NCBI GenBank assembly: GCA_011089965.1
Contig: JAANAU010000026.1
Location: 1-51,355 of the forward strand
Length of the DNA stretch: 51,355 nt
Direction: 5' to 3'
Source of the DNA: Magnetococcales bacterium
GTDB lineage: Bacteria; Pseudomonadota; Magnetococcia; Magnetococcales; Magnetaquicoccaceae
Both the position numbers and the translations under genes were made by a program. Positions 1 through 51,355 of the stretch are shown here, one piece after another; the first letter of the stretch is position 1, and each line of letters opens with the position of its first letter. The notes beneath the pieces were generated by a model, which saw nothing but the letters and a program-made list of their open reading frames with translations, was not told where the DNA came from and did no database searches.

Positions 1-931
1 TTACAACGGGTCGGATACCCTGACCATCACCACCAGCGACCTGGGCAACAGTGGCAGCGGTGGCGCCTTGACCGATAGCGACAGCGTGGCGATCACCGTC
101 AACCCGGTCAACGATGCGCCGCTCCAGAGGGTGATGGCAACGGTCACGGTGGCCGAGGATGGCAGTACAGGGTTCACGGTGGAGGGTAATTCGGGAATAT
201 CGGTGAGTGATGCGACCGATACGCAGCAGACCAATGCCAGCGATGGTTTGGTGACGACCGTCAGCGTGCTCCATGGCGTTTTGACGGCAGGTGCAGGATC
301 CGGGGCCACCGTGACTGCGGATGGTACGGCCACGGTCACCATGGCCGGCACTGCTGCCCAGATCAATGCCGCGCTCTCCGGTTTGACCTATCAACCCACT
401 GCCCACTACAACGGAAGCGACACCCTGACCATCACCACCAGCGATCAGGGCCATACCGGCGGCGGGGTGCTCACAGACAGCGATGCCGTGGCCATCACGG
501 TCACACCCGTCAACGATGCTCCGCTCCATACCCTGCAAGCCTCAACGGTTGCGGTCGATGAAGATCAGAGTTTGACATTCAGCACAGCCAACCAGAACCG
601 GTTGATGGTCAGCGATGGGACGGACACCGGCCAGGATGGGGCGACAGATGGCCTGTCAACCGTGGTCTCGGTGGCGCATGGGGTACTCTCCGTGGCTGCC
701 GGATCCGAGGTGACGATCACGGGCAACGGTACGGCCAGCATCACCCTGGCCGGGAGTGCGGCCCGGATCAATGCCGTGCTTGATGGTTTGATCTATACGC
801 CGTCTGCCCATTACAACGGGTCGGATACCCTGACCATCACCACCAGCGACCTGGGCAACAGTGGCAGCGGTGGCGCCTTGACCGATAGCGACAGCGTGGC
901 GATCACCGTCAACCCGGTCAACGATGCGCCG
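1..931 (+). repeat. 121-bp perfect direct repeat (1-121 and 811-931) inside the adhesin gene
   Basis: Bases 1-121 recur exactly at 811-931. The offset of 810 bp equals two 135-residue domains. The copy continues to the window edge, so the true length may be greater. Neighbouring domain copies are clearly diverged at the DNA level, so this pair reflects a recent duplication or gene conversion. Confidence 0.9.
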
Positions 932-3373
932 ACCAATTCCTTGACAGTTTCAACCGTCACTACGGATGAAGATACCCCTTTCATCTTCTATGTGGATTAC
1001 GAGACCGGTATTCTGGTCGCGGATCTCCATGACACCACGCAGAATGGGGCAATCGATACCCTGTCGGTCGTGGTCAGCGTGCAGCATGGCACCCTGATGG
1101 CCGCACCAGGTTCAGAGGTCGAGGTCAGCATGCATGGCGATGGCACGGCGGAGATCATCATGGTGGGGATGGCCGATCAGATCAATGCGGCTCTGAATGG
1201 ATTGACCTATTTGCCAACTGCCCACTTCAACGGCACGGATCTGTTCACGATCACCACCCGTGATCTGGGCAATACCGGTGGGAATGAACTCCAGGATACC
1301 GACACCGTTGCCATCACGGTCAATGCCGTCAATGACGCGCCGGTGGTAGGTGGGGAGCAGACCGATCTGACCGGAACAGATCAGCAAGCGGTCAACCCGT
1401 TTGCCCATGTGACGATTCTGGATGTTGAAACCGAACAGCCTTTGACCATTATCCTGACCTTTGATGCCATGCATGGGGAGTTTACGTCGGATTCTTTGAT
1501 CGATGCCGGCTTTACCGTTGAAACCCCGGGAACGGTCACCTTTACCGGTTCTGCCAGTGCGGCGCAGATTGCATTGCGGAGTCTGCTTTTCATGCCGACT
1601 GGCAATCTGGTGGAGGTCGGGCAGACCGTCACCACCCAATTTTCACTCGTGGTGAGTGATGGTCAGTCCATGGCCAACTCCTGGCAGATTGGTTGGATTG
1701 CCACGGCGGTCAACGACTCTCCAGTCATTGACGATACTGCCTCCGGGCAGAGTGTCACCGACAAACAGACCTGCATCCCGTTTGCCACGATCTCCGTGAC
1801 CGATGCAGATCCCAATCAGACCCAGCAATTGACCATCCGCCACAATTCGGCCAATGGTCATTTCAGCACGGCATCTTTGAACGCTACTGGTGTCACGGCC
1901 TCGGCAACCAGCGGGGAGTACCATTTCTCCGGTACGGCTGCACAACTGCAAACAGCTCTGCGTGCTTTGGTCTTTCAACCCACACCCGATCAGATCGAGG
2001 TGGGAAGGAGTGTGACCACGGCATTCACACTGACAGTGACCGATTCTGCCCAGGCTCAGGTGACCGATGCCACTACATCCATTGTGGTGGCATCCATCAA
2101 TGATGCCCCGACAAACAGTCGAACTGTGGACGATCTGGAGCTGCGCGAAGGGGAGGTGGTCACGCTCACGATTGCTGCGGACACTTTTGCCGATCAGGAT
2201 CCGAATGATCTTTTGGAGTACCGCTTGACCCTGGCAGATGGTGGGGAACTGCCAGGTTGCATGACCTTCCAGTCCGATACACGCACGCTGATCATACAGA
2301 GTGGCAGTGAAGATTCCGGAACCTACGGGTTGCGTCTCTCTGTTGTGGATCAATCCGGGGCCACGGCCAGCACCGGGTTTACGGTACATGTTACGGATGT
2401 ACCGGCTCCACCACCCCCGCCGCCGCCCCCTGGACCAGACACCTTGCCTCCAGAGGCACCTCCGGTATCGGAAGCAGGTCCAACTGCCACGGTTGTGACG
2501 TTTGTCTCCACTGGTCCCAACCTGGATCTGCACACTGGTCCCACGGCACCTGTGATCACCTTCAATCAGCCGGAGCTGCCAACGACCATCAATCCAACCA
2601 CCCCCGACACGATGGATCATCATGATGCGCTGTTTGTACCGCCGCCTGCACCGCCTCCAGGACCAACCGGCAATGAACCAGCGCCTCCAGCAGGATTCAT
2701 CCCGCCACCAGCGCCACCCCCTTCCGGCAATGAGGCTGCGTTCACCCCGGCCAACAGCTTCACGGTATTTGCATCGACACCTCCGGCTGGAGGGATCACC
2801 GGCATTTTTGTCCACAAGGGCATTCCGGATGTGAACCTGGGAGGTGGAGAGAGCAGTCGGCTTCAATTCGCCATTCCCACAACGGCCTTTGGCCACAGCG
2901 ATAACAATGTATCCGTGCAGCTTTCCGCCCAGCAGGCCGATGGATCTGCCTTGCCTCCGTGGTTGCGATTCAATCCGGCCACTGGTGAGTTCTCCGGAAC
3001 GCCTCCCGCTGGAATGACTGGTGAGCTGGCCATCAAGGTGGTGGCACGGGATGGGGATGGGCGCGAGGCATTGGTCGTGTTCAAGGTCAAGGTGGGTGCA
3101 GGCAGTGGCACCTCCGAGCAGCCTCCCCAACCGGATGGTCAACCCCCAACCCAAGAGGGGAATCCATCCGATCAGAGAACCGAACAGGAGCAACCTCCGG
3201 TCGTTGTGAAACCTTGGATGGCCAGAGTGAACGAGAACTCCTCGCTCAAACGCATGTTGAACGGAAAACCCTCTTTCACCGGACAGTTGGCTGCAACCGG
3301 ACGGGATGGGTTGTTGCAGAAGGCCGCAGCAATACAGCGTGCCGCTGAACGTTTGACCACTTTGAAAGGGTGA
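1..3373 (+). CDS. Giant cadherin/VCBS-like repeat adhesin, C-terminal part (5' truncated by window)
   Basis: The frame is open from base 2 with no start in the window; 1123 residues to the TGA at 3371-3373 are visible. It consists of tandem beta-sandwich repeats of about 135 residues, each ending in a VNDAP-type motif and containing YNGSDTLTITTSD, typical of bacterial cadherin-like/VCBS surface proteins. After several repeats come two related domains without the YNGSD motif (about 1350-2110), a proline-rich linker with an eight-proline run (about 2400-2730), and a putative-Ig/dystroglycan-type domain (about 2860-3100, motif LPPWLRFNPATGEFSGTPP). The C-terminal 55 residues (GKPSFTGQL, then an Ala/Leu-rich helix) are not an RTX signal; similar tails occur, from memory, in other giant Ig-like proteins. 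Role inferred: cell-surface or secreted adhesion. No secretion apparatus lies nearby. The repeat type recurs once in the giant gene at the other end of the window. Confidence 0.85.
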   Translation, partial: YNGSDTLTITTSDLGNSGSGGALTDSDSVAITVNPVNDAPLQRVMATVTVAEDGSTGFTVEGNSGISVSDATDTQQTNASDGLVTTVSVLHGVLTAGAGSGATVTADGTATVTMAGTAAQINAALSGLTYQPTAHYNGSDTLTITTSDQGHTGGGVLTDSDAVAITVTPVNDAPLHTLQASTVAVDEDQSLTFSTANQNRLMVSDGTDTGQDGATDGLSTVVSVAHGVLSVAAGSEVTITGNGTASITLAGSAARINAVLDGLIYTPSAHYNGSDTLTITTSDLGNSGSGGALTDSDSVAITVNPVNDAPTNSLTVSTVTTDEDTPFIFYVDYETGILVADLHDTTQNGAIDTLSVVVSVQHGTLMAAPGSEVEVSMHGDGTAEIIMVGMADQINAALNGLTYLPTAHFNGTDLFTITTRDLGNTGGNELQDTDTVAITVNAVNDAPVVGGEQTDLTGTDQQAVNPFAHVTILDVETEQPLTIILTFDAMHGEFTSDSLIDAGFTVETPGTVTFTGSASAAQIALRSLLFMPTGNLVEVGQTVTTQFSLVVSDGQSMANSWQIGWIATAVNDSPVIDDTASGQSVTDKQTCIPFATISVTDADPNQTQQLTIRHNSANGHFSTASLNATGVTASATSGEYHFSGTAAQLQTALRALVFQPTPDQIEVGRSVTTAFTLTVTDSAQAQVTDATTSIVVASINDAPTNSRTVDDLELREGEVVTLTIAADTFADQDPNDLLEYRLTLADGGELPGCMTFQSDTRTLIIQSGSEDSGTYGLRLSVVDQSGATASTGFTVHVTDVPAPPPPPPPPGPDTLPPEAPPVSEAGPTATVVTFVSTGPNLDLHTGPTAPVITFNQPELPTTINPTTPDTMDHHDALFVPPPAPPPGPTGNEPAPPAGFIPPPAPPPSGNEAAFTPANSFTVFASTPPAGGITGIFVHKGIPDVNLGGGESSRLQFAIPTTAFGHSDNNVSVQLSAQQADGSALPPWLRFNPATGEFSGTPPAGMTGELAIKVVARDGDGREALVVFKVKVGAGSGTSEQPPQPDGQPPTQEGNPSDQRTEQEQPPVVVKPWMARVNENSSLKRMLNGKPSFTGQLAATGRDGLLQKAAAIQRAAERLTTLKG

Positions 3374-3383
3374 TTGGAGGATC

Positions 3384-3404
3384 GGGGGGTGTGGGACGCC
3401 CCCC
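3384..3404. terminator. Possible terminator hairpin between convergent genes
   Basis: Six G at 3384-3389 can pair with six C at 3399-3404 around a 9-nt loop. It lies in the 62-bp gap between the adhesin stop and the convergent GAPDH stop. There is no clear T-tract on either side, so function is uncertain. Confidence 0.35.
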
Positions 3405-3435
3405 ATGTATTGATCTGACCGGATCCGGATTTGGT

Positions 3436-4437
3436 TCAGAGGTCCAAGGCGTGCATATGACGGATCAGATCCAGTACCCGGTGGGCATAGCTCCATTCGT
3501 TGTTGTACCAGCTTAACACCTTGACCGTGGTATCGATGACCCGGGTGGAGAGACCGTCCACAATGGAAGAGCGTGCATCCTCCCGATAGTCGCAAGAGAC
3601 CAGGGGTGCCATGGAAAAGCCGAAATAGCGGTTCTGGGCAGCTTGCAACACCTCGTTGACCCGATCTGTGGTGCAGGGGTGTTCCACTTCCATGACCATG
3701 TCGGCAATCGAGACATTGGCCACCGGCACCCGCACCGACATGCCGTCGAATCGCCCTTGCAACTCCGGAATCACCAGACCAACCGCAGCCGCAGCGCCCG
3801 TGGTGGTGGGAATCAGCGAGGTGGCTGCCGAACGGGCACGACGCAGGTCGTTGTGCGGGGCATCCAGCAGGCGTTGATCCGCCGTATACGAGTGAATCGT
3901 GGTCAGCAAACCCCGACGCAGGCCAAAATGGTCCAGTATCGTGCGCGCCACTGGTGCCAGGCAATGGGTGGTGCATGAGGCATTGGAGACCACCCGATCA
4001 CGATCCGGATCATACTCATCTTCGTTGATGCCAATTACTATAGTTTTTACTTCCCCCTTGGCCGGGGCGGAAACAATCACCCGGCGCGCCCCGTTTTTCA
4101 GGTGTGCCGATGCTGTAGCCAGACTGGTGAAGCGGCCCGTCGATTCCACGATATATTCGGCACCATGCCGATGCCAGGGAATGGATCCCGGTTCCGGTTC
4201 CGACAGAAAGGTGGTGTTCTGCTCGCCCACGCGCATGCACGCACCCTGGAGAGTCACTGCCCCTTTCCAGGGACCGATGAACGAGTCGTATTGAAACAGA
4301 TGGGTCAAAATTTCCGGTGTCGAGAGGTCATTGACCGCCACAATCCGCAGATCCTGAAAGAGCGGGTCACTCAGAGCAGCCCGGAACAAAGAGCGGCCAA
4401 TGCGACCGAAACCGTTGATGCCGATACGAATGGTCAT
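3436..4437 (-). CDS. gap: Glyceraldehyde-3-phosphate dehydrogenase, type I
   Basis: 333 residues from ATG at 4437; the frame extends 18 codons further, but the family N-terminus is MTIRIGINGFGRIGR, the Rossmann dinucleotide-binding motif. It oxidises glyceraldehyde 3-phosphate to 1,3-bisphosphoglycerate with NAD(P) in the cytoplasm. The catalytic Cys155 sits in SNASCTTHCLAP and the partner His182 in TTIHSYT. The stretch HSYTADQRLLDAPHNDLRRAR is typical of type I GAPDH rather than erythrose-4-phosphate dehydrogenase. One oddity: the nearly invariant Asn after the CTT motif is His158. Asp37 in VNDL suggests NAD preference. The gene stands alone, divergent from the alaC-hom unit and convergent with the adhesin gene. 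Confidence 0.95.
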   Translation of the reverse strand: MTIRIGINGFGRIGRSLFRAALSDPLFQDLRIVAVNDLSTPEILTHLFQYDSFIGPWKGAVTLQGACMRVGEQNTTFLSEPEPGSIPWHRHGAEYIVESTGRFTSLATASAHLKNGARRVIVSAPAKGEVKTIVIGINEDEYDPDRDRVVSNASCTTHCLAPVARTILDHFGLRRGLLTTIHSYTADQRLLDAPHNDLRRARSAATSLIPTTTGAAAAVGLVIPELQGRFDGMSVRVPVANVSIADMVMEVEHPCTTDRVNEVLQAAQNRYFGFSMAPLVSCDYREDARSSIVDGLSTRVIDTTVKVLSWYNNEWSYAHRVLDLIRHMHALDL

Positions 4438-4665
4438 GATGGATCCCCGTTGGGGTGGTGAATGCGGTCCTGATCCTTTGGTGGAGTGCATCGTGCCACT
4501 GGGTGATGCGAGAATCTTGCCAGAGCCACTGCCTGGATTTCAAGTCGTCTTCTGGGAGAGAAAACGATTTCCTCTTTTGCATGGCAACAGGATGGGGTAT
4601 CCTCCCGTCCAAGGAGATTATCGTTTCCTTGACTTCTTTCAACCCCACTTCGGCGATATCCGGTC
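4438..4665. other. Divergent intergenic region between gap and alaC
   Basis: These 228 bp must carry promoters for both flanking genes. I find no convincing -35/-10 pair. A GGAT-GGGG-TATCC imperfect palindrome lies near 4591-4603, and an AAGGAG sequence near 4611 is not followed by an in-frame start for alaC. No ORF here is credible. Confidence 0.4.
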
Positions 4666-5856
4666 ATGGAAGAATTTCAACGCATCAAGAGGTTACCCCC
4701 CTATGTATTTGCTGCGGTCAACGACCTGAAAAATGCCGCGCGTCAAAAAGGGGAGGACATCATCGATTTCGGCATGGGCAATCCCGATCAGCCGACGCCC
4801 AAACATATCGTGGACCGGTTGTGCGAAGCGGCCCAGGAGGGACGCAACCATCGCTATTCGGTTTCCCGGGGGATTCATGGTCTGCGAAAGGCGATTTGTG
4901 CCTATTACCAACGCCGTTTTCAGGTGGAACTCGATCCCAATACCGAAGCCATAGTCACCATCGGATCCAAAGAAGGGATCTCCCATCTGGCCTTGGCCAT
5001 GACCAATCCCGGGGATACGGTGTTGGTTCCCAATCCCACCTATCCGATTCATGTGTATGCCTTTGTGTTGGCCGGGGCCGATATTCGTCATGTGCCGCTG
5101 ATGCCCAACGCCGACTTCTTTGCCGAACTGATTCAGGCCATGCGCACTTCATGGCCAAAACCGAAAATCCTGGTGGTTAATTTCCCATCCAATCCAACAG
5201 CTCAGGTTGTTGATTTGGATTTTTACTACAAGGTTAATGAGTTTGCCAAGGAACATGACCTGTATGTAATCTCGGATGTTGCCTATGCCGACATCTGTTA
5301 TGATGGCTATCAGGCACCAAGCATGTTGCAGGTGCCGGGTGCCAAAGAGCGTTGCATCGAGTTTCACTCGCTGTCCAAGACTTATAACATGCCAGGTTGG
5401 CGGGTGGGTTTTGGCGTGGGTTGTCCCCGACTGGTCTATGCCCTGGGGCGCATCAAATCCTATCTGGATTACGGGATGTTCCAGCCGATTCAGATCGCGG
5501 CAGCCGTGGCATTGAACGGGCCGCAGGAGTGCATTCAGGAACATTGCGAAACCTATCGGATCCGTCGTGACGTGCTGGTGGATGGGTTGAGTCGTGCCGG
5601 ATGGCGGGTGGACAAGCCCAAAGCTTCAATGTTTGTGTGGGCAGAAATTCCAGATGAATTCAAACACTTAGGCTCGTTGGAGTTTTCCAAGCTCCTGCTC
5701 AGGGAGGCCAAGGTGGCGGTCAGCCCGGGTGTGGGTTTTGGTCAGTATGGAGACGATTATGTGCGTCTGGCCCTGATCGAAAACGAACACCGGACCCGAC
5801 AGGCCATTCGGGGCATTCGTCGGTTCATGAATCTTGGGGGCGATGTCGCGCCTTAG
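4666..5856 (+). CDS. alaC: PLP-dependent aminotransferase, AlaC-type (alanine/aspartate transaminase)
   Basis: 396 residues, class I/II fold-type I aminotransferase. The Schiff-base lysine is Lys238 in [21 protein letters not shown] near 123 and NFPSNPTA near 172 are substrate/PLP-site motifs of the family. The N-terminus ([17 protein letters not shown]) and the [11 protein letters not shown] motif match AlaC/YfdZ-type glutamate-pyruvate transaminases. Genes of this type often precede hom and are also annotated as aspartate aminotransferase; specificity cannot be settled by eye. ATG 4666 is the first available start and has only a weak Shine-Dalgarno. Only 18 nt separate it from hom, so the two are probably cotranscribed, which suits a role in amino-group supply for aspartate-family amino acids. 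Confidence 0.88.
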
Positions 5857-5863
5857 TATCCGC

Positions 5864-5869
5864 AGGAGG
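5864..5869 (+). promoter_or_regulatory. Ribosome binding site deciding the TTG start of hom
   Basis: AGGAGG lies 5 nt before TTG 5875 and 8 nt before TTG 5878. No ATG is available upstream of the Rossmann motif, so hom must begin with TTG. Confidence 0.7.
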
Positions 5870-5874
5870 ATCGA

Positions 5875-7188
5875 TTGTTGGAAGCTTTGCGTATTGGCAT
5901 GTTGGGATTTGGCACCGTGGGACGCGGTGTGGCGGATCTGTTGTTGAACCATCCAGACCTGCTGGCCAATCGGGCCGGCATTCCCTTGCGTCTGGTCCGT
6001 ATTGCCACCCGCAACCCGGAGCGGGATCGGGGACTCGCCTTGGGTTCTGTTGAGGTGACCGGCAATGTGCATCGTGTGGTCGATGCCACGGATCTGGATG
6101 TGGTGGTGGAGTTGATCGGCGGGATCATTCCCACGCGCGATCTGGTCCATCGGGCACTTGAGAGCGGCAAGCATGTCATTACCGCCAACAAGGCCCTGAT
6201 CGCTGAATATGGCCCGGACCTCTTTGCCCTGGCCCACTCCAAGGGGGTGCAGTTGGGGATCGAGGCCGCTGTGGCAGGTGCGGTTCCCATCATCAAGACC
6301 TTGCGCGAGAGTCTGGCCGGGAACCGGATCGATTCGGTTTATGGCATCCTGAATGGAACATGCAACTATATCCTGACCGAAATGCGTGCCAAGGGGTTGC
6401 CCTTTGCCCGGGTCTTGGCCGATGCCCAGGCCAAAGGATTTGCCGAAGCCGATCCATCGTTTGATATCGATGGCATCGATGCTGCCCACAAACTGGCCAT
6501 CCTGAGCGCCATTGCCTTTGGCACCCCGCTGGACTATGGACGCATCCTTAAAGAGGGGATTCGCCATGTCTCCGAGACCGATATTGCCTGGGCCAACGAA
6601 ATGGGCTATCGGATCAAACTGCTGGCCATGTCCCGACTGCGTGAAGGATTGATGGAAATGACCGTGCGTCCCGTGATGGTGCCGGTCGGTTCCATGGTGG
6701 CTGCGGTGGAAGGGGTGTTCAATGCGGTGTTTGTGCATGGCGATTATGCTGGCACCACCATGTATCATGGTCGTGGCGCTGGCGAACGCCCAACCGCCAG
6801 TGCCGTGGTGGCCGATCTGATGGATCTGGCGCGCGATCTGCGTGCAGGTGCCAAAGAGCGGGTTCCGTCACTCTCTGTTCCAGTACATCATTTACGCACC
6901 CTGCCCATTCAAAGTGCAGCCCAACGTCAAGGATCCTTTTATATCCGCATGGCGGTAGTGGATCGTCCCGGGGTGTTGGCTGAAATCACGGCCATTCTGG
7001 CCCGTCACGCCATCTCCATCGATGCCATCCATCAAAAAGGACGTTCGCCGGTCGAAGCCGTGCCCCTGGTCATGGTGACCCATGAATCCACAGAAGAGCG
7101 GATTACCCAGGCTCTGATCGAAATTGAACAACTGGATTCGGTGCGTGAACCGCCACGTTCGATACGCATCGAAGCCGGTCTGGCATGA
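5875..7188 (+). CDS. hom: Homoserine dehydrogenase
   Basis: 437 residues. It reduces aspartate semialdehyde to homoserine, the branch point for threonine and methionine. The N-terminal NAD(P) Rossmann motif GFGTVGRG is at about residue 11. The catalytic region contains HVITANKALI (Lys about 107), GTCNYILTEM, and FAEADPSFDIDGIDAAHK. A C-terminal ACT domain (about 350-425, FYIRMAVVDRPGVLAEI) suggests allosteric control, usually by threonine. This is the standard monofunctional length, with no aspartokinase fused. It begins at TTG with a strong AGGAGG. It is followed not by thrC or thrB but by the phosphomutase-like gene 10 nt downstream. Confidence 0.95.
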   Translation: MLEALRIGMLGFGTVGRGVADLLLNHPDLLANRAGIPLRLVRIATRNPERDRGLALGSVEVTGNVHRVVDATDLDVVVELIGGIIPTRDLVHRALESGKHVITANKALIAEYGPDLFALAHSKGVQLGIEAAVAGAVPIIKTLRESLAGNRIDSVYGILNGTCNYILTEMRAKGLPFARVLADAQAKGFAEADPSFDIDGIDAAHKLAILSAIAFGTPLDYGRILKEGIRHVSETDIAWANEMGYRIKLLAMSRLREGLMEMTVRPVMVPVGSMVAAVEGVFNAVFVHGDYAGTTMYHGRGAGERPTASAVVADLMDLARDLRAGAKERVPSLSVPVHHLRTLPIQSAAQRQGSFYIRMAVVDRPGVLAEITAILARHAISIDAIHQKGRSPVEAVPLVMVTHESTEERITQALIEIEQLDSVREPPRSIRIEAGLA

Positions 7189-7198
7189 TGCGACTCTG

Positions 7199-8335
7199 GT
7201 GACCCACGCATCTTGTTTGATTCTGTTGGCTGGGCTGACAGCTGCCGACGATCCTCCACTGGCCAAGATCTGTCCACATCTGTCACGTCTGGCAACCGTT
7301 GGTGCCACGGGATCATGGCAGGCTGCTCCCTCTGTGGTCGCGGCCATCCGGAAAATTCTGTTTCCGGATGGCTCTGAGAAGCCCTTTCCATGGGGCTATC
7401 TGACGGCGTTGGGAGCCGGGATCGCACCTGATCCGGAGCAGACCTGGGCCTTGATGGATCTGGCCCACCTGCGGCAGCAGCGTGACCGTTTGCTCTTTTT
7501 GACCCACGATCTGTGCCATGTTGCACCCGAGGAACGGGCGCAACTTCTGGAATCCATGCATCTGCCCTTGTACGAGTCGGGATGGCAAAGACATCCTCTG
7601 GCCGATCCTGCGTATCCCGTATTGATCTCTGCCCGCCGTTCCTGGCATGTTTCTTCGATGCATTGGGAACAGTTGGACCATCGTTCTTTTTTCGATCTCC
7701 AGCCCACCGGACCGGACGCCCTGGAGTTGCTGGCCCTGATCACCCATGGTCAGATGGTCCTGGCGCGTCATCTCCTCAATCGGCAACGGCAACAAACCGG
7801 CAAACCGGCTCTGAATACCCCCTGGATCTGGGGGGTGGGTACAGGAAAAGCGTGGAAAACAGACCGGGAGGTGACCTCCGGATGGGGGGTGGCCACACGT
7901 ACCGATTGGGTGGGAGTGGCCATGGCTGCCGGTTTTACCACCGTGGCCTGGCCTGCCGTGCCAACAGGAGCGGATTTTGCTTCAACGCTTGCCCACTGGA
8001 GCACGGCAGATCCGGGACCAGGTCTGGTGATGGTGCATACCCCGCAAGTTTTGTGGCGGCAGGGGAAAAAGGCGGAACGTCTGGCCTGGTTGCAGGCGTG
8101 GGATCGGGAATTTCTCTCTCCTCTGACCCGCTTGTTGGCCAGATCTCATGGCACATTGAGCGTGATTGGTGATCACGCGGACCCAGGAGATGAAAAGGGT
8201 GTGGTGTGGGTGACGGCCCAGGGGCGCGCCTTGACCGCCCGACGCTGGTTTTGGCAACCAATGCGCCCGGTTGGAGCAGAGACAACAGGGAGCAGCATGG
8301 ATGAGGAGGCGCTGCGGCGGATCTGGTTGGCATGA
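7199..8335 (+). CDS. Degenerate ApgM/RpfE-type phosphoglycerate-mutase-like protein (alkaline phosphatase superfamily)
   Basis: 378 residues from GTG 7199, which follows the hom stop by 10 nt; an earlier in-frame start at 7124 would overlap hom. The fold is suggested by LTALGAGIAPDPEQTWALMDL (20-residue core), by HLLNRQRQQTGKPALNTPW, which matches the archaeal-type ApgM substrate-domain motif, and by VIGDHADPGDEKG. Expected metal-binding positions look lost: the N-terminal DG is LAG (near residue 12), the Gly-Ser nucleophile segment is shortened, and the DExxH motif is absent in VHTPQVLWRQGKK. ApgM relatives occur after threonine genes as proposed homoserine kinases and next to recJ as RpfE in Xanthomonas (both from memory). 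Its stop overlaps the recJ start by 4 bp (ATGA). It is probably catalytically inactive; function unknown. Confidence 0.6.
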   Translation: MTHASCLILLAGLTAADDPPLAKICPHLSRLATVGATGSWQAAPSVVAAIRKILFPDGSEKPFPWGYLTALGAGIAPDPEQTWALMDLAHLRQQRDRLLFLTHDLCHVAPEERAQLLESMHLPLYESGWQRHPLADPAYPVLISARRSWHVSSMHWEQLDHRSFFDLQPTGPDALELLALITHGQMVLARHLLNRQRQQTGKPALNTPWIWGVGTGKAWKTDREVTSGWGVATRTDWVGVAMAAGFTTVAWPAVPTGADFASTLAHWSTADPGPGLVMVHTPQVLWRQGKKAERLAWLQAWDREFLSPLTRLLARSHGTLSVIGDHADPGDEKGVVWVTAQGRALTARRWFWQPMRPVGAETTGSSMDEEALRRIWLA

Positions 8336-10134
8336 TGAACTTAGCTGATGCAGCCGGGTCAGCCCTTTCGTTTACGGGCAAGGGGTGGCGTCTGCGGGCG
8401 CAGACTTCCAACCTGCACCATCGATTGGCCCAGCAGGCCGGATTGCATGGGATGTTCGCAACGATCCTGGCAGATCGTGGTCTGACGGATCTCCAGGAGG
8501 TGGAACGCTTTTTACGCCCTTTGTTGAGTCATCTGGTCGATCCTTTGGGATTGAGCGACATGGACAAGGCTGTGGTACGCCTGGTCCAAATGGTGGAAAA
8601 TCACCAACCCTGCGCCATTTTCGGGGATTACGATGTGGACGGGGTGACCTCCTGTGCCCTGTTGTATCGATATTTTCAGGCATTGGGACAACCGCCACGC
8701 ATCTATATTCCAGACCGGCTCACCGAGGGCTATGGACCCAATGTCGCAGCCTTGCGTTCTCTGCGCAGCGCCGGAATCCAGGTTGTGATCACGGTCGATT
8801 GCGGCATCACCGCATATGACGCTTTGCAGGTGGCGGCTGAGATCGGTTTGGATGTGATTGTCACCGATCATCATCAGGCGCGTCCTGATCTGCCCATGGC
8901 CGTGGCAGTGGTCAATCCCAACCGGTTGGATGATCCGTTTCCTCACAAGGAGCTGGCAGGGGTCGGAGTGGCCTTTTATCTGGTGATGGCCCTGAATCGT
9001 GCGTTGCGGGAGCGGGGATGGTTCGGGCCTCGTACCGAACCGGATCTGAAGAGTCTGCTGGATCTGGTTGCGATTGGCACAATTGCCGATGTGGCCAGTC
9101 TGACCGGCCTGAATCGTTCGCTTGCGACCGTGGGGTTGCGGACCTTGGCCACAACCACCAAGGTTGGGCTGCATGCCTTGATGGAGATGGCTCGTTTGCG
9201 CGGCTCCATGAATGCCGGACAGATCGGTTTTCAGATTGGTCCGCGCATCAATGCCGGGGGCAGGCTGGGACAGGGGATCCTGGGGGCAGAGTTGTTGATG
9301 ACCGATGATCCGGCTTATGCCATGGAGATCGCCACGACCCTCGAAGAGTATAATCAGGAGCGTCAACAGGTAGAGCGCAAGATTTTGGCCGAGTCGGTCG
9401 ATCAGGTGGAAAGCCAGAGATTGGACCAGAAACGACGCGGCATGGTGGTGGCAGGGGAGGGGTGGCATCCCGGGGTGGTGGGGATCGTGGCTTCCCGGCT
9501 GGTGGAGCGTTATCATCGACCGGCGATTGTGATGGCCATGGATCATGCAGGCGGTGGCAAGGGGTCGGCCCGTTCGATTCCGGGAGTGGATCTGCTGGCT
9601 GCGGTCACGGCGTGTGCCGATACCCTGCTCGGTTATGGCGGACATCGCGCAGCAGCGGGGATGACCCTGGTTCCCGGCAAGCTGGATGCGCTCATGGAGG
9701 CATTTGATCAGGCTGTGCGTCTCAACAATCCTCCTGAACTGTTTCAACCCGTCTTGCGCGTGGATGGGGAGATCGCCCTGGATTGGATCGATCTGGAGTT
9801 GGGGGGACGGTTGGAGCGGTTGCAACCTTTTGGACGTGGCAACCCGGAACCGGTCTGGGTGGCACGCAATGTCCGGATTCTGGATCCACGCATCTTGCAG
9901 GAGCGTCATATTCGCTGTCTGTTGTTGGATCAGACCGACTCCACCCTGGATGCCATTGCCTTTGGCGTGCTGCCTGGTTCGTTGGGGCAGGGGTTGATGC
10001 AGGGTACAGCACGTCTGGATGTGGCCGGCACGGTGTCGATCAATCGATACAACAACCGCGAACGCATGCAGTTCATCATCAAGGATGCCCGACCCGCCCT
10101 TGGAGAGCCGCTCTGGCCCCACCTTGCCTTGTGA
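8332..10134 (+). CDS. recJ: Single-stranded-DNA-specific exonuclease RecJ
   Basis: 600 residues. A 5'-3' ssDNA exonuclease acting in RecF-pathway recombination and mismatch repair. DHH-family motifs are complete: FGDYDVDGVTS (Asp99, Asp101, Asp103), VDCGI (Asp156), and TDHHQ (Asp179-His180-His181). The C-terminal DHHA1 part has GGKGSARSIPGVDLL and YGGHRAAAGMTL, followed by the OB-like RecJ domain (about 470-590). ATG 8332 overlaps the upstream stop; a second ATG follows at 8335. It ends 5 nt from the convergent acpS stop, with no terminator between them, so the two transcripts may overlap. Confidence 0.97.
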   Translation: MMNLADAAGSALSFTGKGWRLRAQTSNLHHRLAQQAGLHGMFATILADRGLTDLQEVERFLRPLLSHLVDPLGLSDMDKAVVRLVQMVENHQPCAIFGDYDVDGVTSCALLYRYFQALGQPPRIYIPDRLTEGYGPNVAALRSLRSAGIQVVITVDCGITAYDALQVAAEIGLDVIVTDHHQARPDLPMAVAVVNPNRLDDPFPHKELAGVGVAFYLVMALNRALRERGWFGPRTEPDLKSLLDLVAIGTIADVASLTGLNRSLATVGLRTLATTTKVGLHALMEMARLRGSMNAGQIGFQIGPRINAGGRLGQGILGAELLMTDDPAYAMEIATTLEEYNQERQQVERKILAESVDQVESQRLDQKRRGMVVAGEGWHPGVVGIVASRLVERYHRPAIVMAMDHAGGGKGSARSIPGVDLLAAVTACADTLLGYGGHRAAAGMTLVPGKLDALMEAFDQAVRLNNPPELFQPVLRVDGEIALDWIDLELGGRLERLQPFGRGNPEPVWVARNVRILDPRILQERHIRCLLLDQTDSTLDAIAFGVLPGSLGQGLMQGTARLDVAGTVSINRYNNRERMQFIIKDARPALGEPLWPHLAL

Positions 10135-10139
10135 TCGGA

Positions 10140-10541
10140 TCAATACCCCTCAAGGATGACATACGCCAGGGCCATTTCCGCTTCATCGGCCAGTGAGAGA
10201 TGGATCCGGGTATGGGTGAGGTGGTGTGCGGCTGCCAGCGTATTCAGACGATCTGCTGCGCCACCGCACAGTGTGACCACCGGAGCGCCAGCCGGATCGT
10301 TGAGAATCTCGACATCCGTAAACCAGATCCCGTCGCGCATCCCGGTTCCCAATGCCTTGACCAGGGCCTCTTTGGCAGCAAACCGTTTGGCGAGGCAGCC
10401 GGCGATCCCGGCACGGCGTTGTTCACAAAGCTGTTGTTCTGCCGGGGTAAAGATGCGCGACAAAAAACGCTCCCGGTACTGATTCCGCAATCGATCCATG
10501 CGTGCGATCCCCACGCAATCGGTGCCAATGCCCAGGATCAC
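10140..10541 (-). CDS. acpS: Holo-[acyl-carrier-protein] synthase
   Basis: 133 residues, the usual length. It transfers the 4'-phosphopantetheine group from CoA to apo-ACP for fatty acid synthesis. The two Mg-binding signatures are present: [14 protein letters not shown] (Asp8) and [14 protein letters not shown] (Glu58, Lys62). The start overlaps the pdxJ stop by 4 bp. pdxJ-acpS adjacency is common in proteobacteria. It is the last gene of the long minus-strand run. Confidence 0.96.
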
Positions 10542-11272
10542 ATCCGCGCTCCTGTCGCTTCACGCATCAGCCGTTTCATGTCACGCACGGCCAGATCCAT
10601 ACCGTCGAACAGGGCACGGGCAATGATGGCATGACCGATATTGAGTTCCTTGATCCCCTCAATGGCTGCCACCTCCTGAACATTGTGATAATGCAATCCA
10701 TGCCCGGCATGCACGGTCAAACCCAGACCCCGTGCCATGTTCGCTCCAAGACGCAACCGGTTCAACTCATCTTGCCGTTGGATGGGATTCCGGCTCTCCG
10801 CATAGGCACCGGTATGCAATTCGATGACGGGTGCTCCCACCTTGACGGCAGCGCGAATCTGTTCCGGATCCGGGTCAATGAACAAAGAGACTCGAATGCC
10901 AGCACTGCCGAGTTGATCAATGGCGGCTTGCAACAGATCCAGATTGGACAGAACGTCCAGTCCCCCTTCAGTCGTCAGTTCCGTACGTTTCTCGGGAACC
11001 AGACAGCAATCGGCGGGTTTCCATTGGCAGGCCAGGGTGATCATGGCCTCGGTGGCTGCCATCTCCAGATTGATTTTTGTCTGGATCGTCTCTTGCAACA
11101 GCACCACATCCCGTTCCTGTATATGACGCCGGTCTTCACGCAGATGGACGGTGATGCTGTCGGCACCTGCCCGTTCGGCCACCAGTGCAGCGGCCACTGG
11201 ATCCGGATAACGGCCACCGCGTGCCTGTCGCACCGTGGCCACATGATCCACATTCACGCCCAGTTTGATCAT
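10538..11272 (-). CDS. pdxJ: Pyridoxine 5'-phosphate synthase
   Basis: 244 residues. It condenses 1-deoxyxylulose 5-phosphate with 3-amino-2-oxopropyl phosphate, the PdxA product, to give pyridoxine 5'-phosphate. It is a TIM barrel with the hallmark N-terminus [17 protein letters not shown], then [13 protein letters not shown] near 40-52 and a C-terminal [11 protein letters not shown] phosphate/active-site motif. Both ends overlap neighbours by 4 bp: upstream cheD and downstream acpS. Translational coupling with a chemotaxis-type gene is unusual. pdxA lies 18 kb upstream in the same direction. Confidence 0.97.
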
Positions 11273-11808
11273 ACTGTTCCCCCTGACAAGGTTTCCAATC
11301 GGGCCAACTCCTGTGCCGACTTGCGGATGCGTTTGAGCTTGACCTCCCCGGTATCGGTCTGGAACACGATCTGTCTGGCCCAGGGTCCGCCCACATCCGA
11401 AGCCGTCAAATGCAGATGGCGGGTACGTATGAACTCCATGGCCGTATCGATATTGCGTTTGCCCATGTTCAATAGGGGTGTGGCTGCCAGAGCGGCTTCC
11501 GTGCTGAACATCATGCCACCGCCAAACAGTTTCACCTCCAGCTCGTGACGCACCACCCCTTTCTGGTCAAACCAGGCCAGCATGAACTCCAGAGAACATC
11601 GGACATGATCCCCCAGTTCCCGGCAGATCTTCAGTCCGGCTCTGGCCCCAACGCACTCATGGCTGGGTTTGCGGCCATGACAGATCGCACCCTGCCTGAG
11701 ACGGGGATGAAAAAGGGTCACGGATACGCACGAACCGAGAATGGTATGCACCTCAACGGCACTGGTGCTGACATACAACTCACCCGGGTCAAGCCGAATG
11801 ATTTCCAT
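11269..11808 (-). CDS. cheD: Chemoreceptor glutamine deamidase CheD
   Basis: 179 residues from ATG 11808, which has GAGGA at 11817-11821 with 8-nt spacing. An earlier TTG (11823) would overlap the upstream stop. CheD deamidates receptor glutamines and also binds CheC, stimulating its CheY-P phosphatase activity. From this start the catalytic residues fall at Thr22, Cys27 ([12 protein letters not shown]) and His44 (AICHGRKP), close to the numbering of Thermotoga CheD. The segment KLFGGGMMF is a family landmark. A CheC homologue lies directly upstream, fitting the CheC-CheD pairing, but no receptor gene is in the window. Its stop overlaps the pdxJ start by 4 bp. Confidence 0.92.
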
Positions 11809-11816
11809 GATTCCGG

Positions 11817-11821
11817 TCCTC
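11817..11821 (-). promoter_or_regulatory. Ribosome binding site deciding the cheD start
   Basis: GAGGA on the minus strand, 8 nt before ATG 11808. It lies across the stop codon of the upstream CheC-like gene, consistent with translational coupling. Confidence 0.6.
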
Positions 11822-12470
11822 AATTCAGCGCTTGTTCCGCAAGAAAACGGTCAATCCCGGATTTCAGAAGAGGCAATCCCTGGCCATCCATCCAGGTCAA
11901 CAACGAACCCGACACATTCTTTTCCAATAATGTGAAATCAACCCTCAATAACAACAGGTTGCGTTCTTCCGGTCCCGCATCCGCCAAAGTCAGATAGTCG
12001 GGCAGATTTTCGGATGCACCCCGAAAAAAGATCGGTTTCTCTCCGGCAATTTCGGTTGCAAACAGCATGCTCAACGAACTGGCACAGGTATAGAGCAACA
12101 CCTCGCCAGTCAGTTCCATCGATTCTGCGGTCATTTGGGAAGCCATCTCCTCTGGCACCGCATCCCCGCACAGGGCATCGACAAAGTGGCCCAGATCGTC
12201 AGCACGGACCAACAGCACAGCCAATCCCGGGATGGCATGGTCTTCAGAAAAAATCATTTGATAACGCATGCCCACCAGACCGATGGCCTGACCATAGAGT
12301 TCGTGTATAAAATGTCCAACAGACTGTTCCGGCAGCATGGAGAAGACAGGGACCGACAGGACGATTTCCGCATCGACCATTTCGCTCAAGGTCGCAGCGG
12401 TCATGCCAAAGCTGATATTGAAGAACTCTTTGAACGCATCTTCTTCGATATCATTCAACAGAGGCAACAT
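11820..12470 (-). CDS. CheC-family CheY-P phosphatase homologue (copy 1)
   Basis: 216 residues from ATG 12470; a TTG at 12476 is also open, but alignment with the paralogue at 19450 favours the ATG. CheC/CheX/FliY proteins dephosphorylate CheY-P through paired E-x-x-N motifs. The first motif is intact (DAFKEFFN, Glu15 and Asn18). In the second (MELTGEVLL) Glu119 is kept but the Asn position is Gly122, so only one active site may work. Residues about 40-100 and 165-215 look family-specific. It lies 18 nt after the REC-MBL-cNMP gene and just before cheD, its usual partner. Possible target: the phospho-receivers of this cluster. Confidence 0.82.
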   Translation of the reverse strand: MLPLLNDIEEDAFKEFFNISFGMTAATLSEMVDAEIVLSVPVFSMLPEQSVGHFIHELYGQAIGLVGMRYQMIFSEDHAIPGLAVLLVRADDLGHFVDALCGDAVPEEMASQMTAESMELTGEVLLYTCASSLSMLFATEIAGEKPIFFRGASENLPDYLTLADAGPEERNLLLLRVDFTLLEKNVSGSLLTWMDGQGLPLLKSGIDRFLAEQALN

Positions 12471-12488
12471 ATCCAATTCGCCTGCCAG

Positions 12489-15149
12489 TCAGGAGGAGTG
12501 GGACAAACGTGCCCGCTTTTGGGCAATCTCCAGCATCTTCCAATGGATGATGGGTGCATCCATCAGCCCGGACCAGTGGATGCGCAGCAATTCACCAGCT
12601 TCGGCCATGCGGAAACGAAACGGGCCAGAGGGCTGTTGCAGGTATTCCCGTTCTCCGAAGAAGTGGCCCGGTTCAATGGTCTCTTGAATCCTGCCGTCCG
12701 GCCACTCCATGGCCACCGCACCTTTGACCACCATCCAGAGGGAGACCGAGGAAGGATGCGGTTCAATCCAATCGTCCTTCTCAACGGAGGTGCGTTCCAG
12801 GGATTGGGCCACCCTGGCCAGGAAATTGAAGGAGGTCTGTTCTCCGAACAGCCAGGTGTGGCGGAGAAAACGGACCTTTTCCAGAATGTTCACCAGTTTG
12901 CCGTACAGTCCGCAGTTCTCCAGAAACATCCGGAACATGCGGATCGGAATGCGCAAGACCGCGCTGTGCGAGATGGCGCGGTAACTCCCCTGGTCCTTTT
13001 CGATCTCTGGAAAGATCAGTTGCAGACCCATGAAAGAGCCAAAACCCAGATGGTACAGAATTCCAAAATCGGCATCCAGATAGACCACGTCACCCGAGAC
13101 GGTCATTTCCACGCAATCGTTCTGTTCCCCTTCCCAGCGAATGAACGATCCGGCATTGTATTGGGTGATCGGGCCATTGATCAGCATGCGGATGTTGTCA
13201 TCCGAGGTTTCCGGGAAGAGTTCCCTGAGGTAATGAAAGCTCCGTTGCCGACGATAATCCTGATCGCCGGGAATCAGGATATCCAGAGCGCCAAAGGTGG
13301 AGACGGAACCGATCTCCATCTCTTCGGTGGTCAGATTGCGGGCCAGATGGGCCAGCATCAGCCGTTTTGAGGGATCGCCGCGAAAATCCTGGGCCATGCC
13401 ATGGATCATGCCGCCTCCGATATCCAGTTTTTTGAGATCGGCAGGCAGACGGTAATTCTCCTTGATGCGTTGAATGCCCTCCAGGTCAACCGCAAACGGA
13501 CCAGGAGAGGCCATGCGATCCAGAACGGCAAACGAGGTCAGATCGGTCCAGTGGCCATAGGAGCGGTAGCCGTCTTCGGCCAGGGCACGGAACAGCAACA
13601 AAGCGGTTTCCACCGGATGGGGCGAATAGATCGGCTTGACTTCCAACCCGCCAACCTGGTTCCAGACATCAAATTCCAGATCGTGAATTTCAAAGAACTG
13701 TTCAAATTTCTCTTCGCCAAAGGACATGAGGGCGGCAAACTTTTTGGCCACCGAAGAGCGGACCATGGGGGTGGCAAAATATTTCAAGCGCCGGTCGGTC
13801 TGAATCAGGGCCGGCAACCCGGCAAAGTGATCGTCATGGGCATGGGTATGGAAGATTCCTTCGACTTCGCTGATATCGATGCCCAGAGCACTCAAGACGT
13901 TGAGAACACCCGGAATGGCGTCGATCAGATAGAGTCGTCCCTGAAACATCAGCATGCTGCTCATGCTGGGGCGTTCCGGATCCCATCCATCCCCTTCACC
14001 GGTATGCAACACCGCGAAATAGTGACGCTGAATCCGGTGGAAACCAAGAGGATAGGGGGATTTGTAAACCGTATCCTTGGGCAGGTTCAGATCCACATCC
14101 GCCGTTTGTTCGCGAAAGGTGAAACGGAACTGATTGAACCCGGTCCTCTGGACAAAAACCCCGTTGCGGATCTCCCTGGGATGATCGGTGACGATCAGGG
14201 TATCGAGGAACTCCGATGGTTCGCGGATCTTGCCAAAGGCAAATTGCAGTTTGATCCGCATCATCATGTCGGTAGTGGCTTCATCGAGTCCGGTTTGCAG
14301 CAACTCCTCGCGTGACAGCCCATAGTTGCCCCGATGGATATAGGCCAGTTGGGAGGTGACCTGATCCTCGGCCCCGATGAGCATGGGTTTGATGCCGGTA
14401 TTGTTGGGATGGTTGGGGATGATCATCCCCTGGCGGTAGAGCATCTGGAGGACCGGAAACTCGGCCATGTTGGAAAATCCCCCATTCTGCACCAACAGAT
14501 CCGAGAGCAGAATGATGTTGGGACCGGTCTCGAAACTGACGCCGTTCTTGATCGCCGGGGCGTTCAGTCCCTTTTGCATCAACAGTTTGACCACCTCTGC
14601 CGGACAACCGCACAGGATATGCAGCCCGGCTTCGGGAATTTGCAGCCAATAGACCCCGGGGCCAATCTGAAGGGTCAAGAGATTGCCCATGGTGGAACGC
14701 AGAATTTCTTGGGCTTTTTCCAGTTCGCGGGTACGTTCCTGGACCTGTTGTTCCAGCAGACGGCTCTGGTCTGCCAAGGCCAGATGGGTGCGCAACCGGA
14801 CCCGGAGGATGGCCGGATTGACCGGTTTGAAGATATAATCCACGGCACCCATGGCAAAACCGGCGGCCTCGTCACCGATCTGATCCAGGGCCGTGACGAA
14901 AATGACCGGAATATGGCGGGTGACGGGATTCTCTTTGAGCCGTCCACACACCTCGAAGCCGTCCATGCCCGGCATCATCACATCCAACAGGATCAGATCG
15001 GGTTGCGGATCTGTGGCAGCGCGTTGCAGGGCCTGTTCTCCGTTTTTGGCCACCACGGTTTTGTAATGATCCCGCAACAAGCCGGTCATCACGTCCAGAT
15101 TCGATTTTTCGTCATCGACAATCAGGATTCTGCCTTGTCTTTCTTGCAT
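12489..15149 (-). CDS. REC - unknown domain - metallo-beta-lactamase fold - two cNMP-binding-like domains
   Basis: 886 residues. Residues 1-125 are a CheY-like receiver (ILIVDDEKSN; phospho-acceptor Asp56 in LILLDVMMPGMDG; Lys108 in FKPV), then a short coiled coil (128-150). Residues 155-350 form a domain I do not recognise (CGCPAEVVKLLMQKG, IIPNHPNNTG). Residues 370-640 are a metallo-beta-lactamase fold: GRLYLIDAIPG, the metal motif HTHAHDDHFAG (His436, His438, Asp440, His441), a likely third His511 in SPHPVET, and Asp629 in LIPGDQD. Residues 650-765 and 770-875 look like two cyclic-nucleotide-binding beta-rolls (SGDVVYLDADFG; VVKGAVAMEW and GHFFGEREYL). Inferred: a phosphorylation-controlled cytoplasmic hydrolase or diiron sensor with nucleotide input. 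Substrate unknown. There is no signal peptide. Confidence 0.8.
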   Translation of the reverse strand: MQERQGRILIVDDEKSNLDVMTGLLRDHYKTVVAKNGEQALQRAATDPQPDLILLDVMMPGMDGFEVCGRLKENPVTRHIPVIFVTALDQIGDEAAGFAMGAVDYIFKPVNPAILRVRLRTHLALADQSRLLEQQVQERTRELEKAQEILRSTMGNLLTLQIGPGVYWLQIPEAGLHILCGCPAEVVKLLMQKGLNAPAIKNGVSFETGPNIILLSDLLVQNGGFSNMAEFPVLQMLYRQGMIIPNHPNNTGIKPMLIGAEDQVTSQLAYIHRGNYGLSREELLQTGLDEATTDMMMRIKLQFAFGKIREPSEFLDTLIVTDHPREIRNGVFVQRTGFNQFRFTFREQTADVDLNLPKDTVYKSPYPLGFHRIQRHYFAVLHTGEGDGWDPERPSMSSMLMFQGRLYLIDAIPGVLNVLSALGIDISEVEGIFHTHAHDDHFAGLPALIQTDRRLKYFATPMVRSSVAKKFAALMSFGEEKFEQFFEIHDLEFDVWNQVGGLEVKPIYSPHPVETALLLFRALAEDGYRSYGHWTDLTSFAVLDRMASPGPFAVDLEGIQRIKENYRLPADLKKLDIGGGMIHGMAQDFRGDPSKRLMLAHLARNLTTEEMEIGSVSTFGALDILIPGDQDYRRQRSFHYLRELFPETSDDNIRMLINGPITQYNAGSFIRWEGEQNDCVEMTVSGDVVYLDADFGILYHLGFGSFMGLQLIFPEIEKDQGSYRAISHSAVLRIPIRMFRMFLENCGLYGKLVNILEKVRFLRHTWLFGEQTSFNFLARVAQSLERTSVEKDDWIEPHPSSVSLWMVVKGAVAMEWPDGRIQETIEPGHFFGEREYLQQPSGPFRFRMAEAGELLRIHWSGLMDAPIIHWKMLEIAQKRARLSHSS

Positions 15150-15178
15150 GGTCCCAACTCTTCAGCCTGGTGGCGGTG

Positions 15179-16708
15179 TCAAACGTTTTGGCCTTGATAT
15201 TCTTTCCAAATCTCCAACACCTTGCGACGAATTTCAGGAAACGGCGTATCCTTGCGCACGGTGTATCTGGCACCCATGGCCAGACAGATGCTCCACTTTT
15301 CCCGATCCATCGATGAGGTCAGCATGATCACGCACGCTTTGGGATCCAAAGTCAGGATGGCTTGCAGCGTATCGATGCCATTCATGATCGGCATTTCGAT
15401 GTCACAGATGACCACATCCGGGCGTGCGGCTTCATAACGTTCCAGCCCATCGCGGCCATTTGCCGCCTCACCAACCCACTCGAACCCTTCTTCTGCAAAG
15501 GCTTTGCCATACATCAGACGCAGGGCGTGATCGTCGTCGATCAACAGCAGCCGCAAAGGCCGACCTCCAGCCAGACGAGCAGGCATCAAAACTTCAAGAT
15601 CGGTCCCGGACGCTTCGGGATCGCACGGCAGAAAACAGGTGAAGATCGCCCCGCGTTCGGCATGGTTGGCCACAACGATTTCACCATGATGCGCATCCAC
15701 GATGCTTTTGACAATGGACAGTCCCAATCCCGTGCTTTTTTCTTGTGATGTCGGACGGGTACTCAATTTATGGAAAGCTTCAAAGAGTCGATCCCGCTCG
15801 ATATCCGGAATCCCTGGACCTTGATCGATCACTTGCAGGTACAAACGGGCGTTGGCACTCCCGGCCCTGACCGTCACGGTGGAGCCAGCCGGGGTGAACT
15901 TGATGGCATTGCCGATCAAATTGTCGATCACCTGGGAGAGGCGGTCCGGATCCAGCAAGGTTGGTGGGGTGGGGGTCAGTGTGGTGTTGATTTCAACCCT
16001 TTTCTGGCGGGCGGTGAAGTGCAGGATCTCGATCCGTTCGCGTACCAGATCGGCCAGATCGCAGTTGCGCCTTTCCAGGACGAACTGACCGCTCTCAATG
16101 GTGGTGACATCCAGAAGATCGTGGATCAACTGGAGCATTTGACCGGCCACATCATGGATGGTTTGCAGGAAATGGCGTTTTTCCTGCTCGCTCAGATGCA
16201 TGTTGAGCAGAATTTCACTCAGTCCGCTGATGGAGTTGAGCGGGTTGCGCAGGTCATGGGCAGCAATGCCGAGAAAGCGGTTCTTGAGGGCATTCAGCTC
16301 CAGAAGATGTTTGTGTTGCCGTTGCAATGCCAGATGGGTTTGAATGCGCGCCAGGGCCACTGCCGGACTGAAGGGTTTGCGAATGAAATCCACGGCCCCG
16401 ACTGCCAATCCTCGGGTTTCGTCCTCTTCGGACTCGCGGCCTGTAATGAAAATGATGGGGATGGCCGAGGTGGCGGGATCCAGCTTCAGAAGACGGCATA
16501 CCTCGAAACCGTTGATATCCGGCATCACGATATCCAGCAGGATCAGGTCTGGCAAAGGAGACACTTTGGCCCGTTTCAGAGCCTGTTCACCATTTTTGGC
16601 CACCACGGTTTTGCAATCGTTGGCCAGCAGTCCGACCAGGACATCGATGTTGGTGGTTTCGTCGTCCACAATCAGGACTTTGGCTTGTTCTTCACTCATG
16701 CGGGTCAC
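15179..16708 (-). CDS. REC-HisKA-HATPase-REC hybrid histidine kinase
   Basis: 509 residues from GTG 16708, whose codon overlaps the upstream TGA; ATG 16699 is the alternative. It has an N-terminal receiver ([10 protein letters not shown], Asp59 in LILLDIVMP), a HisKA helix with His151 ([13 protein letters not shown]), a HATPase ([27 protein letters not shown]) and a second receiver ([23 protein letters not shown]). It has no membrane segment or PAS domain, so it is a soluble kinase whose input is likely phosphorylation of the N-terminal receiver by another kinase, perhaps the 909-aa kinase just upstream. The C-terminal receiver lies next to the kinase core and could accept or compete for phosphoryl groups. 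Confidence 0.9.
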
Positions 16709-19434
16709 GGTTTCAGTTCCAATTCCAATGCCGATGCGATTGTGTTCAGGGTGCTGCGTGCCAATTCAAATTCGTAGTCATCGATCTGGGCGCGCAACTG
16801 TTCCACCTGGTCTGTCACCTGCGAGCCATTGAGCAAGGTTTGAGCCTGATTGGCCCAATCCTGGGCATCCGAATCCCCTTCGTTGATCAGCGTGGCCAAC
16901 CGGGAAAGAATGGGGCGCAGTTTGTTCTTGTCCAGGGTGACCGGGGCAGGGGTGGAAAAGGCTGTGCATGGAGAAGATGATGAGGCTTGATACTCCGCCA
17001 ACGCGGTCAGCATGCGCTGGGTCTCCTGTCGCCAGGTTGGTATCAACCGTGAGAGTTGCTCCAAAGCACCGTCCACCAACGACATCTCCAAAACTCCGGA
17101 GAGCCGTTGCACCTCGCCGGCCCCCAACGTACCGGCCACCCCTTTGAAGGTATGAATCAAGCGTCTGGCTTCACCATAGGACTGCTGGGCGATCTCTTGC
17201 TCAAATCTGGGAATCACGTCGTGAAAACGGGCCTGGACATCGGTCAGGATTTTGCGGTAGAGCTTGCGATTGTTGTTGAGATTGCGCACCCCTTGCGCAA
17301 TATCGATGCCGTCCAGATGGTCTGGCAGTTCGATGGTCTGAGGCGTTGCAGGGTTGGCAGCGGCAGCAGGCAGAATCGGAGTCAGAACCGGCGCGCGTGG
17401 GGCCACATGACGGGCCATGGTGCTCAACATGGTGGGTGGGTGAATCGGCTTGCTGATGTGGTCGTTCATGCCAGCGGCCAGACATTTTTCCCGATCTCCG
17501 GCCATGGCATTGGCCGTCATGGCAATGATCGGCAGGCTTTTGAAACGTGCGTCCTTGCGCATGACCTGGGAGGCTTCATAGCCATCCATCACCGGCATCT
17601 GCACATCCATCAGCACCAGATCGAAGCTCTCTTTCTGGACTGTGACAATCGCCTCCTGGCCATTGGCTGCAATGGTCACCATGATGCCGACCTCTTCGAG
17701 CAGTTCTCTGGCCACTTGCTGGTTGATTTCATTGTCTTCGACCAGCAACACCTTCATTCCACGCCAATCGAAACTGATGCTCTCTCTGGCCGGAGTGACC
17801 ACCGGTTCCCTGATCGGGGCCGACTCTCCCGATAATTCGGGCACCAGAACCGAAAGGGTGGTTTCGAACAACACCGACATGTTGATCGGTTTGGTCAGGA
17901 AGGCATTGATGCCAACGCCATGTGCAGCCAGGATCACGTCTTCGCGCGAATAGGCGGTCACCATGACGATTTTGGGAATATCGGCGTTCGGAAAGCGTCG
18001 GCTGATCTCCCGGGCAGTGCGGATTCCATCCAACTCGCCCATCTGCCAATCCAGATAGACCAGTTTGAAGGGTTTGCCTCTGGCCAGTCCCCGTTCCATC
18101 TCAAAGATCGCCTCTTCCCCCGAGGCGACACACGTGACCCGGAACGAGAAGGATTCAAACGATTTCTGGAGGATCTCCCGTGACACCGGATTGTCGTCTG
18201 CCACCAGTACCCGCAAACCCACATAATCACGCGAGGGCAAACGGAAGCGACGCCGATCCCGTCCCTTGACGCCGAATGTCGCCGTGAATTGAAACGTGCT
18301 GCCCTGGCCTGGAGTGCTTTCGACCCAGATGCGACCGTTCATCATCTCCACGAGTCGTTTGCAGATGGTCAGCCCCAGGCCGGTCCCGCCAAATTTGCGG
18401 GTGGTCGAGGAGTCGGCCTGCGTGAATGCCGTGAACAGACGTGCCATCTGTTCTCCGGTCAACCCGATGCCACTGTCTTGCACCTGGAAGTGCAGAGCCA
18501 CCCGATGAGCCTCCAGATCCGGGCTGGCCAGACGTACCGAAACCACGATATTCCCTTTTTTGGTGAACTTGACCGCATTGTTGGTGAGGTTGATCAGAAT
18601 CTGACCCAGACGCAATGGATCCCCGATCAGGTTCAGAGGTACGCCGGGGACAACATGAAAATTGACCTCCAGTCCCTGTTCATCCGCCTTCAACGCCACC
18701 AGATTGGCAACGTTGTTCAAGACATCCTCCAGATAGAAGGGGATCGATTCCATGGTCAGCTTGCCGGCCTCGATTTTGGAAAAGTCCAGGATGTCGTTGA
18801 TGATCCCCAACAAGGATTGAGCGGAGATGTGGACCTTGGAGATGTAATCGCGCTGTTTGGTGGTCAATTCGGTTTTCAAGGCGAGGTGGGACATGCCGAT
18901 GATGGCGTTCATCGGTGTGCGGATTTCGTGGCTCATGTTGGCCAGAAAATCACTTTTGGCCTTGTTGGCCTCCTGGGCGCTCTCTTTGGCAGTTTTCAGC
19001 TCCTGGGCCTGGGTGCGCAGCATCATCTCCCGGGAGACCGTATTGGTGATGTCTTGAATCTGAATCAGGCAGTAACGAGTCTCCTGTTCATCCCGGATGG
19101 CCTTGATGAGTACCATCTGGCTCATGCGCGAGTTGCCACGGTCATTTTCCGAGGCTGTGTACAAGGGAAAGGGGGTGGGAGTGAGGCGGTGGGAGAGCAT
19201 GGTCGGCAGACCGGCGTTCAACGCGCTTTCCACGGCACGTGAAATCCGGGTATTGTTCAACTCGGGGAAAATCTCCAGCAGCGGGCGTTCCACCACCTGA
19301 TCCGCGCGCAACCGGGAACCTTTTTCCATCCAGTCGTTCCAGAAGACGATGCGCATCTCCGGATCGAGCAGAATGATGCCCACGGTACTCACGTCCAGCG
19401 CCCGAGTGAGCAGTTTGATGTCCAATGCGCTCAT
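16705..19434 (-). CDS. PAS-HisKA-HATPase-REC-REC-HPt hybrid histidine kinase (BarA-like architecture)
   Basis: 909 residues, cytoplasmic. An N-terminal PAS (about 8-130, [15 protein letters not shown]) leads by a coiled coil to HisKA (His169, [12 protein letters not shown]) and a HATPase ([27 protein letters not shown]). Two receivers follow: the first [10 protein letters not shown] with Asp in [11 protein letters not shown], the second [10 protein letters not shown] with [13 protein letters not shown]. An HPt domain near 735-835 carries [16 protein letters not shown]. The C-terminal 80 residues ([16 protein letters not shown]) match the tail of the 1318-aa kinase in this cluster, a recurrent accessory module after HPt domains. 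It is expected to run a full His-Asp-His-Asp relay and deliver phosphate to neighbouring receivers. Confidence 0.93.
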
Positions 19435-19449
19435 GCCGGAATGCCGCTC

Positions 19450-20112
19450 TTATAGGGTCGCCAGAATGACTTTCAACTCCCGTTTGAGGATCTCCATCGA
19501 GTACTGGGAAAAAAGCAGTACGACAAAGCCACTCAGGGTGTGTTGGGTCTCCTCTTCGTCATGGGTTTTGAAGTCCATCATCAATACAAAGGCCCGTTCG
19601 TTCTCACCGGCCAGATCCGCCATCAAGGATTGGCGCTGCGCTGCCAGATGGGAGGAGATGTCCAACAGGAAATTGCTGCTGCCTTTGAGAAATTCGGCAG
19701 CCTCGAACTCGAACTGGATTGACATCATCTGGGTGAAACTCTCCAGGAAGGCGTTCAGCACCACATTGCCCACATCCTGAAGCGTCTCCTGCTCCAGCTC
19801 CATCAATACCTCCAAGGGCATCTGTTCGTTGAGCAGGGTGCGCACCAGCTCCAGACTTTCGGCTCCCGGAAAGATCAACAGGGCGGTTCCGGTCAACTCG
19901 CCGGTAAAATTCTGGCGAATGGCAACCAGTTTATCCTCGTCGTTGGCCACCAGCATTTTTGTGGCATCTTCGTACGGAACAACTTTAAGTTGAGGTAACG
20001 ACAATAAAACTTCGTTGTTGACCATTTGACTCAACGAGGCGGCAGCCATGCCGAGTCCCATATTGAAGAACTCTTTCAGGGCATCCTCTTCCATCTCGCT
20101 CAGACTGAACAT
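19450..20112 (-). CDS. CheC-family CheY-P phosphatase homologue (copy 2)
   Basis: 220 residues from ATG 20112 with GAGGAG about 8 nt upstream. The first motif is KEFFNMGLGMAAASLSQM (Glu14, Asn17). The second is LQDVGNVVLNAFLESF (Asp113, Asn116), with Asp replacing the usual Glu but Asn kept. It is paralogous to the copy at 11820 (EEDA-KEFFN-start in both) but diverged. It is encoded 90 bp downstream of the stand-alone CheY, its most obvious substrate, and 15 nt upstream of the 909-aa kinase. Two CheC-type proteins with one CheD suggest tuning of dephosphorylation rates for different receivers. Confidence 0.85.
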   Translation of the reverse strand: MFSLSEMEEDALKEFFNMGLGMAAASLSQMVNNEVLLSLPQLKVVPYEDATKMLVANDEDKLVAIRQNFTGELTGTALLIFPGAESLELVRTLLNEQMPLEVLMELEQETLQDVGNVVLNAFLESFTQMMSIQFEFEAAEFLKGSSNFLLDISSHLAAQRQSLMADLAGENERAFVLMMDFKTHDEEETQHTLSGFVVLLFSQYSMEILKRELKVILATL

Positions 20113-20181
20113 GACTTCACTCCTCGGACCGGGTCAAACGTGACAGGTTTGTTTCCAATGTACGGTACTGTTCTCTTCCCA

Positions 20182-20191
20182 CCCCCCCCCC
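20182..20191. repeat. Ten-base C/G homopolymer between cheY-like and cheC-like genes
   Basis: A run of ten C on the plus strand (G10 on the coding strand) lies in the 90-bp gap between the cheY-like stop (20203) and the cheC-like start (20112). An inverted pair, GGACCGG at 20126-20132 and CCGGTCC at 20195-20201, brackets the gap. The run could be a slippage site affecting transcription or an assembly weak spot. Confidence 0.7.
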
Positions 20192-20202
20192 GAACCGGTC
20201 CG

Positions 20203-20562
20203 TCAAGTAAACTTTTTTAATACTTCGGCAATCTTGTTTTCAGCGATGGGTTTCTTGATGAAGCCGATGCCCATGCTTTCTGCCCGTTGATGCATGCGAT
20301 CCTGGATGTTGGCAGTGACCAGATAAACGGCGACCCCCGGACATTTGACCATCAATTTCTCAGCAAGTTCAATACCGTTCATGCCGGGCATGTTGAAATC
20401 GAGCAGCGCCAGTTGCAGGGGCGATTCGGCGAGGGCCAAAGCCTCGGTGCCGTCTTTGGCTTCGATGAGTTGCCAATCTGTAAAGCTGGTGGCAAAGATC
20501 TTGCGGACCATCATGCGTGCCAGACTGCTGTCATCGACGATCAATACTGTTTTATTATCCAT
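20203..20562 (-). CDS. Stand-alone CheY-like response regulator
   Basis: 119 residues, a single receiver domain with no output domain. Acidic pocket Asp10/Asp11 (LIVDDSS), phospho-acceptor Asp55 (LALLDFNMPGMNG), a Thr switch in YLVTANIQ, and a conserved Lys in FIKKPI. ATG 20562 is chosen; a GTG at 20565 is also open and better spaced (7 nt) from GGAG. It sits between CheA and a CheC homologue, so it is probably phosphorylated by CheA and dephosphorylated by CheC. Whether it binds the flagellar switch or another target cannot be told. It lacks the FliM-type context, since no flagellar gene is present. Confidence 0.9.
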   Translation of the reverse strand: MDNKTVLIVDDSSLARMMVRKIFATSFTDWQLIEAKDGTEALALAESPLQLALLDFNMPGMNGIELAEKLMVKCPGVAVYLVTANIQDRMHQRAESMGIGFIKKPIAENKIAEVLKKFT

Positions 20563-20596
20563 CACAAGCGTACTCCAGATTCAAATGAATGACCTA

Positions 20597-22303
20597 TCAC
20601 AATTTGATCAGTTCCGGTACGTTCAACAAAAACGATACCGAGCCATCCGGCATGACCGCAGTTCCGGCCAGAAGCGAAATATCCGAAAAGATGCGATTGA
20701 CCGGTTTGATTACCAGACTGGCTGGTTCCTTGATGGCATCCACATCCAGGCCAAAGATGCGCTCTTCGGATTGCAGCACCACGACATGCAAGGAGTGGGT
20801 GGATCGGATCTCTTCCACACTCCGGGTCACGGCAGCGGCATGATCGGGATGGGTGACCAACTGACGCAAAGAGATCAATGGAAAAATCCGTTCACGTACC
20901 CGCACCATGGGAGATTGGAGTTTGCCTTCGACGTTGTCTGCCACTTCAGCCCCATGAAAGGAGACCAGTTCCACAATATTGACCTGCGGGATGGCATAGG
21001 TTTCGCCACAGGCGGTGACCAGTAAAACCGACACAATCGCCATGGTCTGGGGAATGCGCAGACGAAAGCGCGATCCGGCACCGAACTGGCTGGTGATGGT
21101 GACGGATCCCCCCAGTTTGTCAATGGCTGCCTGGACCACATCCATGCCGGTTCCGCGTCCGGAGATCCTGCTGACCTGCTCGGCGGTCGAGAAACCCGGT
21201 GCCATGATCAGTTTCATGACTTCGCTGTCCGGCATCTCCAGGGCCAGATCCAGGTTGATCAAACCGCGTTCAATGGCCTTGTCGCGCACCCGGGAAACAT
21301 CGATCCCGCGTCCGTCGTCGGCAATTTCCAGATAGATCTGTCCCTGTTTCTGTTCTGCACTCAGGCGCACCCGACCCACCGGTGATTTGCCACGCGCCAT
21401 ACGCTCTTCCGGGGGTTCAATGCCGTGATCAATGGCGTTGCGAATCAGATGTCCCAACACCTCTTTGATGGCGATCAGGACATTGCGATCCACCTCGGTC
21501 TCTTCGCCGGTCAGATCGAGAATCACCTTTTTTTTGGTCTCGACCGCCAGATCGCGCACCAGTCGGTGATAGTTGTCCAGGATCCGTCCAATGGGTTGCA
21601 ACCGGTATTGCAGCACCTCCTCCTGCAACGCATGAATCTGCTGTCCCAGCCCTTCCAGGGCTTGATCGGTTTGGGCAGGATTGCGTTGTACCGCATATTT
21701 GAGCTGATTGAAGACGGCTCCCAGTTCGCCAACCTGGCTCATCAAGGCATCCAGACGTTCGATGGATAAACGTATGGAGTCGATGCGCCCCGGGTTGCCT
21801 TCGTGATCCCCACGCGTTGCCGTGGAATCCGGAGTGGTGGGGGAGTCACCGTGGGACAGTTCGGGTAGTGATGGCTCCTCGAGAGCAATGGAAGGGGCGA
21901 TACGGGTTTCTGCTGCCTGCACCTGCTCCAGTTGTTGGATCAAGGTGGAAAAATCGACCTCACCTTCGGATCCGGATTGCTCGATGGTCACCAGGGTGCG
22001 TCGGACCGTATCCACCACCCCCAGCAACTCATTGCCGATCCGGGTATCGATCATCAGTTTGCCGTCGCGCAGGCGATCCAGCAGCGATTCCGCCGTGTGG
22101 GTCAGCTCTTCCAGCCGCTCGAATCCCATCATGCGACAGTTGCCCTTGACCGTATGCATGTCGCGGAAAACTGAATTCAACAGCTCCCGATTGGTCGGTG
22201 TGCTTTCCAGTTGCAACAGTCCTCGTTCGATCCGGTCCAATGCTTCCCGGTTCTCGGAAAAGAACTCCTGCATCAGAGCGAGCTGGGTGGCTTCGTCAAA
22301 CAT
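20597..22303 (-). CDS. CheA-type chemosensory histidine kinase lacking P2
   Basis: 568 residues. HPt P1 with His50 in DMHTVKGNCRMMGFE; a low-complexity linker (about 135-170) replaces the usual CheY-binding P2 domain; P3 dimerisation (about 175-235); P4 ATPase with N-box GHLIRNAIDHG, G1 DDGRGID and G2 GRGTGMDVV; and a C-terminal CheW-like P5 (about 430-565, CGETYAIPQVNIVELV). CheA normally couples receptor arrays to CheY. Here no receptor, CheW, CheR or CheB is encoded nearby. It starts at ATG 22303 after a 110-bp gap with a candidate promoter, so it may head its own transcript. The HPt reads HTVKG, a normal variant. Confidence 0.93.
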   Translation of the reverse strand: MFDEATQLALMQEFFSENREALDRIERGLLQLESTPTNRELLNSVFRDMHTVKGNCRMMGFERLEELTHTAESLLDRLRDGKLMIDTRIGNELLGVVDTVRRTLVTIEQSGSEGEVDFSTLIQQLEQVQAAETRIAPSIALEEPSLPELSHGDSPTTPDSTATRGDHEGNPGRIDSIRLSIERLDALMSQVGELGAVFNQLKYAVQRNPAQTDQALEGLGQQIHALQEEVLQYRLQPIGRILDNYHRLVRDLAVETKKKVILDLTGEETEVDRNVLIAIKEVLGHLIRNAIDHGIEPPEERMARGKSPVGRVRLSAEQKQGQIYLEIADDGRGIDVSRVRDKAIERGLINLDLALEMPDSEVMKLIMAPGFSTAEQVSRISGRGTGMDVVQAAIDKLGGSVTITSQFGAGSRFRLRIPQTMAIVSVLLVTACGETYAIPQVNIVELVSFHGAEVADNVEGKLQSPMVRVRERIFPLISLRQLVTHPDHAAAVTRSVEEIRSTHSLHVVVLQSEERIFGLDVDAIKEPASLVIKPVNRIFSDISLLAGTAVMPDGSVSFLLNVPELIKL

Positions 22304-22353
22304 CTTGTCTCAACCTTGCTGTTGGCAGCCTGTGGCAAAATGCTAAATATTCA

Positions 22354-22382
22354 AGTTTAGCCCATTGTATGCAGGGATTCAA
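22354..22382 (-). promoter_or_regulatory. Candidate sigma-70-type promoter upstream of the CheA gene
   Basis: On the minus strand, TTGAAT (22382-22377) and TAAACT (22359-22354) are 17 nt apart. Each matches four of six consensus bases. Initiation would leave a leader of about 45 nt before ATG 22303. Assigned by eye only. Confidence 0.35.
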
Positions 22383-22413
22383 TCCATATCGTCTTTTTGA
22401 CGACGGGCCAGAT

Positions 22414-23454
22414 TCAGCGTGTCAGGTCATCGGAAAATTGTTTCTGGATCATCAATACCTCCGGCAACAACCCCTTGAAGAGGGGCACCAGATGGGGATC
22501 AAAATGGCGGCCTGCGTTTTCTTCGATGAAACGCAAGGACTCCTCCAGTGGCCAGGCCTTCTTGTAGGGACGATTGCAGTTCAAGGCGTCAAAGACATCG
22601 GCAATGGCGACGATCCGGCCAACCAGCGGAATCTCCTCGCCTTTGAGTCCATTGGGATAACCGCTCCCATCCCATTTCTCGTGATGGGTCAGGGCAATGA
22701 TCCGGGCGTTCTTCAACAGATCATCCGCATGTTCCCCAAGAATCGCAGCTCCCATTTCCGGATGACGCCGCATGATCTTCCAATCCTCCTGATCCAGCCA
22801 GCCCGGCTTCAACAACACGTGATCCGGTATGCCGATCTTGCCAATGTCATGCATCTGGGCAGCACTGAAGATCACTTCGACCATGGCATCTCCCAGACCC
22901 GCAGCCCGGGCCAGCAGCCGGGAGTAGTGACTCATGCGGCGGATATGCATCCCGGTTTCGTAATCCTTGAACTCCGCCATCAGACCCAGACGGTGAATGA
23001 TCTCCTGTCGGGTCCGTTCCAGCTCGGCCGTGCGGCGATTCACCAGACGTTCCAACTCCCGGGTCTGATCCCGCAATGCCAGATGGGTGCGGATGCGTGC
23101 CAACATGATGGCCGGACTGACCGGCTTGATCAGATAATCGACGGCCCCCAGCTCCAGCCCATGTTGTTCATCTTCGATATCATCCATCACCGTGACAAAC
23201 ATCACCGGAATGGGACGGGTATCGGGATTCTCTTTGAGTCGACGGCACACCTCGTAACCATTGATGCCAGGCATCATGATGTCCAACAGAATCAGATCCG
23301 GGGGAGTTCCGGAAAAGGCAATCTTCAAGGCCGTCTCGCCTTGAGTGGCGATGCGAGTCCGGTAGTGGGGATTCAGCACCTCGGTCAACAGGGTGATGTT
23401 GTCCGGGATGTCATCCACGACCAGAATGGTTTGCAAGGGCAAATTCATCGGCAT
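22414..23454 (-). CDS. REC-HD-GYP response regulator (RpfG-like c-di-GMP phosphodiesterase)
   Basis: 346 residues. Receiver 1-125 (ILVVDDIPDN, Asp58 in LILLDIMMPGINGYEV), a coiled-coil linker 130-155, then an HD-GYP domain with ETGMHIRRM, MHDIGKIGIPD and HHEKWDGSGYPNGL, all conserved metal and substrate residues. Family function is hydrolysis of cyclic di-GMP when the receiver is phosphorylated. ATG 23454 has GGGAG at 8 nt. It lies 33 nt downstream of the 1318-aa hybrid kinase, its likely phosphodonor. The receiver closely resembles those of the REC-MBL and REC-HK proteins, suggesting local duplication. Confidence 0.94.
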   Translation of the reverse strand: MPMNLPLQTILVVDDIPDNITLLTEVLNPHYRTRIATQGETALKIAFSGTPPDLILLDIMMPGINGYEVCRRLKENPDTRPIPVMFVTVMDDIEDEQHGLELGAVDYLIKPVSPAIMLARIRTHLALRDQTRELERLVNRRTAELERTRQEIIHRLGLMAEFKDYETGMHIRRMSHYSRLLARAAGLGDAMVEVIFSAAQMHDIGKIGIPDHVLLKPGWLDQEDWKIMRRHPEMGAAILGEHADDLLKNARIIALTHHEKWDGSGYPNGLKGEEIPLVGRIVAIADVFDALNCNRPYKKAWPLEESLRFIEENAGRHFDPHLVPLFKGLLPEVLMIQKQFSDDLTR

Positions 23455-23487
23455 GAAACGGTCTCCCTCCCTGCTCCTGTCAGGCCA

Positions 23488-26400
23488 TCACAGGGTGATC
23501 TGACAGGTGGCGGCAATGGAACGCAGTTTGTCGAGCGCCTCTTCAAACTCATACTGCTCGATCATTCGTTTGATCTGTTCGGCTTCAAGCTCCAGTCCCA
23601 TCTGGTTGAGCTTGTCCGCCACTCCGAATGCCTTGCTGCTGGCTGTGGAATCGTATTCGTTCAGCAGTTGGGCCAACTCCTGCATGTCTGCTGTCAACTG
23701 TTTCAGATCAATCGGTTTGACATTGGCAGGACGTCTGGACCTGGACTGTTGGTTGCGTTCGGCCAAGGCTTGATCGATGGCAGCCAGGAAATCCTGATGT
23801 TCCTTTTCCAGCCGCTCCAGCAGCGGAGTCAGGGCCGATTCCTCTTTGCCCTGCTTGAGACACGCTTCCACCTCACGGGCACGTTCGGTCAGACTGTCAG
23901 CCCCCATGTTCCCTGCCAGACCCTTGAGCGTATGAATCTCACGCAAGGCGGTGGTGAAGTCCTGGGCCTGGAGTGCGGCACGGAACCGTTCCACAAACCG
24001 GTCCTGGGTCTCCCGGAACCGTCCGATCATCCGCAGCAGCAGGTTGACACTGCCCCCCATGCGACGCAATGCCTGGGTGGCGTTCATGCCGGGAATTTCC
24101 GGAACGCCCGATTGGCGTGACTCGATCAGGTTCTGTTCCGGTTCGGCAATGATCATCTGTTCGGTACGTCGTTCGGCCTTGATCCAGCGGGCCAGGGTGG
24201 CGAACATGCGGGCCATGTCGAGGGGTTTGGTGATGTGATCGTTCATGCCGCTGGCCAGACACTGCTCCCGGTCTCCGGCCAAGGCATTGGCGGTCATGGC
24301 CAGAATCGGCAGGGATTGATAACGGGAGTCGCGACGAATGCGTCGGGTGGCTTCAAAGCCATCCATGACCGGCATCTGACAATCCATCAGGATGCCATCA
24401 TAATTCTGATTTTTCAATCGGGTCAGTGCCTCTTCTCCGTTGGTGGCCAGATCCACGTGGATGCCGGCAGTATTGAGAATCTCCAGTGCCAGCTCCTGGT
24501 TGATCGGATGGTCCTCCACCAGCAGCAGATGGGCACCACGTAATGCCTGGAGATATTCGGGCAGAATCTCCTCCGACTCTCCGCATGTGCAACTGATGCC
24601 GGGTTCTCCCAACCGGATGCCGAAACGTCCCGAAAAATGAAAGGTGCTCCCCTGACCGGGTGTGCTTTCGACACGGATTTCTCCATCCATCATCTCAACC
24701 AGACGCTTGCAAATGCTGAGTCCCAATCCGGTCCCGCCATATTTGCGCGAAGTTGAACTGTCGGCCTGAGAAAATGCCTTGAACAGCTTGTTCAGTTGTT
24801 CTGCGGACATGCCGATTCCGGTATCCGAGACGGCAAAATGGAGCCGAATCCCATCCGTGGCAGCAGTCTCCCGGGTGATGACAACCCGCACCACACCTTT
24901 TTCCGTAAACTTGATGGCATTGTTGACCAGATTGATCAATACCTGACCCAGACGCATGCCATCGCCGATCAGACCATCCGGGACATCGGTATCCACCTGG
25001 AACACCAGGCCCAACCCTTTGTCTTTGGCCTTCATGGCGGTCAGATCCGACAGATGTTCCAGCACCAGCTTCAAGGAGAAGTCGGTCTGCTCGACATGCA
25101 TCTTGCCGGCTTCGATCTTGGAGAAATCCAGAATATCGTTGATGATCCCCAACAGACTGCGGGCTGCGTTGTCCACCTTCTGGATATAATTCCTCTGTTT
25201 TTCATTCAAATCCGAACGCAGAGCCAGATGGGTCATGCCGATGATGGCATTCATCGGGGTGCGGATCTCATGGCTCATGTTGGCCAGGAAATCGCTTTTG
25301 GCCTTGGCTGCCTCCTGGGCCTTGGCCATGGCCACGGACAGCTCGCGGGTTCGTTCTTCGACCAGCTCTTCCAGATGCTCTTTGTAGGCTTCGACTTCGT
25401 CACGTGCCCGTTCGGCATCTTCGGCCAGACTCAGGGCGGCCAGACGTTGCCGGAAAAGATCATCGGCAGCCGGGTCGTCCACAAATTGCTCGGCCAGATC
25501 CGGGGCCTGAAAGACCATGCCCCGTCCCCGTTCGATGGCCATGGAATTGACCAAACGCTTCAATTCGATGATGCGCATCTCCCGTCCAACTGCCAGACGG
25601 TTGAACCGTTCCACATCCGCCATGCGATCACGCAGGGCCAGGTTTTCACGCAGTTTCTCTTCGACCAGCCGTTGCTCGGTGATGTCCTGGGTCACCCCAT
25701 ACATGTCCGTGGGTTGGCCCAGAGGATCCCGGACAATATGACCGATGGTGTGCAGCCACACCACCTGACCATCCACCGGTCTTTTGTAGGCATAAGTCGC
25801 ATCAAAGCGATCCACAGTGCCTGCGATGGCTGCCAGGAAATTGGCCCGAGCCGCTTCGGCAGCCTGGGGATTGGCCAACAGCGCATTGGCATACCACTCT
25901 TCGTGCCAGTGGTAGCGCCAGCCGTCCCGTGGAGGATCCCCGCAGATGCGCGCCGTGCGCTCTGAAGAGGTATAGTATTCGTTCTGTTCCAGGGGCAGCG
26001 CAAGATGCCAATGGCCGGCTCTGGCCAGATCCAAGGCATTGTGGCTTAAGAAATTGGCCAACTGCAAACGCTCTTCGGCGAGTTTGCGTTCGGTGATGTC
26101 CTCTTTGACCGCGACAAAATGGGTGATCTGGCCGTGCGGATCGCGGATCGGTGAGATCGAAACCTGTTCGACGATCATGTCACCATTGTTCTTGCGATTG
26201 ACCAGCTCGCCCCGCCAGATCTGTCCCGAGTGCATGGCAGACCAGAGTTCCCGATAACCGGTGCTGTCCTGAATGTCGGCATTCAGCCGCCGCATGTTGA
26301 CACCCACCACCTGATCGGACTGGTAACCGCTGACCTGGGCAAAATGCGGGTTGACATACTCGATGGTGCCATCCTGGGCCGTGATGATCACGCTGGCCGG

Positions 26401-27444
26401 ACTGTTTTCCACAGCCTTGGAAAGAGTCAGCATGCGATCCTGGGCTTGCAGTCGGGCCGTGATGTCCCGAAAAACCATGACCGCACCCACCAGTTTCTCC
26501 TCATGCCGCATGGGTACAACCGTGTATTCGACCGGGAACTGACTGCCATCGGCACGCTGGAAGGGTTCATCATCGCAATGGGCCGCCTCTCCATACCGAT
26601 AGCTGCGGGTCAGACGACTCTCCTCCAAGGGGGCAGGGTGACCATCCGGCAGCCGTGGATGCAGTGCCCCTGGCAGACAGATGCCGTGCAGCTCCTCTTC
26701 GCGGTAACCGAGCAGAGACAAGGCAGCGGGATTGACAAAGATCGCCTGTCCGTTGGTATCCATGCCGATGATTCCATCACTGACCGAGCTGAGAATCAGG
26801 CGGTTGTTGGCTTCCGAGGCACCAAGGGCCTCCTCCGTGGTTTTTTGCAGCGTGATATCCTGGATCGTCCCGACAAAACGGATCGGTTTGTAGTGTTCGT
26901 CCCGCTCCATGATGGCACCGCGCGCGCGCATCCAGCGCACGTGGCCATCCCCGGTCAGGGCACGATACTCCACGTCATAGCGGCCAATTTCACCGGTGAG
27001 ATAATCGTGATGCGTGGCCAGTACCCGCTCCCGGTCGTCCGGATGGATGGTGGCAGCCCAGCGCGTTGCCGACATCTCTCCCACCTCGCGGGGAGAGTAG
27101 CCGAGCATTTTGGCCCAACGGTTGTTGACCTTCATGGTTGCCAGGCGCGGATCATAATCCCAAAAGCCCAACTCCCCTCCGGCCAGGGCCACATTGAGGC
27201 TCTCTTCCACCTGCAAACGGTGTTTGACCTCTTTCTTCAGACGGCGATTCCACAGATAAAACAGAATCACCATCAGCAGAATGAACAACTCGATGGGGAC
27301 TGCCCATGTCAGATCGATGACCAGAAAGGTTCCGGAATCTCCGGCAGGTTCAGCGGCCAGGAGCGAGGCTGGTTGCAGGCTGCTGGCCAGGGTCAGAACC
27401 AGAGGAAAAATCCATGAGACAAGGGTGCGCATGGGGGTATTCAT
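23488..27444 (-). CDS. Membrane multi-PAS hybrid histidine kinase (PAS x4-HisKA-HATPase-REC-HPt)
   Basis: 1318 residues from ATG 27444, which overlaps the upstream flavoprotein stop (ATGA); an earlier frame start at 27483 would run into that gene. An N-terminal signal-like helix and a membrane segment near 42-62 ([15 protein letters not shown]) enclose a very short periplasmic part. PAS/PAC units lie near 75-195, 205-330, 335-460 and 475-600. A coiled coil leads to HisKA ([12 protein letters not shown]), HATPase ([27 protein letters not shown]), one receiver ([23 protein letters not shown]) and HPt ([15 protein letters not shown]). Its tail ([18 protein letters not shown]) resembles that of the 909-aa kinase. 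Inputs are probably cytoplasmic small molecules or redox. Confidence 0.92.
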
Positions 27445-28667
27445 ACCGCCAGACCAGCGGCATGGCCTGATGACCAGGCCCATTGCAGATTGTAACCACC
27501 CAGCCAGCCGGTCACGTCGAGCACCTCTCCGATGAAAAACAGTCCCGGATGGGTTCGACAGGCCAACGTAACAGGATCCATGGCTCGGGTATCCACCCCA
27601 CCCACCGTGACTTCGGCCCGCTCATAACCGCCTGTGCCGCTGGGCGTGATCACCCAGTGGCGCAGGCTGTCCGCCAGCAGCCGCAAATCACGATCTGAGA
27701 TCTCTCCCATGCGACCATCCCTGCCAAAACGCTCCAGCCAGAGAAGGGCCAACCTTCTGGGCAGGAACCGGGATAAAAGGGTACGCAATGCCACGGTTGG
27801 CTCCTGTTCCTTGCTTTGTTTCAGGCGCGCCAACAGATCGATGTCCGGCGTCAGATCCAGGCAAATCTCCTCCCCTGTGCGCCAAAACGAGGAGATTTGC
27901 AGAACGACCGGTCCGCTCATGCCACGATGGGTGAAGAGCAGATCATCGGTGAAGCTGACTTCGCCATGCTGTACTGTGACCGGCAGTGAGACGCCAGTCA
28001 ATGCCTGACAAAGGGTGCGCATCTCTCCGGAACAGCTCAACGGTGTCAAACCTGGCCGGGGTGCGACCACCGGTACGCCGAACTGGCGGGCGATGGCATA
28101 ACCCAAAGGGGTCGCGCCCAATTTGGGCATGGAACGACCTCCCAGGGCGACCACCAAAGCATGTGTTGACCAGGCACCGTGCCGGGTTGTCACCACATAA
28201 CGGTCGTTGTCCGTGTTGATCCGGACAATCTCTTCATGCAACCCGACCCGTACACCCGCCCGTTGACACCCCTTGAACAGCATATCGACCACGGCGACAG
28301 AAGATTGATCACAAAACATCTGCCCCAGTTTTTTTTCATGATAGCCGATGCCATGCCGTTTCATCCACTGCAAAATATCATGCGGGGTGAAGGCTGACAG
28401 GGCTGGGGTGACAAAAGCAGGGAGGGAACTGATATAGTGGCTGGCGTCGGCATGGAGATTGGTGAAGTTGCAGCGTCCTCCACCGGATACATGGATTTTT
28501 TCACCAACCCGGCGGGCATGATCCAACACCAATACCCGGCGTCCCCGCCTGCCGGCCACCGTGGCACACATCAGACCCGATGCGCCTGCACCCAGAATGA
28601 TGACATCCCAATCCACGGTCCTGGTCAAGGGTTGAAAATCCTCAGACGCATGATCATTCACACACAT
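27441..28667 (-). CDS. BaiN/RdsA-family NAD(P)/FAD-dependent oxidoreductase (HI0933/YhiN type)
   Basis: 408 residues from ATG 28667 ([10 protein letters not shown]). The frame is open 36 codons further, but that would overlap the neighbouring gene. The FAD Rossmann motif [14 protein letters not shown] is near residue 21, followed by the family signature [31 protein letters not shown], and the C-terminal [10 protein letters not shown] and [22 protein letters not shown]. Members are widespread flavoproteins; the substrate is mostly unknown, and the name BaiN comes from bile-acid metabolism in gut bacteria. The stop overlaps the start of the multi-PAS kinase by 4 bp, a coupling that could mean a redox link, though this is speculation. 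Confidence 0.88.
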
Positions 28668-28695
28668 TAGATGGTTGGGAGTTGATTGCCGACCG

Positions 28696-29592
28696 TCAAA
28701 GGTGCAGACCCAAAAATTCCCGGATCTGTTTTTTGAACTTCTGCTCTCCCCCCTGCCAGTACATTTCCCGTGCATTCACAAAGACAACCTCGCCTTTGCG
28801 ATCCACCAGAGCAGCACCCAGCAGACTTTTCTTGGGTTGATTGTCGTTGTTGACAATGCGGATCCCCGGGGTGTCCATTTCGACCGCTTCATCCTTCTGG
28901 ACCAGCATGTTGGGGCGATGGCCGTGAACCACAGTATGCAGGCCGAGTTCTTTCAACAGTTTGCTGATTTTGACGCTGCGCTTCTCACCATCGTGGGAAC
29001 TGCCATGATAGTAGAGCTTGGCCTGTTTGATGTTGCCCATCAATACCTTGCCCTCTTTGTTACGAAACAGGGCGCGATCCCCTTCATAGAAGGCTTTACG
29101 TACCCGGTCGTTGAACAGGTTCAGATCCCCTTTTTCTTCACGGAGCTGCATCAGAAAACGCAGCAGATGCAACGTGGGATAGCCATGCAGAAACAATGTC
29201 CGGCCAAAAACGTGCAGCAGATCCCGGCTGCGAATGAAGGCGGTCCGGGCCGCACCCAAATGACCATATTCCCCCCGTTCCACCCGATGGAGGATCTCCA
29301 GTTCATGGTTGCCGTTCAGGATGCGCAGATCACACCCTTTTGGTGCGGTCCGCCGCAGATGCATAAAATAATCGATCATTTCGATGGCAGGCGCCCATTT
29401 GTTGAGCCAGTCACCGGTATGGATCACCCGAATCCCATGCACCTTGTGACGCCAATCACCCTGTTTGTCGCACACCCCTACGATGTTCAGGGCATATTGG
29501 ACCGCGCGCAAATCGTTGTCCGTATCCGACAACGCCACCGCAAAACGGGGTTCTCTGGAGTCGACATGATCCTTGTCGTGCCTGTTGGTCAT
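28696..29592 (-). CDS. Calcineurin-like metallophosphoesterase
   Basis: 298 residues from ATG 29592; the frame extends further but overlaps pdxA. Motifs of the superfamily: VIHTGDWLNKW (GD), LNGNHELE (GNHE), LFLHGYP and VVHGHRPNM (GHxP). The first metal motif, normally D-x-H, reads SDTDND near residue 22, so the metal site is atypical. The order lptD-surA-pdxA-phosphoesterase recalls the E. coli order with ksgA-apaG-apaH, where ApaH is also a metallophosphoesterase, but here ksgA and apaG are absent and similarity to ApaH is only general. The substrate cannot be named. The gene is 10 nt downstream of pdxA. Confidence 0.82.
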   Translation of the reverse strand: MTNRHDKDHVDSREPRFAVALSDTDNDLRAVQYALNIVGVCDKQGDWRHKVHGIRVIHTGDWLNKWAPAIEMIDYFMHLRRTAPKGCDLRILNGNHELEILHRVERGEYGHLGAARTAFIRSRDLLHVFGRTLFLHGYPTLHLLRFLMQLREEKGDLNLFNDRVRKAFYEGDRALFRNKEGKVLMGNIKQAKLYYHGSSHDGEKRSVKISKLLKELGLHTVVHGHRPNMLVQKDEAVEMDTPGIRIVNNDNQPKKSLLGAALVDRKGEVVFVNAREMYWQGGEQKFKKQIREFLGLHL

Positions 29593-29602
29593 GACCGGTT
29601 CC

Positions 29603-30625
29603 CTACTGCATGCCCTTGTGACGATTCCCGGCGATCTCCAGGGCGACCGACAAGGCGGTGGCGTACGAGCCGGTATCGGCCAGACCTTGGCCTGCGATGT
29701 CGTGGGCTGTGCCATGATCCACACTGGTGCGCACAATGGGGAGATTCAGCGTGATGTTGACAGCCTGACCAAAAGCCAGCATTTTGAGTGGAATCAATCC
29801 CTGATCGTGATACATGCACACCACCGCATCATAGCTGGCCCGTGCCCGGGCATGAAACAGCGTATCTGCCGGCAATGGACCGCGCAACAACGGATATCTT
29901 TCCGCCAGCTCCTGACAAACGGGCCGGATCAGGGTCTCTTCTTCATTCCCAAAGGCACCCTGTTCTCCGGCATGGGGATTGAGACCGGCCACCACCACCC
30001 GTGGATTGACAATGGCAAAATCACGCCGCAAGGAGTCCAGGGTCACACGGATCACTTGACGCACCCCGTCCATGGTCAAAGAGGCGGGCACCGAGGCCAG
30101 GGATTGATGGATGGTGACCAGAACCACCCGCAACCCATCGCCAGCCAGCATCATCACCGGTGCTTCCACTCCCAACAACCGGGCCAACAGTTCGGTGTGA
30201 CCAGGGAAATCAAAACCGGCGGCATGAATCGAGCCTTTGTGGATCGGTGGGGTCACCATGGCCGCCACCCGGCCTTCCAGGGCCAAGCGGCAGGCGGTTT
30301 CAATGCTTTCGACCGTTGCCGCAGCATGACCGGGATGGGGTTTGCCCATGGCAAAGTGAGACATGTCGGCTTTGGATCGGGTGGCCAGAATATCGAAACG
30401 GCCCGGTTCCTGACCGATCTGATCGCTCCAGGCGTCAAAGATGCGCAGCGGAATATCCCAACCATAATGACGTGCCGTGGTGGCATAGATCTCTGGATCT
30501 CCCACATGCACCAAAGCACAGGTGAATCCGTTCTGAAGGGATGTGTTTCGGAAATGGTTCAGAACGATTTCCGGACCGATGCCCACCGGATCCCCCATGG
30601 TGACTGCCAGAAGCTGGGAATTCAT
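29603..30625 (-). CDS. pdxA: 4-hydroxythreonine-4-phosphate dehydrogenase
   Basis: 340 residues from ATG 30625, which overlaps the surA stop (ATGA). It oxidises 4-phosphohydroxy-threonine; the product decarboxylates to 3-amino-2-oxopropyl phosphate, the PdxJ substrate. N-terminal signature LLAVTMGDPVGIGPEI; metal-ligand histidines in FPGHTELLARLL, GLNPHAGEQGAFG and MYHDQGLIPLKML; PPIHKGSIHAAGF is the phosphate-site loop. Full length. The position after surA is conserved in many gamma- and alphaproteobacteria. Confidence 0.97.
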   Translation of the reverse strand: MNSQLLAVTMGDPVGIGPEIVLNHFRNTSLQNGFTCALVHVGDPEIYATTARHYGWDIPLRIFDAWSDQIGQEPGRFDILATRSKADMSHFAMGKPHPGHAAATVESIETACRLALEGRVAAMVTPPIHKGSIHAAGFDFPGHTELLARLLGVEAPVMMLAGDGLRVVLVTIHQSLASVPASLTMDGVRQVIRVTLDSLRRDFAIVNPRVVVAGLNPHAGEQGAFGNEEETLIRPVCQELAERYPLLRGPLPADTLFHARARASYDAVVCMYHDQGLIPLKMLAFGQAVNITLNLPIVRTSVDHGTAHDIAGQGLADTGSYATALSVALEIAGNRHKGMQ

Positions 30626-32010
30626 CGATACTCCACATACGCGCGCAATCGCAAATCCCGCAACCACTGGTTGTAGCGGGCTTGCAGTTTGGACTCCATG
30701 ACCCGTTCTTCCAGCTCCTTGCTCATGGCCTCCAGAGAATCCGGGGCCAGACTCTTTTTCTCTTCCACCAGGATCAGATGCCAGCCAAACGGGGTGCGTA
30801 CCGGCTCAGAGAACTCCTGGGGGCGCAGTCGAAAGGCGGCCTCTTCAAACGGTGCCACCATGACCCCGGGTCCAAACCACTTCAGATCTCCACCCTCCGC
30901 AGCACTGTTGTCCTGGGAGTAGCGTTTGGCCAGCTCGGCAAAGTTGCCGCCCTCCAGAAGCTCCATACGGATTTTCTGAATGGCCTGCCACACCCGCTTC
31001 TCTTCCTGGGCATCGGCATTGGCAGCCACCTTGAGCAGGATATGCCGCGCCTTGACCTTGGTCAGACCGGTGGCACTGGCTGTTTTGGGTTTGGCTTGTC
31101 GTTTCTCCAGCATCATCACGACATGGATACCCTGCCCGGAACGGATGGGACCGACAACCTCTCCGGGTTTCAACGGGAAGACCTTGCTCTCCATTTCGGG
31201 CATCAGCTCGCCTTGCTTGAACCAGCCGATCTCCCCGCCCTGAAGGCTGCTCGGGTCATCCGAGTATTGACCTGCCAGAGTGGCCAAAGAGGCACCGGCG
31301 CGGAGTTGATCCACCAGTTTGGCAGCGAGTTTGGCCTTCTCCTCGATGCGTGCCGCCTCGGTTGTGCCGTCCACAGCCAACAGAATCTGTCCCAGTCGCA
31401 CTTCGAGCGGACCTTCCGCTCCCCGTGAGGCTCGATACAAGGCCTGGATCTCATCGGGCGAGACCGAAACCAAAGGCCGGATCACCTTGTTGATCAAACG
31501 TCCCCGCATCAACTGATCACGCAGCTCCTGACGATAGCCATCCAGCTCGATCCCTTGTCTGGCCAGGGCCTGGGGGAGCGTACCCGGAGGCAGTTTGTTG
31601 TTCCGTTCCACTTGGGACATGACCGCATCGATATCCTTTTCATCCACGGTGATGCCAAGCTGTTCGGCCTGTTGTTCGCGCAACAGACGCTGGATCAACT
31701 CTTCCAGCACCCGTTTGCGGATCGCCATTGGATCGATGTTGCCCCCTTCCTTGGCAATGCGCGCCAGCATGGGACGGGCCAACTCATCCACTTCCGAAGC
31801 GGTGATCACCCGTGGTTTGACCGGTTTGTCCGAAACGATGTTGGCCTCCACCACGGCCACAATCCGGTCTGCCAGGGCGGCATCCACCATGCGACCCGGA
31901 AATACCAAAGCCAGCAGGCAACCCAATACGGCTGCCCGGATGCCAATGCTCCGTGCATGACGCACTCTGGAGGCAAGAGTTGTGCTGGGTGCATCAGGAA
32001 GAGAAGCCAT
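30622..32010 (-). CDS. surA: Periplasmic chaperone/peptidyl-prolyl isomerase SurA
   Basis: 462 residues. N-terminal export signal (IGIRAAVLGCLLALVFPG, cut near residue 44), a SurA N-domain (about 45-205, RIVAVVEANIVS), and two parvulin domains: the first from VRLGQILLAV to GIHVVMMLEKR (about 215-320), the second from VKARHILLKVA to GWHLILVEEKK (about 335-430). It escorts outer-membrane proteins, including LptD, across the periplasm. Its start lies 17 bp inside the lptD 3' end, and its stop overlaps the pdxA start by 4 bp, so the three genes are translationally coupled. The spacer between the signal peptide and first domain is longer than in E. coli. Confidence 0.95.
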   Translation of the reverse strand: MASLPDAPSTTLASRVRHARSIGIRAAVLGCLLALVFPGRMVDAALADRIVAVVEANIVSDKPVKPRVITASEVDELARPMLARIAKEGGNIDPMAIRKRVLEELIQRLLREQQAEQLGITVDEKDIDAVMSQVERNNKLPPGTLPQALARQGIELDGYRQELRDQLMRGRLINKVIRPLVSVSPDEIQALYRASRGAEGPLEVRLGQILLAVDGTTEAARIEEKAKLAAKLVDQLRAGASLATLAGQYSDDPSSLQGGEIGWFKQGELMPEMESKVFPLKPGEVVGPIRSGQGIHVVMMLEKRQAKPKTASATGLTKVKARHILLKVAANADAQEEKRVWQAIQKIRMELLEGGNFAELAKRYSQDNSAAEGGDLKWFGPGVMVAPFEEAAFRLRPQEFSEPVRTPFGWHLILVEEKKSLAPDSLEAMSKELEERVMESKLQARYNQWLRDLRLRAYVEYR

Positions 32011-34216
32011 ATCCGCCTAATCCCTTTAACGTAAAGAAGAAACCAATAAATCCACCACCATGTTCGCTGGTCTGCGACGACAAGTCGCGTCCCGCAGAGA
32101 GTTCCAGACTCCAACAGGAGTGGTCATAACCGATGCCGGTGCGCCAGCTCTTCAATCCACCGGTTTCCAACGAGTAGTCGGAGTTTTGTTTCCAGCGCCA
32201 ATTGTCGTCCAATCGCAAGCTGGCCTGCAAGGAGATCTCTTCCAGCGGAGTGCGGTTCTCTTCGGTCAACCATTGGGCAATGGTCGGATCCGGCTTGTTG
32301 CGGTGATATCCCACTGTGACCGTTGTGCGTTTGTCAAAATAGGCCAGTTGCGACTCTGTGGACTCGATCAAATCGCGGTTGGGGTCATACCGTCCCCCCA
32401 GGGAGAGACTCCAGTGATCATTGGGAGACCATGTCACCCCTGCCACCACATCGGAAAATGGAAGACCACCCCAATAATCCCGATCCCCTTCCGGTGCCCA
32501 ACGTTGGCCAATGGTGGTGGTCAGCAGATTGCGTACGGCTCCGTCCGAACCTTGGCCGAACAGACGCGAGGAGAGACCATACGTCACCCACTGCCCGGCA
32601 CTCATCCGATCCTCCCCGGAAAAGAGATTGGCAGTATAGAGGTTGGTGACGTTGAAATCGCGCAACGTCGAATCCAGATTGGGCAGTGCTGCCTGACTGG
32701 TGGCTGAAACCAGGGTGTATTGAATGGTTGGCTCCAGGGTATGTTTCAACGCGCCGTTGCCATAGGTGCGTGCCAGATCAAAATCCAGACGGGCCTGAAC
32801 CGTGGCCGCTTCCCGACTCACGTTGGCGTCATAGGTCAGCCCGGTTTGATTGGGATCGCCCTGCACCAGATAGGCGGTTTCACGCACCCCGACCAGGCCG
32901 CTGAACTGACCAATCGGCAAGGGACGCCAATAGTGGAGTTCTGGTCCCAGATCCAGGCGTTGGGTGCCATCTCCCGAGGATTGATAGAAGCTGTCGATCT
33001 TGCCGGTGGATTGCAACGTGAAACGGCCCTGATTGGCTCCGGGTCTTTCCAGAGTCTGATTCAGGGTGAGCAGAGGTCGCACATCATGCACATGGAGAAA
33101 GGGCAACTGTTGCATGGTGAAACGATCATCCGGTGCATCCAGATTGGAATACCAGACGGCACCACTGCGAAAACTGGTGAAGCCTGCCTGTCGCAACCAC
33201 AAACGATCTGCCGTGACATGGGACTCCAGGCGTCTCTCCCGGGAGTCGATCAACTTTTTTTGCTGAAAATCATTCAAAAAATCACGAGTCTGCATCTCGG
33301 TGATCCTGGCGTCCAACTCCCAACTCCCCACGGCATGGCGATGGGACAACAGGGTCAATCCCCGATGCCGATCCTGGACGGTATCGAAAATATTCAAGGT
33401 GTCCACGCTCCCTTGGTAATTTTCGCCCAGGTATCGGTATTGCAGTTTGGTCAACATGCCGCGCCGGGTGGTGGGGTGCAGGGTCAAGGTGGCATCCCGT
33501 TCCGGGGCGATATTCCAGTAATAGGGGAGATCGATCTCAAACCCGTTCGCACCGCCCACCTGCATGGTCGGATACAACAGACCGCTTTGACGTTTGGGGA
33601 GAAAGGGGTGTTGCCACCACGGCACCCACAATACCGGCACATCCTGGATTCTCAATTGGACATCACGGGCTGTCAGGGTGTTATCCAGACGATCAATATC
33701 AATCGCATCCGCCGTCAACTCCCAGGCCGGTTCGCTGCCGGGCGGACAGTCGCAATAGGTGAAACCGGCTTTTTTCAGACTGTAGGAGTCCTGGGAGTGG
33801 AAGTTGACCTGGTCTGCCTGAATGCGACCTCCAGTTTTCTTGAGTTCGGCAACGGCCTGTTCCATGGAGCCTTGTTTGGTCTCCAGATCGAGCAGGATCC
33901 GTTCACTGGTGAACAGATCCCCCTGACGCACCAGACGAATGTTGCCGGTTGCCTGGATTTGACGTTTTTGCAAATGGTAGGTCGCCTCATCGGCACGCAA
34001 CTCCAGCAGGTCCGGTTGGGCAATGGAGACCTGGCCGCGGGCATGGATGGTATGCGTGTTCCGATCAATATCCAGTTGGTCAGCCGTGAGATCGATGGGT
34101 TGTTCCCCGGCAACCAGCCGTTCCGGTGACCAGCAGGTGGACAGGAGCAAAGTCAGGCAGGAGAGGAGCCACGGTGTTGGAGTGACGGCTGGATGTGGCG
34201 TTCGTTTACGCTTCAT
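31994..34216 (-). CDS. lptD: LPS-assembly protein LptD (outer-membrane LPS transporter)
   Basis: 740 residues from ATG 34216 (MKRKRTPHPAV); ATG 34228 is an alternative, and neither has a strong Shine-Dalgarno. Signal peptide (WLLSCLTLLLSTCW), then an OstA/LptA-like jellyroll (about 40-200: IDLTADQLDIDRNTHTI, ATGNIRLVRQGD) and a C-terminal barrel (about 220-740) rich in alternating aromatic strands, ending in GGFIGFFFTLKGLGGYGFSS. Family role: inserts LPS into the outer leaflet with LptE. The cysteines that form inter-domain disulfides in E. coli are not evident; only a YCDCPPG pair is seen. Its presence implies an LPS-bearing outer membrane. Confidence 0.93.
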   Translation of the reverse strand: MKRKRTPHPAVTPTPWLLSCLTLLLSTCWSPERLVAGEQPIDLTADQLDIDRNTHTIHARGQVSIAQPDLLELRADEATYHLQKRQIQATGNIRLVRQGDLFTSERILLDLETKQGSMEQAVAELKKTGGRIQADQVNFHSQDSYSLKKAGFTYCDCPPGSEPAWELTADAIDIDRLDNTLTARDVQLRIQDVPVLWVPWWQHPFLPKRQSGLLYPTMQVGGANGFEIDLPYYWNIAPERDATLTLHPTTRRGMLTKLQYRYLGENYQGSVDTLNIFDTVQDRHRGLTLLSHRHAVGSWELDARITEMQTRDFLNDFQQKKLIDSRERRLESHVTADRLWLRQAGFTSFRSGAVWYSNLDAPDDRFTMQQLPFLHVHDVRPLLTLNQTLERPGANQGRFTLQSTGKIDSFYQSSGDGTQRLDLGPELHYWRPLPIGQFSGLVGVRETAYLVQGDPNQTGLTYDANVSREAATVQARLDFDLARTYGNGALKHTLEPTIQYTLVSATSQAALPNLDSTLRDFNVTNLYTANLFSGEDRMSAGQWVTYGLSSRLFGQGSDGAVRNLLTTTIGQRWAPEGDRDYWGGLPFSDVVAGVTWSPNDHWSLSLGGRYDPNRDLIESTESQLAYFDKRTTVTVGYHRNKPDPTIAQWLTEENRTPLEEISLQASLRLDDNWRWKQNSDYSLETGGLKSWRTGIGYDHSCWSLELSAGRDLSSQTSEHGGGFIGFFFTLKGLGGYGFSS

Positions 34217-34253
34217 GAGTACGTGCATCCATAAAAAAAGGTATGAATACCAT

Positions 34254-35549
34254 TCAACATAACAGAGAACGGGCCTCGCCCACCAGATATAATGATCCGG
34301 CAACAACCACGCGACCGGCAGGCCCTGCTGCCGTGCGTGCCTTGGCGAGCGCCTCCGGCACCGAATCGCAGGGGATCACCGGTGGACCGGAGTCAGGCCA
34401 CAAGGCGCACAAGGCGTGCAATGTGTGTCCTCTGGAGCCGCCACAGCGCACCGTGAAGACGATGTGTGCCGCATTGGTCAACAAGGCTGCCATGGTGGCT
34501 CCGTCTTTGTTGTTGAGGACGGAGAAGACCAGAGCGGTGTGACAGTTGCTGCCTCCGGAAGCCGGGTCGCGCAGAAATTGCACCAGAGTGCCAATGGCTG
34601 CGGGATTGTGGGCGCCATCGAGCCAGATCGGAGGTGGCCCCGGGAATCGTTCCAAACGTCCTGGCCATACGGCCCGGGTCAAACCAGACCGCAACGACCG
34701 ACGGGTGATCGGACAGCCCTGGCGCGCCAGCTCCCGGGCGACACCCACAGCCAGGGCGGCATTGGCGTATTGATGCTGTCCAGGCAAGGCCGGGGCAGGC
34801 AAACAGACCGTTCCCTGCCGGTCCCGGAAAAGCCACGCCTGCTGCGGGTCGTTGACGATCCGGCGATACCGGAACTCTCGTCCGGCCAGGGCCAGGGGTG
34901 TGTTCTGGCGTTGCGCCATGGCAATCAGGGTCCGGGCTGCCCCGGGATGGGCTGGTGCTGCCAGGGCGGGCACGCCGGGTTTGAAGATTCCCCCTTTCTC
35001 GCGGGCAATGCTGGCAATCGTGTCACCCAGAAAGTCCATGTGATCCAAACCAATGGAAGTGATGACGCCGACCAGAGGAGTCACCACGTTGGTGGCATCC
35101 AGACGCCCTCCCAGTCCGGTCTCCAGCAAAACCACCCCGTTACCTCTGGAGAAAAGGGGCAAAGAGGTGAAATAGAAAAAGGCTGCCGCAGTCGTCAATT
35201 CAAAGAAGGTGGTTTCGATGTATGGATCGTGCTGCATCACTTCGGTCAGCACGGCATCCAGGGTGTGGTCATCGATGGGTGTACCCTGGACGCGCAGACG
35301 TTCATTGAACCGTTCCAGGTGCGGTGATGTGAAGGCCGCAACCGGAATGCCTGCTGCCATGAGGATCGCTTCCAGAAACGCGATGACCGATCCTTTGCCA
35401 TTGGTTCCAGCCACATGCACGCAACGCAATCGGTTGTGGGGATTGCCCAGTCGGGCCAGCAGACGGCGCAGTGGGGTCAGCCCCAGGCGAATGGTCTCGC
35501 TTGGGCTTCGTTGCAACAGCGCCTGCAAGGCCGGTATGTCATCCTTCAT
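34254..35549 (-). CDS. folC: Bifunctional dihydrofolate synthase/folylpolyglutamate synthase
   Basis: 431 residues. Mur-ligase-type fold: the P-loop HVAGTNGKGSV, the omega-loop TSPHLERFNERLR, LLETGLGGRLDATNVV, GLDHMDFLGDTIASIAREK, and C-terminal DGAHNPAA. It adds glutamate to dihydropteroate and extends folate polyglutamates. The start overlaps the accD stop by 4 bp (ATGA), the usual accD-folC order. The 37-bp gap to lptD shows no terminator. Confidence 0.96.
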   Translation of the reverse strand: MKDDIPALQALLQRSPSETIRLGLTPLRRLLARLGNPHNRLRCVHVAGTNGKGSVIAFLEAILMAAGIPVAAFTSPHLERFNERLRVQGTPIDDHTLDAVLTEVMQHDPYIETTFFELTTAAAFFYFTSLPLFSRGNGVVLLETGLGGRLDATNVVTPLVGVITSIGLDHMDFLGDTIASIAREKGGIFKPGVPALAAPAHPGAARTLIAMAQRQNTPLALAGREFRYRRIVNDPQQAWLFRDRQGTVCLPAPALPGQHQYANAALAVGVARELARQGCPITRRSLRSGLTRAVWPGRLERFPGPPPIWLDGAHNPAAIGTLVQFLRDPASGGSNCHTALVFSVLNNKDGATMAALLTNAAHIVFTVRCGGSRGHTLHALCALWPDSGPPVIPCDSVPEALAKARTAAGPAGRVVVAGSLYLVGEARSLLC

Positions 35550-36496
35550 TCGGCAACCGGCGGGGATGGCAACTCTTCGTTCCGATAGATTTTGCGCTCC
35601 CGGGTTTTGTGGGTTCGGGTCAGCCGGGACAGCAGATCGGCCAGTTGGCTGCGCATCTCTGCCCTTGGGCAGATGCGGTCCACAAATCCATGTTCCAGCA
35701 GATATTCGCTGCGCTGGAATCCTTCCGGCAAGGTTTCACGCATGGTCTGTTCGATGACGCGCGGACCGGCAAAACAGATCAGGGCATGGGGTTCGGCCAG
35801 GATGATATCGCCAAGCATGGCAAAGGAGGCGGTCACCCCTCCGGTGGTCGGGTCGGTCAGAACCGAGATGAACGGCAATCCGGCCTCATCCAGACGGGTC
35901 AAGGCCGCAGAAGTCCGGGCCATCTGCATCAGCGAGAGGATCCCTTCCTGCATGCGTGCGCCACCCGAGGCGGAAAAGACCACGTAACCACACCCCTCGT
36001 CCACAGCCGCCAACGCCCCCTGGGCGACCTTGGCACCCACCACGGATCCCATCGAGCCTCCCAGAAAATTGAAATCAAAAGCGGCCACGACTGCGGGCAC
36101 CTCCTGAATCGTCCCTTTGAACACCTGGACCGCATCCTGGTTGCCGCTCTCTTTCTGGGCATCGCGCACCCGGTCCCGATAGCGCTTCAGATCCTTGAAT
36201 TTCAACGGATCCGATGGTTGCAGATTGGCAAACAGCTCTTTGCGGCCTTCGGGATCGAGGGTGATATCGATCCGGGCGTGCCCGGAGACCCGAAAGTGGT
36301 GTTGACAATGGGGACAGACGTGAAGATTGCGTTCCAGTTCTTTATGAAACAGAGTCTGTCCACACGGTTCACACTTGATCCACAACCCTTCGGGCGGGTG
36401 TTGGGCACGACTGCTCCCCACTTTGATTTTGGGCTTGATCAGACGATTGAACCAGCTGATGGCCGTATTGGCGGTCATTTCATCCATGCTTCCCAC
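35546..36496 (-). CDS. accD: Acetyl-CoA carboxylase carboxyltransferase subunit beta
   Basis: 316 residues from GTG 36496, chosen because GAGGAG lies 6 nt upstream; ATG 36487 or 36478 are alternatives. An N-terminal zinc ribbon with four cysteines (CEPCG and CPHC, spaced 15 apart) and a crotonase-like carboxyltransferase core (FNFLGGSMGSVVGAK, FSASGGARMQEG, ISVLTDPTTGGVTASFAMLGD, PRVIEQTMRETLPEGFQ). It pairs with AccA to make malonyl-CoA, the first step of fatty acid synthesis. In many proteobacteria trpB and trpA lie between trpF and accD; here trpF is only 36 bp upstream. Confidence 0.96.
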   Translation of the reverse strand: MGSMDEMTANTAISWFNRLIKPKIKVGSSRAQHPPEGLWIKCEPCGQTLFHKELERNLHVCPHCQHHFRVSGHARIDITLDPEGRKELFANLQPSDPLKFKDLKRYRDRVRDAQKESGNQDAVQVFKGTIQEVPAVVAAFDFNFLGGSMGSVVGAKVAQGALAAVDEGCGYVVFSASGGARMQEGILSLMQMARTSAALTRLDEAGLPFISVLTDPTTGGVTASFAMLGDIILAEPHALICFAGPRVIEQTMRETLPEGFQRSEYLLEHGFVDRICPRAEMRSQLADLLSRLTRTHKTRERKIYRNEELPSPPVAE

Positions 36497-36532
36497 TGGT
36501 TTCTCCTCGTATGGATAAACAAAACACTTGGT

Positions 36533-37153
36533 TCATGCGCAGGCCAGATGCACGCGGCGTACGAATTGATACATTTTGTTCGGATCCTTGACTCCCGGGG
36601 TTCGTTCCACCCCGCTGGAGACATCCACGGCATACGGACGGATCTGACGCACGGCCTCGCTGACATTGTCCGGTGTCAGGCCACCGGCCAGAATCAGGGG
36701 GACACGCGGATTGAAGTCGGTCAGAACAGACCAGTCGAAGAGATGTCCAGAGCCGCCGTAGTGTCCTGTGACCTTGGCATCCACCAGCAATCCGGCGACC
36801 GGGAACCGTTCCACCCCCTTCAGATCCTCACGGCAGCCCACCCGGATCGCCTTGATCACCCGTCCGGGCAAACCGCGACACTCGCCGGGTGCCTCGTCGC
36901 CATGGAGCTGGATCACATCCAGACGGCACACAGCCGCCGCTGCTCGGATCTCGTCGCGCGGGGCATTGACGAACAGTCCGGTGACCGTGATGAATGGCGG
37001 CAATCCATCCAGGATTTTTGCGGCCTCCTGTGGGGCGATATACCGTTTGGAACGGTCGTAAAAGACAAACCCCAAGGCATCGGCCCCGGCTGCAACGGCG
37101 GCCAGGGCATCTTCCAAAGAGGTGATGCCGCAAATCTTGACACGTGGAATCAT
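36533..37153 (-). CDS. trpF: Phosphoribosylanthranilate isomerase
   Basis: 206 residues, a TIM barrel for the third step of tryptophan synthesis. Motifs: VKICGITSLEDA (catalytic Cys8), GFVFYDRSKRYIAP, VIQLHGDE, LVDAKVTGHYGGSG (general acid Asp in LVDA), ILAGGLTPDNV and VDVSSGVE. The gene is complete. No trpA or trpB follows, although their usual flanking genes trpF and accD are both here. Confidence 0.96.
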   Translation of the reverse strand: MIPRVKICGITSLEDALAAVAAGADALGFVFYDRSKRYIAPQEAAKILDGLPPFITVTGLFVNAPRDEIRAAAAVCRLDVIQLHGDEAPGECRGLPGRVIKAIRVGCREDLKGVERFPVAGLLVDAKVTGHYGGSGHLFDWSVLTDFNPRVPLILAGGLTPDNVSEAVRQIRPYAVDVSSGVERTPGVKDPNKMYQFVRRVHLACA

Positions 37154-37203
37154 CGCATCTCCTTCCTTGGCACAGCGATCACACCCGGGAACTGAAGAGG
37201 GGG

Positions 37204-37560
37204 TCAGACCCCCTCGTCCTCCTCTTCTGTGTCTTCCTCGTCTTCTTCCTCTTCCAGATCTTCGGATTCGATACTGCCCACCGGGCGTGCCAGAAAATCA
37301 AAAATCTTGCGTTCGGCACCGAACCTTTTCTGATCGGCGTCGAACTCGTCCAGGGTCAGGTTCGGGTCAAAGGTGTAGCGCAAAGGTTCGTCTTCGGCAA
37401 TCTCCGGGTCGAGCAGGTAGATCTCGCACTCTTCCGGATACCAATCTTCCAGCTTGAAATGACGAGGCTCTTCCAGGCGGGTGAGAATCGGTGACTTGTT
37501 GCCAAATTCCAGGGTAACACTCTGGCCAGGCTTGATTTTTCCAACTTCGATACTTTCCAC
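37204..37560 (-). CDS. Small acidic protein of unknown function
   Basis: 118 residues from GTG 37560, which has GAGGAG at 37569-37574 with 8-nt spacing; an open frame further upstream lacks such a site. I do not recognise the family. The body contains EFGNKSPILTRLEEPRHF, DWYPEECEIYLLDPE and RYTFDPNLTLDEFDADQKRF. The last 20 residues are almost all Glu/Asp. No signal peptide or membrane helix. It is the first gene of the minus-strand run, 50 bp upstream of trpF. The acidic tail could bind cations or basic proteins; that is inference only. Confidence 0.7.
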   Translation of the reverse strand: MESIEVGKIKPGQSVTLEFGNKSPILTRLEEPRHFKLEDWYPEECEIYLLDPEIAEDEPLRYTFDPNLTLDEFDADQKRFGAERKIFDFLARPVGSIESEDLEEEEDEEDTEEEDEGV

Positions 37561-37568
37561 GGGGCGCA

Positions 37569-37574
37569 CTCCTC
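37569..37574 (-). promoter_or_regulatory. Ribosome binding site deciding the GTG start of the small acidic protein
   Basis: GAGGAG on the minus strand, 8 nt before GTG 37560. Confidence 0.6.
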
Positions 37575-37708
37575 GCAACTTTGGACCAACCCGACAGACC
37601 AAAACATCACAATAACCAAATCCCTGCCATGAAGCAATGCCCAGACGATTATGTTGAAAAAGTGACGCAAGCGGGTGTGGGAATGGGAGGCTTGCGCAAC
37701 GATTTTTA

Positions 37709-37738
37709 TTGCTGAAACGGATATATATGTGCTATCTT
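37709..37738 (+). promoter_or_regulatory. Candidate promoter for the RTX protein gene
   Basis: TTGCTG at 37709-37714 and TATCTT at 37733-37738, 18 nt apart, in an A/T-rich patch (ATATATATG) that contrasts with the surrounding GC-rich DNA. It lies about 50 bp before the start codon. Assigned by eye. Confidence 0.35.
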
Positions 37739-37777
37739 AATATCGGGTATCACGCAATTCTCTACTGGTTGATTTGC

Positions 37778-37783
37778 AGGAGG
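37778..37783 (+). promoter_or_regulatory. Ribosome binding site deciding the RTX gene start
   Basis: AGGAGG ends 5 nt before ATG 37789. This supports MATFNGTEGSD as the N-terminus instead of the upstream TTG at 37774. Confidence 0.75.
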
Positions 37784-37788
37784 TCCAG

Positions 37789-40700
37789 ATGGCGACATTT
37801 AATGGCACGGAAGGGAGTGACACACTGACCGGTGGTGTGGATAACGACACCTTCACAGGTGGGGAAGGGACCGACAACCTGTTTGGCGGGGAGGGGGATG
37901 ATACCTTTGCGTATTATTATAATACGGAGATCAACGGACTCTCCGAAGCACTGCATGGCGGGGCAGGCACGGATACGATCCAGCTCTGGAACTGGGGATA
38001 CTCCTATGATTTCTCCTCTGCGACTTTGAACAGTATCGAGGTTGTGGATCTGCAATACGGACATGTCACCTTGTCTCCCACACAAATCAACGCCATTGGG
38101 ACGTTTCAAGGCTCTTTGCAAACCAGTGACAACTTCATCTACCTCTCCACTTCTGGTGTGGTCGATTTCAGCCAGAAGGTCATGAACAGTGTGGAACGGA
38201 TCTATGGTTCTTCTGGCGATGATACGATCACGGGCACGGCCTATGCGGATGAGTTGCGCGGGGGATCTGGTCGCGATCAGTTGATCGGCGGTGATGAGAG
38301 CGATGTGCTGTTGGGCGAGGATGGCAATGATACGCTGACTGGTGGTGAAGGGAATGACACCCTGGAAGGAGGGGGTGGAACGGACATCATGTATGGCAGT
38401 ACCGGGGATGATCTGTTCGTTTATCATGAATCCAACGAGATCAATGGACTGGCGGAAACCGTCGATGGGGGAGATGGCACCGACACCATCCGTCTGGTGC
38501 AGTGGTCGGTCAACATGAACCTGACCGCAGCCACTCTGGTCGGCATTGAAATCGTGGATCTGACCTATGCCCATGTGGTTCTGTCTCCAACCCAGCTTGC
38601 CATGATCACCACCTTTGAAGGGTCGGCTACTCAGTCGGATAACTACATCTATCTGGGATCTGCCGGTACGGTCGATTTTTCCACCAAAACCCTGAACAGC
38701 ATTGAAAAAATCTATGGATCGTCCGGAAACGATACGATCACGGGTACGGCCAATGCGGATGTGATTCATGGACAAGCAGGCAGTGACACGATTTCCGGTG
38801 GAGAGGATGCCGACTCGTTGTTTGGTGTGGAGGGTGCAGACACCCTGAATGGCGGGGGTGGCAACGACATTCTGACCGGTGGAACCGGAACCGATACTTT
38901 GCGGGGTGGTGGAGATGATGATCTGTTTGCCTATTCCGATACAGGCGAAATCAATGGTCTGGCCGAAGTGATCGATGGCGGGGATGGATTGGACCAGATC
39001 CAGCTCAGTCAATGGGGAGTGTCGTTCAATCTGGCCTCGGCGGTCATGACCAGCATCGAATCAGTCGATCTGGTCAACTCCCATGTCACCCTGACCGCTG
39101 CCCAGATCGGCATGATCACGACCTTCCAGGGTTCGGCGGGCCAGGCGGATAATTATATTTACCTCAGTGGTGCCGGCACTGTGGATTTTTCCAGCAAAAG
39201 TCTGATCTCCATCGAGCGGATTTATGGCTCATCCGGCAGTGACACGATCACGGGTACGGACAATGCGGATGCGATTGTCGGACAGGCAGGCAGCGATGCC
39301 ATTACCGGGGGCGCGGATAATGATCAGCTCTGGGGCAATGAGGGGAACGATACATTAAACGGTGGCAGTGGCAATGATATCCTGCAAGGTGGGGTGGGGA
39401 CCGATATCTTGCGCGGGGGTCTGGATGACGACATTCTCCAGTATGCCGATACTGTCGAGATCAATGGCCTGGCTGAGGGGATCGATGGCGGGGATGGAAC
39501 GGATACCATTGCTTTTGTCAATCAGTGGGGCACGAACTTCAACTTTGCGGCGGCAACATTCACCAGCATTGAAACCCTTTCGTTGAATTATGCCCATGTC
39601 ACCCTGAATGCCACGCAGTTTGCCATGATCACCACCTTTGAGGGTTCTCCAACTCCAGGTGACAATTATCTCTATCTCAGCAGTGCCGGAACCATCAATC
39701 TCTCCACCAAGACCCTGACCAGCATCGAACGGATTTACGGTTCGACAGGAGACGATACCATCACCGGCACGGCCAATGCGGACGAACTCCATGGTCAGGC
39801 TGGACGGGATATCCTGAATGGAGGGGATGAGGGGGACTCTCTGTTTGGTGACGAAGGGAACGATACCCTGTCTGGCGAAAACGGCAGCGACACGTTGAAT
39901 GGCGGTATCGGGACCGATACGTTGCGGGGTGGTGCCGGAAATGATCAGTTCCATTTTGGTGAGAGCGCCGAAATCAATGGTCTGGCCGAGGTGATCGACG
40001 GCGGTGATGGTGCGGATACGATCCAACTCAGTCAATGGGGCGTGCAATTCAACTTATCCTCTGCCACCTTGACCAGTATCGAAACCCTGGCATTGAACTA
40101 TTCTCATGCCACATTGAGTGCAGCTCAATTTGGTGCTGTGGGTACTTTTCTGGGTTCTGCCACCAGTGACAATTATCTGTATCTGGGGGGATCCGGCAGC
40201 ATTGATCTTTCCACGCGCACCTTGACCAGCATCGAGCGGGTGTATGGGTCGAGCGGAGACGATACGATCACGGGCACGGCCAACGCGGACAATCTGTCCG
40301 GTCAGGCCGGGAATGACATCCTGACCGGTGGGGCGGGCAACGACACCTTGACCGGTGGGGCGGGAACCGACGCCTATCTGTTCCATCCCGGGGCGGGATC
40401 CGATACCATCGACAACAGCACCGAGGCCACGAGCGGGGAGACCAATGCGATCCGGTTCGGCAACACCATTGCCTGGACCAATCTCACGTTTTCGGACAGT
40501 GGCAATGATCTGCTGATCCATTATGGCACCAACGACCAGATCCGTCTGTTGGGCTGGAACAACGCTTGGGATGTCAATGCCCGCAATATCCATCTGGAGA
40601 TCAGCGGTGTCAGCAAGACCATTGAGGAGTTGCGCAATCCCAACGGTCCTGCCGTGACCCTGGAAGGTCCGTCCACGATTCAGGAAGGCAACAGCGGATC

Positions 40701-42240
40701 GAGTGAAGCCACCTACACTGTGCGGCTCTCTTCGGCCTTGAGCAGTGCGGCAACCGTGCAGTATGCCACCTCCAACGGCACCGGAGTGGCGGGCAACGAC
40801 TATACGGCCACGAACGGCACCTTGAACATTCCGGCAGGCCAAACGAGTGTCACCTTTACCGTACCGGTCACGGGTGACACCACCATTGAGCCGAACGAAA
40901 CCTTTACCGTCACGCTTTCCAATCCCAGCGGTGTGAGTCTTGGGACAACGGTGGCAATCACGACCACGATCACCAATGACGACTCGGCCAACAGCGGGAA
41001 TACGATATTCAAAGATACCAGTTACACATTGGCGGGCAATGAGATCAACTTGACTTTGACCGGCAGCGCCCCCATCCATGGGACCGGCAATTCCCTCAAC
41101 AACGTCATCACGGGCAACAGTGCGGCCAATACCCTGACGGGTGAAGGCGGGGCGGATCGGCTGCTGGGTGGATCTGGCAATGATCATCTCTATGGTGGCG
41201 ATGGCGATGACTATCTGAACGGAGGGTCCGGATCAGACCGGATGTTTGGCGGAGCTGGCAATGATACCTATGTGGTGACCTATTCCGGGGATGTGGTCAC
41301 CGAGGAGAGTGGTTCCGGAACGGATCTGGTGGAGAGTTCGATCTCCCTGACCCTTGGCACCAGTGTAGAGAATCTGACCCTGACCGGGACGGCTGCGATC
41401 AATGGCATGGGCAACGGTTCTGACAACATCATGATCGGCAATGCCAGCGACAACACCCTGAACGGCATGGGTGGCAATGACATCCTGCGAGGTGAAGCCG
41501 GTAATGACATTCTGATCGGGAGTACCGGCGATGACACCCTGGAGGGTGGTTCCGGGGCGGATCGGATGATCGGGGGAAGTGGCAACGATACGTATGCAGT
41601 CTCCAACTCCGGGGATAGGGTGGTGGAAGATGCGAGTGCCGGAAACGATCTGGTGCGCAGTTCGGTCAGCCATACCCTGGCGGCCAATGTCGAAAACCTG
41701 ACTTTGACCGGAACCAGTGCGATCAATGCCACCGGGAACAGCCTGGGCAACACCTTGATTGGCAATAGTGCGGCCAACAAACTTTATGGTTATTCCGGTA
41801 ATGACACGTTGAAGGGTGGTTCCGGTCATGACACCCTGTCAGGTGGTACGGGAGCGGATGTATTGGTTGGCGGCAAGGGTGAGGATGTCGTGACGGGTGG
41901 CGATGGTGCGGATCAATTCAAGTTTTTCTATTCATCCGAAGGGGGAGATACCATCACCGATTTCCAGATCACCCAGGGGGATCAACTGCTTTTTGTCAGT
42001 CGGAATTTCGGCAATCTGGCGCCTGGCAAGCTGGATGAGAGTCGTTTGGCCTTCAACAGCACCGGTCGGGCGAGCAACACCACGCAACGGTTTGTTTTCA
42101 ATACGGCAACTGGCATGCTGAAATATGATGCGGACGGGAGTGGTTCCGAGGCCTCCTCTGTGGTCATCGCCACCCTGAACAACACGACCGGATTGACCTC
42201 GACACAGCTGCTCAACCAGTTTGCGATAGTTGCCAGCTAA
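37789..42240 (+). CDS. RTX (hemolysin-type calcium-binding) repeat protein with Calx-beta domain
   Basis: 1483 residues, acidic, with no N-terminal signal peptide; starts MATFNGTEGSDTLTGG. GGxGxDxLxG calcium-binding nonapeptides recur throughout. The first 860 residues hold five modules of about 170 residues, each an RTX block plus a roughly 100-residue segment (INGLAEVIDGGDGTDTI, SQWGVSFNL, TSIERIYGSSGDDTITGTA). Then a haemolysin-related linker (IRFGNTIAWTNLTFSDSGN), a Calx-beta domain near 955-1065 (EGNSGSSEATYTVRLS, NDYTATNGTL, NETFTVTLSNP), and a second RTX region with SVENLTLTG repeats. The C-terminus (DGADQFKF, GGDTITDF, a long beta tail) resembles type I secretion targets. Inferred: exported by a type I system not in the window. 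No protease or lipase motif seen, so it may be structural, S-layer-like or adhesive. Confidence 0.9.
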   Translation: MATFNGTEGSDTLTGGVDNDTFTGGEGTDNLFGGEGDDTFAYYYNTEINGLSEALHGGAGTDTIQLWNWGYSYDFSSATLNSIEVVDLQYGHVTLSPTQINAIGTFQGSLQTSDNFIYLSTSGVVDFSQKVMNSVERIYGSSGDDTITGTAYADELRGGSGRDQLIGGDESDVLLGEDGNDTLTGGEGNDTLEGGGGTDIMYGSTGDDLFVYHESNEINGLAETVDGGDGTDTIRLVQWSVNMNLTAATLVGIEIVDLTYAHVVLSPTQLAMITTFEGSATQSDNYIYLGSAGTVDFSTKTLNSIEKIYGSSGNDTITGTANADVIHGQAGSDTISGGEDADSLFGVEGADTLNGGGGNDILTGGTGTDTLRGGGDDDLFAYSDTGEINGLAEVIDGGDGLDQIQLSQWGVSFNLASAVMTSIESVDLVNSHVTLTAAQIGMITTFQGSAGQADNYIYLSGAGTVDFSSKSLISIERIYGSSGSDTITGTDNADAIVGQAGSDAITGGADNDQLWGNEGNDTLNGGSGNDILQGGVGTDILRGGLDDDILQYADTVEINGLAEGIDGGDGTDTIAFVNQWGTNFNFAAATFTSIETLSLNYAHVTLNATQFAMITTFEGSPTPGDNYLYLSSAGTINLSTKTLTSIERIYGSTGDDTITGTANADELHGQAGRDILNGGDEGDSLFGDEGNDTLSGENGSDTLNGGIGTDTLRGGAGNDQFHFGESAEINGLAEVIDGGDGADTIQLSQWGVQFNLSSATLTSIETLALNYSHATLSAAQFGAVGTFLGSATSDNYLYLGGSGSIDLSTRTLTSIERVYGSSGDDTITGTANADNLSGQAGNDILTGGAGNDTLTGGAGTDAYLFHPGAGSDTIDNSTEATSGETNAIRFGNTIAWTNLTFSDSGNDLLIHYGTNDQIRLLGWNNAWDVNARNIHLEISGVSKTIEELRNPNGPAVTLEGPSTIQEGNSGSSEATYTVRLSSALSSAATVQYATSNGTGVAGNDYTATNGTLNIPAGQTSVTFTVPVTGDTTIEPNETFTVTLSNPSGVSLGTTVAITTTITNDDSANSGNTIFKDTSYTLAGNEINLTLTGSAPIHGTGNSLNNVITGNSAANTLTGEGGADRLLGGSGNDHLYGGDGDDYLNGGSGSDRMFGGAGNDTYVVTYSGDVVTEESGSGTDLVESSISLTLGTSVENLTLTGTAAINGMGNGSDNIMIGNASDNTLNGMGGNDILRGEAGNDILIGSTGDDTLEGGSGADRMIGGSGNDTYAVSNSGDRVVEDASAGNDLVRSSVSHTLAANVENLTLTGTSAINATGNSLGNTLIGNSAANKLYGYSGNDTLKGGSGHDTLSGGTGADVLVGGKGEDVVTGGDGADQFKFFYSSEGGDTITDFQITQGDQLLFVSRNFGNLAPGKLDESRLAFNSTGRASNTTQRFVFNTATGMLKYDADGSGSEASSVVIATLNNTTGLTSTQLLNQFAIVAS
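37927..40380 (+). repeat. Five tandem 510-bp modules within the RTX gene
   Basis: Module starts (the Glu-Ile-Asn-Gly codons) fall at 37927, 38437, 38947, 39457 and 39970, giving spacings of 510, 510, 510 and 513 bp. Copies are clearly homologous in protein but diverged in DNA, so the array is older than the near-identical repeats at 50288. Confidence 0.85.
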
Positions 42241-42271
42241 CAGTTTTCATTGGCCAGGAGTGGGGTATAAA

Positions 42272-42304
42272 AAAACGGGAGCAAGGATTGCCTGCCCCCG
42301 TTTT
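42272..42304. terminator. Bidirectional rho-independent terminator between RTX and amidase genes
   Basis: A hairpin pairs AAAACGGG-GCA (42272-42283) with TGC-CCCGTTTT (42293-42304), with one internal mismatch. It is flanked by an A run on one side and T run on the other, so it can act on both convergent genes. It begins 32 nt after the RTX stop and ends 40 nt before the amidase stop. Confidence 0.8.
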
Positions 42305-42344
42305 CTGGCCGTATGCACCAGAGATGCTGCTGTTTTCTTGCAGA

Positions 42345-43433
42345 TCAGGCCAGCCCGGTTTGAGCGGCAAAGTTCTTGGCACCGGTGGTGAGGGCTTTGG
42401 CCAGGGATGCCTGATGGGAGCCTTTGCGCAACAGGTTCTCTTCCTGGCGGTTGCTCAAAAAGGCCATCTCCACCAGGACCGAAGGGATCTCCTGGGTCTT
42501 GAGAACAGCAAAGCGGGCCTGCTTGATCGATTTGAAATGGAGCGAAAGGCTGGGCGTGCTGGCAATGGCTGAGAGCAGGGTGTTGCCGAGCATCAGAGAA
42601 CGACGATTGGCCGGTACTGCATTGGGACGACCCCGTTCGGACAGACAATAGACCGAGGCCCCACGGGCTGAAGGGATGTGGAAGGCATCGGCATGCAGGC
42701 TCATGAACAGATCGGCCTGGTGGTTGCGGGCAACGGCGCACCGTTTGCTCAGGCCAAGAAAACGATCATCGTTGCGGGTGAGGATTGCCTTGTATCCCGG
42801 GGTGGCATTGATCTCCCGCGCCACCCGTTTGGCAACGGCCAGTGCAACATCTTTCTCCTTGACGCCACCAGCACCGATGGCACCCGGATCGATCCCGCCA
42901 TGACCAGGATCAATGACGATGACGATCTCCCGTTTGTTTCCCTTGCGGGCTGAAATGGGTTTGGCCTTGTTGATCGGTTCGATCTCTTCGGTTTTGTTGC
43001 TGGCATCATCATTTTCTTCGTCGGACATGAATTCGACGACCAGACGTGGACGCCCTCCTTCTTTATCCTTGAGAATAAAGGCACGGGAGCGGGCGTCATC
43101 ATTCAGTTCAAAGATGGCGCGGGTGGTGCCGTTTTTGAGTTCATCGGTCCGCACCTTGCGCACAATCGGATCGGAAAATCCCAACAGATTCAAATCTGCG
43201 GAAAACTCGGTGTCCAGCAGATCCAGAACCACCCGTTCCGGATTTTTCAAAGCGGTCAGGGTATGACGGATCTCCTGATTGAGGGCAAAGATGATCCGGG
43301 TGCGGTTGGGCGTTGTGGAGAAGCGCACGTCGGTGATCCGTGGTTTCATGGCCGCATGCACCAGAGATGCTGGCAACAGCAGTCCACCCACAGTCAAAGC
43401 CATCGCTTTCAAAACAGAACGCCGTTCCAACAT
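42345..43433 (-). CDS. amiC: N-acetylmuramoyl-L-alanine amidase, AMIN + amidase_3 (AmiC-like)
   Basis: 362 residues from ATG 43433 (GAGGAGG at 9 nt). The N-terminus MLERRSVLKAMALTVGG is a twin-arginine (Tat) signal, as in E. coli AmiC. AMIN domain near 35-140 (ITDVRFSTTPNRTRIIFAL) targets the septum or envelope. After a charged linker the zinc amidase domain follows: IVIDPGHGGIDPGA (His and following Glu in KEKDVAL), MSLHADAFHI and VLVEMAFLSNRQEENLL with the catalytic Glu. It cleaves the amide bond between N-acetylmuramic acid and L-alanine during cell separation. It stands alone and is divergent from the 3' giant gene. Confidence 0.94.
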   Translation of the reverse strand: MLERRSVLKAMALTVGGLLLPASLVHAAMKPRITDVRFSTTPNRTRIIFALNQEIRHTLTALKNPERVVLDLLDTEFSADLNLLGFSDPIVRKVRTDELKNGTTRAIFELNDDARSRAFILKDKEGGRPRLVVEFMSDEENDDASNKTEEIEPINKAKPISARKGNKREIVIVIDPGHGGIDPGAIGAGGVKEKDVALAVAKRVAREINATPGYKAILTRNDDRFLGLSKRCAVARNHQADLFMSLHADAFHIPSARGASVYCLSERGRPNAVPANRRSLMLGNTLLSAIASTPSLSLHFKSIKQARFAVLKTQEIPSVLVEMAFLSNRQEENLLRKGSHQASLAKALTTGAKNFAAQTGLA

Positions 43434-43954
43434 GATTCGATGCCTCCTCAAGCAGGTTGCGGGAATCGGGTTGTGTATGGGTCAACCGTCATCCCGCATT
43501 TGTTCTAGTTGTGACCTTTTGTTGAGATCCACTCTTTAAAGCGCATTCTTTCAAAGTATTCACCCAAATATGAACGGCTGTTTGCCATTTGTGTCTTCGG
43601 GTTGCGGGAACATTTAGCAAGCCGTGTGCCGTATTGCGATCTCTTCGGATCTGCAAAAAAAGCCATGGAATAACAATGTCGAGAAAGTCAGTTGCACCGC
43701 TCTGGTCACTTCGGTTGGCTCTTGAGTTGAGGATGGCAGGAGCTGGTCATGGTGGATTCCTGACGCGCTTGACCGGTGATTGGCGCTTTGGAGATCAACA
43801 GCTTGATTTCATTATTTTTGAAAGGGTTGTCTGGCATGGTCCTGGTCAGGAAACTCTGGTCATGGGTTGTTGAATGTGATAGAATTATCCTGTCCATAGG
43901 TAGAGAATCGTTCGTGGTCGCTCTCACCCCGTACCGCTTGTCAAGGATTCCGGC
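43434..43954. other. 521-bp divergent intergenic region with no credible gene
   Basis: Between the amidase gene and the giant cadherin gene. Base composition is more A/T-rich than the neighbours, especially near 43520-43680 and 43800-43900. Small ORFs on both strands (for example 43589-43873 plus and 43706-43969 minus) show no recognisable domains and no good Shine-Dalgarno. A TAGAAT near 43880 could be a -10 for the giant gene but lacks a good -35. The length suits a regulatory region for two divergent envelope genes. Confidence 0.5.
43443..43449 (-). promoter_or_regulatory. Ribosome binding site deciding the amidase start
   Basis: GAGGAGG on the minus strand, 9 nt before ATG 43433, placing the start just ahead of the twin-arginine motif. 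Confidence 0.65.
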
Positions 43955-46900
43955 ATGTCTGACAGCCAATCCCCCACCCGTGCGTTGTCTGTGACACCTG
44001 ATTTTCTGATTGCTCCAGAGGAGCTGGCAGAGCTTTTATCCGCCATGGGTACGGGTCAGGGATTGGAGGAGACCTTTGCCCGTCTGTTGACCCTGCACCA
44101 TGCCAAGGCTATGGAGTTTGGAGCCTTGACCGTACATCTGCAACATGCCGACAGTCGTTTTCGTACGGTGCTGTTGCAGGAGTTGAGCAGCGGTGACCCG
44201 CCCTGGGAAGGGTATGAAAATGCCGTGCGGGCCTTCTGGCACGAAATCCGTTTGGCCCTGGCCCCGCGCCAACCCCCGACTGAGGTGAATCGTTTGTTGG
44301 CTGCTTTGGCCGGAGATCAAGAGGCGGTCGATCTGGATCAACTGTTGACCAAAATCAGCCGGGTGGAGCAGGAAAAAAGCGGTCTGGCCAAACAGATGGT
44401 GGGCAACTCCTTGTTGCATGCCTTGGCTGGCGGCAGTGATGGAGATGCGGCCCTGAAGGATGCGCGGGCAGCTGCCCTGGCTGTGGATGACATGTGGCAA
44501 ACCCTGCATGCTGCCGATACTGGGCAGAGCCGTTTTCTGGAACTCTTTTCCCAGGGCGTGGCAGCAGGAGAATCCCTGGAGACGTTGTTCAGCGGTCTGA
44601 TCGCATCCGATCACCCTGATCCCAACGGTGTTGACTCGTTTCAACGTTCCTTGCTGGAAAATCTGGAGCAGGGGAGCAGGCCGGATGGAGCGATTCAACA
44701 GGCAACAGAGGTGGCTCGCACCTCTATTGCCCGATCAGCGGAGTTGCAAGGACCGTTGTCACCCACCATGGCGCTGTTGGCAGCCTTGTCCAGCGGCGAG
44801 AAACTCCAGAACGCCTTGTCTCTGGCTGCCGGAGGTCTGGAAGGAGGAGAGGGGAGTTTCGCGGAAACACTGGTTCAATCTCTGGCAGAGGGGCATGATC
44901 TGACCACGGCCCAGGCCAATGCCACCCAGGCCGTGGCAGCAGCGCGCGAGGCGGCCCATGCGACCAATACGGGAATGGCTTCGCCTGTTGGGGCGTTGTT
45001 GACGGCCATGGCCAGTGGCGGACCGTTGGATCAGGCAGGAGGAGCAGCCTTGCTCTCAGGAAATGGGGCGGCATTGTTTCAACAGGTGTTGTTGGAGATG
45101 ATCCAGGCCGGCAACACGCCATTGCAGGCATTGCAGGGGGCAGTCGAGGCTCCCCGGGCCGTGGCTGCTTTGGGAGGTACTCTGCAGCAGCCGATCACCT
45201 CCGAAGAGGCCCGCTTGATGGTGGCCATGGCCAGCGGTCAGAATCTGGAACAGGCCATGGCCAACCTGCCCGCAGTGCGCGCCTTCTCCGAAACCTTGAC
45301 CGAAACGTTACAGAACGGCGGTTCATTCAGTCAGGCCATGAACGAGGCCAAAGCCGTGGCTGAAGCCATTGCACACAATCTGGCCACACTTCAGAGCAAC
45401 CAGGTGGATCAAACCCTGGTGGCCCTGGCAACCGGTCATGGGGTGGATCGGATCAGCGACATTGCCACGGTCATCGCCCTGGCCAATCAGGAGGCCAGAC
45501 AGACCACAGAGACCATCCGTGCCACGGAGACCAATTCGGATCGAACCAATCCCGTTCCGCCGGTGCAGAATCCGGTGGCCGATGCCAGGCCCGCAGAGAC
45601 CACCCCGACCACCCCGATCACACCGCTGCCTCCTGTGGTGACGCCGCCGGCGTCAGAATCTCCAACCCCTCAGCCGATCCCGGTGCCTGTGCCGGTCTCT
45701 CAGGTGGAGAGTGCCCCGCGTCCCGATAATGTGGTGATTGTGGTCAATGCTCCCCCGACCGATCTGCTGCTGTCCAACCGGGTGGTTGCGGAAAATCAGG
45801 CAGGTGCGTTGATTGGCCGGTTTACCGTGATTGATCCGGATACGGCTGCCGGTGCCACGCTTGCTTTGCTGGACGACCCTTCGGGTCTGTTTGAAATCGA
45901 TGAAATGACTTTGCGTTTGAAATCTGGTCAGTCATTGGATTATGAGGCCAACAGTTTTTATCCCTTGCGGGTGCAGGTGACCGATGGTGCGGGTGCCTCC
46001 CTTCAGAAGCAGTTCACTGTGGGGGTGGTGGATATCAATGAATCCCCTGCTGCTGTAGCTCTGTCCAGCCGTACGATTCCGGAAAACAGTACCGGAGTTA
46101 CGGTTGGGCAGCTTTCGGCCCAGGATCCGGATCAGGGGGATACGCTCACCTGGTCACTGGTGGCGGATGGTGCCGGACGGTTTGAGATCGTTGCGGGCAA
46201 TTTACGGTTAAAGAATGATGTGGTCTGTGATTTTGAGCAGAATCCGGTACAGCGCGTGACCGTACGGGCAACGGATCGGGCAGGTGCATATGTGGAGGAG
46301 TTGCTGACCATCACCGTGTTGGATCTGAACGAACCACCCGATAATCTGACCCTGTCGTCAGCGGAAGTGCGGGAGAATCGGGTGGCTGCCACCATCGGCA
46401 CGCTGCGGGTTGTGGATCCGGATCTGGGGGACAGGATCACATTGACTCTGGTCGCAGACCCCAGTGGGTTGTTCGTCCTGGAAGGGAACACTTTGCAACT
46501 CGGTGCAGGCAAGGCTGCGGATTTCGAGTCCGGAACCAGCCATGAAGTGCGGATCCGGGCCACGGATTCCGGGCAGTCCAGTATGGAAAGGAGCTTTACC
46601 ATTGCGGTGCTGGATGTGAATGAAGCCCCGCAAGAGATCTCCCTGTCGGGTCGGTGGATTGCGGAGCGAACCTTGGGGGCTGTGGTCGGGTCATTGTCGG
46701 CATTGGATCCGGATCGTGGGGATGCGGTCTCATGGCGTTTGGTGAATGATGATTCAGGTTTGTTTGAAATTAATGGTTCAACACTGAAACTGTTGGCAAC
46801 CGCTTCGGTTGATGCAGCCTTGGCCGAATCCTTAACGGTGCGGGTACAGGCCACGGATCGGGCGGGTTTGAGTCTGGAGCAGACGTTTACCCTGATGGTG

Positions 46901-49900
46901 GCCGGGGTGAATGATCCCCCGAGCGGGATTGTGCTTTCTGCCACTCAAGTGGCAGAAAACGATGCAGGGGCCTTGATCGGCAGGGTTCAAGCCATGGATC
47001 CGGATCCGGGCGATGTGGTACGGGTGGAACTGGTGCAGGATGGCAGAGGGTTGTTTGAGTTGCGTGATGGAGCGCTCTATTTACGGCCAGGCGTCACTTT
47101 GAATTATGAGGAGGATGCCGCTCATGCTGTGGTATTGCGTGCTGCGGATGCAGGCGGTCTGACGTATGAGCAAGGATTCACCATTGTCGTCACCGACCGC
47201 AACGAACCGCCAACCGGAATGCAGATCTCCAGCACTCTGGTCTCAGCCTCCCGTTTGGGGGCAGTGGTGGGCACGTTGAGTGTCGAGGATCCAGACCTTC
47301 ATGATCAGGCCAGTTATGTGTTGATCCGCGATCCTTCGGGTCTGTTTGAGATCTCCGGAACCACGCTTAAGGTACGCGACGGTCAAAATGCACAGTCGGG
47401 CGGGGCCAGCGAACATCGTGTGACCATACGTGTGACCGATGGGGGGCAGCATGCCCTGGAGCGGGAGTTTCGCATTCAGGTCACGGATCAGCAACATCCT
47501 CCCACGGATATCTTGTTGAACTCCGACTGGATTGTGGAAAATCAACCAGGAACGGTCGTGGGTTCGCTGATGGTGGTGGATCCGGATCCGGGGAGCGGCG
47601 CTACATTGACTCTGGTCCGCGATCCATCCGGACTGTTCGAGATTGTCGGGACGAGTTTACGTGTGCAGTCAGGTGTGAGCCTGGATTATGAGGCCGCGGA
47701 TCATTACGTGTTGCGGGTGCGCGCCACGGACAATACCCAGGCCACATTCGAGAAGAATCTGACCGTCACGGTACGCAATGTCAATGAGCCTCCGGTGGAT
47801 GTGACCCTTTCCACGTTGAGCGTGAATGAGAACCAGCCTGGTGCCATGGTGGGAACATTGACCGTCGTGGATCCGGATGCCAACGATACGGCAATGGTGA
47901 CGTTGGTGGAGGATGGTTCGGGTCTTTTTGAGGTGCGTGGCAGTGGCCTGGCCCTGAAGGCAGGAATGGCGGTGAATTATGAACAGGCTGCCGGGTATAC
48001 CGTACGTGTGCGTGCAACTGATGCGGACGGGGAGCGTTTGGAGAAGGAATTCACGATTGCGGTCAATGACGTGAATGAGGCACCGACTGCCCTGATTTTG
48101 AGCGGTGGAGAGGTCCGGGAGAATCTTTCCGGAGCTGTTGCCGGACAGGTTGTGGTAACCGATCCGGATGCCGGGGATGTTGTGACCGTGAGCCTGGTCT
48201 CCGATCCATCCGGATTGTTCCAGATGGTTGGCACAGAGTTGCGGCTGTTGGCCAATCGCTCTTTGGACTATGAAGCGGCTGCGTCCCATCAGGTACGTCT
48301 GGCAGCCACGGATCGGGTGGGTGCCACTCTGGAACAGAGCGTCACAATCATGGTGCGCAATGTCAACGAGGCCCCGACGCAGGTAGTGCTTGACAATACC
48401 AGTTTGGCGGAGAACAACCCGGGCGGCGTGGTCGGGACACTGTCGGTGGTGGATCCGGATCGGGATGATGGGGTCACATATTCATTGGTCCATGATGGGA
48501 CTCTGTTCGTCCTGGATGGGGAGCAGGTGCGTCTGCAATCAGATGTGGCAGCAGATTATGAACAGACATCGACCCACACCGTGCGTGTGCGTGCCACGGA
48601 TCGGGCCGGGGCCAGTGTGGAGGAGTCGTTTGTCATTCAGATTGTGGATCTCAATGAACCGCCGGTTGATTTGCAGATCTCCGGGCACAGCGTGGCCGAA
48701 AATCTTGCGGGTGGTGTCATTGGATCTTTGTCGGCGCGCGATCCGGATGCGGAGGATGTGATCCGCTACTCTCTGGTGGCCAATCCGGGTGGTCTGTTTG
48801 CCATTTCCGGGAACACTCTGCGTCTGGCGGATGGGGTCTCTTTGAATTATGAAGCAGATGCCATGCATACGATCCGGGTTCGTGCCACGGATCGTGACGG
48901 GGCAGCCGCTGAGTTGGATGTTGGCATTACGGTGACGGATCTCAACGAAGTTCCAACCGATGTGGTCTTGTCCACCTCCACCGTGCCCGAGGATACGGCA
49001 GGGGCTGTGGTGGGGAGATTGTTGGCAACCGATCCGGATCGTGGGGACAGTGCCCGGTTTGCCCTGGTGTCCGATCCCAGCGGTTTGTTTGAGATTGTCA
49101 ACGACCAACTGCGTCTGAAAGCCACAGCCAAGGCCAACTATGAGGATCCGGGTTCGTATCTGGTGGGGGTGCAGGTGACAGATGGGGCGGGGTTGAGCCT
49201 GGAGAAGAGTTTGACGGTTACGGTCACCAATCTGAATGATCCCCCGGGCGCAACCGGGCTGTACGCCCCGGAGAGTCTGGTGGAAGATGGTGCGCCCCTA
49301 CGTTTGAGTCCCATCCAGGTGAGTGATCCGGACAGCACCAATATTGTCGTGACCTTGACTTTGAGTTCTCCGGGAGCCGGTCGGTTTGAGGTTGGGAGTT
49401 CCGGTGCCGTGAACTCAACCTTTGATGGCACCACCTGGAGTGCCAACGGTTTGCTGAAGGATGTGAATCTTCTGTTGTCCCGTTTGACCTTCACCCCGGC
49501 TCTTGATTGGGATCAATCCTTTACCATCGCGACTTTGGTGAGTGATGGGGGTATGGCTTTGCAGGGAGTCAAGGCGGTCACGGTGCGTGCGGTCAACGAT
49601 GCACCAGTCCATACCATTCCTGCGGCTCAGAGTGTGTACGAGGATGCCGAGTTGCGCATCAACGGTCTGACGGTTGCCGATCCGGATGCTGCTGATCGGT
49701 TCATGCAGATGGCACTCCGGGTGGATCACGGCGTGCTGACTCTGAACCGGACCACGGGCTTGACCTTTTTGAGTGGCGATGGTGTTGCAGATGCGGAAAT
49801 GATCTTTTCAGCCACCCAGGCCAATCTTCGGGCAGCCATAACCGCGCTGCTTTATCATGGTGAACGGGATTTCCATGGACAAGAGAGATTGACGGTCACC

Positions 49901-51355
49901 ACCAGTGATCTGGGGCATTCCGGTTCCGGGGGAGTGCTGACAGACACGGGCCAGGTGATCATCACCGTACAACCGGTCAACGACGTGCCAATAATCACCA
50001 GTCATGGCGGGCGTGACCGTGTCGCGCTTGAGATGGTTGAGAACATGACCCTGGTGACCACATTAACCAGCGTGGATCCAGACCTGGAGAGAGTGGAGTA
50101 CTCTTTGGCCGGCGGATCGGATCAGGCGCGTTTTGTCCTGGATCAGGGGGTGTTGTCGTTCACAGCCCCACCTGATTTTGAGATGCCGCAGGATACGGAT
50201 CGCAACCACACTTATGAGGTGGTGGTCAAGGCCACAGATCGTGCCGGTGCTTTTGCATCTCAGACCATCACCGTGACCGTCACCAATGTCAATGAGGCTC
50301 CCTCCATCACGAGCAATGGGGCCATTTCGGTTCAAGAGAACACCACAGCCGTTACCACCTTGATTGGCACGGATCCGGAAAACGGGAATCTGACCTGGTC
50401 ATTGAGTGGTGGTGCGGATCGCAATAAATTTGCTCTGAATGGTGGGGTGTTGACTCTGCTGGCAGCCCCGAATTACGAATCCCCGACCGATACCGATGAG
50501 AATAACAGCTATCTGGTGGAGGTGACGGCCACCGATGCAGGGGGATTGACCGCAACCCAAACCATCACCGTGACCGTGGCCAATGTCAACGAGGCTCCCA
50601 CCATCACGAGCAATGGGGCCATCTCCATCAATGAAAATACCACCGCCGTTACCACCTTGATTGGTACGGATCCGGAAAACGGGAATTTGACCTGGTCATT
50701 GAGCGGTGGTGCGGATCGCAATAAATTTGCTCTGAATGGTGGGGTGTTGACTCTGCTGGCAGCCCCGAATTACGAATCCCCGACCGATACGGATGAGAAT
50801 AACAGCTATCTGGTGGAGGTGACGGCCACCGATGCAGGGGGATTGACCGTAACCCAAACCATTACCGTGACCGTGGCCAATGTCAACGAGGCTCCCTCGA
50901 TCACGAGCAGTGGGGTCATTTCGGTTCAGGAGAACAGCACAACCATTACCACCTTGATTGGCACGGATCCGGAAAACGGGAATTTGACCTGGTCATTGAG
51001 CGGTGGTGCGGATCGCAATAAATTTGCTCTGAATGGTGGGGTGTTGACTCTGCTGGCAGCCCCGAATTACGAATCCCCGACCGATACCGATGAGAATAAC
51101 AGCTATCTGGTGGAGATGACGGCCACCGATGCAGGGGGATTGACCGCAACCCAAACCATTACCGTGACCGTGGCCAATGTCAACGAGGCTCCATCCATCA
51201 CGAGCAGTGGGGCCATTTCGGTTCAGGAGAACACCACCGCCGTTACCACCTTGATTGGCACGGATCCGGAAAACGGGAATCTGACCTGGTCATTGAGTGG
51301 TGGTGCGGATCGCAATAAATTTGCTCTGAATGGCGGGGTGTTGACCTTCCTTGCT
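43955..51355 (+). CDS. Giant cadherin-repeat protein with novel helical N-terminal repeats (3' truncated by window)
   Basis: ATG 43955 with AAGGA at 43943-43947 (7 nt); open for 2467 codons to the window end. There is no signal peptide. Residues 1-540 are alpha-helical with a loose tandem repeat of about 70 residues (LLAALSSGEKLQNAL, LLTAMASGGPLDQA, LMVAMASGQNLEQAM). A Thr/Pro-rich linker (about 545-590) follows. Then 12 cadherin-like repeats of about 97 residues (about 45754-49240; PTDLLLSNRVVAENQAG, DPSGLFEI, LDYEA), a different Ig-like domain (about 49240-49600), one domain of the type found in the adhesin at the start of the window (49600-49985), and cadherin repeats of 99 residues that become nearly identical from 50288. 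DxND and DPD motifs suggest calcium binding. Role inferred: a very large surface adhesin, probably type I secreted; the C-terminus is not visible. Confidence 0.88.
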   Translation, partial: MSDSQSPTRALSVTPDFLIAPEELAELLSAMGTGQGLEETFARLLTLHHAKAMEFGALTVHLQHADSRFRTVLLQELSSGDPPWEGYENAVRAFWHEIRLALAPRQPPTEVNRLLAALAGDQEAVDLDQLLTKISRVEQEKSGLAKQMVGNSLLHALAGGSDGDAALKDARAAALAVDDMWQTLHAADTGQSRFLELFSQGVAAGESLETLFSGLIASDHPDPNGVDSFQRSLLENLEQGSRPDGAIQQATEVARTSIARSAELQGPLSPTMALLAALSSGEKLQNALSLAAGGLEGGEGSFAETLVQSLAEGHDLTTAQANATQAVAAAREAAHATNTGMASPVGALLTAMASGGPLDQAGGAALLSGNGAALFQQVLLEMIQAGNTPLQALQGAVEAPRAVAALGGTLQQPITSEEARLMVAMASGQNLEQAMANLPAVRAFSETLTETLQNGGSFSQAMNEAKAVAEAIAHNLATLQSNQVDQTLVALATGHGVDRISDIATVIALANQEARQTTETIRATETNSDRTNPVPPVQNPVADARPAETTPTTPITPLPPVVTPPASESPTPQPIPVPVPVSQVESAPRPDNVVIVVNAPPTDLLLSNRVVAENQAGALIGRFTVIDPDTAAGATLALLDDPSGLFEIDEMTLRLKSGQSLDYEANSFYPLRVQVTDGAGASLQKQFTVGVVDINESPAAVALSSRTIPENSTGVTVGQLSAQDPDQGDTLTWSLVADGAGRFEIVAGNLRLKNDVVCDFEQNPVQRVTVRATDRAGAYVEELLTITVLDLNEPPDNLTLSSAEVRENRVAATIGTLRVVDPDLGDRITLTLVADPSGLFVLEGNTLQLGAGKAADFESGTSHEVRIRATDSGQSSMERSFTIAVLDVNEAPQEISLSGRWIAERTLGAVVGSLSALDPDRGDAVSWRLVNDDSGLFEINGSTLKLLATASVDAALAESLTVRVQATDRAGLSLEQTFTLMVAGVNDPPSGIVLSATQVAENDAGALIGRVQAMDPDPGDVVRVELVQDGRGLFELRDGALYLRPGVTLNYEEDAAHAVVLRAADAGGLTYEQGFTIVVTDRNEPPTGMQISSTLVSASRLGAVVGTLSVEDPDLHDQASYVLIRDPSGLFEISGTTLKVRDGQNAQSGGASEHRVTIRVTDGGQHALEREFRIQVTDQQHPPTDILLNSDWIVENQPGTVVGSLMVVDPDPGSGATLTLVRDPSGLFEIVGTSLRVQSGVSLDYEAADHYVLRVRATDNTQATFEKNLTVTVRNVNEPPVDVTLSTLSVNENQPGAMVGTLTVVDPDANDTAMVTLVEDGSGLFEVRGSGLALKAGMAVNYEQAAGYTVRVRATDADGERLEKEFTIAVNDVNEAPTALILSGGEVRENLSGAVAGQVVVTDPDAGDVVTVSLVSDPSGLFQMVGTELRLLANRSLDYEAAASHQVRLAATDRVGATLEQSVTIMVRNVNEAPTQVVLDNTSLAENNPGGVVGTLSVVDPDRDDGVTYSLVHDGTLFVLDGEQVRLQSDVAADYEQTSTHTVRVRATDRAGASVEESFVIQIVDLNEPPVDLQISGHSVAENLAGGVIGSLSARDPDAEDVIRYSLVANPGGLFAISGNTLRLADGVSLNYEADAMHTIRVRATDRDGAAAELDVGITVTDLNEVPTDVVLSTSTVPEDTAGAVVGRLLATDPDRGDSARFALVSDPSGLFEIVNDQLRLKATAKANYEDPGSYLVGVQVTDGAGLSLEKSLTVTVTNLNDPPGATGLYAPESLVEDGAPLRLSPIQVSDPDSTNIVVTLTLSSPGAGRFEVGSSGAVNSTFDGTTWSANGLLKDVNLLLSRLTFTPALDWDQSFTIATLVSDGGMALQGVKAVTVRAVNDAPVHTIPAAQSVYEDAELRINGLTVADPDAADRFMQMALRVDHGVLTLNRTTGLTFLSGDGVADAEMIFSATQANLRAAITALLYHGERDFHGQERLTVTTSDLGHSGSGGVLTDTGQVIITVQPVNDVPIITSHGGRDRVALEMVENMTLVTTLTSVDPDLERVEYSLAGGSDQARFVLDQGVLSFTAPPDFEMPQDTDRNHTYEVVVKATDRAGAFASQTITVTVTNVNEAPSITSNGAISVQENTTAVTTLIGTDPENGNLTWSLSGGADRNKFALNGGVLTLLAAPNYESPTDTDENNSYLVEVTATDAGGLTATQTITVTVANVNEAPTITSNGAISINENTTAVTTLIGTDPENGNLTWSLSGGADRNKFALNGGVLTLLAAPNYESPTDTDENNSYLVEVTATDAGGLTVTQTITVTVANVNEAPSITSSGVISVQENSTTITTLIGTDPENGNLTWSLSGGADRNKFALNGGVLTLLAAPNYESPTDTDENNSYLVEMTATDAGGLTATQTITVTVANVNEAPSITSSGAISVQENTTAVTTLIGTDPENGNLTWSLSGGADRNKFALNGGVLTFLA
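50288..51355 (+). repeat. Near-identical 297-bp tandem repeats (at least 3.6 copies, continuing past the window)
   Basis: Copies start at 50288, 50585, 50882 and 51179, each exactly 297 bp apart, encoding 99-residue cadherin-like domains (GTDPENGNLTWSLSGGADR). They differ by only a few bases per copy, far less than the preceding domains. The array runs into the window end, so its true copy number is unknown. Confidence 0.95.

Follow-up and report, generated by a model that had tools for sequence, protein, structure and literature searches.

The gene described here lies on the minus strand at positions 12489–15149 of the window (the whole stretch of 51,355 nucleotides that we analysed, from a contig of a Magnetococcales bacterium) and encodes a protein of 886 amino acids; these coordinates are exact. 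It is no chance reading frame, as homologues with 43–86% identity are found in 31 of 31 related genomes, nearly all of them in open frames. The surrounding genes, also on the minus strand, form a chemosensory cluster. Directly upstream, about 30 bases from the gene, is a REC-HisKA-HATPase-REC kinase (15179–16708), followed further upstream by a PAS-HisKA-HATPase-REC-REC-Hpt hybrid kinase (16705–19434) and by CheX-like, CheY-like and CheA genes (19450–22303). Downstream, starting 12 bases after the gene, are a CheX-like gene (218 amino acids) and then CheD (11269–12476), the CheX/CheC resemblance having been recognised by eye. The first-pass annotation had placed a receiver-controlled metallo-β-lactamase (MBL) protein with two cyclic-nucleotide-binding-like (CNB-like) rolls in a chemosensory setting, and this description holds. 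The two CheX/CheC-like proteins of the cluster are both of about 220 amino acids; the one at 11820–12476 has no Pfam match and the one at 19450–20112 a weak match to CheX. Beside the cluster, positions 22414–23454 (minus strand) encode what looks by eye like a REC-HD-GYP-like response regulator, which suggests c-di-GMP control at the locus. Elsewhere in the window we noted a 403-residue open reading frame with no Pfam match (7124–8335, plus strand), whose flanking genes resemble, by eye, homoserine dehydrogenase and RecJ genes, and a repeat-rich protein of 1488 residues with RTX-like GGxGxD repeats (37774–42240, plus strand).

Gene order around the gene is conserved in close relatives (L039, L040 and L042–L044), and CheA, CheY, CheX-like and hybrid kinase genes also adjoin it in L048, L049 and L053, three somewhat more distant members. 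Most relatives stand outside Che clusters. No constant partner gene was found at the other loci, where the neighbours include SecA, PBP, secretin, MscS (three times) and glycosyltransferases, and the neighbours therefore give no hint of a substrate. MscS-type mechanosensitive channel genes adjoin the distant family members L103, L105 and L108. No cyclase gene was found beside the gene, either in the window or at other loci, where 20 neighbours were tested. The class III cyclase domain has ten matches in the genome itself and some in all 31 genomes searched.

The order of domains in the protein, as given by the open reading frame and an AlphaFold (AF2) model built on 73 sequences (mean pLDDT 89.3, pTM 0.80), is REC, signalling helix, a degenerate pseudo-MBL domain, a catalytic-type MBL domain and two CNB-like domains. 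Pfam detects REC, MBL and cNMP_binding, all above their curated cut-offs, and leaves residues 130–400 empty. The pseudo-MBL, the catalytic-type MBL and the two CNB-like domains together make up a self-contained module of about 730 residues, which we call the core. A plasmid search with the pseudo-MBL and MBL part gave no match, PADLOC matched the REC part alone, and the sole PHROGs match was a generic metal-dependent hydrolase family.

The receiver domain (residues 5–129; positions 14763–15137, minus strand) scores 89.4 bits with PF00072 against a cut-off of 30.2, as expected of a response regulator, and the phosphoacceptor proposed in the first-pass annotation, Asp56, is an aspartate in 36 of the 37 rows that have that alignment column. 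In the AF2 model, residues 5–143 superpose on the REC domain of PleD with a Z-score of 23.0 (1.9 Å over 138 residues, 42–43% identity). According to DSSP of the model, residues 112–154 (14688–14816, minus strand) form one continuous helix that ends in the signalling-helix motif LEQQVQERTRELEKAQ. A helix of the same type precedes the core in REC fusions and in SBP-TM fusions, and a helix with the RT-x-x-L motif usually stands between input and core; it resembles the helices found ahead of kinases and GGDEF domains. The likeness to PleD thus extends from the REC match to the long helix that leads into the output, but where PleD carries a GGDEF domain the present protein has the tandem MBL/CNB-like module.

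The catalytic-type MBL domain (residues 373–630; 13260–14033, minus strand) is recognised by PF12706 (37 bits) and PF00753 (25.5 bits), both above curated cut-offs. The motif HTHAHDDH at residues 434–441, already pointed out from the sequence, contains the metal motif HxHxDH (residues 436–441; 13827–13844, minus strand), which is invariant in 73 of 73 members. His511 (13617–13619, minus strand), the third-histidine ligand, named as a likely ligand in the first-pass annotation, is equally invariant and aligns with the histidine at the end of the match to two Apyc1 chains. Asp629, named as a further ligand by the first-pass annotation, is an aspartate in only 8 of 73 members and gives way to two residues present in all 73: Asp536 (13542–13544, minus strand), the proposed bridging ligand, assigned from motif order, and His601 (13347–13349, minus strand), the proposed last ligand, which aligns with the last-ligand histidine region of ELAC1 ('lvltHfs') in a second stretch too weak to be significant on its own. 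These two were assigned as the remaining ligands because of their invariance, the motif order and the alignments, and not from measured geometry. The most likely seven-residue ligand set, judged from sequence conservation, would therefore be H436, H438, D440, H441, H511, D536 and H601. The residues invariant in 73/73 also include D439, H533 and H583, and K573, K574, D576, D588 and D592 are likewise unchanged over the 73 proteins, which come from several phyla. The fold, the HxHxDH motif and the further His/Asp/His residues (with D536 and H601 as presumed ligands) place the domain in the MBL superfamily.

Within the superfamily, the closest fold to residues 377–627 in the AF2 model is Apyc1 (7u2r; Z 23.6, 2.5 Å over 220 residues, 17% identity), followed by YhfI, MBL proteins crystallised with GMP or AMP, PqqB (Z 21.8) and a PhnP-family diphosphatase; ZipD (Z 21.2) is a further match. 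On account of this fold we assign the domain to the MBL hydrolases of the Apyc1/RNase Z branch. By sequence, the MBL profile matches the arylsulfatase 8gyg best (E 2.9e-7), then Apyc1 (4.5e-6) and ELAC1 (2.2e-5), and RNase Z as well. The Apyc1 family profile PF23023 scores 14.1 and 16.6 bits against a curated cut-off of 50. The phosphodiesterase-type hydrolase suggested in the first-pass annotation thus finds its support in the fold, with Apyc1 as best match, while the family cut-off is not reached.

The stretch of about 200 residues that had been left unassigned (155–350) proved to be a second MBL fold. Residues 150–374, predicted in isolation, gave a confident model (pLDDT 89, pTM 0.85) whose best Foldseek match was Apyc1 (E 3.3e-4) and whose VIA matches were RNase Z (Z 12.0; 4.0 Å, 150 residues), Apyc1 (Z 11.8) and ELAC2 (Z 10.6); the best matches were MBL folds throughout. 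The stretch can thus be read as a degenerate, non-catalytic MBL domain spanning approximately residues 155–372 (14034–14687, minus strand), which lacks HxHxDH: the place of the motif loop, located by strand order and not by superposition, reads SDLLVQNG and has no histidine. This N-domain of the core is as conserved as its partner (mean column identity 69% for the pseudo-MBL and 67% for the MBL domain). A PDB sequence search with its profile gave no match up to E 10, and because hhalign does not relate the pseudo-MBL to the MBL domain by sequence (Prob 0.3), the origin of the pair by duplication is argued from fold alone. In the model, then, the chain carries two MBL domains in tandem, the first without the motif and the second with it. 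ELAC2 follows the same plan of pseudo and active tandem MBL domains, and the arrangement seen here agrees with that of ELAC2/long RNase Z (an inactive N-terminal MBL and an active-type C-terminal one in a single chain), a likeness of plan and no proof of membership; the present N-domain differs in having no detected sequence relation, and signalling fusions stand in place of the tRNA-binding parts.

The C-terminal tail carries two consecutive rolls, CNB-like domain 1 (residues ~655–745; 12915–13187, minus strand) and CNB-like domain 2 (residues ~775–865; 12555–12827, minus strand). PF00027 (cNMP_binding) matches in two stretches at 40.3 bits against a cut-off of 27.5, and Foldseek aligns the tail, as a tandem, with the paired CNB domains of PKA-R and PKG (E 5e-14). 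The two β-rolls were thus rightly taken for CNB folds, but their phosphate-binding cassettes (PBC) are degenerate, as judged at PBC positions that were located by aligning the sequences with the PKA-R/CRP motif by hand. In domain 1 Gly708-Leu709 replaces Gly-Glu and the PBC Arg is missing; across the family the Glu is present in 28/73 (not in the window protein) and the Arg in ~3/73. Domain 2 keeps Gly-Glu (832–833) and also lacks the Arg (Glu in 68/73, Arg in ~7/73). Neither domain, therefore, has the canonical pocket of Gly-Glu plus phosphate-binding Arg. In this they differ from the PKA regulatory subunit and PKG, and here the tandem is joined to an MBL domain instead of a kinase. With the PBC Arg missing in both, classical cAMP or cGMP binding is doubtful and, on present sequence grounds, unlikely, and the idea of nucleotide gating through canonical cNMP pockets loses its support. 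The tail, which is poorly conserved, may bind a different ligand or serve a structural purpose.

The core occurs in all 31 related genomes of the order, in one to several copies each, and a scan of genome contigs detected at least 550 core loci; the N-domain is present in 55 of 299 sampled genomes of the phylum. The best 80 of the at least 550 loci come from Magnetococcales, Thermodesulfobacteriota, Nitrospirota, Nitrospinota, SAR324 and alpha-, beta- and gammaproteobacterial bins, many of the genomes behind them being MAGs, some of which may be mis-binned. Among these 80, an N-terminal REC is found in 35, SBP_bac_3 with TM in 15, a C-terminal hemerythrin in 11 (counted by homology, so that weak cases may be among them, the fusion examples being confirmed by Pfam), CHASE2 with TM in 1, and none of these in 18. 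One member, L030, carries REC and hemerythrin together. The genome itself encodes a paralogue (L038; G000:C61:44556-46736, minus strand) in which the core has no REC and ends in a hemerythrin domain (PF01814, 55.8 bits), likely an oxygen-responsive version. In a SAR324 member (L108, 5992–8679) a putative ATP-dependent zinc protease domain (PF05618) is fused C-terminally to the core. The tree of members requires 14 label changes, and in it the REC forms of Desulfatibacillum, Desulfamplus and one proteobacterial bin (L046, L047, L051 and L052) fall inside the Magnetococcales REC group, probably as a result of horizontal transfer. In these fusions the core occupies the place normally taken by a kinase or GGDEF output, and we therefore regard it as the output. 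The component folds are all known; neither their combination nor its role as an output module of general use turned up in the literature searched for MBL domains combined with cyclic-nucleotide binding, hemerythrin or response regulator outputs, most subscription papers lying outside the search.

What such an output does can be argued from its closest fold. Apyc1 is reported to be a class II cNMP phosphodiesterase, a homodimer with HxHxDH in which residues E74 and Y112 act in trans from the opposing protomer (PMC9117128). The MBL domain shares with Apyc1 and YhfI the fold, the HxHxDH di-metal site and the aligned third histidine; Apyc1 is a small single-domain homodimer, whereas the present protein unites pseudo-MBL, MBL, REC and two CNB-like domains in a single chain. 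Our leading reading, to which we give a probability of about 0.42, is that the protein is a phosphorylation-gated nucleotide (probably cNMP) phosphodiesterase working in a CheA/CheY/CheD cluster. CheA or the hybrid kinases of the cluster would phosphorylate Asp56, and REC dimerisation could then act through helix 112–154 and re-orient the pseudo-MBL against the MBL domain. Together these two domains may mimic an Apyc1-type homodimer, in which part of the active site comes from the second protomer; the strong conservation of the pseudo-MBL could be explained in this way, as the fused domain would replace that protomer and help to form the active site. The phosphodiester hydrolysed at the di-metal site would most likely be a cyclic nucleotide that serves as second messenger, and the genome, with its ten matches to the class III cyclase domain, offers a possible messenger pool on which to act. 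The CNB-like tail might serve in regulation or product sensing, with an altered ligand, or be a mere dimer scaffold. Against this reading are the PF23023 scores far below cut-off, the arylsulfatase 8gyg as best match by sequence, CNB pockets without the canonical Arg and the lack of an adjoining cyclase gene.

The same sequence matches could indicate a signal-gated hydrolase whose substrate is not a nucleotide messenger but a sulfate ester, a lactone or RNA, as for arylsulfatase, PqqB or RNase Z. The first rank of arylsulfatase (E 2.9e-7), the RNase Z and ELAC1 matches, the closeness in fold of PqqB and ZipD and the presence of ELAC2, with its own tandem plan, among the N-domain matches all agree with such a substrate, while the constant fusion to signalling inputs and CNB-like domains favours a messenger; we consider this alternative rather unlikely. 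A purely structural metal site, with output by protein contact in a non-enzymatic scaffold (for example on a CheA array, like a CheC/CheX adaptor), would suit the conserved place in the Che cluster within the genus, a first MBL domain already devoid of the motif and the poorly conserved tail. It is hard to reconcile with a full metal ligand set and seven further residues (H533, H583, K573, K574, D576, D588 and D592) kept invariant over 73 proteins of several phyla, or with the position of most relatives outside Che clusters, and we hold it to be improbable.

There is a still slimmer chance that the MBL domain is a diiron oxygen or NO sensor of the FDP/ODP type signalling to CheD, CheX or CheY, the ODP/flavodiiron reading raised in the first-pass annotation. 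Its appeal lies in the MBL fold in a chemosensory setting with adjoining CheD and CheX-like genes, in the hemerythrin domains of paralogues and in the hosts of the core, many of which are microaerophiles or anaerobes. However, the FDP motif is HxExDH, and the present family has HxHxDH, all 73 members having His438 at the place of the FDP Glu. Membership of the ODP/flavodiiron proteins was rejected: PF19583 finds three other loci of the genome over its cut-off (206, 202 and 32 bits) and matches neither the gene nor its paralogue at E ≤ 1. FDP and ODP are absent among the VIA matches listed, which excludes nothing by itself. The separate hemerythrin domain of the paralogue, moreover, already provides oxygen sensing, and the domain composition suggests that oxygen sensing enters part of the family by that route and not through the MBL domain.

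We tentatively propose, at a little under even odds, that the core represents a class of output domain not described before, which occurs in several phyla, is joined to REC, periplasmic solute-binding, CHASE2 and hemerythrin inputs in the manner of GGDEF, EAL or HisKA, and controls a nucleotide messenger, with a possibly non-canonical ligand for its CNB-like domains. Kinases, cyclases, GGDEF/EAL/HD-GYP and DNA-binding domains predominate among the bacterial signalling outputs catalogued so far. In these organisms the core connects oxygen sensing, through its hemerythrin fusions, with chemotaxis genes and with class III cyclases. A further catalytic output, present in every tested genome of the order and joined to four or more kinds of input, would give magnetotactic and sulfate-reducing bacteria a new signalling node, whose messenger could be put to the test.

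Follow-up and report, generated by a model that had tools for sequence, protein, structure and literature searches.

A six-repeat helical domain of Magnetococcales giant adhesins as a candidate N-terminal retention module for type I secretion

The locus described here raises the question of what kind of domain opens a giant surface protein of the Magnetococcales, bacteria of the magnetotactic type, and what it does there. The window, a stretch of 51,355 nucleotides analyzed at its full length, coincides with an entire contig (G000:C69); the assembly totals 3.66 Mb. The 5′ part of the giant's gene lies at the end of the window (Table 1). The encoded protein begins with a helical domain, which is followed by a proline-rich linker and a long beta-sandwich array. 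The initial annotation placed this domain ahead of a cadherin array, which Pfam supports for the window protein but which is not general among the relatives described below. It also denied that the domain is a signal peptide, and no signal peptide or hydrophobic N-terminal stretch was found by hydropathy in the first 520 residues, where the maximum 19-residue hydropathy is 1.17 and a membrane segment is absent. In lacking an N-terminal signal peptide and in being acidic and Cys-poor, the giant has traits of type I secretion system (T1SS) substrates. In the open reading frame just upstream, 18 stretches of RTX calcium-binding repeats accompany a Calx-beta domain, and its product is probably a second secreted RTX protein. 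Elsewhere, the window carries several large signal transduction genes, including those for a response regulator, hybrid histidine kinases and a CheA-like protein.

Table 1. Coordinates of the features discussed, in the window unless another contig or locus is named.
Feature	Location	Strand	Remarks
5′ part of the giant surface protein, 2467 codons	43955..51355	+	ORF still open at contig end
N-terminal helical repeat domain, residues 1-520	43955..45514	+	No Cys, net charge -32, 17.5% Ala
Repeat 1, residues 26-91	44030..44227	+	Iterated profile 32.2 bits
Repeat 2, residues 109-179	44279..44491	+	Iterated profile 30.3 bits
Repeat 3, residues 200-257	44552..44725	+	Iterated profile 33.2 bits; repeat-profile search E 8.8e-8
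Repeat 4, residues 269-337	44759..44965	+	49.6 bits; 26.1 bits with profile free of window sequence
Repeat 5, residues 343-406	44981..45172	+	Iterated profile 41.0 bits
Repeat 6, residues 416-477	45200..45385	+	52.5 bits; 19.8 bits with profile free of window sequence
Half repeat 7, residues 485-500	45407..45454	+	Iterated profile 5.6 bits
Proline-rich linker	45515..45748	+	Composition: ~22% Pro, no Cys
Cadherin / bacterial Ig-like array	45749..51355	+	Pfam: Cadherin 409 bits, Cadherin_4 191 bits, Big_9 155 bits
ORF with RTX repeats, probable second secreted RTX protein	37774..42240	+	1488 codons
Large signal transduction genes	12489..27480		
Ser/Thr kinase genes	L011 4986-6314; L148 1489-2763; L149 13651-14949; L150 3850-5133; L014 14193-15488		66-92% identical to G011
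FecR/LapA-retention-like giant, window genome	G000:C75:19167-19370		Open frame of 6586 aa
FecR/LapA-retention-like giant, window genome	G000:C30:83065-83256		Open frame of 5783 aa
FecR/LapA-retention-like candidate, window genome	G000:C47:58032-58223		1234 aa
FecR/LapA-retention-like match	G006:C111:34342-34536		Open frame of 9909 aa
Giant of G036:C156	L069 2027-9910		FG-GAP repeats replace cadherin array

The domain is a tandem of six units of about 73 residues and one half unit, which together occupy residues 26-500 (window 44030-45454). Each unit is taken as two helix-Gly-turn-helix hairpins. The first half of the unit is of the type P-x-x-x-L-L-x-A-L-A-S-G-x-x-x-x-x-A-L and the second of the type F-x-x-x-L-x-x-x-L-x-x-G-x-x-x-x-x-A-x-x-x-A, and an alignment of 37 repeats from twelve proteins shows conservation of 90% or more in one A column and two G columns. 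From start to start, the repeats are 70-89 residues apart in the window protein and 54 to 104 across the members, mostly 70-78. The initial annotation had described a tandem alpha-helical repeat, with a unit of about 70 residues, in at least four loose copies, near positions 44766, 44985, 45210 and 45405. These positions correspond to residues 271, 344, 419 and 484, the starts of repeats 4, 5 and 6 and of half repeat 7. The copies are therefore real, but the limitation to four is not, as repeats 1-3 had been overlooked. The six-repeat helical tandem is real and larger than first noted.

Taken by itself, the window sequence carries a weak repeat signal. Autocorrelation gives marginal peaks at lags 31, 73, 69 and 150 (z 3.3-3.9, compared with a 95% shuffle maximum of 3.3), self-BLAST of the domain finds no off-diagonal match, and an hhalign self-match of the single sequence reaches 90% probability (E 1.9e-6). 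The proof of the repeat thus rests on the relatives. When nine repeats from five distant relatives were made into a profile, with the window's own repeats excluded, it matched the window protein at residues 268-333 (26.1 bits) and 416-475 (19.8 bits) and weakly at 348-405 and 224-257. The profile-profile self-comparison that had been proposed as a check was made with a ten-member alignment, and it shows the repeats as off-diagonal matches over columns 17-492 with 99.9% probability and an E of about 1e-34, while the reversed control reaches 85% and 5.8e-6, which is 29 orders of magnitude weaker. Moreover, the iterated profile, which contains most of the sequences counted here, finds 113 domains of at least 7 bits in the real sequences and 6 in reversed or shuffled ones, the latter with a maximum of 12.8 bits. 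The ten domains align colinearly with their G and A columns conserved, and the identity of the relatives to the window domain drops to 22-26%.

Structure prediction agrees with the helical nature of the repeat, as both AlphaFold models are all-helical, albeit of low confidence. With the window and L010 rows only, the mean pLDDT of the domain is 49.5, and a two-repeat fragment with the window and L010 repeats as rows reaches 59.9. The best-modelled part is the hairpin of the second half, in which two helices meet at the conserved Gly and pLDDT is about 78-92 by ten-residue block. A Foldseek search of the PDB returned no match at E up to 0.001, from a query model of low confidence that is too weak for matches to carry meaning.

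The initial annotation did not recognize the family, and it is indeed absent as a named family from Pfam, NCBIfam and PHROGs; the one Pfam match, to T2SSF, fails its controls, as discussed below. No relatives were found in viral contigs, plasmids or PHROGs, and a scan of genome contigs yielded a single relative, L010, from a Magnetococcales bacterium metagenome bin. Within the order, the repeat profile detects the domain in 16 of 48 Magnetococcales genomes and 7 of 17 genera at E up to 1e-5. With the whole-domain profile the count is 17 of 48 (E no greater than 1e-3), which includes two matches that were not accepted, a weak one in G040 (E 7.0e-4) and one in G024:C123 (E 7.9e-4), which lies in a different kind of ORF; G024 is counted as a carrier on the strength of contig C360. 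Outside the order, each profile gave one match among 398 Pseudomonadota genomes, which were drawn evenly with members of the order included and of which the best 3 or 15 candidates per genome were scored, so that rare distant members could escape. Both matches, in G261 and G297, were rejected as look-alikes in which a single hairpin occurs in another protein. The G261 frame is presumably a ribokinase, and we take that of G297 to be a PP2C phosphatase. Within the genomes searched, the domain appears to be confined to the Magnetococcales. A search of open-licence PMC papers found none on this domain or on such a helical repeat in giant adhesins.

The window genome has one copy of the domain, G010, G011 and G036 have two giants each, and G026 has matches on two contigs. 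Six full units are found by the iterated profile in 17 of the 19 T1SS-type members counted, where an overlapping 3.4-bit match in G011:C13 was discounted and G026:C182 ends at a contig edge within its sixth unit. The exceptions are G036:C156, with a probable seventh unit, and G024, with four clear and several partial units. In the T1SS-type members, the domain starts close to the initial Met or to where the frame opens, and no signal peptide was noticed in them; the exception is G036:C122, where a prefix of about 95 residues precedes it. The linker, taken as at most 100 residues following the last repeat, consists to 53-92% of P, S, T, A, V, E and Q in the 17 members with sequence there, of 18 tabulated. 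Its Pro content ranges from 0% in the Glu/Gly-rich linker of G026:C120 to 40%, with 22% in the window protein, so this low-complexity segment is usually, but not always, Pro-rich. In the G036:C156 member the linker is a long repeat of the Gly-Gln-Pro-Pro-Met-Gly type. The suggestion that the domain might always precede cadherin arrays does not hold, as the arrays vary and one relative carries the repeats at its C-terminus. Cadherin follows the linker in the window protein and G010:C17, Cadherin_4 in G036:C122, G020 and G014, and Big_9 and FG-GAP in G014 and G036:C156, and no convincing Pfam array was found in G016 and G027.

Linkage to type I secretion is direct at some loci. Complete TolC, ABC and HlyD genes adjoin the helical giant on one contig in G011, G008, G020, G014 and G027. 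In the window genome, contig C44 opens with a 495-codon C-terminal giant fragment, the first ~160 nt of which match repeats close to the window end at 83-88% identity. This fragment is followed by a convergent cluster as in G011, which encodes a protein kinase, a 160-residue protein, HlyD, ABC and TolC, and G010 C75 has a C-terminal giant fragment with the same cluster, gene order and C-terminal domain. C69 and C44 very probably carry the two ends of one gene, with no read spanning the assembly gap, and the T1SS linkage of the window protein would run through C44 across that gap. Altogether, cognate ABC, HlyD and TolC genes are linked on the same contig at 5 of the 17 loci compared, which do not include G019 and G026:C182, and beside a C-terminal fragment at 2 more. 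No T1SS genes were found in the flanks examined at the other 10 (G011:C13, G010:C17, both G036 loci, G043, G016, G012, G013, G026:C120 and G024), where several contigs are short and the G011:C13 flank covered about 51 kb. Additionally, the ABC ortholog group (at least 64% identity, with the next best at 44%) occurs in 5 of the 48 genomes of the order, G000, G008, G010, G011 and G016, each of which has helical giants. Six other helical-giant loci share the Ca-binding-like domain at the C-terminus of the G011 giant. No Pfam family was found for the 160-residue protein next to HlyD. Beside the 3′ end of the giant and the T1SS cluster, a gene for a Ser/Thr protein kinase is kept in all five genomes compared (G000, G008, G010, G011 and G016); at the G016 kinase gene (L150) no giant is in view.

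The same genomes possess a second type of N-terminal module. The claim that the helical domain is not a LapA-type retention module stands on sequence grounds, since window 43955-45700 has no NCBIfam match at E up to 1, NF033682 included. Proteins in 18 of 18 family genomes do match NF033682, all below its cut-off and usually over about positions 4-68 of 145, and the one such protein tested with Pfam is FecR, over the cut-off. In G010, G011, G012, G013 and G016, a paralogous ABC gene, 41-46% identical to the ABC of the G011 helical locus, lies about 0-2 kb from the end of a giant with this FecR/LapA-retention-like module. Two paralogous systems thus appear to differ in the N-terminal module of their giants. 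The two types are bridged by G036:C122, in which the helical module comes after a prefix like that of FecR-type giants (E 2.1e-5 with Z set to 10000). The window genome itself has two FecR/LapA-retention-like giants and a third, shorter candidate, and the largest open frame among the matches listed belongs to G006 (Table 1). A LapG-type protease (BTLCP, PF06035) is present in 14 of the 18 family genomes. None was found in the window genome at E up to 10, so LapG-type release is unlikely here; retention would be either permanent or ended by some other release route.

The relative with C-terminal repeats is a two-partner secretion (TPS) protein in one genome, G038. It is a TpsA protein of 5866 residues with ESPR and TPS domains, and a ShlB/FhaC partner gene lies directly upstream of its own. 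The repeats, at residues ~5484-5782, are preceded by a long Ser/Thr/Ala-rich stretch and followed by a C-terminal tail of about 80 residues; they match the whole-domain profile at E 2.1e-10 and the independent repeat profile, from which G038 was excluded, at E 6.4e-9. Type I substrates exit C-terminus first, as described for SiiE in PMC6272769, and in TpsA proteins of the HMW1/HxuA kind the C-terminus stays periplasmic, as described in PMC5422565. From these two directions it follows that the module would lie at the last-leaving end in both routes. The position of a TpsA anchor, a C-terminal segment with a TpsB partner, is found in the G038 relative only and not in the window protein.

These observations are best accommodated, with moderate confidence, by a role of the helical domain as the N-terminal, last-out retention module of a type I-secreted giant adhesin, that is, as its envelope anchor. 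By analogy with known T1SS and TPS biology, the giant would be exported C-terminus first through a TolC-ABC-HlyD channel, and its beta-sandwich array would pass the channel and fold outside. The six-repeat domain would enter last and either fold in the periplasm before passage or jam in the channel; in either case it would hold the adhesin in the envelope while the Pro-rich linker threads the pore. This reading draws on the repeat and its conservation, the terminal position, the linkage to T1SS genes, the exchange with a FecR/LapA-like module and the mirrored C-terminal position in the TPS relative. It is further favored by the retention of six repeats in 17 of 19 members although identity has dropped so far, and by an acidic, Cys-free domain without a membrane segment. 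It is weakened by the 10 of 17 loci where no T1SS genes were found in the flanks examined, the poor models, which show no fold too large for the pore, the sub-cut-off FecR/LapA-like matches and the restriction of the TPS case to one genome. A bolder version, which is offered tentatively, is that the helical block is a last-out plug independent of the secretion route, the same fold having been grafted on whichever end is last to leave, N-terminal for type I substrates and C-terminal for two-partner secretion. The six units, nearly fixed in number, might then close on themselves as a ring or barrel and cap the channel, with a possible match to the sixfold HlyD/TolC conduit.

The strongest competitor to an envelope anchor, although a doubtful one, is that the domain is fully secreted and has an adhesive, spacer or matrix-binding role outside, at the cell-proximal end. 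The giant is a surface protein, many adhesins bear extra domains beside their arrays, and sequence would probably not distinguish the compartments. Against this, the domain is at or near the last-exiting end in all members seen, whether N-terminal in T1SS proteins or C-terminal in the TPS protein. It also swaps with the FecR/LapA-retention-like module, and its unit number is nearly constant.

A second and less likely alternative is a cytoplasmic location, or one at the inner-membrane ATPase, where the domain would act as a stall or docking tail and control how the ABC transporter is engaged. An N-terminal, acidic and soluble domain without a signal peptide would suit such a role. The N-terminal part of LssB and LapB is a C39-like domain. 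The ABC protein has its best match to LssB, below the cut-off of that model and from model position 152 on, and without those ~150 N-terminal positions another docking element may be required. However, the G038 relative combines the same repeats with an export signal (ESPR), which a purely cytoplasmic role would misfit.

Alanine-rich drift, in which loose repeats have no specific function, is very improbable: the high Ala and Gly content and the weak similarity of the repeats within a protein when relatives are left aside would fit it, but ten colinear domains with conserved columns, a constant unit number and the far weaker reversed controls would not. Least credible of all is kinship with the GspF/PilC helical domain (Pfam T2SSF, PF00482), which was rejected: the isolated domain scores 27.0 bits against a cut-off of 25.2, 4 of the 10 members reach E 0.1 or better and a local helix-x-x-G-x-x-L-x-x-A-helix pattern is shared, yet a model built from 30 T2SSF domains scores reversed or shuffled sequences as well as real ones (real mean 3.7 and maximum 13.8 bits, reversed mean 4.4 and maximum 17.1), the hhalign probability of 5.9% is near the 3.5% and 2.6% of reversed controls, other proteins with a single helix-Gly-turn-helix hairpin (the ribokinase-like and PP2C-like ORFs) also match the repeat profiles, and, unlike in GspF, no transmembrane helices were found by hydropathy within residues 1-520.

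Studies of giant-adhesin retention have dealt mostly with LapA, both its module and its protease. If the anchor reading is correct, a second and all-helical module occupies the LapA-like slot in genomes that use both, which would mean that retention was invented more than once. It would also offer a natural way to test if size or folding by itself arrests a substrate in a TolC-type channel. In addition, a TPS protein with this repeat at its other end makes the rule that the last end out is the anchor directly testable. The domain also supplies a recognizable surface-protein family for the Magnetococcales, a hard-to-culture group.

In comparison with known systems, a terminal anchoring module of secreted giant adhesins is filed as a known kind, whereas the sequence family is filed as new. 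Like the LapA-type module, the helical domain is an N-terminal module of a T1SS giant adhesin that lies ahead of repeat arrays with T1SS genes nearby. It differs in being all-helical and repetitive, while the LapA-like module tested is FecR-like, and the LapA/LapG system is further set apart by LapG, which was not found in the window genome. SiiE likewise has a helical N-terminal part in a T1SS giant adhesin, and PMC6272769 describes its coiled-coil as required for retention at the surface. In contrast to the single coiled-coil between two beta domains of SiiE, the domain here has six 73-residue double-hairpin repeats, a distinction drawn from architecture and not from sequence comparison. The TpsA anchors of HMW1, HxuA and CdrA are similar in tethering the trailing end of an exoprotein in the periplasm, as given in PMC5422565, which also has CdrA released by LapG, and the G038 repeats occupy that position. 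Their means differ, as HMW1 and HxuA use a small disulfide loop and CdrA a LapG-cleaved tail in place of a long helical repeat, and the N-domain of the window protein has no Cys. Finally, the best sequence-profile matches in the PDB are de novo designed helical repeat proteins (E 1.7e-6 and weaker), generic repeats of amphipathic helices; these are artificial, and no homology with the domain of the giant is implied.
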